The notes under the pieces: model-generated
What the model saw: only the letters and a program-made list of their open reading frames with translations
What the model was told of the DNA's origin: nothing
The model's database searches: none
In this document: piece by piece, positions 1 through 64,000 of the stretch
How the letters are laid out: each line of letters starts with the position of its first letter
Position numbering within the stretch: the first letter of the stretch is position 1
Position numbers and translations under genes: made by a program
NCBI GenBank assembly: GCA_947561395.2
Contig: OX387189.1
Span: 24,676,329-24,740,328 of the forward strand
Origin: Buxus sempervirens
Taxonomy: Eukaryota; Streptophyta; Magnoliopsida; Buxales; Buxaceae
DNA: 64,000 nucleotides
Direction of reading: 5' to 3'

Positions 1-582
1 ACTTCATTCAATAAACATGCATTCATTCAAACCAAATACACGAATAAACCAAAGACTCAGTTGTAAAACAGTGCCACTCACAAGTATTGAAGACCTTCTT
101 CAAGCTTCCGGCCATCTTTGGTGGATTTCATCTCGAGAGCTAAGCTGCTTGGCCGCCGCCCTAATTTCCTCCCGAGCAACAACCTTTTCCCGAATCCCCG
201 AAAAGTTTGTATGAGTTACCTATTTATAGACACCGCCAGGATTCAACCTAATTCACCCTTCACCCTCGGAATCCCCTTTCTACCCCTCATTAGTGTAGGG
301 CTTTCCCGGATTTATAAATATTGACCTATTTCTATTTATTTCCGGGTCCGGATACGCCTTACCTATTAATATTTCCACTTTATTTTCTTTAACACTGATG
401 ACCACAAATTCCTAGCAATAATAAATTGGATTTAACCTGTACCTAAATCTATATGTGCATATATTTTATTTTATCTACTATTATTATTTGTTTATTTTTA
501 TTTCTGTGACTGTTAATCTATTTTATTCTATTATTATTATTTTTTTTTAATTTTTTTTTCTACTCAAAGCTGGGGTTTTACA
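1..582 (-). mobile_element. Partial LTR of a Gypsy-type element, cut by the window edge
   Basis: Read on the minus strand this starts TGTAAAACCCCAG at position 582 and continues off the left edge. The start, the A/T-rich stretch after it, and the words GTAGATAAAATAAAATATATGCA-like and ATTTGTGGTCAT are shared with the solo LTR at 37138-39873, so the two belong to related families with TGTAA-GACCCC type LTR starts. A TATA-like TATAAATAG lies on the minus strand at 220-228. Only one end is visible, so target-site duplication and full length cannot be checked. Assignment to a Del/Tekay-like Gypsy lineage is a guess from LTR style. The small ORFs inside are not genes. Confidence 0.6.
220..228 (-). 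promoter_or_regulatory. TATA-like box in the partial LTR
   Basis: TATAAATAG on the minus strand about 355 bases inside the LTR start, a plausible core promoter of the element's U3/R region. Inference only. Confidence 0.4.
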
Positions 583-1086
583 TTATGTGACTTTCATTTA
601 GAGCATTTGCTGATTTTTAAAATATTTGTGATGGACCAGACTTGGTAAGCCAATCATAGGGTGTTAACAGAGGAGAGGTCCAACTAATCCTAGAAACTGA
701 ACTTATTTTATTGAAAGGTTCAAGGTATTATCTGTTTAGGAATTCTTACCATTTATCCTGAATTGAACACATAAATATCCAATTTATGATAGATGCTCGA
801 TACCTGCTACAGAAAACTCTGCTTATGTTGTTTGTATTGCTATATCTTTGAGGCTTTGTCACTTTCTCAGCCCCCAAGCTCCAGTGTAATACTATTTTTA
901 AATCATTAATGACATATCTTTTGTGCCATTAACTTGACTTATAATAGTTAATCTTTTGGAAAATGATTTGCTTCATTGAAATGTTGTTTCAGTGACAACT
1001 GAAAAGTGAGTAAAGAGTATCTAGGGCAACCTCCGTAAACAATGAGCCACAACAATGTTCGGTTGTAATGGTAACAAGGATTTTCA

Positions 1087-1258
1087 AATCAAAGGAGATG
1101 AACATGAGTAAAGATTCTAGTCCAAGGAAGGAGGAACCTATATACTTGGAATTTAGAGATTTTGACAAATTTTTGAATCAAAGGAGACAAGCATGAGTAA
1201 AGATTCTAGTCCAAGAAAGTAGGAACCTATATACTTGGGATTTAGAGATTTTGACAAA
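1087..1258. repeat. Two-copy tandem duplication, 89-bp period
   Basis: The block beginning AATCAAAGGAGA at 1087 is repeated from 1176 with a few substitutions, including the phrase AGTAAAGATTCTAGTCCAAG in both copies. No coding potential is kept. Confidence 0.85.
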
Positions 1259-1900
1259 GAAAGAGGTTAGATTTAGTAAATATAATGAAGAGAAAGAAAA
1301 TTTATGTAACTTGTATGCAAGAGACTAAAATAGCAAGGAGATACAGCTGAAGAGTTTCAGAATGAAATCTCTAGCATATCGGGAAAGGAAACAGTAGCAA
1401 TAGTGTAGGAATTATGAAATATAGTGACTTAATAATATAACTGTTGGAAGAATTAGTGATAGGTTTTGAAATAGCTAGATTTGTTTTACAGCTAGAGATT
1501 TTTAACATCAATGGTGCCATGCACCTTCCCTAGGATTTAAAAAAAAAAAGGAACATTAAAAATAAATTTTAAGTAGAAATTAATTGTTTAATGTAAGGAA
1601 TTCTCAGTAGGAATAGGACATTTATATCAAGATCTAAATGATCCTATTAGAGAGGAGAGTGAAGTTTATGATAGAGTATGTGGAGGAGGGAGCTTTGAAC
1701 CTAGGAATAATATGGGGGAGGCAATCCTTAGATTATAATGACTTTATTGCATTAGAAAATACTTTCTTCAAAAGAGCCTGGGTGGGTCGGACTTGGTTTC
1801 AATAAGTTTGGGCTTGGGATAAACTAAAATAAGTTAGCACAAAATGGAGACTGGCTGAGCTAAAACCCAAACCAGTGGGCCAGAGCTAAAATCCAAGCCT

Positions 1901-1995
1901 GAGCCCAAGTGGAGTATGAACTCAAGGCTGGCTCACATGCTAAAACCCAAACTAGTGAGCCCAAATGGAGCATGAACTCAAGGCCGGCCCACATG
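1901..1995. repeat. Imperfect tandem duplication, 56-bp period
   Basis: GAGCCCAAGTGGAG at 1901 recurs as GAGCCCAAATGGAG at 1957, followed by the same GAACTCAAGG phrase. A more diverged related word lies just upstream from about 1845. Confidence 0.75.
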
Positions 1996-2593
1996 AAATG
2001 CATTTTCAATGAAGTGGTTGATAAAAATTTCGGGAAAAAAAGAAAGAAAGAAAAATTTTGTTTTGTAACAGCCTATTATTTGGGAACTAGAGAAGTTACT
2101 TTACCTTTATGAACTCTGTTTTTTATCTAATATTTTTCAAGATCAAATAATATCGAACAATATTAATGCTAAGGGATGATGGAGTTGGCTCGGTCAAGTA
2201 ACAAGTCTAGCTAACCTCCTTTTGGGCATCTCTAGGCTTTAAGGCTGTAAAAGCTTCAACCTTATCCCAACCTGACTTACCAAACCCAAATCCAAACTGA
2301 ATAACAAGTTTGGCTTCCTATTGGGGTTGGTTCTAGCAAGCTTGGCAAAAGTTGCAGCTCTAGTTAAACATCTAATAATCTTCAAGACTAGAGTAAAACT
2401 GGAGCCAATTTGAATTTTTCTTCTTATATTTAGTAGTTTGTAAAGATAAGAAAGTTATTCAAAGTGAAAGTCTTGCTTTAAAATATAGGTTGATGATAAT
2501 GAATGTTCATATTATGAGTTGAAAGAGAGAAGAAATATAATGAAAAATTCTCCAAGAATAAAGTGGTAGAATCCAGAAACAAGAGCAGCAAAT

Positions 2594-2735
2594 GGTCTTT
2601 CTTGGGTAATGCCTTCAAACTTTTGGCATCCTTTCTTTTAGGACATGGTATTTCTTGGGTAATGCCTTCAAACTTTTGGCATCCTTTCTTTCAGGACATG
2701 GTCTTTCTTGGGTAATATCTTCAAACTTTAATAGG
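2594..2735. repeat. Tandem repeat, 53-bp period, about 2.7 copies
   Basis: Units start at 2594, 2647 and 2700 with GGTCTTTCTTGGGTAAT or near variants. The first two are almost identical over the full 53 bp and the third is partial. Confidence 0.9.
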
Positions 2736-3700
2736 ATTCTCTACTAGGTTTAGGCCAGAGGAAATGTAGGGAAAGGCTTGCATTACCTTGGAGTACCTTT
2801 GGCTATTCATTTAGTCATTTGGAAACGAAGAAATTCTCTTTATTTTTTAAGGAGTGAAGGATGGAGTAGCTTTAGTTTTAGAAGTGCCTTTTCCTTGATT
2901 TTTGGTGGGAATTCATTGTTCTCGAGTTAAATGATGTTTCATATTCAGATTTTGCAGATGATTGGAATGCTTTTTTTCCCCTCCTTAATTTACTTCACTG
3001 GTAGAAAAAAACCTTTGACATAAATATAAATTTATTCATCAAAAATTAGTAAATAACAATATATGTAAACTCTTGAAGGCAAACAATATAAAATAGTTGA
3101 AAAGGAGATTACCAATACTAGAAATCTTTATTCAAATATAGTAATACTTCTACTCCAATACATAGGCAGAAAAATTCACGTCTTTGAGATATAAAAATTG
3201 TGTGGCTTTTTTCCTTTAATTTGCAACACCAAAAGCTTCACTTTATCTCTCTCTCTCTTCATGGTTTGTCCAACAAGCTTTGGGTGCAGTTTTGATATGT
3301 TGTTCTCATGAAACCCAACATTGGAAGGATCATTGTGACATATAGGGATATAGGATGTCTTGTTTTGCATCCAATTTCTTCCATTTTTCTTTCACAAAAG
3401 GTATTTGACTTGGATTCTGCATCATTTGTTAGAATATACTGCGTTGGGTCCACTGGTGTTATACATTTGAGTGAGATGTTGAGTCGCTAATAAGGGAGCG
3501 AAGTGATGGAATTTTGAAAATAGAACACGTGCTAGAATTTGAGGGAAGATAACGGAGGACATGAACAGTTCTGCTATGAAAATTTATTTAGAAGTGATGA
3601 GTGTCTTCTAGAAAAGAACCCATCAAACTATTCTGTTGCTAAAATGGGCAAGTTTTTTATTTTCTTTTTTTTTTTAAAAGAATATGAGTAAGAAAGAAGT

Positions 3701-3962
3701 ACCAGTGAACACAGTACAGAATATTTACAATTTCTCAACCCCCTAAAACAATCATATTTAAGTATAATTTTTCAATAGACCAATGTGAGATCTTTATGGT
3801 TTGTGCATCCGAAGTTTCCATTCGATTGTGCTTTGCCTTCTACTCTTTTCAACTTTGCTCTAAGTTCTGTCACTTTGTCTTCTGCTTCCTGGGGCTGTGC
3901 TTCAAGCTCCTCAATCATATTTCAAGATGACAGCACCAGTGAACACAGTACAGAATATTTAC
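3701..3962. repeat. 28-bp exact direct repeat bracketing 206 bp
   Basis: ACCAGTGAACACAGTACAGA followed by ATATTTAC occurs at 3701-3728 and again at 3935-3962. The enclosed segment has no obvious terminal inverted repeat. It may be a duplication scar or a filler copy at a repaired break. Confidence 0.8.
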
Positions 3963-5089
3963 TAAGATTCACGTGTTGGATTCTTAGTTTGTGTTTCTCT
4001 TTGTCATGTAGTTTAAAAACTCCCTTGGCAACTACTTCATTATAGCCATTTGGATTTATATTTTGAAATTTAATGTGTGTTTTAAATTCCTTGAAAATAA
4101 ATTAGGATATTGTCATTGCAATTGCAATGCCTGGAGTAACTACTTCAATTATATTTAGATAAATTATATTGGTACATAGGCCAACCACGTGCGAAGCACG
4201 TGGAGGGCAAAACTAGTCAATAACAAAATACGAGGGCTATGATGCAAAGTGTATTGTAGTTCACGTCATCTCATAAACTATCATATATAGAAATTGCAGA
4301 ATACATGTTTTGTGCATTTGGAGGTAAATAAGGATGGACTGCCCTGCATGTCTATCTTAATTTATAACATGTGCAAAACGCATTTCATATCAGCGTTATC
4401 ACATAATGATAGCTTCTAGGGAGAAGTCCTTTGGTGTTTAAGCAATTTTTTTTTATCATTCTTCACCGATGTTGTGTTGGTAATTTATTATACTTCCTGT
4501 GCATGCACATGTTCTTTCCTGTGTACTTCATGCATCAAGATAAATGGACTTGTTCAGAAAGGAGATTTGTGTGGTTGTACAAAGAAATAAGATAGAGAAA
4601 AAACATACAGTTTTTAGATGCCTCTAATTATAGCAAAACAAAGTATATTACTTTTGTTTAAACCTCCTTTGAGGAACAGCTCTAGATTATGGCACAAAGA
4701 GCTTGATTCAGGAATTTTTGTTAGATTAGAATACAAATTTCCAATCTCTATTTCTTTGTACTTGGTGTAAGCTGCTTGCTAGACCATTCTCAAGCATTCC
4801 TTGTATTATGTACTTATATTTAATCGTCAAAGCTAGTAAGGATATTTAAGTCTTTTCCTTTTGTATGTCAACAGAATAAGACACCTGAGAATGGTAGTAA
4901 ATGGCCTAGAGATCCTTATTGTGTTGCCAAAAATTTCCAAATTTATAAGACACTTGTCATAGAAATCCTTCTTCATGATAAAAACATGAATTTCTAATCC
5001 TTCATGTACGTGTTGCGGTTTGGTAAAGTCTTCGTTGCTATTTAGGTTTTCTTTTTTTGTTTCTACATTTTTCTCTTCTGTTTTTACAG

Positions 5090-5215
5090 GCTGCATTAGG
5101 AACTAAAGGAGGGTCAAGTGGTTCCCCAGTCATTGATTGGCAAGGAAGGGCTGTGGCTCTGAAAGTAGGAAGCAAATCATCAAGTGCTTCTGCATTTTTG
5201 TTGCCTCTAGAACGG
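5090..5215 (+). CDS. Single exon of a DEG7-like (DegP-type) serine protease
   Basis: A 126-bp block of 42 complete codons sits between a pyrimidine-rich acceptor ending TTTTTACAG and a donor GTAAGTATT. Its translation begins [20 protein letters not shown] and ends [13 protein letters not shown]. This matches, from memory of the family, the part of plant DEG7/Protease Do-like 7 that carries the nucleophile serine (the GSSGSP motif replaces GNSGGP of classical DegP). DEG7 proteins are around 1000 residues, so this is about 4 percent of the protein. I found neither the preceding exon (His/Asp of the triad) nor the following one in the window. It is either one exon of a gene with very long introns or a captured or relict fragment. 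The frame is open and both splice sites look intact. Confidence 0.75.
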
Positions 5216-8200
5216 GTAAGTATTTATTCTCTAGTATCTATAATGTGTCATGCTGTAAGTATTTAGGCCATGGCATATGATATGCATTGTAATTTTTGGT
5301 ATTCGTTTTGTTGTCTTCAATTTCTTTCAAAAATCAAAAGATTAGATCAATAAGTTCAATTTATCAAGATCAATTCTTTTAGGGACTCTAGAAGTACTGA
5401 GACAAATCAACAGACGCCCCCTGGCTTGAGATCTGTACCTATGTTCAACAAATACCGCCTACCGGGCTCTGCCGAGGAATAGCTTTCGGATTATCATCCG
5501 ACTGCGATTGAAGGCAACCTAGGGGAACTAACTGGTATTTGGAAAGTCCCTTCAATTGATCTGATTTATTGATCTATTTGATCTAATCGGATGTTCAAAT
5601 AGATCTGCCTTTTAGTTAATAGTTTCAATATTCAATTTGCTAATTTTCTATCTGCTTAGATTATTTCTTCGTGTGTTTAAGTTAACGATCCTAGACATAG
5701 CGGTATCGAGCCACCATCTAATAATTTATGATTTTAAGACATAGGGTGAAATTATAAATGTAAAGTTTGCAAATCATGATATATGGTGTTATTGGCATGC
5801 GAATAATTATGTAGTCTCAATATTATTGCACCATCAAGGTTTTGTAGAAGTTACTTATACATGCTTTCTTTTCGTGGTTTAAAAACCTTATATCTTCTAC
5901 CTCTTATTTTAAATGTTTATAGTTTTTAGCTCTAGTGGCATGTATATGGAATGAATGAAGAATGTATAATGTAATTTAATTTTGAGTACTTAAAGGTGAT
6001 TGGGGTCAGTGGTATGGTCTTGGGGTAATCCCATAGACCTGGGGTTTTCGCCTTCAATCGTCGTGTTTTAATTCTCTTAGCAATCCATGCGATCCTATGC
6101 TATTATGAGGAATGTATTATTCCATCTCTTATTCAAACTGAACTTATTGTTGTGATGCCAGGCCTTTTTTGAACCTTACCCTTGCCGGATACCATATTGA
6201 TTTTGCCTATGAACTTCTAACAAGAAGAAGGCCGCAATATGTTGTGATCAACTTGCCAGTTGCCACACTGTAACCCAAATCTTTCTGGTGGTTCTCCTAT
6301 AAGTTATTGTAAGACTCTGAGTTTTATTGACCTTTCTAACTCGTATTGCTTCTTGGAAGGAGACATGATTCCTTTAGAATCAATTCTTGTGAAACATTTA
6401 ATACGATGTGGTTAAAAAAAAGAAAAATGTTTGGTAAAGACAGTAAAAAGCACTTTCATGTGAAGTATAAAATGTGAACGAGAGGGAGAGATAAATCTGG
6501 GTTAAGTAGGAGACATCAATAAGAGAGAGATTAGGGGGATTTTGTTTTTGGGTTTTTTCTGCATTGCTTATTTGTATGGATCTTATGTGAGAGATCTATG
6601 CTAGATAGAAAATGTTAATGGGAGTTTTACAGAAAGCCCTATGTTTAAAATAGGTATTGAAGGGTTTATATTGAGGGCAAATGAGACCTTATGATAAGTT
6701 CCATTTAAACTCTAAACTGATTCCTGAATAAACATGAATTGAAAAGTAAGAAATTAATAGCTTGTAAAGATTGAGATGCGATGATTCTTTTGGAATTGCT
6801 TCTAGCATGTTTACCAAATGTTTATTTATAAATTCGAAGCACCTTTTCAACCTAGGAATCACTTTCATCAGAAAGGCAAAGCCAAAAATACCCCTAATGT
6901 GTTAAGATCTGTGTATGAGTTATTGAAATGATAGTCACTTATGTTGCCCTTCAATACTTGTTAAATGGAAAGTTAGTTGTTCCTCAAATAGAAATCTTGT
7001 TTTTAGTTTGTTAAGGTAGTGGTGGACTGTGTTATGATTCAGTACTAGGATTTGTTATGAAATTCTCTTTATTTCTGATTGATGTAGAATTACGAATGGT
7101 TGTCTTGGGGTTTAGTACAATCTTGGCTTTGGGAAAGTGCTGGCTTTTATTTCCTGTTGTGGAAATTACCTTGAACCTAAATTTCATACAAAATTTTCCT
7201 TTAATGTTGCTTGCAAAGGAAAAAATTTATAAGTTGCTAGTTAGTTTAGACTGCACAATGGAAGGAGAAATCACAATATTGAGAAGTTGTAATTAATTGT
7301 CATATTAATAAAATCAAGAGAAAAATCACATTACCATTCGATGCTAAAATGAGAGTATTATTTTCAACCACTGAAAAGGGAGAACATGATAAGATTTTGG
7401 ACTAACACATGCCAACTCATAAATACATGGAGCTAGACAAACCCAAAAAGCACCTGACAAAATCCTAATAAAAGCTTGATTGCACCAGCCTAAATGGGTT
7501 CCAGTACAGTTTTTCTTTGCTGTAGGCCCAAAGTAAGCCTGCCTCAGACCACCTTAATTTAAAATATACAATAAATATTATATAGATATTATCTGATACT
7601 AACCTCAAACATATGCACTGTTAAATGATTTATACAGCCAATAAATCATGTCATAATAACTTAAATGAACAGATAACCCAAACCTAAGCTCTAATGGACC
7701 AGACTACTGTTTTATAAAGAACGGATATACAGTTAAGCGGAAATAAATACATAATAATTTTATCTGGCAGTAGAGAATGCTGATATGAAGCCATAAAAAA
7801 ATGAATAATTTTGTGATGTAACAAAAACATGCCCTTTAGTGTATGGAGCTCCAAGCATATCTTTAGCTTGCATCAATCTGAAATGAAGCCAGCTTGAATT
7901 AAAAAGATAAATCTTTAGGTTGGGGTCAGGCTCAATTCATACTGGAAACAGTTTGGACTGATTAACTTCAAGTTGGGCTAATCCCTAATAGGTCAAAAAC
8001 CACACCCAATCCACTCTATTTCCTTTGTTTGGAAAATACAGCCCCAAATTTTGATGCTGAAGCAGATTTTGATCAGGAGTTCATCAAGGTATTTCATAGA
8101 ATAAAAAGAAATAAATAACTAACAATGACAACAAGAATGATTGGAATTAATCAGTACAACTCTTGATATCTTGTGTAATGTTATCTTCTTTTTTCCTCTT

Positions 8201-9212
8201 CAAATTTTGATTTTTTTTTTAATTTTGAGCTTTTCTTCTTCCTCAAATTTCCATTTTTTAATATTTTTCTAATATAAATATTGCATTTAAATATTTGGTA
8301 AAACACATTAATTATTGCTAGCTGTTGATTTAAAGTATTAGCCTACTTGCCTCTCCTCCCTCCCTCTATGATTTAAAGTATTGCCAAATACTGATATGGG
8401 TTGGCCAACCTGTATTGGCGTTAGAATGACTAGACGTAGGACATATAAAGGCATGCATAGTTTTTTAGGTAATACTTAAAAGATCCCTTGATACTAGCTG
8501 AAACTAATCTAGTGCTATAGTGATTTGGATAGGCCATTTTGGACTGGCATAAGGTTGGCTGTATGGGTAAGGATACTAATTATTTAAAGTTTAAACTCTT
8601 CCTCATCTTATCCTTTATCTCTGTGAGAGTTTTTTATTCCATGTGCGTTCATGAGTTTTTTTTAGTGCTATTTTGTGGCTGTATTGTACTCTAAAATATT
8701 TTTTAAATTTTAGCCATGATTTGTTGATAGTGACATGGTCATTAAGGGAAAAATGATCCCAACTCCTAAAAGACATCCATGTTAGTGATGTGGACAAGTT
8801 AGAGATCATCATGAATCAGGTTCTTATTGGCAACCGAGCTCCTAGGAAGCTGGTGATCTCTCTATATTGTAATTTTTTATCTTTCTCGAACTTTTGTACA
8901 CGGGATTGAAACCTATCATAGGGATTTCTATTCTCCGCGTTAGATTAGAAAAGTGTTATATCAAAGAACAATAGATTTTGTTATAGGAAGAGAGCTCATG
9001 AGGTATTATGGCCATAGAGGGACAATAATAGCCTTGTCACAATTGATATTATGGTTTTGCACTTCTGCCTTCAATTTTCCTCTTTTGTTAGCTGCTAGCT
9101 ATGGCTATTTGCTTATGAATGTTAGCTGTGGCTATTTGTTTATCAAACACATGCCATGAGATCATTGCAGGCTAGCAGTGGCTATTTGCAAAGCCATGGA
9201 AGCAACCCTAAA
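5216..9212. other. Stretch without a recognisable gene
   Basis: A/T-rich, with no long ORF. A patch around 5395-5560 has higher GC and a different word usage from its surroundings but resembles nothing I can name. An exon-like block at 8041-8089 (after ...TACAG, before GTATTT) is too short to assign. Could be the downstream intron of the protease gene or intergenic DNA. Confidence 0.4.
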
Positions 9213-9521
9213 CTTTGAACATGGCTGACTCGAAAATGTTTTGATGAGTTGACATATAAAGTTGAGTAGACGCCAGGATTCCCCCAATGTGATTGGGAGT
9301 AGGGACTTTAAAATCCTAATATTCTCTTTATCCCCCACCCACATATGGTATGTGTGTCCCAAATTACACTCTTATGACATCCTTGTACCCTCTTATTTAA
9401 ACCAAACGAAACCCACATTATCTAGATTTTATTCCAAAGGCGAACAAGGAATAGAATACTTCTTTATAGTTTGCCAAACTTCCAAAAGGATTTTCTTCTT
9501 TTGTCTTAAGCTCATCAACTC

Positions 9522-10716
9522 CTCATGCCTAAACTTTTAACTTTGGGGAAGTTTGCAAAAATGTGGAATAATAAGTCAATATAAGGCTACATTCTTCTCA
9601 TAACTTGTCTTTGAGATGAGTTAGAAATTAGTCTTATATTTGATTTGTTTTCAGAGCTAAGTCTTCAAAGAAAATCTCAAGTTTTAAGTCATCAAAACTT
9701 AAATAATCTTCGTGTTCTACCCCAAGAAAAGATCCTCCAAATAAGTGCATAGGTTTCTTGGGAACCTTGGAATCCCAAGCTTTTAAAAAGTCCTTTTGTG
9801 GGTCATTTGGAAACGATTGAATTCCAAGCAAATAACAACTCAAAATCAGAAATAAAAAGAATAAAAATTAAAAAAAAATCAACTTCTTTAAAGCAACTTG
9901 TGCTTCTTTTTCAACTCAAAGATTTTCAAAGAAGGTTCAAAAAAACATCATAGGCATGTGAAAGCTTTTGAATTTCAAATTTTATCAAGTTTATCATAGG
10001 CCTCTGAAAGCCTTTGAATTTCAGATTTTTAAGCTTCATAGGCCCTTAGAAGCTTGATTAATTCCATCAATCTTTTTCGGCCTTTGAAAGCCTTGGAATT
10101 TCAAAAAATCAATTCATAGGACAACTGAAGGCCTTTAAACTTCAGATTTCATGGGCCACCAGTAACCTTTGAATCCCAGATTTTTACAAGCCTTAGGAAA
10201 GCTTGAGTAATTCTTAATTTCATAGGTCTTCTAAAGCCTTAATTTAGAAACTCATGGGATTGTTGGAAGCCTAAACTTCCAGATTTTTCAAAACTTCATA
10301 GATATGAGGAAGCCTGCATAATTCCTCAACTCATAAGATGGCTGGAAGCCTGAAATTCAAGATTCTTCAAAAACTTCATAAGCCCTTGGACGCTTGCGCT
10401 CATTCCAAGAAATTTGTATAGGCCTAAGGAAGCCTCTTAATTCCTTAACACATAGGACCTCTGGAAGCCTGAAATTTCAGAATCTTATCTTCATAAGCCT
10501 CTAGAAGCTTGTGTGATTCTAGAAGCTTATGAAGGTCCCTGAAAGCCTGTGTAATTCCAGGAAGCTTTGGAAGCCTAAATTCCAAGTTCATAAGCCCTTG
10601 GAAGCTTGAGTAATTCGAAGACAATCCTGATTTGTCTAAAAACTTTCATTTTAGACATTTTATATCTTGTGGGACATGTTGGAAGCCCTAAAATATTCCA
10701 ACAATTCTTTGCACTT
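9522..10716 (+). repeat. Fragment of Tat-family leader with a hairpin array, present only in the left arm
   Basis: From about 9780 to 10690 the sequence is homologous to the leader of the gag-only Tat element at 41390-42000 (for example TTGAATTCCAAGCAAATAA and TTGGAAGCCCTAAAATATTCC words). It holds about 20 short hairpins with loops of GCCTNNGAA or GCTTG type. Examples: CTTGGGA/TCCCAAG at 9757-9779, CTGAAG/CTTCAG at 10125-10145, TGAGGAA/TTCCTCA at 10305-10328, TGTCTAAAA/TTTTAGACA at 10633-10657. It was either inserted in the left arm or deleted from the right arm; the join points share little sequence. Confidence 0.75.
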
Positions 10717-11871
10717 CAAACATATATAAACCATTCCACCTTCTTCCATCTTCTTATAATCCTTACTGTTCTATAGGAGCACTCCAAACTACTCCCCTCT
10801 ATCTGGTCTTTTTGTTCATCACTCTTGGATTACTATCCTTCACGACCCAAAAAAACCAAACTAAAACAAACTAAGTACTAGAATTTATCGCCGAATGACT
10901 GGGGTTTGGGTGTTTGAGAACGGCGTATTTCGCCGCAAGGACCCAACAGCTGAGACTTCGGAAGGATGACAGGCGAACGCTCGCAAGAAGGTGTTAAGTT
11001 CATGTTCCCACCAAGGAAGTCATATCTTATTACTCCTCATTAGAGGAAATCCTTTTTAGGTTAGGTTGGGAGAGGTACTATGATGATCCAGATCTCTTTC
11101 AGTTCCACAAGAGTATGACCGTTGATCTCATCTCTCTGCCTAGAAAATTAGGATTCTTTTGCCTAGAGAATTCTCCAAGTTCAAGTCATTTCTTCCTTGG
11201 AGTTATTGTCGTTAAGAATCCTTTCTTCCTTGGAGTTATTGGAGCCGATCCGCAACCGCATATAGATATTACAAATTAATTGTATTTGGGATAGCTTGAA
11301 AGATGCTCAACAACTTGTCCAAGCATTCGATTTGAACAAGATGATGCTGACTGTAACGGCCCTAGCAATACGAAACGCAGATACTCAATGGATGGAGATT
11401 GTTCTTTGATATAAAAAAATTGTAATGGGTTTCAGAGTAGAACTTGGAATTGATTGCGATATTGTTTCCTTTGGATTGCAGTTGGGGAGCTACTAACTCC
11501 ATTAGCATTGGCAGGGTTAGAGGACAGCCTTCTGTTGGAGGATATTAGTATAAAGGTTGAAGGTAATGACAGGAAAGGCCTAAAGCATCCCAAAAGCTGA
11601 ATTTGGAGTAAGCTCTATCGAAGTTGCATTCGGATTAAGCTCACATGCGTAGTATCCTAGCCTGTTAAAGATGCAGCTGGATTGTGGGGATGCAATAGGT
11701 TATGCATTGAGTGCCCCAACTGGGCGTACAGACCTGAGTCTGTGGAAGAGGTTTTACTTGAATGGGATTGGAATTTGAATCTCAATGAGCTTGATTACTG
11801 GCCACCACATGTCATGATATGAGTATCAAAATGCGAGTAGACTTGTGCAGTTGCTTTAAGGATGTGACACT

Positions 11872-12138
11872 TTAATAATACGGGATGATGCGGCTATTCA
11901 ACGCATCCTCAAAGCGACTGGAAGAGTCTACTCTTATTTTAGTACTTATATCATTCTCTGGTGCAGGATAGTAATCTTCTTTCAGCTGTACATCCCTGAG
12001 ATTGGAGATCCTGAGAAAAAACATCATGAAGTGCTCATGGGTTGTGCTATGGATGAAGGGTTTTCTTAAAGTGGCACATTCTGTAAGCAACCCAGCAGCA
12101 AGGAGAGAGAGGGTCCTCTGGTGTACATCCAGTTGCAC
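11872..12138 (-). pseudogene. 88-codon relic ORF, left-arm copy
   Basis: Encodes 88 residues from MQLDVHQRTL to SRIIPYY, the same length and register as the copy at 12307-12573 in the other arm; the two are divergently oriented around the spacer. The C-terminal part (SRFEDALNSR region) vaguely recalls the tail of plant F-box/LRR-type proteins, but I cannot assign it firmly. About a quarter of the residues differ between the arms, which does not look like strong purifying selection. Probably the 3' end of a decayed gene duplicated with the arm. Confidence 0.35.
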
Positions 12139-12140
12139 AT

Positions 12141-12306
12141 CCTCAAGAAAAAAAGTACATCCAGTTCACAAAAAAAATTTAAAAAAGAAAGTACATTTGG
12201 TTCACAAAAAATTAAAAAAGAGACAGAGGGAGAGGAAAGAAGTGGTCAACTCTCAATTGCCTGGAAAAGGGAGAGTTTGAAAGCGTGGCAGAAATGGAAA
12301 TGAGCA
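12141..12306. other. Spacer at the centre of the inverted duplication
   Basis: About 166 bp, A/G-rich on the plus strand, with a short internal repeat (AAAGTACATCCAGTTCACAAAAAA and AAAGTACATTTGGTTCACAAAAAA, split here as partial words). It has no reverse-complement partner and separates the two arms. Confidence 0.7.
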
Positions 12307-12573
12307 GTGCAACTGGATGTGTACCAAAGGACCCTCTTTCTCCCTGTTGTTGGGTTGCTTATAGAAGATGCCACCTTCAGAAAGCTCTTCATCCATGGCA
12401 CAATCTATGAGCACTTTATGATGTTTCTTCTCAGGATCCCCAATCTCAGGGATATACAGTTGAGAGAAGATTACTATCCTGTACCAAAGAATGATATAAG
12501 TACTAAAATGCGAGTAGATTCGTGCAGTCACTTTGAGGATTCGTTGAATAGCCGTTTCATCCAGTATTATTAA
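12307..12573 (+). pseudogene. 88-codon relic ORF, right-arm copy
   Basis: Counterpart of the minus-strand ORF at 11872-12138, also 88 codons, from MQLDVYQRTL to SRFIQYY. Both copies stay open although they differ at about 24 residues. The RIPNLRDIQL block is leucine-rich-repeat-like. No start context, splice site or promoter was identified, so this is listed as a gene relic rather than a gene. Confidence 0.35.
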
Positions 12574-13425
12574 AGTGTCACATCCTTAAAGCAACTGCAC
12601 AAGTCTACTCGCATTTTGATACTCATATCATGACATGTGGTGGTCAGTAATCAAGCTCATTGAGATTCAAATTCCAATCCCATTTAAGTAAAACCTCTTC
12701 CACAGACTCAGGTCTGTACGCCCAGTTGGTGCACTCAATGCATAACCTATTGCATCCCCACAATCCAGCTGCATCTTCAATAGGCGAGGATACTGCATAA
12801 GTGAGCTTAATCTAAATGCCACTTCGAGAGAGCTTACTCCAAATTCAGTTTTTTGGATGCTTTAGGCCTTCCTTGCCGTTACCTTCAACCTTGATACTAA
12901 TTTCCTCCAACAGAGGGCAATCCTCAAGCCCTGCCAATGCTAATGGAATTAGTAGCTCCCCAACTACAATCCAAAGGAAACGATATTGCAATCGATCCTA
13001 GGTTTTACTCTGAACCTCGTTACCATTGTTTTGAATCAGAGAATAATCTCCATCTATTGAGTATCTGCATTTGTTATTGCTAGGGCCGTTACAGTCAGCA
13101 TCATCTTATTCAAGTTCATTCAAGTTGAATGCTTGGATAAGTCATTGAGCATCTTTCAAGCTATCCCAAATACAATCAATGTGTAATCTCTGTATGCGGT
13201 TGCGGATAGGCTCCAATGCTTCCAAGGAGGAAATGATTCTTAATGACAATATCATACACGTGAAAGGACTTGAACTTGGAGAATTCTCTAGGCGAAAGAA
13301 TCCTAATTTTCTAGGTAGAGAGATGAGATCAACGGTTATACTCTTGTGGAACTGGAAGAGGTCTGTGTCATCATAGTACCTCTCCTAACCTAATAAAAAA
13401 AATGGTTTCCTCTAATGAGGAGTAA

Positions 13426-13430
13426 TAAGA
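13426..13430. repeat. Target-site duplication TAAGA, left copy
   Basis: TAAGA directly precedes the left LTR and is repeated at 23846-23850 directly after the right LTR. The empty-site equivalent (TCTTA on the plus strand) is present once at 11025-11029 in the left arm. Confidence 0.95.
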
Positions 13431-14616
13431 TGAAAGAGTAGAGGACTACTCTATAGGTCCACGATCTACAACAATTCAGAATTTTAATAATGCGGAAACA
13501 ATACACAGAGAATTATACGAGGAAACCTGGATCCAGATCCAGGAAAAACCTCGAGTCTATATGAGGCGACTAACCCTTCGAAAATCCACTATTGAATGAA
13601 AAGACAATTACAAAGGAGTACACACTTAACCTTTACAATTGAACTCACTCAACAGCAATCCACAGTTCGAATCCACGAACTGCAACACAGCTTGAATCCA
13701 CAAGCTGCAGAACACGATCAGTCCAGATCGCAAACAATCACTCACCAGTGATCCACAGTTCGAATCCACGAACTGCAACACAGCTTGAATCCACAAGCTG
13801 CAGAACACGATCAATCCAGATCGCAACAATCACCTCAGAATCCATTGAGACGATCCAATGCAGTAGGAATCCACCTACGCATCAATCAAAGCCGATCACC
13901 AGTCCAGGCGATCACACGATCAGATGAAGTTCCGAATTGAAGAAGAATCCTCTACCTTCAATTCCAGGTGATCTATCTCAGATCTCCCCCTCACTCGATC
14001 GCCGACTCTCTAAAGAAGATTTGATCGAATCTCAAACACCTCAAGATCCGAAATCAAAATGGTCCAAAGAAAAAAGTCTCTTCTAAAAATTACAGCATGT
14101 CTATTTAAAGGAGAACACTCAGATCGCGTCGAGCGCTGGTGGCGTCGTGGAGCGATCGGGGTAGACGGCTGGAAGCGAACTCTAGTCCCGCTCAGAACAA
14201 GTTGAATCAGTTAAGGGCGCGCTGCCAGCGAGCTGCTAGCAGGAGAGAATGCGGCATGTGCACGGCTGATCATATATTCTTCAATCTCGCTCTGCGCTAC
14301 TAGCGGCGTGTCGGCGTCCCCTTACGACGCTAGTGCACGTACCTTTCTTTCAAAGCACTGATTCACTTATGTGCTGCCAGCGGAGTGGCAGCGGCGTTGA
14401 TCTTCGCAAGTGCCTTTACAAGAAATGCTCAATTTGGAAAATCTTCAATTTCCTTGAGCTACCAGCGGCGTGGTAGCTGTGTGGCAGCATCGTCTTCTTC
14501 TTCTTTACTAAATTTACTGAATTTTCATTACTTAATCTGCACATCTTGAAGATTTATTAGAAGACATAATTTGTCAAACATTTGCCATAAAAGGAGTGTG
14601 AGTTTTCACACTTACA
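13431..14616 (-). repeat. 3' LTR of the SIRE-like element
   Basis: On the element's strand it begins TGTAAGTGTGAAAAC at 14616 and ends at 13431 with CTCTTTCA. Identical in length to the copy at 22660-23845. It contains a duplicated block of about 93 bp and the AATCCA-loop hairpin array described separately. Confidence 0.95.
13656..13890 (-). repeat. Array of constant-loop hairpins in the Copia 3' LTR
   Basis: At least eight hairpins share the loop AATCCA or AGTCCA (TGGATT/TGGACT on the element's strand) but have different matching stems: CAGTTCG/CGAACTG at 13663-13682 and 13756-13775, CAGCTTG/CAAGCTG at 13688-13707 and 13781-13800, CGATC/GATCG at 13715-13730 and 13808-13823, CTCAG/TTGAG at 13834-13849, GTAGG/CCTAC at 13863-13878. 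A related unit with stem GATCACC/GGCGATC follows to about 13912. The same array lies 9229 bp to the right in the other LTR. Confidence 0.9.
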
Positions 14617-14631
14617 ATCTCCCCCTTGGCA
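14617..14631 (-). other. Polypurine tract of the Copia element
   Basis: On the minus strand the sequence just before the 3' LTR is CCAAGGGGGAGAT, the usual purine-rich primer for plus-strand DNA synthesis. Confidence 0.8.
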
Positions 14632-15090
14632 AATGCCTGACAACAACCTTAAAACAGTGTTTAATATCAAACTCAGTTAATATTGATTTTCATTCAAGAG
14701 TTTTAAAAACACACTGATAAGGAGAGACACAGTGATTTTGGAGAATCCAGAATTTCATTCATTCAAAAGGATATACATTGTTCCAACAGATATGAGAATC
14801 CAGACTTTCATTCATTCAAAATACATTGTTCCAACAGATATGAGAATCCAGAATTTCATTCATTCAAAAAGAGTATACATTGTTCCAACAGATATATACA
14901 TAGGTATATACACATCCGACCAACCAACATAACACTTCCCTTACAAACCCACAGAAAATTCCTCTACAAGCCAACTTTTAGAAACATAACAAATACACAA
15001 CACATAGAGAGAGAAAAAAATAGCAAGCAACAAGCAAGCAGCAGCAACAACCCAGCAAAACCATCAACAGGAACATCAACCCCAGCAGCA
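14632..15090 (-). other. 3' untranslated segment of the Copia element
   Basis: Between the downstream ORF and the polypurine tract. It holds three near copies of a word containing GAATCCAGAATTTCATTCATTC with ATACATTGTTCCAACAGATA (14735-14900), i.e. a small tandem repeat of about 55-60 bp. Confidence 0.7.
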
Positions 15091-16380
15091 TCATCCAAAA
15101 AACTCCCCTTTTCTGGAAGGTGGTTTTGGTTCCCAAGTCCTTGAGTAATGCTTGTATGCGTCTTGGGACCTGGAGTGCAGCCAACAGAGTTTGTGATCCA
15201 TCTCCAGCTGAGTCTTCCGAATGCTTTCCAGAAAATGATCAGCTTCATTTTGCATTCGTTGCTGAGCAGCAACATCCCGTTGTACCTCACCACAGGTAAA
15301 ATCAACATCCTTTGCCAGTTTCTCCAGCCTCTCTTGGGTCTCTGATTTGAACATGCTCATCATGAGCATGTGAGCCCTAACTTCAGAATTGAAAGCCTCC
15401 TGGGAGGCTTGCATGGAATTCAATTTGTCCATAATTGCCACAGCATCAGAGCTGGACAAGGAGGACTGAGAAGAAGAGGGTTCAGAAGACACCAAACGAA
15501 AAGGATTGGCTCGTTTACTTCTGGTCAGAGTGGAGGAATCAATGGGAGGTCTGTGATGAATGATCATTTCAACAGGATCAGGGAGTACCCCCTGATGAAT
15601 GCACAGGTAAGATATGAATATGCCAAAAGGAAGAGCTGCAATCTTGGATTTTAAATTCCGAGACTGAAGGATCTGATGGAAGATTATGGAGGGAATACAG
15701 ATACTGTCTCTGTTCCAGAGAGCATGAAGAAGTCTTGCTCTCGAGTGAGAAATCTCAGAATGGTGATCTGAGGGAACCAGAGAAGCACACACAAACTGAT
15801 TCAAGATCCGGAGAAGATCCTGAAGAGAGCCATGAGGAAGGTAGTTGGGCTTGTTTTTGATGGAAGTAGGAGCACCCAGAACAATTAGAGAAGGAATAAT
15901 AGACTCCATCGGAGGATCAGTATGAGAATCAAGAAAGTTAAAGGAAGGAGAATCAACAAGGGGCAGTTCGAGAAGAGAGGAAATAAGCTCTTTCGAGAAG
16001 TCGAAAGAGATACCCCGGATATAGGCTTTGACATAGCCTTGATTGGCAAGATGAAGATGGTGGAGGTTTGAATAAAATTCTCGAACCAGGTCCGGATAGG
16101 CAAAACCACTGATCAAAGCAAATTTTTTCCAGCCATTGTCCGAAAACAATGAGTAGAAAGGAGATTTAGAAAAAGACTCAAGCTTAATGGCCCGTTCCAA
16201 AAGGAGTGGCCGGTGCTTGAAGAACTCATTAAAATCAGAGAGACCATTCCCAAGAAATGGTTCAGAGGAATGAGAAGGGGAAGGGGGTCTCACTGGAGGA
16301 GAAGAGATAACAGGAGAAGATCTCACAGGAGGAGAAGATTTGGAAGGAGAATCAGTCCTCGATTTTCTCTTGAGAGGCAT
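15091..16380 (-). CDS. Downstream 429-residue ORF of the SIRE-like element (env-position, plant-mobile-domain type)
   Basis: An intact ORF downstream of pol, on the same strand, where SIRE-lineage elements often carry an env-like ORF. Residues 1-40 are basic and Ser/Pro-rich (starts MPLKRKSRTDSPSKSS). Residues about 45-300 form a globular region with phrases such as LVREFYSNL and IRGISFDFSKELISSLL, which I associate with the putative plant transposon protein family seen in many plant LTR elements and host duplicates. Residues about 310-405 are a Ser-rich linker followed by a probable coiled coil. I see no signal peptide or convincing transmembrane helix, so a membrane envelope role is not supported by the sequence. 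It is fully open although gag-pol of the same element has three stops. Expression would require splicing or a separate promoter, since about 1.25 kb separates it from the pol stop. Confidence 0.75.
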   Translation of the reverse strand: MPLKRKSRTDSPSKSSPPVRSSPVISSPPVRPPSPSHSSEPFLGNGLSDFNEFFKHRPLLLERAIKLESFSKSPFYSLFSDNGWKKFALISGFAYPDLVREFYSNLHHLHLANQGYVKAYIRGISFDFSKELISSLLELPLVDSPSFNFLDSHTDPPMESIIPSLIVLGAPTSIKNKPNYLPHGSLQDLLRILNQFVCASLVPSDHHSEISHSRARLLHALWNRDSICIPSIIFHQILQSRNLKSKIAALPFGIFISYLCIHQGVLPDPVEMIIHHRPPIDSSTLTRSKRANPFRLVSSEPSSSQSSLSSSDAVAIMDKLNSMQASQEAFNSEVRAHMLMMSMFKSETQERLEKLAKDVDFTCGEVQRDVAAQQRMQNEADHFLESIRKTQLEMDHKLCWLHSRSQDAYKHYSRTWEPKPPSRKGEFFG

Positions 16381-17637
16381 GGTGAAGATTTAAAAAAATG
16401 AAAGAGAAAGAACAAACAGACAGAAACAAACAATGCACGATAAAGCCCTAATGGCAGAATAATCTACCAAACCCTAGCTAAGAAGAACAAGAGAAGACCA
16501 CTGAAATAGGAAGCAGAGAATGGAGAAGCAAGATGAAGACAGTAAAAAAAATTTACCTGAACAGTGGACAAGGTGACGGAGGATAAGCACGAAGGCAGAG
16601 TAAGACCACGACGCGAGGAGCGAGGTGAAAAGCAGAGAGAGTAAAAAAAACAGAGGTAAAAAATGAAACAGATTTCCCCCTTTTATAGGGAAAAAGATTT
16701 CACTGCCAGCGTTCATCCAGCGTCGCTTACCACGGCAGGTGCCAAAGCATGAAATAGAGGAGAAGCTAGCAGCACGCTTCTAGCGACGTAGAAGGTGCAC
16801 ATGCACACTCAAACAGAAATACACTCATAAGGCAAAAATTTATAAAGGGAGTTTGAACTATTCTTCATGAAAAAAAAATCATACTTCTAAACACAAAGCT
16901 AAGATTTTAACTAAACTAAAATCATTCAGATAATCAACAATTATTCAATCCAAGAAGTACTTATTCACAAAACCGATCTTAAGGAACCTATCAAGGTTAA
17001 TTCAGATGTGATACAATTCATATCTATGACCAAAATTCCTTCATGGTTTCTCATACTATAAATTTTCTTCAAGATGTTGAGCTCATATGCATATTAATTA
17101 GTTAATGTTTGTGTAGTGTGTGAAAATCATTTTTTGACTTTGACACTTTATACATATGGAAGGCTATTTTAGTGTAATCATACTTGGAAAGTATAGACAT
17201 ACCCCAACTTCATTTTGGTGGCTTTCGCACATCAGAGATAGGTAGCCTTTTCTGATCTCTTTTTCTTTTCTTTTTGTAGAAGGCATTGACCCTTAAAAAA
17301 CCTGAGTTTACAGTTCATTCCAAGGATATACCTTCTTTCTCTTTTTCTTTTTGAGAATTACAGTGGCTTTCACTCTAGTCTCTATGGCAGCCATTTCCAA
17401 AACTTTTCTTTTCATAAAGGTGATAGCATATAGAATCCAAGCTTCAAACACACAATAAACTTCAATGCAGAAAATTGTTTAAGACAAACATGATAGTTGA
17501 TTATAAAACATTTCTATCAATATGCATAGACTCAAGCTTCCTGAATTAAGATTTCAGTATCAAAAACACACAAGAACATTTTGAACAGATATGTAGATAA
17601 TTTTACATCTAAATTAACTCAAAACAAAACCTGATTT
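16381..17637 (-). other. Spacer between pol and the downstream ORF
   Basis: No open frame on the element's strand beyond about 80 codons. Could contain the splice acceptor for a subgenomic message of the downstream ORF; none can be fixed by eye. Confidence 0.5.
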
Positions 17638-20600
17638 TCAGTTTTGAGAGCAAACTCCTAGGGATTTCTTAAGAGTTTCAAATCTGTTCTGATCTAAAGG
17701 TTTAGTAAAAATGTCAGCCAACTGTTTTTCAATAGATATATATTCAATCAAAACAGTTTTGTCTTCAATTAACTCTCTTATAAAGTGATGCCTGATGTCT
17801 ATATGTTTGGTCCTTGAGTGTTGAACAGGATTTTTGGAAATATTTATGGCACTCTGATTGTCACAGAAGAGAATCATTTGGTCCTGATCTAAACCATAAT
17901 CAGATAGCATTTGTTTCATCCAAATTAATTGAGTACAACTGCTTCCAGCAGCAATGTACTCTGCTTCAGCAGTACTCAGAGAAACTGAGTTTTGCTTTTT
18001 GCTTAACCAAGCAATGAGATTATTACCCATATAAAAGCAACCACCAGAGGTGCTTTTCCTATCATCCATACACCCAGCCCAATTAGCATCAGTGTATCGA
18101 GTCAGATATGGGTTTGTTTCTTTGGAAAACCAGATTCCCAGATCAACAGTACCATTAACATACTTTATTATTCTTTTCACAGCATTTAGATGAGATTCTT
18201 TGGGATTAGCCTGATATCTAGCACACACTCCAACACAGCTTATATCAGGTCTACTTGCTGTTAAGTACAGAAGACTTCCAATCATTCCTCTGTACAAAGT
18301 AGGGTCTATATCCTTACCAGATTCATCTTTTCCAAGCTTTAAGCTAGTACTCATAGGAGTCCTAGCATGTTTAGCATGAGTTAAACTGAATCTCTTGAGT
18401 AGATTTCTAGCATATTTTGCTTGAGAGAAAAAAATCCCTTGTTGAGATTGATAAATCTGAAGTCCTAAGAAAAAGTTCAGTTCACCCATCATACTCATCT
18501 CAAATTCACTTTTAATTAAGTCAGCAAAGGAGTGAGCATGATTTTCAGAAGTAGATCCAAACACTATGTCATCAACATAGATTTGAGCAATCAAAATATG
18601 TTTGGACTCTCTTTGAATAAAGAGAGTTTTATCCACATTTCCTCTCATAAAACCAGATTCAAGTAAAAAGGAGGTGAGTCTCTCATACCAAGCTCTAGGA
18701 GCTTGTTTGAGTCCATACAAGGCTTTGTTCAGTTTATAAACATATTTAGGATGATTTGTGTCCTCAAATCCTTTATGTTGCTCTACATAGACCTCTTCAT
18801 TTAGATATCCATTCAAGAATGCACTCTTAACATCCATTTGAAACAGTTTAAACTTCAAATAGCATGCAATAGACAAAAGTAATCTGATTGATTCTAACCT
18901 AGCTACAGGAGCAAAGGTTTCATCAAAATCTATTCCTTCTACTTGAGTGTATCCCTGAGCAACAAGCCTAGCTTTATTTCTGGTTATAACCCCATTTTCA
19001 TCAGATTTGTTCGTAAAAATCCATTTGGTTCCTATCACATTCAGATCAGAGGGTCTTTCAACCAATTCCCATACATTATTTCTAGTAAATTGGTTTAGTT
19101 CTTCATGCATAGCATTTAACCAGAATTCATCCAACAGGGCATCTTTATACGATTTTGGCTCAAATTGAGAGAGATAAGAGGAAAATCTTACCTCATTATG
19201 TACTTGATGTCTTGTTCTTACACCATCTGAAATATTTCCAACAATTTGCTCAGTAGGGTGATCTTTGAGAGTTTTTGTCAGAGGAACCACTTCATTGCTT
19301 GAGAAAGCCTCTCTGATTTCATCCTCTTCATCTACAACCTGCAGAAGTTCACAGTCAGTTCCTTCATCATCTATTAACACATTAATAGATTCCATTACAA
19401 CAGATTTTTTCAAGTTAAAAACTCTGTATGCTCTACTAGAAGAAGAATATCCTAGAAAAATTCCTTCATCACTTCTAGAATCAAATTTTCCTAGATTTTC
19501 TCTGTCCCTTAGAATATAGCATTTACTTCCAAAGATTCTAAAATATTTCAGGTTTGGCTGTTTTCCTTTCCACATTTCATAGGGAGTTTGTTTCCATCCA
19601 GATCTGACATACACTCTGTTACTTATATAACAGGCAGTATTTATAGCTTCAGCCCAGAATTTTGTTGACACTTTCTTGGCTATCATCATGGTTCTAGCCA
19701 TTTCCTGCAAAACTCTGTTTTTCCTTTCCACAACTCCATTTTGCTGTGGAGTCTTAGGAGCAGAAAATTCATGTTTAATTCCCTGGTCTTCACAGAATTT
19801 GGAAAACATCTGATTTTCAAATTCTGTCCCATGATCAGATCTTATTCTAACTATTCTCCCTATTTGCAAGTTCTTTTCAACTTGAATTTGACAGCACAAT
19901 TGTTTAAAACAATCAAAACATTCAGATTTTTCTCTTAAAAACTTTACCCAGGTATATCTACTATAGTCATCTACAACAACAAAGATATACCTCTTTCCTC
20001 CAAGACTTTCAGTCTTTGTAGGTCCCATTAAGTCCATATGAATCAGTTCTAATGGTCTAGAGGTTCCTACAATGTTGGTTTTCTTATGTGTGGCTTTGAT
20101 TTGTTTTCCTTGATTGCAAGGACTACACATTCCTTTCTTTTTATTATTCCCAAACTTGGGAATTCCTCTAACCAATTCAGACTTAGAGATTTTTGACAAA
20201 TCTCTATAGTTAATGTGACCCAGTCTTTTATGCCACAAATCAATTTCATCACATACAGAAGATTTTAAAGATTTTTCATTGTTTCCAATGATTCCATAAC
20301 AATTGTCATTTGTTCTTACACCTATAAGAACAGTTTTACCAGAATTATCCAAGATTTTACATTCTTTTCTAGTAAAATTGACAAACAATCTGGAATCACA
20401 TAATTGGCTAATACTAATCAAGTTAGCCTTCAAACCAGATACAAATAATACATCTTTCAGACAAACACCATTTGGACCATTTACTGTTCCTTTACCTTTA
20501 ACTTGGGAAGTGCTTCCATCACCAAATGTAACACTTCCACCAAAGTATTCTTCAAAGGTACTAAACATAGACCTATGTCCACACATATGTCTTGAACAAC

Positions 20601-20691
20601 CACTATCCAAGTACCACATGTTGACATCATGAGCTTTCAAAGCTACATGAACCATATTAGCAACTAAGGAATCTTTTCTTACCCAAATCTA
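17638..20691 (-). CDS. pol: Copia pol: protease, integrase, reverse transcriptase, RNase H
   Basis: An open run of 1005 codons from the Met at 20655, part of a longer frame that begins in gag at 22599; a TAG at 20689-20691 separates it from gag. Residues here are counted from that Met. Protease: LDSG with catalytic Asp17. Integrase: zinc-binding H142, H147, C177, C180, then the DDE triad D208, D274, E310 with 35 residues between the last two. Reverse transcriptase: D608 in QMDVKSAF and the YVDD box at 693-696. RNase [14 protein letters not shown] and CDNQSA motifs. All catalytic residues I looked for are present. The order integrase before reverse transcriptase is diagnostic of Ty1/Copia. The end, ...[10 protein letters not shown]...SLGVCSQN, is typical of plant Copia. 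Only the upstream nonsense codons prevent a full polyprotein. Confidence 0.92.
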
Positions 20692-22599
20692 TTTTTCAGG
20701 AGTTTTCTGAGAAGTACCTTCATCAACTACTTGAGTTTTTGAAGGAAGTTTCTTTGACAGATTTGTGACTTCCTTATTTAATGTTTCAGTCAATTTTAAC
20801 AGGGAATCAAATCTGTTATGTAAATCCATAGACTGACTTTGATTTACTTTTCTCTTATTATAAAAATATCCCTCAGGAAAACCATGCAATACATAACACT
20901 TTGGTCTTATATGACCCTTTTTATTGCAGTGATGGCATACAGGTATGAACCTATGTTCAGAAAAATCAATATTTCTAGACTTGCCAGTATTTCTAAACTG
21001 TACAGATTTAGATTTCTCAGAAGTTGAAGGTTTACCTGTTGGTCTTACTTCTCCAGCAGAAATTTTCTGTGAAGATTCCTTGTTTTGATTACTTACACTC
21101 ATTCTCTTTTCAGCAGAATTTGAGCTTTCAGGAACTTCCTTTGAAACTGATTCCTCATTAATTTCATGATTTCCTGCAGAAGAATTTGAAACATTAGATT
21201 TACTTGAATTTGAAACTTTCTCAAGTTCAATCACTTTACCTTGAAGTGCAGAAATCTGAGCTTCCTTTTCTTTTAGTTTTTCAGTTTTTTCAGTTAAAGA
21301 AGTTACCAGAGAATTTTCTTTGGCATGTCTTTCAAGTAACTTCTGGTTTATTGAATCTATTTCTGCAAGAGCTTTATTTATCTCTGTTTCTGATTCCTTC
21401 AATTTTTTACTCAGTTTCTTGACTTTCTTCTGAGCTCTATTGAATTCCTTATAGAGCTGATTGTAGGCTTCTTGTAGTTCTTCTTCATCATCTGATAAAG
21501 TCTCTTTATTATCGCCTGCAATTCCAGAGATTGAACTACCAGAGGAGGATGAGTAAAAAGAATTGAAAGCAGTAAAATTAGCAGAAATATCCTCATCAGA
21601 TTGTGAAGAATTATCAGTGTTACTGTCATCCCAAGTAACCTGATAATTAGTCTTTTTCTTTTTATCCTTTGAGGGACAATCAGAGGCAACATGTCCAAAT
21701 CCTCTACATTTGTAACATTGAACTTCATCATTCTAAGAAAATTTCTTCTCCTTTCTTGGATCAGAAATTTTCTTATCAGATCTCCTATTAGATCTGTCCA
21801 TGGATGATGAAGAATTGGATTGTCTCTTTTTAAACATTCTCTTAAAATTTTTAGCTAAGAGAACAAGTTCATCCATATCAACATCAGAATTATCTAATTC
21901 TTCAGTATTTACAGATTTTACAGATTTTAGAGCTATTCCTTTACTCCTTTTAGGAATATTCAGATCTAGCTCATAAGTCTGTAAAGATCCTACCAGATCT
22001 TCAATTCTCATGTTATCTACATCTTTTGCCTCTTGAATGGCAATTACTTTAGGTCTGAATTTTTCAGGCAAAGATCTTAAAATTTTTCTAATAACCTTTG
22101 ATGTAGAGATTTTTTCTCCAAGATTAAAACTAGAATTAACAATATCTGAGAGTTTAGCATAAAACTCATCAAAAGACTCATCATCTTTCATATATAGAGT
22201 TTCGAAAGATGTAGTAAGTCTTTGAAGTCTGGACAGCTTGACAGCTGAGGTTCCTTCATGAGTGACCTCAAGAATGTCCCAAGCTTCCTTAGCGACTTCA
22301 CATGAGGAAATTCTCCTGAATTCCTCAACACTAACAGCACAAAATAAGGCATTCATTGCCTTGTTGTTCCATTCACATTAATCAGATTCAGCTTTAGTCC
22401 ACTGATCATGAGGTTTAGGGATCACAACACCTCCTTCTGTTGTGATCTCAGGTGGATGATAACCATTACAAACCGAGAGCCAGACACGCTCATCGATTGA
22501 TTTTAGGTAAGCTCTCATTCTTGCTTTCCAGTAAGAATAATTGTTACCTTCAAATAATGGAGGTCTAGAGGCAGATCCTCCTTCTTTTCCAAAATCCAT
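20692..22599 (-). pseudogene. gag: Copia gag with two zinc knuckles, two internal nonsense codons
   Basis: Starts at the Met at 22599 (MDFGKEGG, then FEGNNYSYWKARMRAYL, the usual Copia Gag N-terminus) and stays in one frame through to pol. In-frame stops lie at 22378-22380 (TAA) and 21733-21735 (TAG), then the TAG at 20689. All three can be derived from glutamine codons by one C-to-T change, and there is no frameshift. The first zinc knuckle, CX2CX4HX4C (CYKCRGFGHVASDC), follows the second stop. A long acidic and coiled-coil segment comes next, then a second CX2CX4HX4C knuckle (CHHCNKKGHIRPKC, about 20937). The 700-plus residue Gag with two knuckles is unusually long and fits the SIRE lineage. 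Confidence 0.88.
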
Positions 22600-22644
22600 G
22601 CTATAGATCTAGATCACACTTTGTATAGCAATTCAAAGTGAATA

Positions 22645-22657
22645 GGCTCTGATACCA
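22645..22657 (-). other. Primer-binding site, initiator-Met tRNA
   Basis: On the minus strand TGGTATCAGAGCC lies two bases inside the 5' LTR. It is complementary to the 3' end of plant initiator methionine tRNA, the standard primer for Copia elements. Confidence 0.95.
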
Positions 22658-22659
22658 CT

Positions 22660-23845
22660 TGAAAGAGTAGAGGACTACTCTATAGGTCCACGATCTACAA
22701 CAATTCAGAATTTTAATAATGCGGAAACAATACACAGAGAATTATACGAGGAAACCTGGATCCAGATCCAGGAAAAACCTCGAGTCTATATGAGGCGACT
22801 AACCCTTCGAAAATCCACTATTGAATGAAAAGACAATTTCAAAGGAGTACACACTTAACCTTTACAATTGAACTCACTCAACAGCAATCCACAGTCCGAA
22901 TCCACGAACTGCAACACAGCTTGAATCCACAAGCTGCAGAACACGATCAGTCCAGATCACAAACAATCACTCACCAGTGATCCACAGTTCGAATCTACGA
23001 ACTGCAACACAGCTTGAATCCACAAGCTGTAGAACACGATCAATCCAGATTGCAACAATCACCTCAGAATCCACTGAGACGATCTAATGCAGTAGGAATC
23101 CACCTACGCATCAATCAAAGCCGATCACCAGTCCAGGCGATCACACGATCAGATGAAGTTCCGAATTGAAGAAGAATCCTCTACCTTCAATTCCAGGTGA
23201 TCTATCTCAGATCTCCCCCTCACTCGATCGCCGACTCTCTAAAGAAGATTTGATCGAATCTCAAACACCTCAAGATCGGAAATCAAAATGGTCCAAAGAA
23301 AAAAGTCTATTCTAAAAATTACAGCACGTCTATTTAAAGGAGAACACTCAGATCGCGTCGAGCGCTGGTGGCGTCGTGGAGCGATCGGGGTAGACGGCTG
23401 GAAGCGAACTCTAGTCCCGCTCAGAACAAGTTGAATTAGTTAAGAGCGCGCTGCCAGCGAGCTGCTAGCGGGAGAGAATGCGGCATGTGCACGGATGATC
23501 ATATAATCTTCAATCTAGCTCTGCGCTACCAGCGGCGTGTCGGCGTCCCCTTACGACGCTAGTGCACGTACCTTTCTTTCAAAGCACTGATTCACTTATG
23601 TGCTGCCAGCGGAGTGGCAGCGGCGTTGATCTTCGCAAGTGCCTTTACAAGAAATGCTCAATTTGGAAAATCTTCCATTTCCTTGAGCTACCAGCGGCGT
23701 GGTAGCTGTGTGGCAGCATCGTCTTCTTCTTCTTTACTAAATTTATTGAATTTTCATTACTTAATCTGCACATCTTGAAGATTTATTAGAAGACATAATT
23801 TGTCAAACATTTGCCATAAAAGGAGTGTGAGTTTTCACACTTACA
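22660..23845 (-). repeat. 5' LTR of the SIRE-like element
   Basis: Begins on the minus strand at 23845 with TGTAAGTGTGAAAAC, ends at 22660. It differs from the 3' LTR at about 20 sites. The hairpin array recurs at 22885-23119. Here one stem has drifted (CAGTCCG at 22892) while another has become fully paired (CTCAG/CTGAG, where the 3' LTR has CTCAG/TTGAG). Confidence 0.95.
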
Positions 23846-23850
23846 TAAGA
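23846..23850. repeat. Target-site duplication TAAGA, right copy
   Basis: Matches 13426-13430. After removing the element and one copy, the two sides join into the sequence that survives uninterrupted in the left arm around 11018-11048. Confidence 0.95.
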
Positions 23851-24478
23851 TATGACTTCGTTGGTGGGGACATGTATTAGCACCTTCTTGCGAGCATTCA
23901 CTTGTCGTCCTTCCGAAGTCTCAGTTGTTGGGTCCTTGCGGTGAAATACGCCGTTCTCGAACACCAAACCCCAATCATTCGGCAGTAAATGCTGGTACTT
24001 GATTTGTTTTAGTTTGGTTTTTTGGGTTGTGAAGGACAGTAATCAAAGAGTGATGAACAAAAAGAGCAGGTAGAGGGGAGTAGATTGGAGTGTTCTTATG
24101 GAACAGTAAGGATGATGGGTGAAGGGTTTATATATGTTTAAAATGTGAGGAGTTGATGAGATTAAGACAAAAGAAGCAAGAGAAAATCTTTTTGGAAGTT
24201 TGACAAGCTATAAAGAAGTATTTTATGTTTTGTTCGCCTTTGGAATAGAATTGATATAATGTGGGTGCCGTTTGGTTTAAATAAGAGGGTATAAGGATGT
24301 CATAAGAGTGTGATTTGGGACACACATACTATTTGTGGGTGAGGGATAAGGAGAATATTCGGATTTTAAAGTCCCCACGCCCAATCACATTGGAGGGGAA
24401 TCCTGGCATGATTGTTTATTTACTCAACTTTACATGTTAACTCATCAAAACATTTTCGAGTCAGCCATGTTCAAAGCA
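23851..24478 (-). repeat. Right arm of the inverted duplication, outer part
   Basis: Reverse complement of left-arm positions about 10717-11024 and 9213-9522, with the 1.2-kb hairpin-array segment missing between them at about 24150. Similarity stops at GTTCAAAG (24472-24479). Confidence 0.9.
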
Positions 24479-26028
24479 CTATAATAGATGTTGAAAGTGC
24501 TAAACTCTAGTGAATGTAATCTGGCTTAAGTCATTTAACATTTCAAATGTATAAGCTGCCATGGACCTTTAAGTTCACCAATCATCCCATTAAAGGGGGG
24601 CCAAACTGAATCCCTTTTCAGTTTATTTCTACAACTGAAAAAAATAAAATAAAAAAAGGCACAAGAAAGAGGCTGCAAAAAGGAGGAGAAGAAAATTCTA
24701 AAGCCAAGGAGAGTTGTGGAATCAATAATGTTGAATGAAGAAAGACTTCCTTAACTTATTATATTTGGACTAAAACTACTGAAATAATGGAAAATAATAT
24801 AATGAGAAAGAATCCAAAGCAGATGATGGATCATGATTGGGAAGGAGAGAAAAAAAAATTAAAATGGAAGTCTTTTTCCTCTCTGTGTTTGATTTCACTT
24901 GCAGTCAAGGTGGGTTTTTTTGGATACTTGTTTGTTACTGCAAACGAAAGATATTAGTGTGAGAAGTATACGAAAATAAGAGGGGGTTTAAATGAAGCAT
25001 CCCAAAACAAGTTTATTTAGTTTTGTGGCACCCAACTGTCTTCAATTAGAAGTAGAACCATAATTATTTACAAAAATATGTTACAGCAACTGTTATGTCT
25101 CAGGTACTTACTTCTAGAGCATGTTGGATCATGTTGTATTAGTCCATTTATTAAATTTCTGATGTTATATTTTTTTTACTTGCTTTTTCAAAGATTTAAT
25201 TCACGTGAAAGCTTTGGTAACAGTTATAATATAGATGCTCTCAATGTTTGTCCTCCTCCTTATTTGGTTATTTCATTTTGTAAGGGTTCTATAGATTTTT
25301 ACAGTGAAGGTGGCTTTCTTCATCTGATTGTGAGTTCCTTTGTGTCACCAACTTGAATTTGGTAAGTGTAATTCCCATTGGTCTATTTTGCATAACTCTA
25401 CCCTCCATTTATCATCCTCATTGAAGAATTTTGTTAGTTGATATTTGCTTCATGGTTAAGCTCTCAATGTTTAGCCTCCTCCTTATTTGGTAATTTCATT
25501 TCGTTAGGGTTCTATAGATTTTTATAGTGGAGGTGGCTTTCTTCATCTGATCATGTGTTCCTTTGTGTCACCAACTTGAATTTGGTAAGTGTAATTCCCA
25601 TTGGTCTATTTTGCATAACTCTACCTTCCATTTATCATCCTCATTGAATCTGTGCCAGAGAGCACATTAAGAATGGATTGATCACATAATTAATTAAAGC
25701 CTCAAAATCCTGCACATGCGCCATGTGACATCTTTCTTGGGTGTAACTAAGTAAAGAAAGTGACTACACAAAGTATCTTCTGCAGGACTAATGAGCTGAT
25801 TAATAAGGTTTGGCAATGAGATGGTGGACCAAAAAATGATTTGTAGCTGAACATTGTGCATACAAGTTAAGCCTTCAATCAATTCTTCAGGTTTGAGGCC
25901 AAAAAATTGTTGAATAGGACCCTAGAGCAGCTGCAATTTCTATTCGCACCAGAATTTCCTTGAACAACTAGCCCCCATATAGACTTTTTCAATCTTTCAG
26001 AAGCTTCAAACTGTTTTTAAGTGCTTAT
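24479..26028. other. Unassigned A/T-rich stretch before the Ogre element
   Basis: No gene seen. It contains the spaced duplication at 25237-25648. The last five bases, CTTAT at 26024-26028, would be the left target-site duplication of the Ogre element, but the right copy lies outside the window. Confidence 0.5.
25237..25648. repeat. 189-bp direct duplication, 223-bp period
   Basis: 25237-25425 and 25460-25648 both begin GCTCTCAATGTTT and end CATCCTCATTGAA, with scattered differences. The 34-bp gap is unique. Short ORFs crossing it are not convincing. Confidence 0.9.
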
Positions 26029-26519
26029 TGTAAGCACCTCATTTTTGCGCTCCCGGAAGTGCCGGGAATGCAAACCCTAGATAGAAAGTCAAACCCTAAG
26101 GGGTGAAAATTTGACTTTTTGATCAGGTGATAATTGACCATCTTGCTCCATGTTAGTGAATAGATAATCTCGACACGGTTCTAACGCAACTAAGTTTGCT
26201 GGAATCGGAGTCCGGATGAGGGACTTCGAGCCGGTCAAACTTGAGAATGAGCCGAAAGTTGACTTTTGGCTGAATCCCGAGCCAGGTGTTTAGCCCAATC
26301 CCAATGGATAGAGGACTTCGATACGGTTCCAACGCAATTGAGTTTGCTCAAATCGGAGTCCGAATAGAAAAGATATGAGCAGTCAAAGCTAAGGGCATTA
26401 TGGGAATTTTAGCGATGCCACATGGGATGCCACGTGTGCACAAGGAGTGCTCACATGGGATGCCACGTGTGTGCATGGGAGGCCACGTGGACCCAATGAG
26501 TGCTTCACATGTGTCACCT

Positions 26520-26850
26520 CCCAAGCAACCCTTCCTCTCCCCAAGACATGTGTCACCTCCAATGCAACCTTCCACCTCCCAAGAAACCTTTCTCTTCCCA
26601 AGCAACCCTTCCTCTCCCCAAGACACCTTTCCTCTTCCCAAGCAACCCTTCCTCTCCCCAAGACATGTGTCACCTCCAATGCAACCTTCCACCTCCCAAG
26701 AAACCTTTCTCTTCCCAAGTAACCCTTCCTCTCCCCAAGACACCTTTCCTCTTCCCAAGCAACCCTTCCTCTCCCCAAGACATGTGTCACCTCCAATGTA
26801 ACCTTCCACCTCCCAAGAAACCTTTCTCTTCCCAAGCAACCTTTCACCTC
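26520..26850 (+). repeat. 117-bp tandem array in the 5' LTR, about three copies
   Basis: CCAAGACATGTGTCACCTCC starts at 26541, 26658 and 26775, an exact 117-bp spacing. Each unit also contains shorter CCCAAGCAACCCTTCCTCTC-type sub-repeats. The 3' LTR has only two copies (62454 and 62571). Confidence 0.92.
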
Positions 26851-26951
26851 CCAAGAAACCTTTCACCCCCATGCAATCTTTCATCTCCCCAAGGCAACCA
26901 TCCATCTTCCATGATTTAAAAGAATAAATTTTTCTCCAAGACTTCCAAGAA

Positions 26952-26983
26952 GGGGGGGGGGGGGGGGGGGGGGGGGAGGGGGC
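26952..26983 (+). repeat. Poly-G tract
   Basis: 25 consecutive G (26952-26976), one A, then five more G. The 3' LTR has 15 G at 62748-62762. Could fold as a G-quadruplex; run length should be checked for assembly error. Confidence 0.9.
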
Positions 26984-27349
26984 GCTACCATTCGAATGCT
27001 CCAACCCTCTCTCCCACTTCTCTTGACTTCTAGCTCTCCAAGATTAGCTCCCATTCGAACACCTCCACCCCAGCTCCCATTCGAACTCCTCCCTCTAAAG
27101 AGCTCTCTTCCACCCTCTCCAATCTCCTCCATTCGAACCACTCCCCTCCATCTCTCTTGGCTTCTCACAAAATTACCTCTCCTTTATCTCTTCCTCTCCA
27201 TCTCCATCCAAGCAAGTGGAAGTGCTGATTGTGTTTGGTGCTGCCAAGGACGAGGTTACAGCTACGTTTTGGCTTCAAGGTGGTGTCTCCACCTTCCACA
27301 AGGGCTAAGGAAACCCCAGGTATTGCTTCTCACCTTGTTTTGTTTCACA

Positions 27350-27359
27350 TATATAAAAG
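27350..27359 (+). promoter_or_regulatory. TATA-like box in the Ogre LTR
   Basis: TATATAAAAG, conserved in the 3' LTR near 63135. A plausible core promoter of the element; the transcription start is not shown by the sequence. Confidence 0.35.
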
Positions 27360-28415
27360 TGGAAGTTTTCTGGGTATGATAATTGGCATGAGTTATCCTC
27401 TTGCTGTTAATCTGTCCAAGGGCCTTTAAGGCCTATATTTGTTCTTCATTTTGGTGCATGGAGGTCTCTAAGGGTAAGAGAGACCCCACGTTTGGTTCCA
27501 CACGAGAATGGGAGAGAGTCTACTTCACTTTAGGTCCCATTAAATTGCTATCTTGTGTGATTTTAAGAGGAGAATGCTCCTCTGTTTTCATTCTAATGTA
27601 CCCCTAACAGCCCCATCTTCCCTTCTTGATATTCCTTCTATTCCCTCACCTTTGCTTATGGATTTTCTGGTGGTTTTCTTTTATTGGTGTCTGTGCCACC
27701 CATTGACATGGACATAGCAATAGGATTGGTTTGTTTTTATTTCCTCTCTTACTTGATGTGTGCATGAGCATGTGTTCTAGTCCTTTGCGGATTATTGTTT
27801 CTTTTATATGTATGTACTCAAAGCATGATCCCTCACCCCTTTTCCTTGCTGTTCTTCATCTCCAAATACATGCTTCTTTTGTTGTAGCCATACCTCCTGG
27901 TCATGCATTTGCTCAGGTCAAGAACATGCTCCCGCCATCTCTTACCTCCTCCATATACCAAACCATATAGGTTGCTGCCAGGAACAGTAGTGGGCCTTGG
28001 TGTTACTGCTGTTCCCAGTAGATTGACACCCACCGAGGCCCCACTGGTCCTTGGCAATTTCTTGTTTTCCAGCACCAAGCAGCACCCCCTGAGTAGGAAC
28101 CCCATTTCCCTTCCTTTATATTTCTTCACCTTGATTTCCAAACCTAACATCTTAACTTGCAGCCTGGTTTTTGTATCATGCTGGCTCCTTTAGTTTACTT
28201 TTTAGACATGAATGCATGTTTGCTTTTTTCCCTTTTAGTTTGCTGATCTGATGAAAACAAGAGACTAAAATAGGGACACATTGGTCCATGTTTGGCAGCT
28301 ATGGATGGTTAGGAGATGAGGTGGTAGCAGCCTCATTTCTCCCCCAGTGCATCCTTGCCTCTGTTGGAAAATCCCAAAAGAGGAACCAAAGGAGGTTTCA
28401 CCCGTACCTGAACCA

Positions 28416-28655
28416 ATGTGGGCCTTCTCAGGGGCCCACATGAATGGTAGAGGGCCCTAGGAAACCCAAAGGAACCACCCCAGGCCAAAAATCCTGAAAA
28501 TTGACTCTTTGAGGGTGATCTGACAACTCAGGTCGGATCACCATATATCTGTTTATAGCAGACCATTAGGGTCGGCTATATTAGTTTTGCTTGTATCCGA
28601 CCTCCCTGGTCAGATACATTATTATTTATCCTTAGCCGACCTGATTGGTCGGCTA
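28416..28655 (+). repeat. Hairpin cluster in the Ogre 5' LTR
   Basis: ATGTGGGCC/GGCCCACAT at 28416-28441 is a perfect 9-bp stem. Four hairpins follow that share the inner stem YGACC/GGTCR but have different outer stems: 28514-28542 (GGTGATC/GATCACC), 28554-28580 (TATAGC/GCTATA), 28593-28617 (GTATC/GATAC), 28633-28655 (TAGCCGACC/GGTCGGCTA, perfect). Loops are 5 to 7 bases. The first three each have one wobble or mismatch. Confidence 0.85.
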
Positions 28656-29712
28656 CTTGGCTGAATTGCATTTTTTTTTTATATTTTCTTGATTGTAGGG
28701 TCTTTGTAAGTTGTTTATAACCAAACCAACTGAACCAACCGGGTTTTCGGGTCACCCGGAAACCCAACATGGTACCTGGACCTTCGGTCCAATTTGGAAC
28801 ATCAGTGGGCCTTCCAACGGGGCCCACCAAGCCCGATAAACAGGAAAGCATGCAAATAAGCAAGATTAAGTGAAATTAACCAATCAAATCGGATGGGCCA
28901 AACCTAATGCGGCCCACCCAAGCTTTGTTTGTGGAATGATGTTTAAATTGTGTGGTTTGGCCGAGACCAAGGGCAAGGGCCTATCGGGCCCGCCAAAGCC
29001 CACCAACCAACCAAGGGTTCAAAACCTTAAACTTCAAGAACATGGGTTTTCAAGCCTAGGATTGGACTACGGGCCCCAAGCCCCAATGTCCACAACCCTT
29101 TGGTGAATCTAAATAAGATAATTTGAAAACATTTTTGGCAACCATCATGGGGGCCCACCTAGGGGCCCGCAAATCAATGCAGACCCACTTGTTACATGGA
29201 AATCACATAAATGCTCTAATTAAACTTTAAGTAAAGTCAATTCACTTCACCAAAGCCTACAGGGCCTCCTAGGCTTAGCCAGAGGCCCACATTGGCACAT
29301 AGGCTTACCCAAGCCCACCAAGGCAACCGTGGGCCTTCCAACGGGGCCCACCCAATCAGACTCAGATCACCTAAGTAAAGCAAGATAAAATCAACTAAAG
29401 GGACCCACACCACTTAGGTGGTCCCGCCAAGACCTAACTAAATGGCATGCTAGATTAGGAATCGGGTGAGAACTAAATAGAAAGCTGACTCAATCCTAGG
29501 AAACTCTAAGGGACCCGTCAACCGACGAGGCGGATCCGGGTGTCTACGGACTTCCTCGGACCGCAAATGAGACCTTACTTAGAATCTCAAGCCGCAGACC
29601 AACCAATTAGACTAACTTAGGCACCCAGGTGTCTGCCTGCACCCCATCAGGTGGTGGCGACTCCGATTTCCCGTTTTCTACCCGTGCGACCATTTTTCAG
29701 GCGCGCACAGCC

Positions 29713-29730
29713 TGGCGACTCTGCTGGGGA
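29713..29730 (+). other. Primer-binding site of the Ogre element, tRNA-Arg type
   Basis: TGGCGACTCTGCTGGGGA, three bases after the LTR. It is complementary, with one mismatch, to the 3' end of a plant arginine tRNA as I recall it, the usual primer of Ogre/Tat elements. Confidence 0.85.
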
Positions 29731-31245
29731 CCCCTCAGCCCAGTAGGACCCTGTTTAGACTGAGTCAGCTTAAGAGGGATTTGGTTGAAATTTAGGAACT
29801 CTTGCTACCCCGTTTAACAAGGCACAGAATACACGTAATTATGTGTTCTGGGGAATCCTGTCACAAGGACGCGATAATTACCTAAGGCAAGTGGAATTTA
29901 AGTGGTCCCCTGTGACCCTCCACTTACCTGGGGATTCTCCCAGGACATCGTAAAACGTACCAATTCTGCACCTTACTATACGAAGCAGTAAGGATTCCTT
30001 TATCACCTAAATCCAGACAAAACTCACCCGTGTAGACACAGCACGCAGCCCAAGTGCACACACGGGCACGCCACCACACCGTGGTTGGATTTTTTTTTCC
30101 ACATCTATGTGATGAACTGCGTGGGGTGACACGCACGAGGGAGGCTACGTGGATGATCCGACCCTGGATAGATGAGTGAATCGGACACTGCTACTTCTTT
30201 ACCAAAACTTAGACCTCTCTAGCAGCCTACCCTTCTGATTCCTACAAACTGATCTTTGGGATGGTATTAGCACCTACGCTCCCGTGGCTTGCCAGGGAAA
30301 GCAGGGTAAACCCATCCCCCCAGTTTTCTGGAGTCCATTAGCACCACCAGTTTCTTACCGTGGCACGCGAGGATCCAGTACTTGTCCAGACCCTTGTAGG
30401 CTTATGTCTCGGGCTGGGAATCCTTCCCCACCTAACGTTTCTAAATGAACTCTACGTTGAGCATGTGAGGGTGAGTAGGAGTTGAATGATGAATACTAAA
30501 ATTGAAATAAAATCCAGAGTCCATTAGGGGCAGCAACCCCCGCTTTTTGCATACAAAATTGAGTAAACCCTAGATTCCGGGCTACCTCAGCCCTAATTTA
30601 GGAAGCTAACCTAACTTTGATCAGGGGAACCACCCCAAATCCATGCATTGAGTCCTGTATGCTATGGGTCTTGACCCATTAGAGTCCGCTGGGAGCACTT
30701 TAAGTCCAGATTGGTCTTTTAGAGCATATGAAAGCCGGCCAGATCAGACAAACAGATGAAAGCAGGCCAGATCAGAACAAGGGCACTAAACCCTAGATCT
30801 AGGAATTTTTAGCCTACCCGCTTGGAAGGCAATTTGTACCCTCCCTTTTGGCTCCCAACAGCCTTAAGGATGAATTCTTTACAGCTTTGTAAATATTTTT
30901 GTAAACCTTCGCCCTCGATGGTAAGTTGTAATTTTTGCTGTGGTTCGACACCGGAAGTAGATGAAATAACAGATGAAAGATAGAAAGACTAATCAGGACT
31001 TGAGTGTGCTCCTCTACACAGGTATGTCTAGGAGTCGCGCCTTCACTGGTGCCAACCCTTAGGACCACACACCATGTGTACCTAAGTTAAATTCCGCATT
31101 GCTTTATCTTTTGCTTTATTCTGTGAAGCATGTTAGAACTACTAAGTAGATAGCCCTTTTACTTAGGATTATGCATACTTTAGGACTAATTGAGAGTTTG
31201 GTGTGGAACCTTAAACTGATTTGGAATTTCGATTGGATAGTTGGC
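29731..31245 (+). other. Ogre leader before ORF1
   Basis: About 1.5 kb without a supported coding region. Begins with the segment after the primer site and runs to the ATG of ORF1. Confidence 0.6.
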
Positions 31246-32678
31246 ATGGCATCGTCATCCTCATCTGAGAGAATCCGCTTCCCTAGAATAGAGAAGTGCG
31301 CCTGGGATACCCCCTGGATCCGTTCTTGGACAAGGCAGCTCCAAGGGAGTGAGCAGATTGAATGGGAGCACAAATACCGTATGGGACAGACTTTGTCCCT
31401 GTTAAATGTGCCGATCAACTGGGATATGATCCAAGCAGCCTTGCTTTTCTGGGATCCCCAGCTTTCAGTGTTTCGATTCGGGATCAACGAGTTGACTCCC
31501 ACAATTGAGGAACTTGACCTGTTCCTCCGATTTCGTGACTTAGGAGAACCCGCTAGGCCAAGTCTCAAAGAAAGTTACAAGAATGAAGCTTGAGTTTTCT
31601 TTGGCCTCTCAAGGGGAGAATTCCAGACCTTAGGAGGTGACAAATCATTTACTCGGGTCTCTAAAACATTCCTAGCTGAGAAAATGAGAAACAAAAAGCA
31701 GGAAAGACCCCGGGCTTGGTTTGACACCTTCATCCTTGTGGTTCTATCACAAATCTTCTTTCCAACTAGGGGAGACACCATTAATTTGGCCCTCATGGAA
31801 ATTGTGGATCAACTCAGGGCGGGGTACCGAATCATGCCACTGATCCTAGCTCAACTGTTCCATTCCCTGACTTTGTCCAAAAACAGAACTCGGAGGTTTC
31901 AAGGGTGCGCTCCCCTTCTCCACATTTGGCTGCAAGACCACCTGATGGTGTCATCACCTGCAGTGCATATTACAAGGCAACCGGTGACAACATCTATTGG
32001 TTGGCTCAAAGAGAGATCAAACCAGACCTACCCGCTCGTGAGGATTGGTTTAACCACTTTCTCCGCCTGAAGGGAGAAACGGACATTAGATGGTGGGGTA
32101 CATACAACATCCCCTACACCCCCATCATAGCTTTCAAGAAAAGAGAGGGCCTTTCCCTGATAGGACTCACCCATGCCGTGCCGTACTATCCGATTCGGGT
32201 TCTGAGACAGTTTGGGAAACCGCAGGGGATCCCAGTCAAGGATGACATGAGCAGTTTGATTGGTCCACTCACTAAGGGACTAAGGACGCAACTGCTAACG
32301 AAGTGGAAGACAATTTGCATATATCGAGAAGACGTCTTCACCGAATTACACTTTCAAGACTACGAGCAGTGGATAGCTCGGGAATTTTGCCACGACGGCC
32401 CCCCACCTCTTCAGCCTGTTGCTTCAAGCGACATTCCAGTTCTGCCCCCTAACACATATAGGGACAGGGTGGCCGAACTACAGGAGACTCACTCCCGTAT
32501 CCATTCAGCTTATGTTAATTTGGAACGGGAGAATAGGCAGGCCAATATGGCCTTGCAACATGAATTGGAATTGGTGCGCAAACGCGCCGAGGAGGACCGA
32601 CGTCTGTGGAACAAGCTTCTGAGCGCCTTGAGGAGGCAAGATGTGTCCTCCCACTATGATGATGACCAACCTAGCTAG
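31246..32678 (+). pseudogene. Ogre ORF1, broken by one stop and one frameshift
   Basis: Likely start at the ATG at 31246 (MASSSSSERIRF). The frame is open to a TGA at 31591-31593, continues in the same frame past it to about 31950 (WLQDHL region), then the coding signal moves to the next frame (the frame open at 31905-32678), which implies a one-base loss or two-base gain near 31947-31960. The N-terminal part (FWDPQLSVFRFG, TPTIEELDLFL) and the middle (GCAPLLHIWL) resemble the plant-specific ORF1/DUF7745-like proteins found upstream of gag in Ogre elements and in host plant-mobile-domain proteins. The C-terminus (from about 32480) is a charged coiled coil. Function of ORF1 is unknown in the family. 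Its position between leader and gag supports the Ogre assignment. Confidence 0.75.
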
Positions 32679-33029
32679 AATTTGGTTTTGTTGTATTTTG
32701 ATGAATATGCTAATGTACTATGAGCCGCTGCGGCACCTTTTTTTTTTTTAAGCATGAATTGCCTTTCTATTCTGTTATGTGTTCAAACTTAACAAAACAA
32801 GAACCTGAAATAAAAGAACTAATTCCCTCAAATAGGGCAACTCGGTCTCCAATAGACCATCTCTCTCAATAAATTGCAGAATTTCTGGTCGCTGCAACCC
32901 CTAACTCTTTTAATTGCATCTCTTTCATTGAGATCCTGAAAACCAGCAAGTGTTTAAAACACCCAAGAATTTGAGCTCAGATCACACCCGTCTGTATCTT
33001 TCCCAAGATCATTCGGTCAAATTTCTTTA
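32679..33029 (+). other. Spacer between ORF1 and the tandem array
   Basis: A/T-rich, no ORF or repeat recognised. Confidence 0.5.
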
Positions 33030-33526
33030 GGGCACCGAAACCGCCGACGGATGAGTCAGATATTGGTGGAGGAGCGTCTTGGCATAGCCTACCCCATTTA
33101 GTGACACCGAAGCCGCCGGTGATTGAATAAGATATTGGTTGCGGAGCGTCCGGGTACTACTAGCCGAATCCTTTAGGGCACCGAAACCGCCGACGGATGA
33201 GTCGGATATTGGTGGAGCAGCGTCCTGGCATAGCCTACCCCATTTAGTGACACCGAAGCCGCCGGTGATTGAATCGGATATTGGCTGCGGAGCGTCCGGG
33301 TACTACTAGCCGAATCCTTTAGGGCACCGAAACCGCCGACGGATGAGTCTGATATTGGTGGAGGAGCGTCCTGGCATAGCCTACCCCATTTAGTGACACC
33401 GAAGCCGCCGGTGATTGAATCGAATATTGGCTGCGGAGCGTCCGGGTACTACTAGCCGAATCCTTTAGGGCACCGAAACTGCCGACGGATGAGTCAGATA
33501 TTGGTGGAGGAGCGTCTTGGCATAGC
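33030..33526 (+). repeat. 146-bp dimeric tandem array, left segment
   Basis: Units start with GGGCACCGAAACCGCC at 33030, 33176, 33322 and 33468, exactly 146 bp apart. Each unit is itself a dimer of two related halves (about 72 and 74 bp, second half starting at CACCGAAGCCGCCGG), so this is a small higher-order repeat. It lies between ORF1 and gag of the Ogre element and continues at 50753 on the far side of the nested insertion. ATAGC at 33522-33526 is the left TSD copy of that insertion. Confidence 0.95.
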
Positions 33527-34130
33527 TGTAGACACCCAAAAATTGCACGATTTTTGATAAATCTTGAAGGAGAGAAATATTTTATTTAATTTTCAATTCT
33601 TAGCATTGGGTTTAAGATCCTTAACCCATTTGAATCCAAAGCCGCAAAGGAAAAGGCCCGAATTCAATCTTTTATGCAAAGTCAAACTTTTTCGGGTTGA
33701 ATTTTGTTGACTTTTGACCCCAGAAAATGAAATATTTTTTAAAGCAAGATTTAAAGATAATTTTTCCCGGTAATCAGGTTTTTAGCAATGTTATTGCATA
33801 AATGAATTTTTTGAGATTTTTAATCTTGACGAATACCTTGGTATTAACATGTTCAATCTTTTTACCGGACCTGAAAAATCGGAATTTAGCCTGGAACTGG
33901 AAAGTTGACTTTTTATTCACTTGGAATTTGGGTCTGGAAATATTTTTAATGGATTCAAATGGGGGGGTGTTTGCTTATTTACATGTAATATCTTAAGTAA
34001 ATGGAGATTAAAAAATACGAGGACATTTACTTAAACGATATTACATGTAAATAAGCCTGGCCTGTGCAGCTAAGGCTCAAAACCAACCAAAAGTGTGCTG
34101 ACCGTGGTATGTATGCGGTTTTTTATAATC

Positions 34131-34367
34131 TCGGTTTCAACCGCTCTGTATGTGCGGTTGCAACCGCACAGACAGCACGGTTCAGGTCCTTGCTTGTTGC
34201 GCTGGCGGCCACGTGGCTTCGCGAAGCTTCGGCCGTTAAGCCGCGTGGACAGCACTCAATTAAAGCATAACTGAATTGAACCGCCCTGTATATGCGGTTT
34301 GGTCAAATTTGTATTGAACCGCACTTTGAGTGGCGGTTCTGTAGAAACCGCACTGAGTATACGGTTT
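34131..34367 (+). promoter_or_regulatory. Cluster of AACCG...CGGTT inverted half-sites upstream of the TATA box
   Basis: Pairs at 34139-34159, 34279-34299, 34317-34338 and 34345-34367, all AACCGC or AACCG facing GCGGTT or CGGTT with about 9 to 11 bases between. A perfect 20-bp palindrome, TGTGCGGTTG plus its complement, is at 34151-34170. AACCG is a known core of plant MYB-type binding sites; MYB control of the LTR is an inference. The cluster sits 200 to 430 bp upstream of the TATA-like box and is repeated in the 3' LTR. Confidence 0.6.
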
Positions 34368-34567
34368 TGGCTGTTTCGAGGCTTTGCGAAATGGCTCGAT
34401 CTCTGAGCTTTATTTACGCATATTACCTCTCTCTTAGGGACTTGAACTCCCTATTTCACCCTCCGAAACTTGCTGAATTACACCAATTCAAGCCTTGGAG
34501 GAGATTTGGAATAATCTAGAAGGCCTTTTTGGCCTACCCTTGGGACTCTTCTACCCTTGGCTTGGCC

Positions 34568-34576
34568 TATAAATAG
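34568..34576 (+). promoter_or_regulatory. TATA box of the gag-only Tat LTR
   Basis: TATAAATAG in context CTTGGCCTATAAATAGAGAG, identical in the 3' LTR at 48918-48926. A classical plant TATA box; transcription would begin about 30 bp downstream. Confidence 0.65.
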
Positions 34577-36404
34577 AGAGGCCATCCTCTTGCAAATGGC
34601 TGGCAATTTGAAGCATAGAAGCTCTGCAAGAAGAAGAGAAACTCTGCTGGATTGTCTACTCAAAGCTCAAGCTACCTAAGGTAAAGCTCTCCTTTGGTTT
34701 TCCAGTACTCTCTTTACAATTCCAACTCCCATCTTCTACCTTTCTGTAGTGTAAGGCCTTTGTGCATTTTTGTAACCCCAAACCCCTTCTAAAGTACCTG
34801 GGAATCCTCTCTAGCCGTAAAACGTGAAGAGAGAGCCTGGGGAAAAGGAAGGTGGAATGGATCCTCTAGGTGTAGAACCTACAAGTGATGAAGAGCATGC
34901 TATGTGGTTATTTTGAACCTATGGATGTTTATTTTCTGATGTTTTGCACTTGCTCATGGAGAAATATGTGGATCCTTGCTCTCAGTAGCAAAGGATTCCA
35001 TCCTTCTCCTAGGGAGTGAATTTTCACTTGCTCACACACTTTCCACCACTTTTTATCAAAGAAGCTAGGCCTTGGATTTCCATGTTCAATACGGGAAATC
35101 TGAATCCATTGGCTTCAAAATGAATTTTAGAACTTCATAAGAAGGTTTTTTGTTAATTTCTGAGGTTTTGGTCGAATCCACATGCACACATGCACTGGTT
35201 TCCATGTTTCCTCTTCAAAATCTGCAAAACAGGACAGATCTGTGGCCTGTCTTGGAAGACTTATAACTTCATCCTCCGGATGAATTTTTGAGTGATTCCA
35301 AAGACATGTGATAGATGGATGTGTCTACTTAATATCTGGAAATTTTCGTCCACTTCCATGTAGCCAATTTTTGATACCATCTATTCAAAGTTTGTAAGAC
35401 AGTTCAGCCCAGATTGCTGAACTTGCCGCTTTGATGGTGCGCTATTTGCTCAGTTTTAATCTGTTTTATGTGATTCCAGTTTCTGAGTTTTGTTTGAGAA
35501 GTCTATTTTCATTTCCAACAAGTTTCAGCAGATTTCAATCTGTTTTGTGTCTTGGGTGTTCAGTTGACTCAGAAGTGCTCGCTGGCATAGTCCAGAGCTC
35601 ATCTGTGGTCTTCTAGGCCTGTTCAAGAGTGCACACAAGTCACATCCGGATAGAGATTGGTGTGAGGTTTTTTTCTTTGGAAAGATGGCACTACATAATT
35701 CCTCCACACTAATTTTCATGGATTTTTATTGAGCCAAACTCCACGAATAGAGCTTTGAAAATGCCTACTTAACACTTTTTCTGAGTTATAACAGCAGATT
35801 TCATACGTGGATTTCTCTCTAGTTTTGAATCGGATCGAGCTGAATTTCTTACTGTATATTCTAATATATACCAGTTTTCAAATGGCTTTGGTTTCATTTG
35901 ATTTAGATTTAAATTGAATGAGTTATGGTTTATCAAAGCTTTCAAGCTCTTTTGACCGAATTTCTCCAGATTTGCCTTTGCTTGATTTTCTTCATTTTTA
36001 CTTTGATTTCACATCCCTCATGAAGTTTTAGAAGTGATGAATCCACAAAGAGAGTCTAAACTCATTAGACTTCTCATGTGGAATGGTCACACACATTGTG
36101 CTTGTTAAGCACCTTTTTGTTAATTTTACTAGCAAACAATTTATAGCATAAGCAAACATGTGGTAACCGTCTTAGATGGATGAGTGGGGGTGCTTAACAC
36201 CTTCCCCCTCTCATAAGTAATTCCCCGTACCCAATCTCTGGATTTTTCCCTATATTAGAGCCACTTTGGCTCTATTTGACATCTATGAACCCTTTGGTGT
36301 CCATTTACACCTAAAAATGGATGGTGGCGACTCTTTACATTTTATCGATCCCCGCGTGACGATAATCGGAAGTCATCCGAGATGACGAATCCATGTCTCA
36401 CAAC

Positions 36405-36422
36405 TGGCGACTCTGCCGGGGA
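36405..36422 (+). other. Primer-binding site of the gag-only element, tRNA-Arg type
   Basis: TGGCGACTCTGCCGGGGA two bases after the LTR; it differs from the Ogre primer site at 29713 by a single base. Confidence 0.85.
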
Positions 36423-37132
36423 ACTAGTGGAATTAAGCCATGTTTTGATTGCTTGATCATGCTTTGATTGACTTTATCGATTGTTTGCTTTTTGTTTGTT
36501 TGTAATAAGCATGTTTGATTTGCGTGCTTCTATTTTAGAGAATATGAAACCCATGAGAATAGGGTATGTGATGTATGCTTGGTTGTGTTTAGAACCATGC
36601 TTAGGAAGGCCTAATTAGTCTTACCATGCTAGATCACTATGTTTCCATGATAGCATACTTTGATTTGTGATTAAATGTCATGAGCATGAGATCTGATTTT
36701 ATTTTTAGAGATGTTTTGAACATGTCAAGCATGCTCACCATAATCAAATGCTATTTTTGTATAACATAATAACATGCTTTCATGTTTGTATGATTGGGTG
36801 AATGCATGTTTAGATTGAGCATGCTAGGTGTTTTTTTTATTACCTTGATGTTTTCATGTTTATCTATCACAAATGATCTCTATATCATGCTTTTGTGGTT
36901 TTTGGATTGTGCTTGCATGGCTACGAAAAAAGAGTGGCAAGGGTGGGACGTTGTGTTGAATGTGACCCATCTTTTTCAAATGCACTTGTGCACCTTTTTT
37001 ATTGTTTACACAGCCTACCTATCACCTATAGGAAGTTGAACAAGAATGTGTGTAGCTTGGCGCACCGAGGTCGTTACTTCGGAAAGCGAAAGTGAAAACA
37101 TTCACCTTAGAGCTTTGAGCCAATGATGTGAT
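36423..37132 (+). other. Leader of the gag-only element, part before the solo LTR
   Basis: A/T-rich with many ATG and GCATG words; no supported ORF. Confidence 0.5.
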
Positions 37133-38004
37133 GACATTGTAAGACCCCAGTTTTGAGTAGAAAAAAAATCATATAATAATAATAAACAATATAAAATAGT
37201 AGATAAAATAAAATATATGCAAAAGTATGAACACATGGATTTATGGGCAGGCTTAATCAAAATTTATTTATTGCTGGAGATTTGTGGTCATTAGTTGTCA
37301 AAGAGAATAACCTTAAGTGGATGCGGGAAAATGTAGGGTTTTCAGTGGGCGAGCATGCACAGGATCAAGGCTTTTAAAAGGTTGTCGTGCGGCAATGCGT
37401 ATGGGAGCGTGTGGAAGGTATATATATACTAAAGGGGAAATTAGGGTTTTGGTTTTCGAATGCTCGCATCATATTTTTGTAACTGGGCGATTTGGCGATT
37501 GCGGCTGAAATGGCGATTAGGGTTTCGCTGGGAAGAGATGAGAACCGCAAGAGCTGCTAGGAGTTTATTGGAGTCGGATTTCAGTGGGTTATTCCTCTCG
37601 CGAGCAGGGGATCAGTTCGGCGACCTTCGCATCCACGCGCGCAGCCGGAAGTCATGCTCGGCCGGATGTGGAATAAGCTTTTGTTTCTCGGATTAAGCGT
37701 ATACTTGTGAGTAGCACTGTTTTATAACTGGGTTTGTGTTTTGGGTTTTTCTCGAGCTTATTCGGATGCATGTTTTGAATATTTAGTGATAGTATGAGGT
37801 TTTCTGTTTTTCTGGTTTTCGGAAAGTTGCATGAACAGAGTCTCCGGATTGAAGTTTTAATTGAAAATGAAAGTGTTTAGATTAATTTCAAATATGGTTG
37901 GGAAGTGTTCTGGGAGTATTAGGAGTGTATTGGAGCAATTACAGACCTAAACCAACCGGCCAGACTTGTAGATCTTGGAATAACAGAGAAACAAAAATCA
38001 CAGG

Positions 38005-38275
38005 GGGTATCCGCCCACCTCGCGCTCACCGGCGTTCACCTCGGAGGTAGGCGCCCTGTTAAAAATGACCTACCGCCGATCTCGCGCCCACCTCGCGCTC
38101 ATCTCACGCGAAGTAGAAAACAAGGCGCCGATCTCGCGCCCACCTCACGCCCATCTCACGCCCATCTCGCGCTCACCTAGCGTCGGGTGAGCGGCAGGTC
38201 GATTTTGCCCGTTTTCTTCACCGCTGACCGGCGCTCACCTCACGCCCACCTCGATAGGTGAGCGGCAGACCTATT
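38005..38275 (+). repeat. Short GC-rich repeat region in the solo LTR
   Basis: Many near copies of an 11-base word CTCGCGCCCAC/CTCACGCCCAT with inverted counterparts (AGGTGAGCGGCAG and GGCGCTCACCT). Strong compositional contrast with the A/T-rich rest of the LTR. Confidence 0.8.
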
Positions 38276-38873
38276 TTGCTTACCAAAATGGAATTTTTGA
38301 TTTGACCAAGAGTATTTGCACTTCTTAGGGGTTAAACCACTTCACTATTCACTTGGTTAGGAACCTGGGAAACCATTTTGCCTATGAAATTAATAGAGGA
38401 AAATTTTGTGAACATCTTATAAGTTTCAAGTTGGGTTTAGGTTACTTATGAGTATTGTGCCGGACACCAAACTAGTAAGAGTTACCAGTCACTTTTCCTT
38501 ATTCTATACACTGCTTTGATTGAGAAGTTCTTGTATTTCTGGTTTCACTTGTTGGAAACTTTATACGTATTGAATGGTTTTCTTTGGTATGAATGGATTG
38601 AGTTTTACTTTCATATGACTTGTGTTATGGAAATGAGAAAGTACCGAATGTACTTGAGGCACTGCTTGGTCCAGAGGGACAGGTGATGAATTGTGATGAG
38701 TAATTACATGATGTAGAAATGAATGGTTTGTTTTGATATTGAAATCGAGATTTTACGATGTTTACTGTTTTGGTCTAGCTTGTCCTGGATCCAGAGTCTA
38801 AGCTTAGTAATGTGATGTTATTGTTGGTTGTTGAAATTGCATGGCCTTGTGTGTTGCCACGACCGGTGTAGAG

Positions 38874-39301
38874 CAGCCAGAAATCCTGAGTAGGCCTGGT
38901 TGTCAATGCAGAAACCCGGGGAGTAGGCCTGCATTGGATGACGAAACCCTGAGTAGGCCGTCATTTCAGAGTATCCGAAACCCTGAGTAGGCCGGAACTG
39001 TGTACATGGAGGTGTGGAGTGTCTACTTGGCATGTTTAATTTATCAACTAAACGATAGTCATGACATTGACCAATGTTGGTACTTGATTTGGTTTGACAT
39101 GATATGTTTTATTCGCTGGTTTGTTGGTATTTATGGTTCATGGAATATTGTTTACCGATTATTGGGTATTGTACCTCCCGCCGGTGTAGAGCAGCCAGGA
39201 ACCCTGAGTAGGTCTGGTTGTCAATGCAGAAACCCGGGGAGTAGGCCTGCATTGGATGACGCAGTCATTTCAATATCCGAAACCCTGAGTAGGCCGGATA
39301 T
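38874..39301 (+). repeat. Two blocks of constant-loop hairpins in the solo LTR
   Basis: First block: stems CAGCCAG/CTGGTTG (38874-38902), CAATGCAG/CTGCATTG (38904-38936), ATGACG/CGTCAT (38938-38964), TCCG/CGGA (38974-38996), all enclosing a loop AAACCCTGAGTAGGC or a close variant of 15 to 17 bases. Second block about 318 bp downstream: CAGCCAG/CTGGTTG (39192-39220), CAATGCAG/CTGCATTG (39222-39254), a loop-less remnant of the ATGAC/GTCAT unit, and ATATCCG/CGGATAT (39273-39301). Confidence 0.9.
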
Positions 39302-39878
39302 ACATTTAGAGGCGTGGGCATGGTTATGAGAAGACTTGGTGTTATGTGACATTGGTATATCCGGAATTATATCTTGAGATACAAAATTATGCTTATTTGC
39401 TATGTTGTTGCCAATTAATCATTATTTTATCGATATCGTCGGGATTGGAAACGGATTGTTATTGCTTGATTTACCTGATGGTTTTCCGCACTGATATGAA
39501 TTGGATTATTGAAGTTTAGTCGGATTATTCGGAATATGCGTATTATCCTCATTGTACATGGTTATAATCGTGGCATGTTTTAGAACTGAAATAAATGTAT
39601 TTGTGCATGCATGTGCTGCTCACTGGGATATTCGTATCTCATTCCGTATTGTTTTGTTTTGTTTTCAGCTGTTCCTGGAGAGGACGATACTTGCGGGTAG
39701 TTACTTGGTCATGTGAGTTTATTTTCGTTTGGGATTATTTTAGCGCACTCTGTTATATAGTTTTTGTTGTATTCATGTTTTTCCTTCACTCTGATATTGC
39801 GATCCTGAGTTTTATAATAACCTCTGGAGACGAGTTACGGGTTTTTCATGTGACTCGGATCCGGGGCGTTACAGACAT

Positions 39879-41397
39879 GGTGGATCTAGAATTCTGGTCA
39901 TACACTAGGCTTGAGCTCTAAGTTGCCAATAAGCCAAAACCCAAAACCCCCACGCTTGAAGGTGGAGAAACACGTTTTTGGCCAAAGTAAACCAAATGCG
40001 ATGGGAAAAGGGTTTGTAATGAGGGAAGGCCGTTTTGCATGGCTCAGGTGACCCAAGGTATGATATAGATACCATTTTGAAGGTAAACATGAGGTATCAA
40101 GGTAATGTTAATTTCATTTTTATGATTGCCTTCGTATCATGCAAAGCCAAGTTCATGGTGTCCATTTTGTTGGGATTTTGTTTTTCCCAGAGAATTGCTG
40201 TATCCTAGGATTGGTGTAGCCCATAGGAAGAGTTTTAACTCTTCTTAGAGGTCATTCTACCCAAATGCCCATAGGAGGCAACCCAAAGTCCAAGATCCAT
40301 GCATTAGGTGTCCATTTTGGTGGGAGCCTAGGCCCCCCTTTGTTTAAATATTACTAATCCTCTTCTTTGCAGGAAAGTTGCATGGGAATGACACCCAGGA
40401 GCTGCGTAGAGGGCATCCTCTAATTTTAGTTTAGGATTTTTCTTCCTCTTTTCAAGCCCAAGGAGGCTAAATTGTAATTTTATTTTGACTCATGCCCCTT
40501 GAAGGCCAAGTTGTATTGTAATTCATTTCCTTTATTGTAAGGGATCTTTTTGTGCATATGTGTGGTCCCCTCATACAATCTCATGAAATTCATGGTATAA
40601 GTGGGTTTTTAGTACCATTTGATGTGTCAAATGCCCAATTTGGGGTAATCTGGAAGCCACCCAATGGTGAACACTGTGTTTGGACAAGTAACCAAGCTAA
40701 TAAAACCAGTCAGAAAAAGAAACAATTCGAAAATCTGATTTCTGGTTTAAAACCGTCCTGAATATGCGGTTTCCTGCATTTTTGATGCAACCGTAGAATT
40801 TATGCGGTTTGGGCCAAACCGTTCTGAATGCACGGTTTTAAGCCGAAATTCTGTTCCAGCCTTGCTTATCAAACATTTCTGGGTCCTTTCATCCCTAAGT
40901 CATATAAGCAAATGGGCAGGGGTTCCAAATAAGATAAATGGCATTTAAACCATTCCAAATCCACCAAAATCAAGAGATTAAGGTCATTTTGAACATATTC
41001 ACCTAAATTGAACAAATTAACTCAACTCAAAGGTGAAAATGATAAAATAAAAGTTGGTTCAGACCAAAAAACAGGTCAAGTACCTCAATTTGGGGGTTAA
41101 GTCCACATTGGGCTCTTTTTGTCCAGTTTGAACACTTAACCCATCTTAAATGAAGTAAATGATTAAAAGAGAATTGGTTCAAATAACCAACCTAATCATA
41201 CTTCAATCTGAAGAATTGAACTTGGAAATCACAATAAGTTTCCAAAACATGTTAAGCTTAAAGTGTAATACAATTCATGAAAGGAAGCTCAACTCTTTTA
41301 AAATGGGGCAAATTCCAATCAAAAATCAATCTATAAGAAATCTTTAATCATAAAGTGTTCAAACTTTTAAGATTTCTTCCAAAGAGCAATTGGGTCA
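39879..41397 (+). other. Leader of the gag-only element, part after the solo LTR
   Basis: No ORF. 40750-40838 holds three more AACCG...CGGTT hairpins like those of this element's LTR (AAACCG/CGGTTT at 40750-40772 and 40816-40838, AACCG/CGGTT at 40789-40809). Confidence 0.6.
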
Positions 41398-42835
41398 CTT
41401 GGAAACCTTTGAATTCCAAGCAAATAATCATTTAAAAATCAAGTGAAAGGAAAATTTTAAATAAATCATCTCCTCGAAAGCAATTTGAGTCTCTTTTTAA
41501 CTCAAAAACACCTAAGGGGAAATCAAAAATCTTTTAGGCATCTGAAAGCCTTGGAATTTCAGAAAATCAAATCATAGGACCCTGGAAGCCTGAAATTCCA
41601 GATTTTTATCAAAACCCTCATAGGCCTTCTAAAGCCTTAATTTAGAAACTCATAGGACCCTGGAAGCCTGAAATTCCAGATTTTTTCAAAATCTCATAGG
41701 ACCCTGGAAGCATGAAATTCCAGAAATTTCCAAAACTTCATAGGCCTAAGGAAGCCTGCGTAATTCCTTAACTCATAGGATCTCTGAAAGCCTGAAATTT
41801 CAGAACTTTATCTTCATAAGCCTCTAGAAGCTTGCGTGATTCTAGAACCCTTCATAGGCCCTTGAAAGCCTGCGTAATTTCAAGAGGCTGTGGAAGCCTT
41901 AATTCCAAAGCATAAGCCCTTGGAAGCTTGCGTAATTCCAAGTTGTGATTTGTCTAAGGACTTTTACCTTAGACATCTCATTTTTGTGGGACGTTGGAAG
42001 CCCTAGAATATTCCAGCATTGGTGGGTCTTTTTCGTACCAACCAATTCATAAGCCCTTGGCAGCTTGCGTAATTCCAAGTTGTGATTTGTCTAAGGGCTT
42101 TTACCTTAGGTATCTCATTTTTTGTGGGATGTTGGAAGCCCTAGAATATTCCAACAAATCCTTTGGATGGTCTTTTTCATACCAACCAATTCATAGGCCT
42201 CTAGAAGCCTGAGTAATTCTTGAAACCTTTTGCTTGGGCCGTCTATAAGCCTCTGAATTATAGACACAATCCTTTGGGCCGTCTAAAAGCCTCTGAATTT
42301 TAGACACAACCTTTTTGGGCCGTCTATAAGCCTCTGAATTATAGACACATATCTTGGGCTGTCTAAAAGCCTCTGAATTTTAGACACTACTTTTTTGGGC
42401 CGTTTGAAAGCCTCTGAATTTCAAACATCATTTCTTTTGGGCCGTCTATAAGCCTCTGAATTTTAGACACAAACTTCTTTTGGGCCGTCTAAAAGCCTCT
42501 GAATTTTAGACACCACATATCTTGGGCCGTCTAAAAGCCTCTGAATTTTAGACACTACCTTTTTGGGCCATTTGAAAGCCTCTGAATTTCAAACATCATT
42601 TCTTCTGGGCCGTCTAAAAGCCTCCGAATTTTAGACACCTGCATAAGCCTCTAGAAGCTTGCGTGATTCTAGAACCCACTCATAGGCCTTCTAAAGCCTG
42701 AATTTAGAAAAATCATAGGATTTCTGAAAGCCTTTAAATTTCAGAACTCATATCTTAGGCCGTCTAAAAGCCTCTGAATTTTAGACATTTCTCATTCTTT
42801 GGGACCTTTTGGAAGCCCTTAAATTCCATATTTTT
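41398..42835 (+). repeat. Array of about 30 constant-loop, variable-stem hairpins
   Basis: Each unit is a 5- to 9-bp stem around a loop that begins GCCT or GCTT. Examples: CTTGGAA/TTCCAAG 41398-41420; TCTGAAA/TTTCAGA 41541-41563; CTGGAA/TTCCAG 41582-41601; TAAGGAA/TTCCTTA 41747-41770; TCTAGAA/TTCTAGA 41823-41846; CTTGAAA/TTTCAAG 41861-41884; TGTCTAAGG/CCTTAGACA 41951-41975. From 42236 a 40-bp tandem repeat (GGGCC plus hairpin) carries the loop GCCTCTGAA with stems GTCTATAA/TTATAGAC (42241-42265), GTCTAAAA/TTTTAGAC (42281-42305) and GTTTGAAA/TTTCAAAC (42402-42426). Only a few units have a mismatch. Confidence 0.92.
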
Positions 42836-43110
42836 TTGGATGGTCGTTTGTACCAACCATTTCTTTTCACAAGGTCAATTTCGGCCAAAACAAAAAAAAG
42901 AAAAAGTTTAAAAATAAGAAAAAACAAAAGAAAAAAAATTGTAATTCAGACGCATGTTCACCCAAACATGCATACATGCATTCTTGAAAGTGTGTGAGTT
43001 TAACTTGAAAGGTGCACTAATTGTGTTTCTTTTCTTTTCTTTCAAAAGGTTTTCAGCTCCTACCTGCAACCATTGCTCCCAGGCGCTCTCAGAGACTAAG
43101 ATCTGCCACC
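42836..43110 (+). other. Segment before gag, with a possible splice acceptor
   Basis: A/T-rich; a pyrimidine run followed by CAAAAG at about 43030-43048 and AG-ending sequence before the gag ATG could be a 3' splice site, in keeping with the long structured leader. Inference. Confidence 0.35.
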
Positions 43111-45072
43111 ATGAACCCTATTGAAGAACAATCAACCGTGTCCGCTGAAGCCTTTGCTCAGTTACAAGAGCAAGTGGCAGGGATGACCAAACTACTGGAA
43201 AACTTGCTGTCTAATCAAGCAGCCCAAGCCCAGATGCAGGCGCAACAGGCGCAAACCCAAGCCCAGGCTCCGGCTCAGGTTCACCAAGCCTCATCATCCC
43301 ACAATGCACCTCCACCCCAGGCCAACATTCCGCCACCAATTCAACCTATCCTCGAACTTCAGCCTGAATTCCACCAACCTATCCCAGAGCCCATATTGAT
43401 TAGGGAGGAGTCAGGGGAATATGAGAAGGAGAAGGAGAAGGAGCGATTGAGGGTGGAAATGGAGAAGAAATTTCTCGATAGGCTGGAATCAATACAGGAA
43501 GAGCTGAGAGAAGTCAAGGGGGTCAACACATTTGGGGGCACTAACTTTGAAGATCTGTGCATGTATTCGGATGTATGCCTCCCGCCCAAATTCAAGTCCC
43601 CGGACTTCGAGAAGTATGATGGCACTGGGTGCCCGATGAGTCATTTGAAACTATATTGTGGGGCATTATGCCAATTTGGGAAGGATGATGGAATCCTAGT
43701 CCAACTGTTTCAAAGGAGTCTGACGGGGTCTGCTTTAAGGTGGTTCTCCACTGTGGATCACTCAAGGATTAAGAAATGGAAAGACTTAGCTGATGCATTC
43801 CTGGCACAATACCGGTTTAATTCAGAGATTATTCCTGACCGGTATGATATGATGAGGATGGTGAAAAGAAATGATGAAACCATTCGAGAGTATGCGAAAA
43901 GGTGGAGAGAATCAGCTGCACAAGTGAGGCCACCCATGGGGGAACAAGAAATGATCTCCACTTTTATCACTACATTGGGGCAACCTTACTACAATCATTT
44001 GGTGGGCCAGACCACCACCAGTTTCGCTGCTTTAGTGCAAGTGGCAAACAGGATAGAAGATGGGATCAAGGCTGGAAGAATAATTGATTACTCGGCAATG
44101 ATGAATCAGCAAGCTTCCACCACTTTTTCTGCACATAAAAAAGAGAATGGTAATGGAAGAAAGAAGAATGAGGAAAGGAGAGAAACAGAAGTTAATATGG
44201 TGCAGCCACCTAGACAACCTTTTCAAATCAATGTCAAGTCCCCCATTCTTGCCAAACCCATTCATCCAGCTCCCTTACCTCCCATTCAAATAAATGTACC
44301 TTCAGTACAGCCTGTCAATGAGGAAATGGAAGTAAGGAAGAGAAGGGAGTTTTCAAAACTTCCCATGAAACCATCTGAACTCTTACCTACTTTACTTCAG
44401 GAGGGGTATGTGACGTTGAAACAGCCAAATCCTCATGCTAGTAAAGGCAAGAACTATGATGCATCGGTGACATGTGACTTTCACATGGGAACTCCAGGCC
44501 ATACTACAGATCGTTGTTTGGCTTTAAAGCATGCAATTCAGGATTTGCTGGATAACAATTCTTTATCTTTTAATTCAACCACACCAGCTCCTCACCCCAA
44601 TGGCAATAATGTGGCAAGCACATCGAATACAGTTGGAGTCATTTCAGTTGAAAGTAGATACTTTGACCCTTCTCAACTTATTGCTCCTATAGGGTCAACT
44701 GTCTGGGTTTATTTTGAAAGGGAAGAAGAACAAGAAGTCAACATAGAAAAGGGGGCAGAGTCAATTGAGAAAGAAGGATGGCAGAGAAAGAATGGGGGTG
44801 TTTTCAAAGAAAAAAATGAGGCAAAGGTTGAATTCATTTTGCCGCACATTGATTGGGCAGTTGTTCAAGTTCCAGATCAAGTAACGCCATTCCTTCCAAG
44901 GGCTGAGCATGATGCCCTAAATATGAAGACAATTGCTAAACAAAGAAAGGAATTCTTGCCTCACTCAGCAGAAGGTGAAAATTTTTGCAAAATTGGGGAA
45001 AAATCAACTTTTGCCTTTGAGAACAGGGGCAATTTTCGAATTCCCACGTTCTCTGAAAAGAAAACCCCATAA
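43111..45072 (+). CDS. gag: Intact Tat-type Gag, 653 residues
   Basis: I choose the ATG at 43111 because of its strong context GCCACCATGA; the open frame extends 90 bases further upstream without another ATG. Residues 1-60 are followed by a Gln/Ala/Pro-rich linker (about 33-85) and a charged helix (to about 140). The Gag core spans about 145-340, with YDGTGCPMSHL, LTGSALRWF and REYAKRW motifs. A zinc-knuckle-like CDFHMGTPGHTTDRC (CX2HX6HX4C-like spacing, about 455-469) follows. The core aligns well with the outer Ogre Gag. Translation ends shortly after the RYFDPSQLI block, before any protease. No stop or frameshift: the only undamaged retroviral gene of the two Tat elements. Gag builds the cytoplasmic particle; pol functions would have to come from another element. 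Confidence 0.88.
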   Translation: MNPIEEQSTVSAEAFAQLQEQVAGMTKLLENLLSNQAAQAQMQAQQAQTQAQAPAQVHQASSSHNAPPPQANIPPPIQPILELQPEFHQPIPEPILIREESGEYEKEKEKERLRVEMEKKFLDRLESIQEELREVKGVNTFGGTNFEDLCMYSDVCLPPKFKSPDFEKYDGTGCPMSHLKLYCGALCQFGKDDGILVQLFQRSLTGSALRWFSTVDHSRIKKWKDLADAFLAQYRFNSEIIPDRYDMMRMVKRNDETIREYAKRWRESAAQVRPPMGEQEMISTFITTLGQPYYNHLVGQTTTSFAALVQVANRIEDGIKAGRIIDYSAMMNQQASTTFSAHKKENGNGRKKNEERRETEVNMVQPPRQPFQINVKSPILAKPIHPAPLPPIQINVPSVQPVNEEMEVRKRREFSKLPMKPSELLPTLLQEGYVTLKQPNPHASKGKNYDASVTCDFHMGTPGHTTDRCLALKHAIQDLLDNNSLSFNSTTPAPHPNGNNVASTSNTVGVISVESRYFDPSQLIAPIGSTVWVYFEREEEQEVNIEKGAESIEKEGWQRKNGGVFKEKNEAKVEFILPHIDWAVVQVPDQVTPFLPRAEHDALNMKTIAKQRKEFLPHSAEGENFCKIGEKSTFAFENRGNFRIPTFSEKKTP

Positions 45073-47833
45073 AAAGAATGCACATTTCCTAAGGATCCTA
45101 AGGAGCCTTGTTCTCAGGAAGTTATTTCAATAAAGGCTCTTGGAAAAAAAAAAAAAGAAGATTTTTCCCTTAAACATTTTTTTAGAAGTAAAAAAAAAAA
45201 AAGTTTTCAATAGTGTCCTTTTTACTTATGAGTCATATCTCCTATTAAATTTCATGAAATTGAATATAACTTCGACATTGGGCTCAATTTCGAGACCAAA
45301 ATCGAAGAAAACGACACTCTAAATGAAAATTCCAATCTTTTTAAGTGTCATGAGAAGAATATTTTGCAAAATTTTGAAATGACCAATCTTATGGACTTTG
45401 GAATCAGAGATGACCCGTAGTTTTCACTTGAAAGCAGCAAGTACGGAAATTTATTCAGAGAGGATTGCATCATTTGCTCGTCAAGGAGAAGCCAATGGAG
45501 AAGAAACCAAAGGAAGAGATCTTTGCATCTGAAGATGACTCCTAGCTTGCATTCTGCATTGAAAAATATGAAAAGATTTGGTTCCTTGGTTGAGACAGGA
45601 ATTGCGATTTTGCTACAAAATCTAATGAAAAGGAGGCGTGATTCAAGAGGCTAATCCAGTGAGAAGGATGTTTTATGGTTATCTTGACAGGTGGTGCTGA
45701 TTGAAAAAAAAAAACAACAAAAAAAAAAGAAAGAAATGGAAAAATCTTGAGCCAGTCATGTAGTGCAACTCTACTAAGTCTGAAAATTCAAATTTTTCTT
45801 AAAATGATAAGAGGCCTTTCTTTCTTTATCCCTGAAATCTTTGAAATCCCTAGTTAGACCCTTTGAGCTTTATAAATTTTTCCAAATAACCTAAACTGGG
45901 AATTGTAACCCCACACTGGGGCAAATTTATTAAGGCATAAAAGAAGAAGAATGAAAGGACAAATTAAAAAAAAAAAAAAAAGAAGGGGGCACTATTGAAT
46001 TTCAAAATGGATTTTGAAGATGTTTTCAGAAAAGGGGGCAAAGAAATGAAAAAATAAAAAAGAGAAGAAGAAGAAAGATGAGAAAAAAAGAAAAGAAAAA
46101 GATCATCAAATGCCATGGGATATTTGGAGAATGTCTTCCAAAAGGGGCAATAAAAATTGTAAAGAGAAAGAATGAGAAAAGAAGTTCAATACCGGGGTGA
46201 AAGTTCTAAAGGAAGAAGAACTTCAATACTGGAGGCAATTTTTGTATTCCAAGGAAAAAATGCCATAAGAATTACAATCTCAGTTAACCCATTTGATCAT
46301 ATGGTATTTGAACCTTTTACCCATTTTCTTCTTAAACAAAAACCAAGCCTACATTTCGTCCCTTTCATAAGTCCTCTTTGATTAAGAAATTTTGAATTAA
46401 GGCAAGTATGACTACATTAGCTTCTGGTAATGAAGGATTAAAAAGAAAAAGAAAAAAAAATGGAGAAAATGTAGTGAAAACCCGGAAGGACACTACATGG
46501 TAAATAATCAACCATCTACAAGGAGAAAACCAATGGTGTCATATGAGAGGAGAAGTCCATGATTGTCATGAAATATGAGGGAGTTTTCATATCATGGATG
46601 CAAGAAATAACTTTTTCAAGTTGAAGGTCTTTACAAACTGGGGCAAAATAGTCAGATTGAAAGAGCTACCATATCTGGAGCATCAATTGACAAGCCGATG
46701 GTCATGGGAATGATTCTAAAGGTTCCGAAGGTTTATTTTGGTCTTTCTTCATTTTCTGAAATAATCTTCTCATTATTCAACTTGATTTTAATTCTTTTGG
46801 ACTATATGCTAATAAGTGATTGGATCAGTTTTTCAAAAACAAAAGAAAGAACAAAAAAGCAAAAATTATATTTTGGCCTATGATGAGCATCTATGTCTTT
46901 TCATAAAACATTGGTTTTGCAAGCATTAGAGAATTCTGAGGCCACTAGTATAAAACCTATTTTTTATATGCACTTTTGCATTCTTTTATAAGGATTTCTT
47001 TTTATGAAGGCAAAAAGAAAAAAAAAGAGAAAAAAAGAAGAAGAAAAATGAAAACAAAAGAAGAAAAAAAAAAAAGAAAAGAGAAAAAATTCATCTCTGC
47101 TGTGAGGTAAGTGCATTTCCAAAGCATCAAGGCTGGGGCATGCTCAATTTCCTTTGCTTCTGAATCCTCAATGAAAGGAATCGTATCATCCTAAAGATTG
47201 GGCAATGCCTCCAAACAAGAGCCCTTATCTTTCAATCATGAAGATGGCATTCAGTTTGGTAGTAAGAAGGCATGAAAGAGAGAACATGGGCAGTAAGGGT
47301 ATGAGGTTAGATCAACAGATCATGATTCTCAAATCCAGCAATCAAGAAAAGAGCATACACTTGGGCAGTTAAAAAGCACCAAGGCAGGGTATGGGCAGCA
47401 AGGGCACATACATCATTATTGAGAGAGCAAAAAGATGAAAAAGCAAAAGCAAGTTGCTAAAACATTCAAGCACAGGTTTGGGCAGCACATGGCACCCAGG
47501 TGAGTCAATAAAAATCAAATCATGAAAAATTCAATGAAATATTTCCTTCCTTATTGTTAAGCTGAAAAGTGAAAAACGTCAAAAGCAATTGAGTTTGCAG
47601 AGGTCAATTTTAAATCCACCTTTTTTTTAAAATTTGCTTGTTTCAGATTTCTTTCCATAGCCACGAGAGCTCCGAGAGATCTGAGATAAGGAAGAGACGC
47701 CACCCCATCAGACTTCAAGCAGGGGTTTCATTGGCTATCTTCAAAATCATGTTTTTTATCACTCATTTGTTTGACCAAAGCAAGTTCAACTGATGAGATG
47801 TCTTTCAAACGTGCAATTTTGGGTTGTGTCTAT
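45073..47833 (+). other. Pol-less 3' region of the gag-only element
   Basis: 2.8 kb, rich in GAAAAAGAAAGAAG purine runs. No protease, RT, RNase H or integrase fragment seen in any frame. A block at about 46310-46480 (CCAAGCCTACATTTCGTCC, then GTGAAAACCCG) resembles the outer element's 3' region at 60155-60290, so the 3' ends are related. Confidence 0.7.
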
Positions 47834-47877
47834 TCTTTGCTGTTCATTGTCTTACAACTCCAGCAAAGAGGGGCAGT
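47834..47877 (+). other. Polypurine tract preceded by a hairpin (gag-only element)
   Basis: TCTTTGCTG (47834-47842) pairs with CAGCAAAGA (47861-47869), and the 3' arm runs into the purine tract GCAAAGAGGGGCAGT that ends at the LTR. The outer Ogre has the same arrangement at 61883-61928. Confidence 0.75.
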
Positions 47878-50752
47878 TGTAGACACCAAAAAATTGCACG
47901 ATTTTTGATAAATCTTGAAGGAGAGAAATATTTTATTTAATTTTCAATTCTTAGCATTGGGTTTAAGATCCTTAACCCATTTGAATCCAAAGCCGCAAAG
48001 GAAAAGGCCCGAATTCAATCTTTTATGCAAAGTCAAACTTTTTCGGGTTGAATTTTGTTGACTTTTGCCCCAGAAAATGAAATATTTTTTAAAGCAAGAT
48101 TTGAAGATAATTTTTCCCGGTAATCAGGTTTTTAGCAATGTTATTGCATAAATGAATTTTTTGAGATTTTTAATCTTGACGAATACCTTGGTATTAACTT
48201 GTTGAATCTTTTTACCGGACCTGAAAAATCGAAATTTAGCCTGGAACTGGAAAGTTGACTTTTTATTCACTTGGAATTTGGGTCTGGAAATATTTTTAAT
48301 GGATTCAAATGGGGGGGTGTTTGCTTATTTACATGTAATATCTTAAGTAAATGGAGATTAAAAAATACGAGGACATTTACTTAAACGATATTACATGTAA
48401 ATAAGCCTGGCCTGTGCAGCTAAGGCTCAAAACCAACCAAAAGTGTGCTGACCGTGGTATGTATGCGGTTTTTTATAATCTCGGTTTCAACCGCTCTGTA
48501 TGTGCGGTTGCAACCGCACAGACAGCACGGTTCAGGTCCTTGCTTGTTGCGCTGGCGGCCACGTGGCTTCGCGAAGCTTCGGCCGTTAAGCCTCGTGGAC
48601 AGCACTCAATTAAAGCATAACTGAATTGAACCGCCCTGTATATGCGGTTTGGTCAAATTTGTATTGAACCGCACTTTGAGTGGCGGTTCTGTAGAAACCG
48701 CACTGAGTATACGGTTTTGGCTGTTTCGAGGCTTTGCGAAATGGCTCGATCTCTGAGCCTTATTTACGCATATTACCTCTCTCTTAGGGACTCGAACTCC
48801 CTATTTCACCCTCCGAAACTTGCTGAATTACACCAATTCAAGCCTTGGAGGAGATTTGGAATAATCTAGAAGGCCTTTTTGGCCTACCCTTGGGACTCTT
48901 CTACCCTTGGCTTGGCCTATAAATAGAGAGGCCCTCCTCTTGCAAATGGCTGGCAATTTGAAGCATAGAAGCTATGCAAGAAGAAGAGAAACTCTGCTGG
49001 ATTGTCTACTCAAAGCTCAAGCTACCTAAGGTAAAGCTCTCCTTTGGTTTTCCAGTACTCTCTTTACAATTCCAACTCCCATCTTCTACCTTTCTGTAGT
49101 GTAAGGCCTTTGTGCATTTTTGTAACCCCAAACCCCTTCTAAAGTACCTGGGAATCCTCTCTAGCCGTAAAACGTGAAGAGAGAGCCTGGGGAAAAGGAA
49201 GGTGGAATGGATCCTCTAGGTGTAGAACCTACAAGTGATGAAGAGCATGCTATGTGGTTATTTTGAACCTATGGATGTTTATTTTCTGATGTTTTGCACT
49301 TGCTCATGGAGAAATATGTGGATCCTTGCTCTCAGTAGCGAAGGATTCCATCCTTCTCCTAGGGAGTGAATTTTCACTTGCTCACACACTTTCCACCACT
49401 TTTTATCAAAGAAGCTAGGCCTTGGATTTCCATGTTCAATACGGGAAATCTGAATCCATTGGCTTCAAAATGAATTTTAGAACTTCATGAGAAGGTTTTT
49501 TGTTAATTTCTGAGGTTTTGGTCGAATCCACATGCACACATGCACTGGTTTCCATGTTTCCTCTTCAAAATCTGCAAAACAGGACAGATCTGTGGCCTGT
49601 CTTGGAAGACTTATAACTTCATCCTCCGGATGAATTTTTGAGTGATTCCAAAGACATGTGATAGATGGATGTGTCTACTTAATATCTGGAAATTTTCGTC
49701 CACTTCCATGTAGCCAATTTTTGATACCATCTATTCAAAGTTTGTAAGACAGTTCAGCCCAGATTGCTGAACTTGCCGCTTTGATGGTGCGCTATTTGCT
49801 CAGTTTTAATCTGTTTTATGTGATTCCAGTTTCTGAGTTTTCTTTGAGAAGTCTATTTTCATTTCCAACAAGTTTCAGCAGATTTCAATCTGTTTTGTGT
49901 CTTGGGTGTTCAGTTGACTCAGAAGTGCTCGCTGGCATAGTCCAGAGCTCATCTGTGGTCTTCTAGGCCTGTTCAAGAGAGCACACAAGTCACATCCGGA
50001 TAGAGATTGGTGTGAGGTTTTTTTCTTTGGAAAGATGGCACTACATACTTCCTCCACACTAATTTTCATGGATTTTTATTGAGCCAAACTCCACGAATAG
50101 AGCTTTGAAAATGCCTACTTAACACTTTTTCTGAGTTATAACAGCAGATTTCATACGTGGATTTCTCTCTAGTTTTGAATCGGATCGAGCTGAATTTCTT
50201 ACTGTATATTCTAATATATACCAGTTTTCAAATGGCTTTGGTTTCATTTGATTTAGATTTAAATTGAATGAGTTATGGTTTATCAAAGCTTTCAAGCTCT
50301 TTTGACCGAATTTCTCCAGATTTGCCTTGGCTTGATTTTCTTCATTTTTACTTTGATTTCACATCCCTCATGAAGTTTTAGAAGTGATGAATCCACAAAG
50401 AGAGTCTAAACTCATTAGACTTCTCATGTGGAATGGTCACACACATTGTGCTTGTTAAGCACCTTTTTGTTAATTTTACTAGCAAACAATTTATAGCATA
50501 AGCAAACATGTGGTAACCGTCTTAGACGGATGAGTGGGGGTGCTTAACACCTTCCCCCTCTCATAAATAATTCCTCGTACCCAATCTCTGGATTTTTCCC
50601 TATATTAGAGCCACTTTGGCTCTATTTGACATCTATGAACCCTTTGGTGTCCATTCACACCTAAAAATGGATGGTGGCGACTCTTTACATTTTATCGATC
50701 CCCACGTGACGATAATCGGAAGTCATCCGAGATGACGAATCCATGTCTCACA
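47878..50752 (+). repeat. 3' LTR of the gag-only Tat element
   Basis: 2875 bp, TGTAGACACC to CTCACA, nearly identical to 33527-36402. Followed by TSD ATAGC (50753-50757). Confidence 0.95.
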
Positions 50753-51170
50753 ATAGCCTACCCCATTTAGTGACACCGAAGCCGCCGGTGATTGAATCGG
50801 ATATTGGTTGCGGAGCGTCCGTGTACTACTAGCCGAATCCTTTAGGGCACCGAAACCGCCGACGGATGAGTCGGATATTGGTGGAGGAGCGTCCTGGCAT
50901 AGCCTACCCCATTTAGTGACACCGAAGCCGCCGGTGATTGAATCGGATATTGGCTGCGGAGCGTCCGGGTACTACTAGCCGAATCCTTTAGGGTACCGAA
51001 ACAGCCGACGGATGAGTTGGATATTGGTGGAGGAGCGTCCTGGCATAGCCTACCCCTTTTTGTGACACCAAAGCCGCCGGTGATTGAATCGGATATTGGC
51101 TGCGGAGCGTCTGGGTACTACTAGCCCAATTCTCAGTTTGCCAAAGCCGTCGACGGATGAGTCGGACGTA
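50753..51170 (+). repeat. 146-bp dimeric tandem array, right segment
   Basis: Continues in phase from 33526 once the nested element and one ATAGC are removed. About 2.5 more units, becoming more diverged toward the right end (CCAAAGCCGTCGACGG at 51140). In all, about six units. Confidence 0.93.
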
Positions 51171-51267
51171 GCTAAAGCAACCCTGAGTGCTGCCTTATCA
51201 GCCCCGTTCTTTGGCCATGCGTGGTCCAGCCTTGTGATTCTGAGCTCAACAAAAAACCTAGTTTTTA

Positions 51268-51600
51268 AAAGGTTCCCTTCACTTGTTGTGTTAAAAGAGA
51301 CTAAAATAGACCAGTTAAACTGGGGTTCTCTTTCTCAGGCACCTACGGGTTACCTAGAATAGATCAGTTGAAAGAAATTAGGTTCTCTTCCCCTACTGCG
51401 TATGGGTAGCTAAAACAGATTCGGTTATTTGGGGTTCTCTTTCCCGGTTGTCTTAGGATGACCAAAATAGATCGGTTTTTAGAATTCGCCGTGGGTTCTC
51501 TTTCCCAGGTACCTGCGGGTATCTAAAATAGATCAGTTTAATTAAAACTTAGGTTCTCTTCCCTTATTGCCTTAGGGTAACTAAAATAGATCAGTGAACT
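51268..51600 (+). repeat. Imperfect tandem repeat before gag, 52- to 61-bp units
   Basis: Six units each with GGTTCTCTT(T)CCC, a variable middle, and CTAAAATAGATCAGTT. GGTTCTC starts at 51324, 51381, 51433, 51494 and 51552, with a diverged first unit at 51269. A second, unrelated tandem repeat in the same leader. Confidence 0.85.
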
Positions 51601-51762
51601 CAAATCCAATCAAGAAATCAGCATAAATGAAATAAACAAGTTCTGTCAAATAAATTGCAATGAATGATTCATGTAAATTGCACTAATGCCTGCGAATTGC
51701 CCCAGGTACCCAAAATTGCTTTCAGAAGTCCGTACCTGCTAAGATTGAGGAGAAGGCTCGAA

Positions 51763-53229
51763 ATGGACCGACAAGGAGAGCAGACGCCGCCAGGGCAGCA
51801 TCCGGCAGAACCTAGTCACGCACAAGTAGTCAATGAGATGCAACAGAGAATTGACGGCATGAGTTCCATCATTCAGGAACTAATGGCTGAGCTGAGAGAA
51901 TTAAGACAGGCCCCACCAGTGGCACCAGTCGCCCAGCAACCGCCACAAGCAGAAGTAGCACCACCGCCGCGTCCAGCGAACCCCCCTCCCCTAGCACCAC
52001 CACCACCACCGGCGGTGCCATTCCATGTTCCCCAACCAGATCAGTTTCTGCCTATCCAACTGGGGCAAGACGATGAGGATTGGTACAGGACCCAGGAGAT
52101 ACAGTTTGAGGAGAAGCTGACAGCAGTGAGAGAAGAGAACAGGGCAGAGATGGCCACCTTGAAGGAACAGCTCAAATAGCTCCAACCAAGCACAGTGCAG
52201 AGTGAGGCTACCCTGGAAAGCCTCTGCTTCTTTTCAGACATCCAACTCCCGGCCAAGTTCAAGTGCCCTGAGTTACACCAGTTCGATGGCACCGGGTGCC
52301 CACTAAACCACTTGAGGTCGTACTCAGGCGACATGTGTCAGTACGCTAAGGAAGAACGGATCATGGTGCAGTTCTTCCAGAAGTCATTGACTGGGGCCGC
52401 TTACTCCTGGTTCCTGAGTTTGGACAAGGCCAAGATCAAGACATGGAACGATTTGGCAGCTGTCTTCATTCAGCAGTATCGCATGAACAGTCAGATTGTG
52501 CAGACTAGGGCAGAATTGCAGAGGCTGGCTAAGAAGAGCCAGGAATCAGTGAGAGAATATGCCAAGCACTGGAAGGAGCTGGCAGCATTAGTGCAGCCAC
52601 CTTTGCTGGAGCAAGAGATGACGTCGTTGTTCATTGCGTCATTGGGTCAGCCCTTCTTCACTCTGCTGCTAGGGCAGAGCACGTCGAATTTCAATGACTT
52701 GATCCTGACGGCAGATCGGATTGAAGCTGCAGTAAGAGCCGGAAAGATAGATGGCAGTGGACAGAGTGCCCCACCAAGAAGGCCTGTGACTGGGAAAACT
52801 AGTAGAAACCAGGGGCAAGAGCCCAAGAGGCAGGAACAGCAAGCCGTGAACTACATGTACCCGGTACAGCCCCACCACTTCTCCCAAAGACCAGAGGCAG
52901 TGGAACCCCAAGGAACCGGGTAGGCCACCTACCAAGGGATGAGAAGGACAAGAGAAGAAATGGAAGCTAGGATGAAGCGGGTTTTCACTCCACTCCCATA
53001 CGCACTAGCAGAGTTACTGCCTACTTTGCTGAAGAAGGGATACTTGCAAGTCAAGCCCCTGAACCCCAGATTGGTCAATGCCAGAAGCTACAATGCGGCG
53101 GAACGGTGCGAGTACCATTCCGGTGCTCCAGGGCACCACACTAATCGGTGTTGGGACTTAAGGCATGATATCCAGGACTTGATTGATAGCAAACGTATCA
53201 CGGTTGACCCCCCGGCCCCACTAGCTTAA
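51763..53229 (+). pseudogene. gag: Ogre gag region
   Basis: Starts at the ATG at 51763 (MDRQGEQTPPGQ) or the in-frame ATG at 51664. An N-terminal Pro/Ala-rich linker with a short coiled coil is followed by the Gag core from about 52195 (FDGTGCPLNHL, LTGAAYSWF, REYAKHW), then a zinc-knuckle-like CEYHSGAPGHHTNRC at about 53108-53152. Stops at 52177 and 52921 interrupt it and a TAA at 53227 closes it. The core is clearly related to the Gag of the nested element (43111-45072), but the linkers differ. Located directly after the tandem-repeat leader. Confidence 0.88.
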
Positions 53230-53244
53230 ACTCCAGCAGCCGGA

Positions 53245-56200
53245 GTGACCACCAATCCTCTCCCCGATCACATGAAGGCCTCCACTAGCAAGACAACGAA
53301 TCAAGTGAGCAGTGATCGAGGCACCAGGCAGTTTGACCCTTCAGTACTGATTGGGCAGCCAGGACAGACCGTAAAGGTGCACCTCCAGATTCCTAAGGAG
53401 AATTTAGACAGCTATGTCCATGCTATCAAAGATGAACCCCAGAGCAGTGAAGAAGTCACTGGGCCGTGGAAACCAATGCAGTGTGGGTGGATTAGCGACT
53501 CTCCGTCCCCTCCACGTAGAGAAGGAGCGGGCAGTTCCAATGGACTCCATATCCAAGACGGACCTCAACTCTCAGACGAATCAGTGGATAGTTCAAGGGT
53601 ACCTCCCCAGTTGTCTACTGCATGGCCGCCAGAGTACATGTCGGCAATGTCAGAGGCAAACCTACATCCGGTGTACTTTTCTGACTCAACATCACTTGAG
53701 TCCAGTCCAGTCCCCTTCCCATATGACATACGGGATTGGCTCAATCACCCTCACGGTGCAGGAGAGGATGAGCCGCCAGCTATTCCTGAACTCGCAAACC
53801 CGCCTGAACTATATGAGAGCTCAGATGAATCCGACGACGCAGACTCAGAAGAAACGTCAGCAAGGGCGAGTACGACAGTGAACTACGTTGAAGAGGAGGC
53901 TGATGACTCCCATACCAGCTTCCCTCTGGTGCACTTCCACCCACCTGAAGACCAAGACTTCTTTTACCCAACCCCCCTCACCAATCCATCCACCCTCAAC
54001 ATCCATGACATCATGGGTTCACCTCCACAGGACCCATTCTCACTTTCATTTGAACCACTCACCCTCAACCTCTCACAACTCAAATTAGAACCACCTTCCT
54101 ACAATGTCGTACCACCGCTATACCCTACTCAACCACTTTACTGCCCCTCCACCACCATCACCCTCAATGCAGAAATCGACCGAATCACCCGATCCGGCCG
54201 ATAAGTTAACACGGACCCTCCACCTGCACCAGAGGAAGGAGCAACTGAAGAGGAAAGGAAGAAGGAAAAGGGGAAGGAAATGGCTACGGAATTGCCACAG
54301 ACCCTCAAGAGAAAGGGAAAGGCCACGGAGGAAGAGATCACAGACCTGTACCACAGTTTTTATGCACCCGAGTACGATCTGCTCCAGCATTTGAACAAAG
54401 TGCCAACCCAAATTTCCATCATGCGGCTTCTGATTGACTCGGAAAAGCATCGGGCAGTATTGATGAGGGTCCTGGGTGACGCACATGTCCCAGAGAGCAT
54501 TGACCCTGAGCAGTTAGGGGCAGTAGTGTCAGTAATCATGGCACCTCAGGCAATTTCCTTCTCTACAACGGACCTGCCACCTGAAGGGTGCAAACACACA
54601 GAGCCGCTCTACATAACGGTGAAGTGCGTTGACCTCATTGTAAAGCGTGCCATGATCGACAATGGGTCAGCTCTGAACATATGCCCGATGAGAACCTTCC
54701 ATAGTCTGCAGTTGAGCCCTTCCATGATCAAGCCAAGTGGGCATAATGTCAGGGGCTTTGACAATGCCAGGAGAGAGTCACTGGGGGAGGTCACTTTGGT
54801 GGTTTTGATTGCGGAAAGGCCCTTCACCATGGACTTTGAACTAATGGATATCAACTCGTCCTTCAACCTATTGATCAGAAGGCCTTGGTTACATCAGGCA
54901 GGGGCTGTGCCTTCCTCCTTGCATAGGATGGTGCGGTTCATTTCTGGCAATGAGCTGATAACAGTGTATGTTGAAGATCACCGTGAATTTGAGAGGGTCG
55001 GAGTGCCCTATGTCGACTATGAATTACCCAACGCACTTAGTTTCCAAGCTGTGGAAATGGTGCAAGTGAATCAGATCCCGGCATCCGAGAAAGGGCAGAG
55101 ACTTCCCAAGAAGAAAAGGGTAACCATGTTTGGCGCAGTAGAGTGTGCAGACTGGGGTCTCCGAGCTGGTGAAGGACTGGGCAGGTACAAACAGGGCATC
55201 ACAACAGCTGTCCAACCTTGTGAGCAAACTGTGGGATTCGGACTTGGATTTAAGCCGCAACCAGAGGACTATGCACGACTTTTCAGGAACCTCGCAGAAA
55301 GGAAAAGAGCCAGAGCTGAAGGTAGGGATCCGCATTGGCCGATCTACGTGCATGGTGAGTTGTACCATCATTTCACCAATATGGAGCGTGAAGCGGCTCA
55401 GTCCCTCAAGAACATCATTCCACAAGGATGGGGCGACGAGTTCGAGGACACCCCAGATACGGAAGAGGACTATCTGCAAGGACTAGCACAGATGCTTTGG
55501 GAAGAGCCGCCAACCCTAGAAATGATTGGAAATGCAGTGGCAGTAGACCCGTTGGCGCTTGAAGGATCACCAGATAATCTGCCGACATTGGTCACTTTGG
55601 AATCTACCGATGAAGTCACCGTGGCCTTCCCTCCACCAGAAGAGCCGTTCATCCTTGAGGGAGTACCAGTCTCACCTGTAACTGTAGTTGAAGCACCGCC
55701 ACCTGCTCCCGTCGAAGAATCCAAAGAGGAGGAAGGTCCTGTCATGTACATCTGCATGATGGAGGGGCAAGACAGCTCAGGGACTCCAACCCGTAGGCCA
55801 AGGTCGCCTCCTCCACCTCCCTGTATCCCAATCGGAGGCTCGGTTAATGATCCCATCTACATTTCAGCTGACAAGAGCACCAACATGATATTGGCAGAAG
55901 AACTGCAGAAGGCAGCTGTTATCAACAAGGAAAACCAGGCACCACTGAAGAATTGGAGCGCCAAACCTTTTGCAACTAGCAGGGCTATTACTTTCAAGGG
56001 GGTTTCTGTCACCTCTGAAATTTCTGTTGTAGCTACTGCTGAACTTTTTAATGAATATCTGAACTCTTTCTACTATTTGCGTCTGTTTAGAAATGAAAAT
56101 AACAAAAATAAGCATCGCAACCTTAGTGTCAATCCCGACGCACACCCGGAGGAGCTGAGGCACGGGATAGATAATAGGATTGCCATAATGGAACAAAAAG

Positions 56201-56448
56201 AACAAAAAGAACAAAAAGAAATTGAAAAGCCAATGCAAATGGCAGCAATAAATGAAGAGCATGGGCCGGTGTTCAATCCTGAAAATGAGCAAGGACTCAA
56301 CAGGTTAGATCGCGACACCAGCCCATCGCAGCAAGGAAATCCAAACATCGTCCCCTGTGAGCCTTTCGAGCATGAGGACGACGATGAATCGTGGGAGACC
56401 CCGCTCGAAATTCAACTTGCGTTGGAAAGACATGAAAAGGGTCTCTAG
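53245..56448 (+). pseudogene. pro: Ogre Gag tail, aspartic protease and linker
   Basis: 53245-54204 is a Pro/Ser/acid-rich tail beginning near the FDPSVLIG block that is also found in the nested Gag; it ends at the TAA at 54202. From 54280 (722 open codons) come the aspartic protease, with MIDNGSALN and its catalytic Asp at about residue 127 of that segment, and a G-patch-like WGLRAGEGLGRYKQG at about 292-306, typical of Tat-lineage Pol. A long, weakly conserved linker follows, with acid- and Gln/Lys-rich patches (EQKEQKEQKE). The segment ends at the TAG at 56446. Protease would cleave the polyprotein inside the particle. Confidence 0.85.
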
Positions 56449-56487
56449 GCAAATATCGAGGAAACAGAGCCAATTGACATAGGTGAC

Positions 56488-57549
56488 ATGGCACAACCAA
56501 GGATACTCCAAATTAGTAAAAAACTGTCACAATTATTGAGAAAACAGATGATTGATTTTCTGAAATCTTATTCTGATGTGTTTGCATGGTCATACGAAGA
56601 TATGCCCAGGTTAGACACGGACTTGGTTGTGCACCGGTTACCGACAAAGTCTGAGGCAATCCCTGTGAAGCAGAAGCTTAGGCGCACGAAACCGGAATGG
56701 GCCCTGAAGATTAAGGAAGAGGTTACCAAGCAATTGGATGCCGGATTTTTACAAGTGACTCACTACCCTGAGTGGCTGGCCAACATTGTCCCAGTTCCCA
56801 AGAAAGACGGGAAGGTTAGGATGTGTGTGGACTACCAAGATTTGAATAGAGCAAGCCCAAAGGATGACTTCCCATTGCCACACATAGACGTACTGGTCGA
56901 TAATACAGCCACGCATTCGATGTTCTCTTTCATGGACGGCTTTTCTGGTTACAACCAGATAAGGATGGCACCTGAGGATATGGAGAAGACATCTTTCATC
57001 ACGCACTGGGGCACCTACTGCTACCATGTGATGCCATTTGGACTGAAGAATGCGGGTGCTACATACCAGCGTGCAATGACCTTGTTGTTCCACGACATGA
57101 TGCACAAAGAGATGGAAGTGTATGTGGACGACATGATAGCAAAGTCAAATGAGGAAGAGGACCACTTGGTAAATCTTGGAAAAGTGTTTGACAGATTCAG
57201 GGAACACAAGCTCCGACTCAACCCAAACAAGTGTGTGTTTAGAGTCACTTCAGGCAAACTGCTCGGATTCATAGTAGGCAAGCGTGGAATTGAGGTTGAT
57301 CCTGCCAAGGCCAAGGCGATTCTGGAAATGCCACCGCCTTCGACAGAAAAGGAAGTGAGGGGGTTCCTGGGCAGACTGCAATACATCAGTAGATTCATCG
57401 CACAGATGACTCCCGTGTGTGAGCCTATATTCAAGCTGCTGAAAAAGGATAACCCTGTGGTTTGGAATGAGGACTGCCAAGTAGCATTTGACAAGATCAA
57501 GGCTTATCTGATGAGTCCACCGACGTTGGTACCACCGGTTCTGGGATGA
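56488..57549 (+). CDS. pol (RT): Ogre reverse transcriptase
   Basis: Open 353-codon stretch containing the complete RT fold. VPKKDGKVRMCVDY, the catalytic Asp in FMDGFSGYNQI (about residue 150), MPFGLKNAGATYQR, the YVDD box at residues 212-215, and the thumb LGFIVGKRGIEVDPAKAKAI. All sequence hallmarks of Ty3/Gypsy RT are intact. The frame continues into RNase H after a single TGA at 57547. It copies genomic RNA into DNA, primed by tRNA-Arg at 29713. Confidence 0.93.
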   Translation: MAQPRILQISKKLSQLLRKQMIDFLKSYSDVFAWSYEDMPRLDTDLVVHRLPTKSEAIPVKQKLRRTKPEWALKIKEEVTKQLDAGFLQVTHYPEWLANIVPVPKKDGKVRMCVDYQDLNRASPKDDFPLPHIDVLVDNTATHSMFSFMDGFSGYNQIRMAPEDMEKTSFITHWGTYCYHVMPFGLKNAGATYQRAMTLLFHDMMHKEMEVYVDDMIAKSNEEEDHLVNLGKVFDRFREHKLRLNPNKCVFRVTSGKLLGFIVGKRGIEVDPAKAKAILEMPPPSTEKEVRGFLGRLQYISRFIAQMTPVCEPIFKLLKKDNPVVWNEDCQVAFDKIKAYLMSPPTLVPPVLG

Positions 57550-57552
57550 CCC

Positions 57553-59742
57553 TTGATCATGTATCTGACAGTCTCGGAGACGGCTATAGGATGCGTGCTA
57601 GAGCAACACGATGAGAGCGGAAGAAAAGAACAAGCTATCTACTACCTGAGCAAGAAGTTTACCAACTTTGAGGTCAGATACACGATACTTGAAAAGACGT
57701 GTTGCGCCCTGGTCTGGGCAGCTCAGAAGCTTCGGCACTATCTACTAAGTCACACAGTCCTACTGATCTCAAATCTCGATCCGTTGAAGTATATTTTTGA
57801 AAAGCCGATCTCCACGGGTAGGGTTGCCAGGTGGCAAGTGCTTTTATCAGAATATGATATCGTCTACACAACTAGAAAGGCGATAAAGGGGCAAGCAGTG
57901 GCGGATCACTTGGCAGAGCATCCCCTACCTGATTACCAACCACTCTTGACTCACTTCCCCGACGAAGATGTGATGTGCACAGAATCTGCAAAGGATACAG
58001 AAGAAACCAAATGGCAGATGTTCTTTGATGGGGCAGTCAATGTAAATGGAAAAGGAATTGGAGCAGTACTAATCTCCCCAGATGGTGTCCACCACCCAAT
58101 AGCGGCAAAAATTATGTTCTATTGCACTAGCAACATGGCTGAGTATGAAGCATGTGTGTTAGGTCTGCGGGCAGCAATTGAAATGCGCATACAAGAGCTG
58201 AAGGTGTTCGGTGACTCATGTCTCATCATTCATCAAGTTATGGGAGATTGGAGAACCCGAGATGCAAAGTTGGTACCATACCAAGAGTTGGTCAAAGAAT
58301 TAGAAGAGCAATTTGAAAGTGTGACCTTTGATTACATGCCACGTGACGGGAATCGGTTCGCAGACGCGCTAGCAACATTGGTGTCAATGGCCACCGTCAC
58401 TGATAACACCTGGGTGCAACCCTTGGGGATAGAGATTCGGCGTTATCCCGTCTATTGTTTTAGCATTGAGAAACTCGCTTCCGAAGGAGAACCTTGGTAT
58501 GCGGACATTGAGAGATATCTAAGGGAAAGGACCTTGCCAGAAAGTGCCACAATTGCAGAGAAGCGAACCATTCAGAGGTTGGCAAGGCAATTTTTCTACA
58601 GTGGAGGTAGAGTGTACAAAAAATCATACAATGATTCGCTACTGCTATGTGTCAAAGAAGACGAGGCTCAGAAGCTAATTGAGGAAGTCCATGGCGGGTT
58701 GTGCGGGGCACACATGAACGGCCATATGCTAGCCAGGAAGATCCTAAGGATGGGTTACTACTGGATGACCATGGAGGCAGACTGCTACGCTCATGTCAGA
58801 AAGTGCCAACTATGCCAAATCTATGCCGACAATATCCATGCACCACCGAACACACTGTATTCCATGGCGTCGCGTTGGCCGTTCGCCATCTGGGGGATTG
58901 ATATGATAGGCCAGGTCCATCCGAAGGCTTCGAATGGGCACCGGTTCATCTTAGTGGCAATCGACTACTTTACCAAGTGGGTAGAAGCGATGTCCTTTGT
59001 GGATGTGAAGGGATCCCATGTGCTCAAGTTTATTAGAAACAACATAGTCTGTCGCTATAGCGTGCCTGAGGCGATCATCACAGACAATGCAAAGAATTTG
59101 AACAACAAGGACATGGAAAAGATGTGTGCAGATCTGAAGATCAGACATCTGAACTCCGCAGCATACCGACCCAAGATGAACGGGGCAGTAGAGGCTGCCA
59201 ACAAGAATCTGAAGAAGATCCTCGAGAAAATGGTGGTCACCTACAGAGACTGGCACGAGAAGTTACCTTATGCACTACACGCCTATCGGACGTCAATCAG
59301 GACATCGACTGGGGCAACCCCGTTCTCCTTGGTATATGGAATGGAAGCAGTCCTCCCCGTGGAAATACAAATCCCATCACTCAAAATTCTAAAGGAAGCC
59401 GAGATCAGTGATGTCGAGTGGGAAGAGTCCCGATTTTACCAGTTGCAGCTATTGGATGAGAAAAGGATCAAGGCTTTGTGTCATGGCCAACTCTACCAGC
59501 AAAGAGTAGCGCGAGCCTATAACAAGAAGGTAAAGCCACGACAGTTCAAAGTAGGAGATCTAGTGTTGAAACGGATCCTTCCCCATCAAGAGGACAACCG
59601 AGGGAAATTCAAGTCAAACTACGAAGAGCCATTCGTAGTCCACAAAGTCTTGTCTAGAGGAGCACTCATCCTACAAGAAATGGACGGGGCAGTTTTTCCT
59701 GAGCCGATAAATGCAGATGCAGTCAAACTGTACTATGCCTGA
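57553..59742 (+). CDS. pol (RNH-INT): Ogre RNase H pair and integrase
   Basis: 729 open codons. Residues 1-130: the RT-linked RNase H, with its first catalytic Asp position occupied by LTVS instead of a TDAS-type motif, and SNLDP in place of TDHKP, so probably inactive. Residues about 152-290: a second, archaeal-type RNase H with FFDGAVN, NMAEYEA, FGDSCLI and RFADALA, i.e. all four acidic positions present. Integrase: zinc site H/H near residue 378 (EVHGG, GAHMNG) and CQLC; catalytic D450, D511 and E547 (35 residues between the last two); a C-terminal region with FKVGDLVLKR (GPF/Y-like). The duplicated RNase H is the diagnostic of the Tat clade. The final TGA is at 59740. Confidence 0.93.
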   Translation: MIMYLTVSETAIGCVLEQHDESGRKEQAIYYLSKKFTNFEVRYTILEKTCCALVWAAQKLRHYLLSHTVLLISNLDPLKYIFEKPISTGRVARWQVLLSEYDIVYTTRKAIKGQAVADHLAEHPLPDYQPLLTHFPDEDVMCTESAKDTEETKWQMFFDGAVNVNGKGIGAVLISPDGVHHPIAAKIMFYCTSNMAEYEACVLGLRAAIEMRIQELKVFGDSCLIIHQVMGDWRTRDAKLVPYQELVKELEEQFESVTFDYMPRDGNRFADALATLVSMATVTDNTWVQPLGIEIRRYPVYCFSIEKLASEGEPWYADIERYLRERTLPESATIAEKRTIQRLARQFFYSGGRVYKKSYNDSLLLCVKEDEAQKLIEEVHGGLCGAHMNGHMLARKILRMGYYWMTMEADCYAHVRKCQLCQIYADNIHAPPNTLYSMASRWPFAIWGIDMIGQVHPKASNGHRFILVAIDYFTKWVEAMSFVDVKGSHVLKFIRNNIVCRYSVPEAIITDNAKNLNNKDMEKMCADLKIRHLNSAAYRPKMNGAVEAANKNLKKILEKMVVTYRDWHEKLPYALHAYRTSIRTSTGATPFSLVYGMEAVLPVEIQIPSLKILKEAEISDVEWEESRFYQLQLLDEKRIKALCHGQLYQQRVARAYNKKVKPRQFKVGDLVLKRILPHQEDNRGKFKSNYEEPFVVHKVLSRGALILQEMDGAVFPEPINADAVKLYYA

Positions 59743-61882
59743 GATCGTTCCAATTGGGAAATGAAGAGAGGCCATCCTTGACCCTCCTTTAGCCCATAAA
59801 CCTCTTCAGGTACCCCAAATTCTCCCCTAGTTATACAATTTTGAGCCTTGAAATTCTTTCAACCCATCACAAGTGTTCTACACCTCAAATAGGGCATTCC
59901 TGGCATAGCAAAGAGAAGAAATGGGGCACCCATGCCCCGAAAAACTTCAAAAAAAAAAGGAAAAGAAAGAGACAAAAGTGAAAAAAAAAAGAGGAAGAAA
60001 AGGAAACAGAAAAAATTGGGAAATTTCTTACCTAACCAAAAAATGGAAATGCAAATAAGCCAGGATGTAAGTCCCACCATCAATAAAGTAGCACACTTGA
60101 TAAACATAGAAGTCTAAGCCTTTTGAGCCACTTACCCTTCTTTCATAACCAAGATCAAGCCTACATTTTGTCCTATCTCTAAGACCTTTCGGATCCCAAA
60201 AGGAATGACCAGGGCAAACAGTTAGGTCCGCATTCGTTGGCAATGATGGAATTCAAAGTTTTGGAAGGACCGGACACGGTGAAAACCCGAAAAAGGGGCG
60301 CTGTGTACAAAGGCAGTCAGTTAAAATAAAAAAAAGAGAGAGAGAGAAAGCTGGTCACATCCAAATTGGGCAGAACAAGGAACAGAAAGGGCAGTAATAG
60401 TGGCAAACTATGAGCAGAGAATGATAGACAAGTCTTAAGGATCCAGACCGGTAGATTGTGCCTGAACAGAAAACTCCACAGAGGCCTGTGATGACAATGC
60501 TACTGAGAGCACCAAGCACTCCAAGTCCTGTCTGACCTGGGAAACTACTTGTGATATTGCAAACACGGACACACACTTACACACTTGTTTCTCTGTAATT
60601 GTTCTGTTTAATTGTTTTTGAGTACCATAGTGTGCCACTAACCTTAGTTGATGAGTCTCACAACGTTGGTAGAGGCCACCTCTAGCTGCAATGGGCAAAA
60701 TGGCCTGAAGCAAAGAAAAAGAAAATAGATGTGCTTGCATTCCCCAGCTACTCCTCAACTAATGCATTATTTCTTGCCAACCCTCACAGGTACGGCAACA
60801 ATAAGAAGGCAGATATTCCTTCCCTGATTTCCAGTGGTGTGCATTCAACGCACAGAGGACGAGTTCCTCTAATCCCCAGTGAAGCTCTTTCAAACGAATG
60901 GAGGGTGATCTCCACCAACCCCATTGGAGTCCTGCCAACAGTAAGAAATGATGATCAAGGATGCAATTCTCTCAAGCCTCACCCAGTCTGAAGAGGTCGG
61001 CCTCACGGAGAAAAGCAACACAGAAATAAGGCGGACTCACGCCAAACCCCTGCAAAGCTCCTCAACACTCAACAAGAGCTCAGACAAGCAGGATGATGAG
61101 TTCGAACCCAGGCAGAAGGAAAAGGCCTCACAAGGAAAATGGCGGCGTAAGGGGCCCCACTTATCCCCAGCAGGGCAGTTTTCCCCAAGGGAACCTTCAC
61201 ACATGCCAAGAGCGAGAGAAGACCGTGAAGCAGGGGTCCCTACTTAATCACCAGTAGCAATCACTCCAAACAAGGAGGCCCCTACTCCGAAGGAGAACCA
61301 CAAGGCACGCTGTGGGAAAGGAAGCAGTAGGGCATGAAGACAAATAAGCAGAAATGAAGATCTAATCGGGCAAGATGGCCCATGTTGTAATTTTTTCTTT
61401 TACACTTTTGTAATTAGAGTAGAGCAGGTGTGAGAACCTCCTGGAAGCACTGGACAGCGCTGAGAGCACCTCCTCACCGGCAGCAGCACCTCCTCCTCTT
61501 CTCTTCTCTCCGTCCTATCACTCTCTCCACTTCCCAAATCATCTCCTAGCCGAACAGTTTTAAAAAAAAAAAAAAAATTTTAAAGACACTTAAAAGCTTT
61601 AATGGAACAAACAAGAAAAGAAGAATATTGTCAAGTGCCTGGCATCAACGCCGAAACAGGTTGGCGAGCTCAAGTCCAATCTAATCTCTTTCAAACATAA
61701 ACTAAATGCTAAAGAGTTGCCCCGCAAAAACCCGAAAAGCAAAGGGTAAGGAAACTCCGAAGCCTGGAAGCGACTCCATATCATTTGGACGCTTCCCTTT
61801 CTTCATAACGACTTCAAAGGACTAAGCTTGTCGACCATGTCAACAGAAATGCCGGGTGCAAAAACGAGTTTCTTTTTTTTTT
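59743..61882 (+). other. Ogre 3' untranslated region
   Basis: 2.1 kb, with A/G-rich runs and no supported ORF; ORFs of 86 to 107 codons around 60400-61250 have no recognisable features. Parts around 60155-60290 resemble the 3' region of the nested element. Confidence 0.65.
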
Positions 61883-61928
61883 CTCTTTGCTGTTCATCCG
61901 CAAAGTGACTTCGGCAAAGAGGGGCAGC
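61883..61928 (+). other. Polypurine tract preceded by a hairpin (Ogre element)
   Basis: CTCTTTGC (61883-61890) pairs with GCAAAGAG (61914-61921), whose arm is part of the purine tract GGCAAAGAGGGGCAGC just before the LTR. Shared with 47834-47877. Confidence 0.8.
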
Positions 61929-64000
61929 TGTAAGCACCTCATTTTTGCGCTCCCGGAAGTGCCGGGAATGCAAACCCTAGATAGAAAGTCAAACCCTAAG
62001 GGGTGAAAATTTGACTTTTTGATCAGGTGAGAATTGACCATCTTGCTCCATGTCAGTGAATAGAGAATCTCGACACGGTTCTAACGCAACTAAGTTTGCT
62101 GGAATCGGAGTCCGGATGAGGGACTTCGAGTCGGTCAAACTTAAGAATGAGCCGAAAGTTGACTTTTTGCCGAATCCCGAGCCAGGTGTTTAGCCCAATC
62201 CCAATGGATAGAGGACTTCGATACGGTTCCAACGCAATTGAGTTTGCTCAAATCGGAGTCCGAATGGAACAGATATGAGCAGTCAAAGCTAAGGGCATTA
62301 TGGGAATTTTAGCAATGCCACATGGGATGCCACGTGTGCACCAAGAGTGCTCACATGGGATGCCACGTGTGTGCATGGGAGCTCCACATGGGAGGCCACG
62401 TGGACCCAATGAGTGCTTTACATGTGTCACCTCCCAAGCAACCCTTCCTCTCTCCAAGACTTGTGTCACCTCCAATGCAACCTTCCACCTCCCAAGAAAC
62501 CTTTCTCTTCCCAAGCAAACCTTCCTCTCCCCAAGACACCTTTCCTCTTCCCAAGCAACCCTTCCTCTCCCCAAGACATGTGTCACCTCCAATGCAACCT
62601 TCCACCTCCCAAGAAACCTTTCTCTTCCCAAGCAACCTTTCACCTCCCAAGAAACCTTTCACCCCCATGCAATCTTTCATCTCCCCAAGGCAACCATCCA
62701 TCTTCAATGATTTAAAAAAAGAAATTTTTCTCCAAGACTTCCAAGAAGGGGGGGGGGGGGGGTGCGGGCTACCATTCGAATGCTCCAACCCTCTCTCCCA
62801 CTTCTCTTGACTTCAAGCTCTCCAAGATTAGCTCCCATTTGAACACCTCCACCCCAGCTCCCATTCGAACTCCTCTCTCTAAAGAGCTCTCTTCCACCCT
62901 CTCCAATCTCCTCCATTCGAACCACTCCCCTCCATCTCTCTTGGCTTCTCACAAAATTAACTCTCCTTTATCTCTTCCTCTCCATCTCCATCCAAGCAAG
63001 TGGAAGTGTTGATTGTGTTTGGTGCTGCCAAGGAGGAGGTTACAGCTATGTTTTGGCTTCAAGGAGGTGTCTCCACCTTGCACAAGGGCTAAGGAACCCC
63101 CAGGTATTGCTTCTCACCTTGTTTTGTTTCACATATATAAAAGTGGAAGTTTTCTGGGTATGATAATTGGCATGAGTTATCCTCTTGCTGTTAATCTGTC
63201 CAAGGGCCTATAAGGCCTATATTTGTTCTTCATTTCGGTGCATGGAGGTCTCTAAGGGTAAGAGAGACCCCACGTTTGGTTCCACACGAGAATGGGAGAG
63301 AGTCTACTTCACTTTAGGTCCCATTAAATTGCTGTCCTGTGTGATTTTAAGAGGAGAATGTTCCTCTGTTTTCATTCTAATGTACCCCTAACAGCCCGAT
63401 CTTCCCTTCTTGATATTCCTTCTCTTCCCTCACCTTTGCTTATGGATTTTCTGGTGGTTTTCTTTTATTGGTGTCTGTGCCACCCATTGACATGGACATA
63501 GCAATAGGATTGGTTTGTTTTTATTTCCTCTCTTGCTTGATGTGTACATGAGCATGTGTTCTAGTCCTTTGCGGATTATTGTTTCTTTTATATGCATGTA
63601 CTCAAAGCATGATCCCTCACCCCTTTTCCTTGCTGTTCTTCATCTCCAAATACATGCTTCTTTTGCTGTAGCCGTACCTCCTGGTCATGCATTTGCTCAA
63701 GTCAAGAACATGCTCCCGCCATCTCTTACCTCCTCCATATACCAAACCATATAGGTTGCTGCCAGGAACAGTAGTGGGCCTTGGTGTTACTGCTGTTCCC
63801 AGTAGATTGACACCCACCGAGGCCCCACTGGTCCTTGGCAATTTCTTGTTTTACAGCACCAAGCAGCACCCCCTGAGTAGGAACCCCATTTCCCTTCCTT
63901 TATATTTCTTCACCCTGATTTCTAAACCTAACATCTTAACTTGCAGCCTGGTTTTTGTATCATGCTGGCTCCTTTAGTTTACTTTTTAGACATGAATTCA
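61929..64000 (+). repeat. 3' LTR of the Ogre element, cut by the window end
   Basis: 2072 bp visible, corresponding to 26029-28215 of the 5' LTR. It lacks one 117-bp repeat unit, has a 15-base poly-G where the other has 25, and an extra 20-odd bases near 62380. Many single-base differences. ORFs inside mirror those in the 5' LTR and are not genes. Confidence 0.95.

Follow-up and report, generated by a model that had tools for sequence, protein, structure and literature searches.

Within the window (the whole stretch of DNA analysed here, 64 kb), an LTR element with gag as its sole recognised gene carries about 30 tandem units near the end of its leader, whose stems differ from unit to unit while both arms remain complementary. 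In most units, a second complementarity joins the beginning of the loop to the linker 5' of the stem. We infer that the + strand RNA folds into pseudoknots and that selection on this RNA maintains the array. This selection on the sense RNA is favoured because of the pairing pattern, the restriction of the second helix to one topology and the retention of the array across families. Our best explanation, to which we give a probability of roughly 0.45, is that the array works in cis as a multivalent structure on the genomic RNA, which Gag most likely reads for packaging.

The gag-only element and its hairpin array

The whole element spans 33527-50752 (17.2 kb). Its two LTRs, both on the + strand, are located at 33527..36402 (TG...CA) and 47878..50752; a BLAST self-match pairs 33524-36403 with 47875-50753 at 99.2% identity, and the ends were read in the sequence. 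A target duplication, ATAGC, flanks both LTRs at 33522-33526 and 50753-50757. Also read in the + strand sequence are a putative primer binding site, presumably matching a tRNA, three bases past the 5' LTR (36405..36422) and a putative polypurine tract 5' of the 3' LTR (47862..47876). The leader from the primer binding site to gag is 6.7 kb long. Array A (41392..42835, + strand; supported by the stem scan and 27 genome copies) is situated near the leader's end, directly upstream of gag (43111..45072, + strand, 653 codons), which was recognised as an open reading frame, by its match to Pfam Retrotrans_gag (E = 1.8e-12) and by its dN/dS (see below). Six gag relatives were found, named plant proteins among them, and the best is 41-42% identical, in Tetracentron.

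According to the ORF list and Pfam, the LTRs enclose no recognised gene other than gag, and seven other ORFs reach no Pfam cut-off. As in the TR-GAG class, there are two LTRs with a target duplication and a gag domain with no other coding domain; TR-GAG elements are small, however, and the 17.2 kb of this element may not fit. The label "Tat" is tentative and rests on the resemblance of its gag and on a 43% frame match between a related locus (L068) and an Ogre/Tat-like ORF of the neighbouring element; the element itself has no reverse transcriptase. BLAST self-comparison places the insertion within a 146-bp tandem repeat. The 146-bp repeats at 33025-33526 and 50753-51166 belong to the neighbouring element, the target of the insertion, which has a gag-like ORF at 52195-52923 and another ORF at 54280-56448.

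The first-pass annotation had described about 30 tandem hairpins at 41398-42835, and the stems and loops quoted in it are present there. We counted non-overlapping perfect stems with loops of 3-14 nt in this stretch and in 100 dinucleotide shuffles of it. There are 28 stems of at least 6 bp; the shuffles average 5.6 and never exceed 10, so they do not match the stem number. For stems of at least 7 bp the counts are 25 against 1.7 (maximum 5), and for at least 8 bp, 12 against 0.59 (maximum 4). The same annotation held that something maintains the pairing of the arms, and arm exchange agrees: arrays A and B together (array B is described below) have 29 distinct arm pairs, which form 165 of 174 possible Watson-Crick pairs, compared with a mean of 107 (maximum 127) over 2000 exchanges. 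The stems, here referred to as S2, are thus very probably maintained. The arms of unit 42444 are mismatched, but such units are rare.

Two candidate marks were given up. Folding energy does not distinguish array A, since its two halves have z-scores of -3.7 and -3.1 and an upstream control stretch, with -3.9, folds equally well. An excess of G.U over A.C in S2 of the window units (6 versus 1) was dropped as proof of RNA selection because the preference is weak over the 27 copies. A further type of hairpin, whose 3' arm is conserved (TGG..GGT / ACCAACCA) and which lacks linker pairing, was seen at 42020, 42164 and about 42838-42862, the last of these read by eye.

A probable second helix and pseudoknot layout

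The loops had been described as constant. Shared loop types do exist, but the first four bases of the loop vary together with the linker 5' of each stem, to which they are complementary (AGGC/GCCT, AAGC/GCTT, GGG/(G)CCC, AGGT/ACCT). This complementarity, like array B, goes beyond the earlier description. A typical unit can be written as 5'-x(4)-L1(1-2 nt)-arm1(7-8)-x'(4)-L3(3-6 nt)-arm2-3'. Arm1 and arm2 are complementary, x and x' are also complementary in most units, and both pairs vary pairwise across units, arrays and families. The order x-arm1-x'-arm2 is that of an H-type pseudoknot, with zero bases between arm1 and x'. The second helix (S1) has 3-4 bp and S2 6-8 bp, while L1 is mostly 1 nt and L3 mostly 3, 5 or 6 nt long. 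For example, the unit at 41818..41846 (+ strand), with S1 AAGC/GCTT, consists of x (41818-41821), L1 (41822), arm1 (41823-41829), x' (41830-41833), L3 (41834-41839) and arm2 (41840-41846). The unit at 41856..41884 (+ strand) has the same layout with S1 AGGC/GCCT. Units at 42236..42786 (+ strand) are mostly of the GTCTAAAA/GTCTATAA/GTTTGAAA types, with S1 mostly GGGC/GCCT (one G.U), and this region includes three other unit types at 42645-42746 (+ strand).

We counted as canonical those units whose loop starts with GC, with AC, or with one base and then GC; 10 of the 59 window units were left out by this definition and 49 remained. A perfect four-pair S1 is present in 17 of the 49, compared with 8.0 on linker exchange (maximum 16 in 5000 exchanges). 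Among the 27 copies there are 751 canonical hairpins, 533 of which reach an S1 of at least three pairs plus wobble, and S1 is absent or imperfect by this threshold in the other 218. S1 is perfect in 284 of the 751, against 162 on linker exchange (maximum 180 in 200 exchanges). Both linker exchanges apply the same register choice to the controls.

Four topologies were compared. In the window, the pairing of the 5' linker with the loop start is in clear excess (3.38 versus 2.45), and the other three are inside the shuffle range. Over the 27 copies the corresponding values are 3.43 and 2.44; the 3' flank with the loop start barely exceeds the shuffles (2.19 versus 2.13, maximum 2.16) and the remaining two topologies do not. 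We then scanned for strict pseudoknots, with a 4-bp S1, an S2 of at least 6 bp and Watson-Crick pairs only. On the + strand of the window 16 places were obtained, 14 of them within arrays A and B, which make up 2.4 of the 64 kb; the - strand gave 7 places, one within an array. In the 27 arrays, 254 sense pseudoknots, at least four in each copy, compare with 21 antisense and 2.8 in shuffles. The minus-strand count serves to control for topology and nothing else, because the parts of such a knot stand in mirrored order in its complement.

By a crude energy rule, the knot beats the hairpin in 37 of the 39 knot-capable units among 47 examined. One nucleotide can span the deep groove of an S2 of 6-7 bp, but not the shallow groove; an S2 of 8 bp is a limiting case, across which an L1 of 1 nt fits only tightly. 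Because only the deep groove can be spanned in this way, the knot should be confined to the + strand RNA, which is the sense strand of gag. Judging from the sequence, it is probable that most of the units form H-type pseudoknots in the + strand RNA.

Related copies and other carriers of the array

A search of the same genome (676.5 Mb) yielded at least 78 matches. We cut out 30 loci and analysed 27 copies, leaving out L012, L016 and L029 as duplicate or overlapping. The 3' flank of the array and/or gag is found no more than 1.5 kb downstream in 25 of the 27, and a gag start in 24; L010 and L020 have neither 3' flank nor gag within 1.5 kb downstream of the array. In 14 copies we read the 10 kb that follow the array. 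All 14 have gag, which is stop-free and full-length in six, and a window-type LTR starts at 4.9-7.6 kb in 11. A motif check for Y.DD of reverse transcriptase gave no hit in any other sense fragment of at least 120 aa in these copies, in agreement with the first description of the element as gag-only. The dN/dS of gag is 0.09-0.22 where a pair has a dS of at least about 0.2; the closest pairs, with few changes between them, give 0.34-0.75. Gag is under purifying selection.

There are two gag subfamilies, separated by a dS of 1.6-2.2 (0.8-1.25 for L032). Over aligned columns, array A shares 82-98% identity with the other 26 arrays. In L018, the array is 96% identical to array A and the gag start only 78%. 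Relative to the window element, L005, L007, L015 and L018 are mosaic, with leader or array stretches at 94-99% and gag starts at 77-78%. It appears that the subfamilies have exchanged array and gag, which would be expected if the RNAs were packaged together and template switching occurred.

On the tree of copies, 83 double changes were found in S2, in comparison with 4-11 when the partners were slid by 1-3 columns, and 20 in S1 (units with short L1), in comparison with 0-8; part of these double changes are whole-unit replacements. We also set close units free of gaps against L001 (343 comparisons, 3.7% divergence). In S2, one-sided cells number 86 versus 175 expected and double ones 7 versus 1.1; in S1, the numbers are 48 versus 79 and 0 versus 0.5. 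Wobble changes are hardly commoner than mismatches, with 112 Watson-Crick-to-G.U and 87 Watson-Crick-to-A.C edges among the 27 copies; distinct G.U and A.C changes in the close units number 15 and 15 in S2, and 10 and 5 in S1. With a tree built without S1, there are 8 double changes of S1 on the diagonal and 0-2 off it, and permutations give a mean of 3.3 and a maximum of 8 (n = 30). Choosing the S1 register for maximal pairing gave 8 double changes versus 1.5 (maximum 5, n = 100), but this choice is biased towards structure and is not counted as support.

We further assembled an equal-length set of 21 hand-picked units, 18 of them distinct. Ten rows, from L067-L069, were taken from the strict list and therefore pair by selection; the 11 window rows, which do not come from that list, all pair at the varying S1 position (6 AU, 5 GC). 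At one S1 position all 18 distinct units are paired, 10 of them with AU and 8 with GC, and in five S2 pairs both bases differ between units. The covariation score of the 18 units is 0.479, versus 0.204 when shuffled and 0.015-0.222 when slid. For S1 only it is 0.314 versus 0.181 shuffled, and 0.245 with a +1 slide. Further pair types are not raised in this set (9 versus 11.1). Arm 1 TCTAGAA or CTTGGAA occurs with both S1 types, the CTTGGAA case resting on a strict-list row. The case for S1, and with it slightly that for the pseudoknot, is weakened because the +1 slide score is near the real one and the equal-length rows are partly selected.

Array B (9751..10703, + strand) is built like array A but has diverged from it; it lies in another repeat family, immediately 5' of a TATA-like sequence (TATATAAACC). 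Thirteen units are homologous between arrays A and B (91 pairs). Four double compensatory changes were counted where 0.38 would be expected (P = 0.0006 with the rate of the stems themselves, P = 0.07 assuming 20% divergence), and 3 pairs are broken in B against 13.4 expected. The repeat of array B is present at 25 places including the window's own, with 96-100% identity over the full or nearly full 1188 bp. Its flanks are alike in all 10 other copies checked, with 98.6% identity across 6 kb upstream, so that array B is part of a larger repeat. In 12 kb read, none of its ORFs looked gag-like. The array B repeat is young and distinct from the family of the gag-only element. A reading of array B as a solo LTR was considered for its TG start, CA end, duplication of 4/5 and an inverted relative lacking the array, and was rejected for the same likeness of the flanks in 10 copies.

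The window has a large repeat at 3531-26029, which is interrupted by a copia element and has near-identical genome copies. This large repeat contains array B and an internal inverted repeat, 9213-12145 versus 12301-13431 plus 23845-24476, one arm of which is without the array. The Ty1/copia element (13431-23845, with reverse transcriptase RVT_2) has tandem constant-loop hairpins in its LTRs at 13600-14000 and 22830-23230 on the minus strand. Their loops are TGGATT or TGGACT, with stems such as CAGCTTG/CAAGCTG, CAGTTCG/CGAACTG and GTAGG/CCTAC, unrelated to array A; we rejected them as the same system, as linker-loop pairing was not seen by eye.

Seven further matches of array B begin at an identical query base, 9748. 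Three of these loci were retrieved and represent a third type, in which the array precedes a gag with 72-73% DNA identity to that of the window element, and they have 8, 10 and 6 strict knots in the sense direction and 3, 3 and 0 in antisense. In L068, a frame after gag is 43% identical to part of the neighbouring ORF 54280-56448 and looks protease-like, with no match in Pfam; the next 3 kb hold the end of this frame and no further sense ORF of at least 90 aa. Related arrays are thus found in three repeat families or types, with a protease-like frame at one locus.

Possible function, alternatives and known systems

The first-pass annotation had left two causes of the maintained pairing side by side, namely selection on an RNA structure and a DNA process that corrects one arm to the other. 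Selection on RNA fits better because the linker-loop helix co-varies too, in one topology, although the close-copy test was mixed (S2, 7 versus 1.1; S1, 0 versus 0.5). Template switching in quasi-palindromes, at the DNA level or in reverse transcription, could match the arms without any function; about equal G.U and A.C changes would suit it, and the mosaic copies show that exchange between copies occurs. Such a process leaves a second helix of 3-4 bp in one topology unexplained, and the mismatched unit 42444 shows that recombination can break stems, yet this is rare; we regard it as very improbable. There is somewhat more room, while still little, for the idea that only the S2 hairpins are kept and that linker-loop complementarity is a relic of a founder unit or a switch of two alternative hairpins, with no coexisting pseudoknot. 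The zero compensatory changes of S1 in close copies and the 218 of 751 units with absent or imperfect S1 point that way, but several S1 types have changed on both sides, even with identical arm 1, and S1 exceeds the exchanged-linker controls.

Other readings accept the folds and give them a different task. The leader may recruit ribosomes or set the gag start, like the tobamovirus upstream pseudoknot domain or a structured 5' UTR. Some 275 nt separate the end of array A from the gag ATG. Within the array ATG is rare (3 at 41398-42835, 17.4 in shuffles), a depletion not shared by the leader upstream; this scarcity is a weak sign of a scanned 5' UTR because the repeated units are not independent, and array B has 7 ATG. 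Thirty stable folds would also block scanning, and between array A and the ATG, at 43021-43060, a pyrimidine tract followed by AG resembles a 3' splice site by eye, which would make array A intronic. A role in translation seems rather unlikely to us. The array could also be an element for RNA export or stability, by which unspliced RNA leaves the nucleus or resists 5'-3' decay. This reading seems unlikely to us; elements of this sort are usually single or few structures. In its favour, the array is repeated and structured, and the MusD transport element is described as using a pseudoknot and kissing loops (PMC12786077).

We return to a multivalent structure of the genomic RNA. Binding of genomic RNA is a known role of Gag in LTR elements. 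Packaging or dimerisation is our first choice because Gag is the sole recognised protein here and binding genomic RNA is its known job, and we assign packaging to the array tentatively, at somewhat under even odds. Counted in its favour are the position in the leader by gag (25 of 27 copies), the sole recognised gene, the dN/dS of gag, the presence in three families and the exchange of array and gag between subfamilies. A structure repeated many-fold with free stems fits a multivalent protein-binding region. In such a model, the units would be repeated docking sites for Gag, or for a host protein, on the unspliced genomic RNA, and the array would be a multivalent packaging or dimerisation region. 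Stem sequences could drift freely if only the fold and a few bases were read, and repeat number would confer avidity. A module common to gag-only and gag-protease elements could allow them to be packaged together. It is possible, though on balance doubtful, that these arrays represent a new kind of RNA element, in which tens of short H-type pseudoknots with drifting, co-varying helices form an exchangeable module of at least three plant repeat families, gag-only and gag-protease ones among them, and serve as a multivalent Gag handle that packages a non-autonomous element and its partners.

LTR retrotransposons fill much of plant genomes, and to our knowledge their packaging signals in plants are poorly known. 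Each element offers about 30 internal replicates, and the dozens of copies include natural variants in which the pairing persists; the arrays would be a ready source of data on what is read by Gag or by the host, and they could show how gag-only elements exploit autonomous ones. The tobamovirus upstream domain has three consecutive knots. If our reading is true, tandem pseudoknots would be extended from the 2-4 units of a viral leader, as described in PMC9203018, to tens in a genome-resident element.

The earlier statement that no element of this kind had been described agrees with what was searched. Rfam gave no match in the 64-kb window and nothing near the cut-off in 41300-42900. No array of pseudoknots or hairpins in a plant retrotransposon is described in the parts consulted of open-licence papers, including PMC12786077, PMC11381356, PMC10226581, PMC9203018, PMC5382211 and PMC10552921, which are weak evidence of absence. 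TR-GAG elements are likewise non-autonomous LTR elements with a gag domain and no pol, but in the text consulted of PMC10552921 no such array is described, and the window element has 17.2 kb and a 6.7-kb leader. The functional pseudoknot of the Ty1 leader and the predicted pseudoknots of Ty3 RNA are also in the genomic RNA of LTR retrotransposons; as presented in PMC11381356, however, they are single structures, those of Ty3 lying within GAG and POL, and form no array. The nearest known systems are the tandem pseudoknots of foot-and-mouth disease virus (FMDV) and the tobamovirus upstream pseudoknot domain. The latter also places pseudoknots in an untranslated region of a plant RNA, but in the 3' UTR, where it stimulates translation, whereas array A is in a 5' leader (PMC5382211). 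The 5' UTR of FMDV has 2-4 tandem H-type pseudoknots in units of about 48 nt with both helices co-varying; they are reported as essential for infectious virus, and a role in assembly is suggested by the authors (PMC9203018). Array A resembles them in its probable tandem H-type pseudoknots in an untranslated leader, and differs in that its loops pair upstream instead of downstream, that it has about 30 units instead of 2-4, and that it belongs to a plant LTR element.
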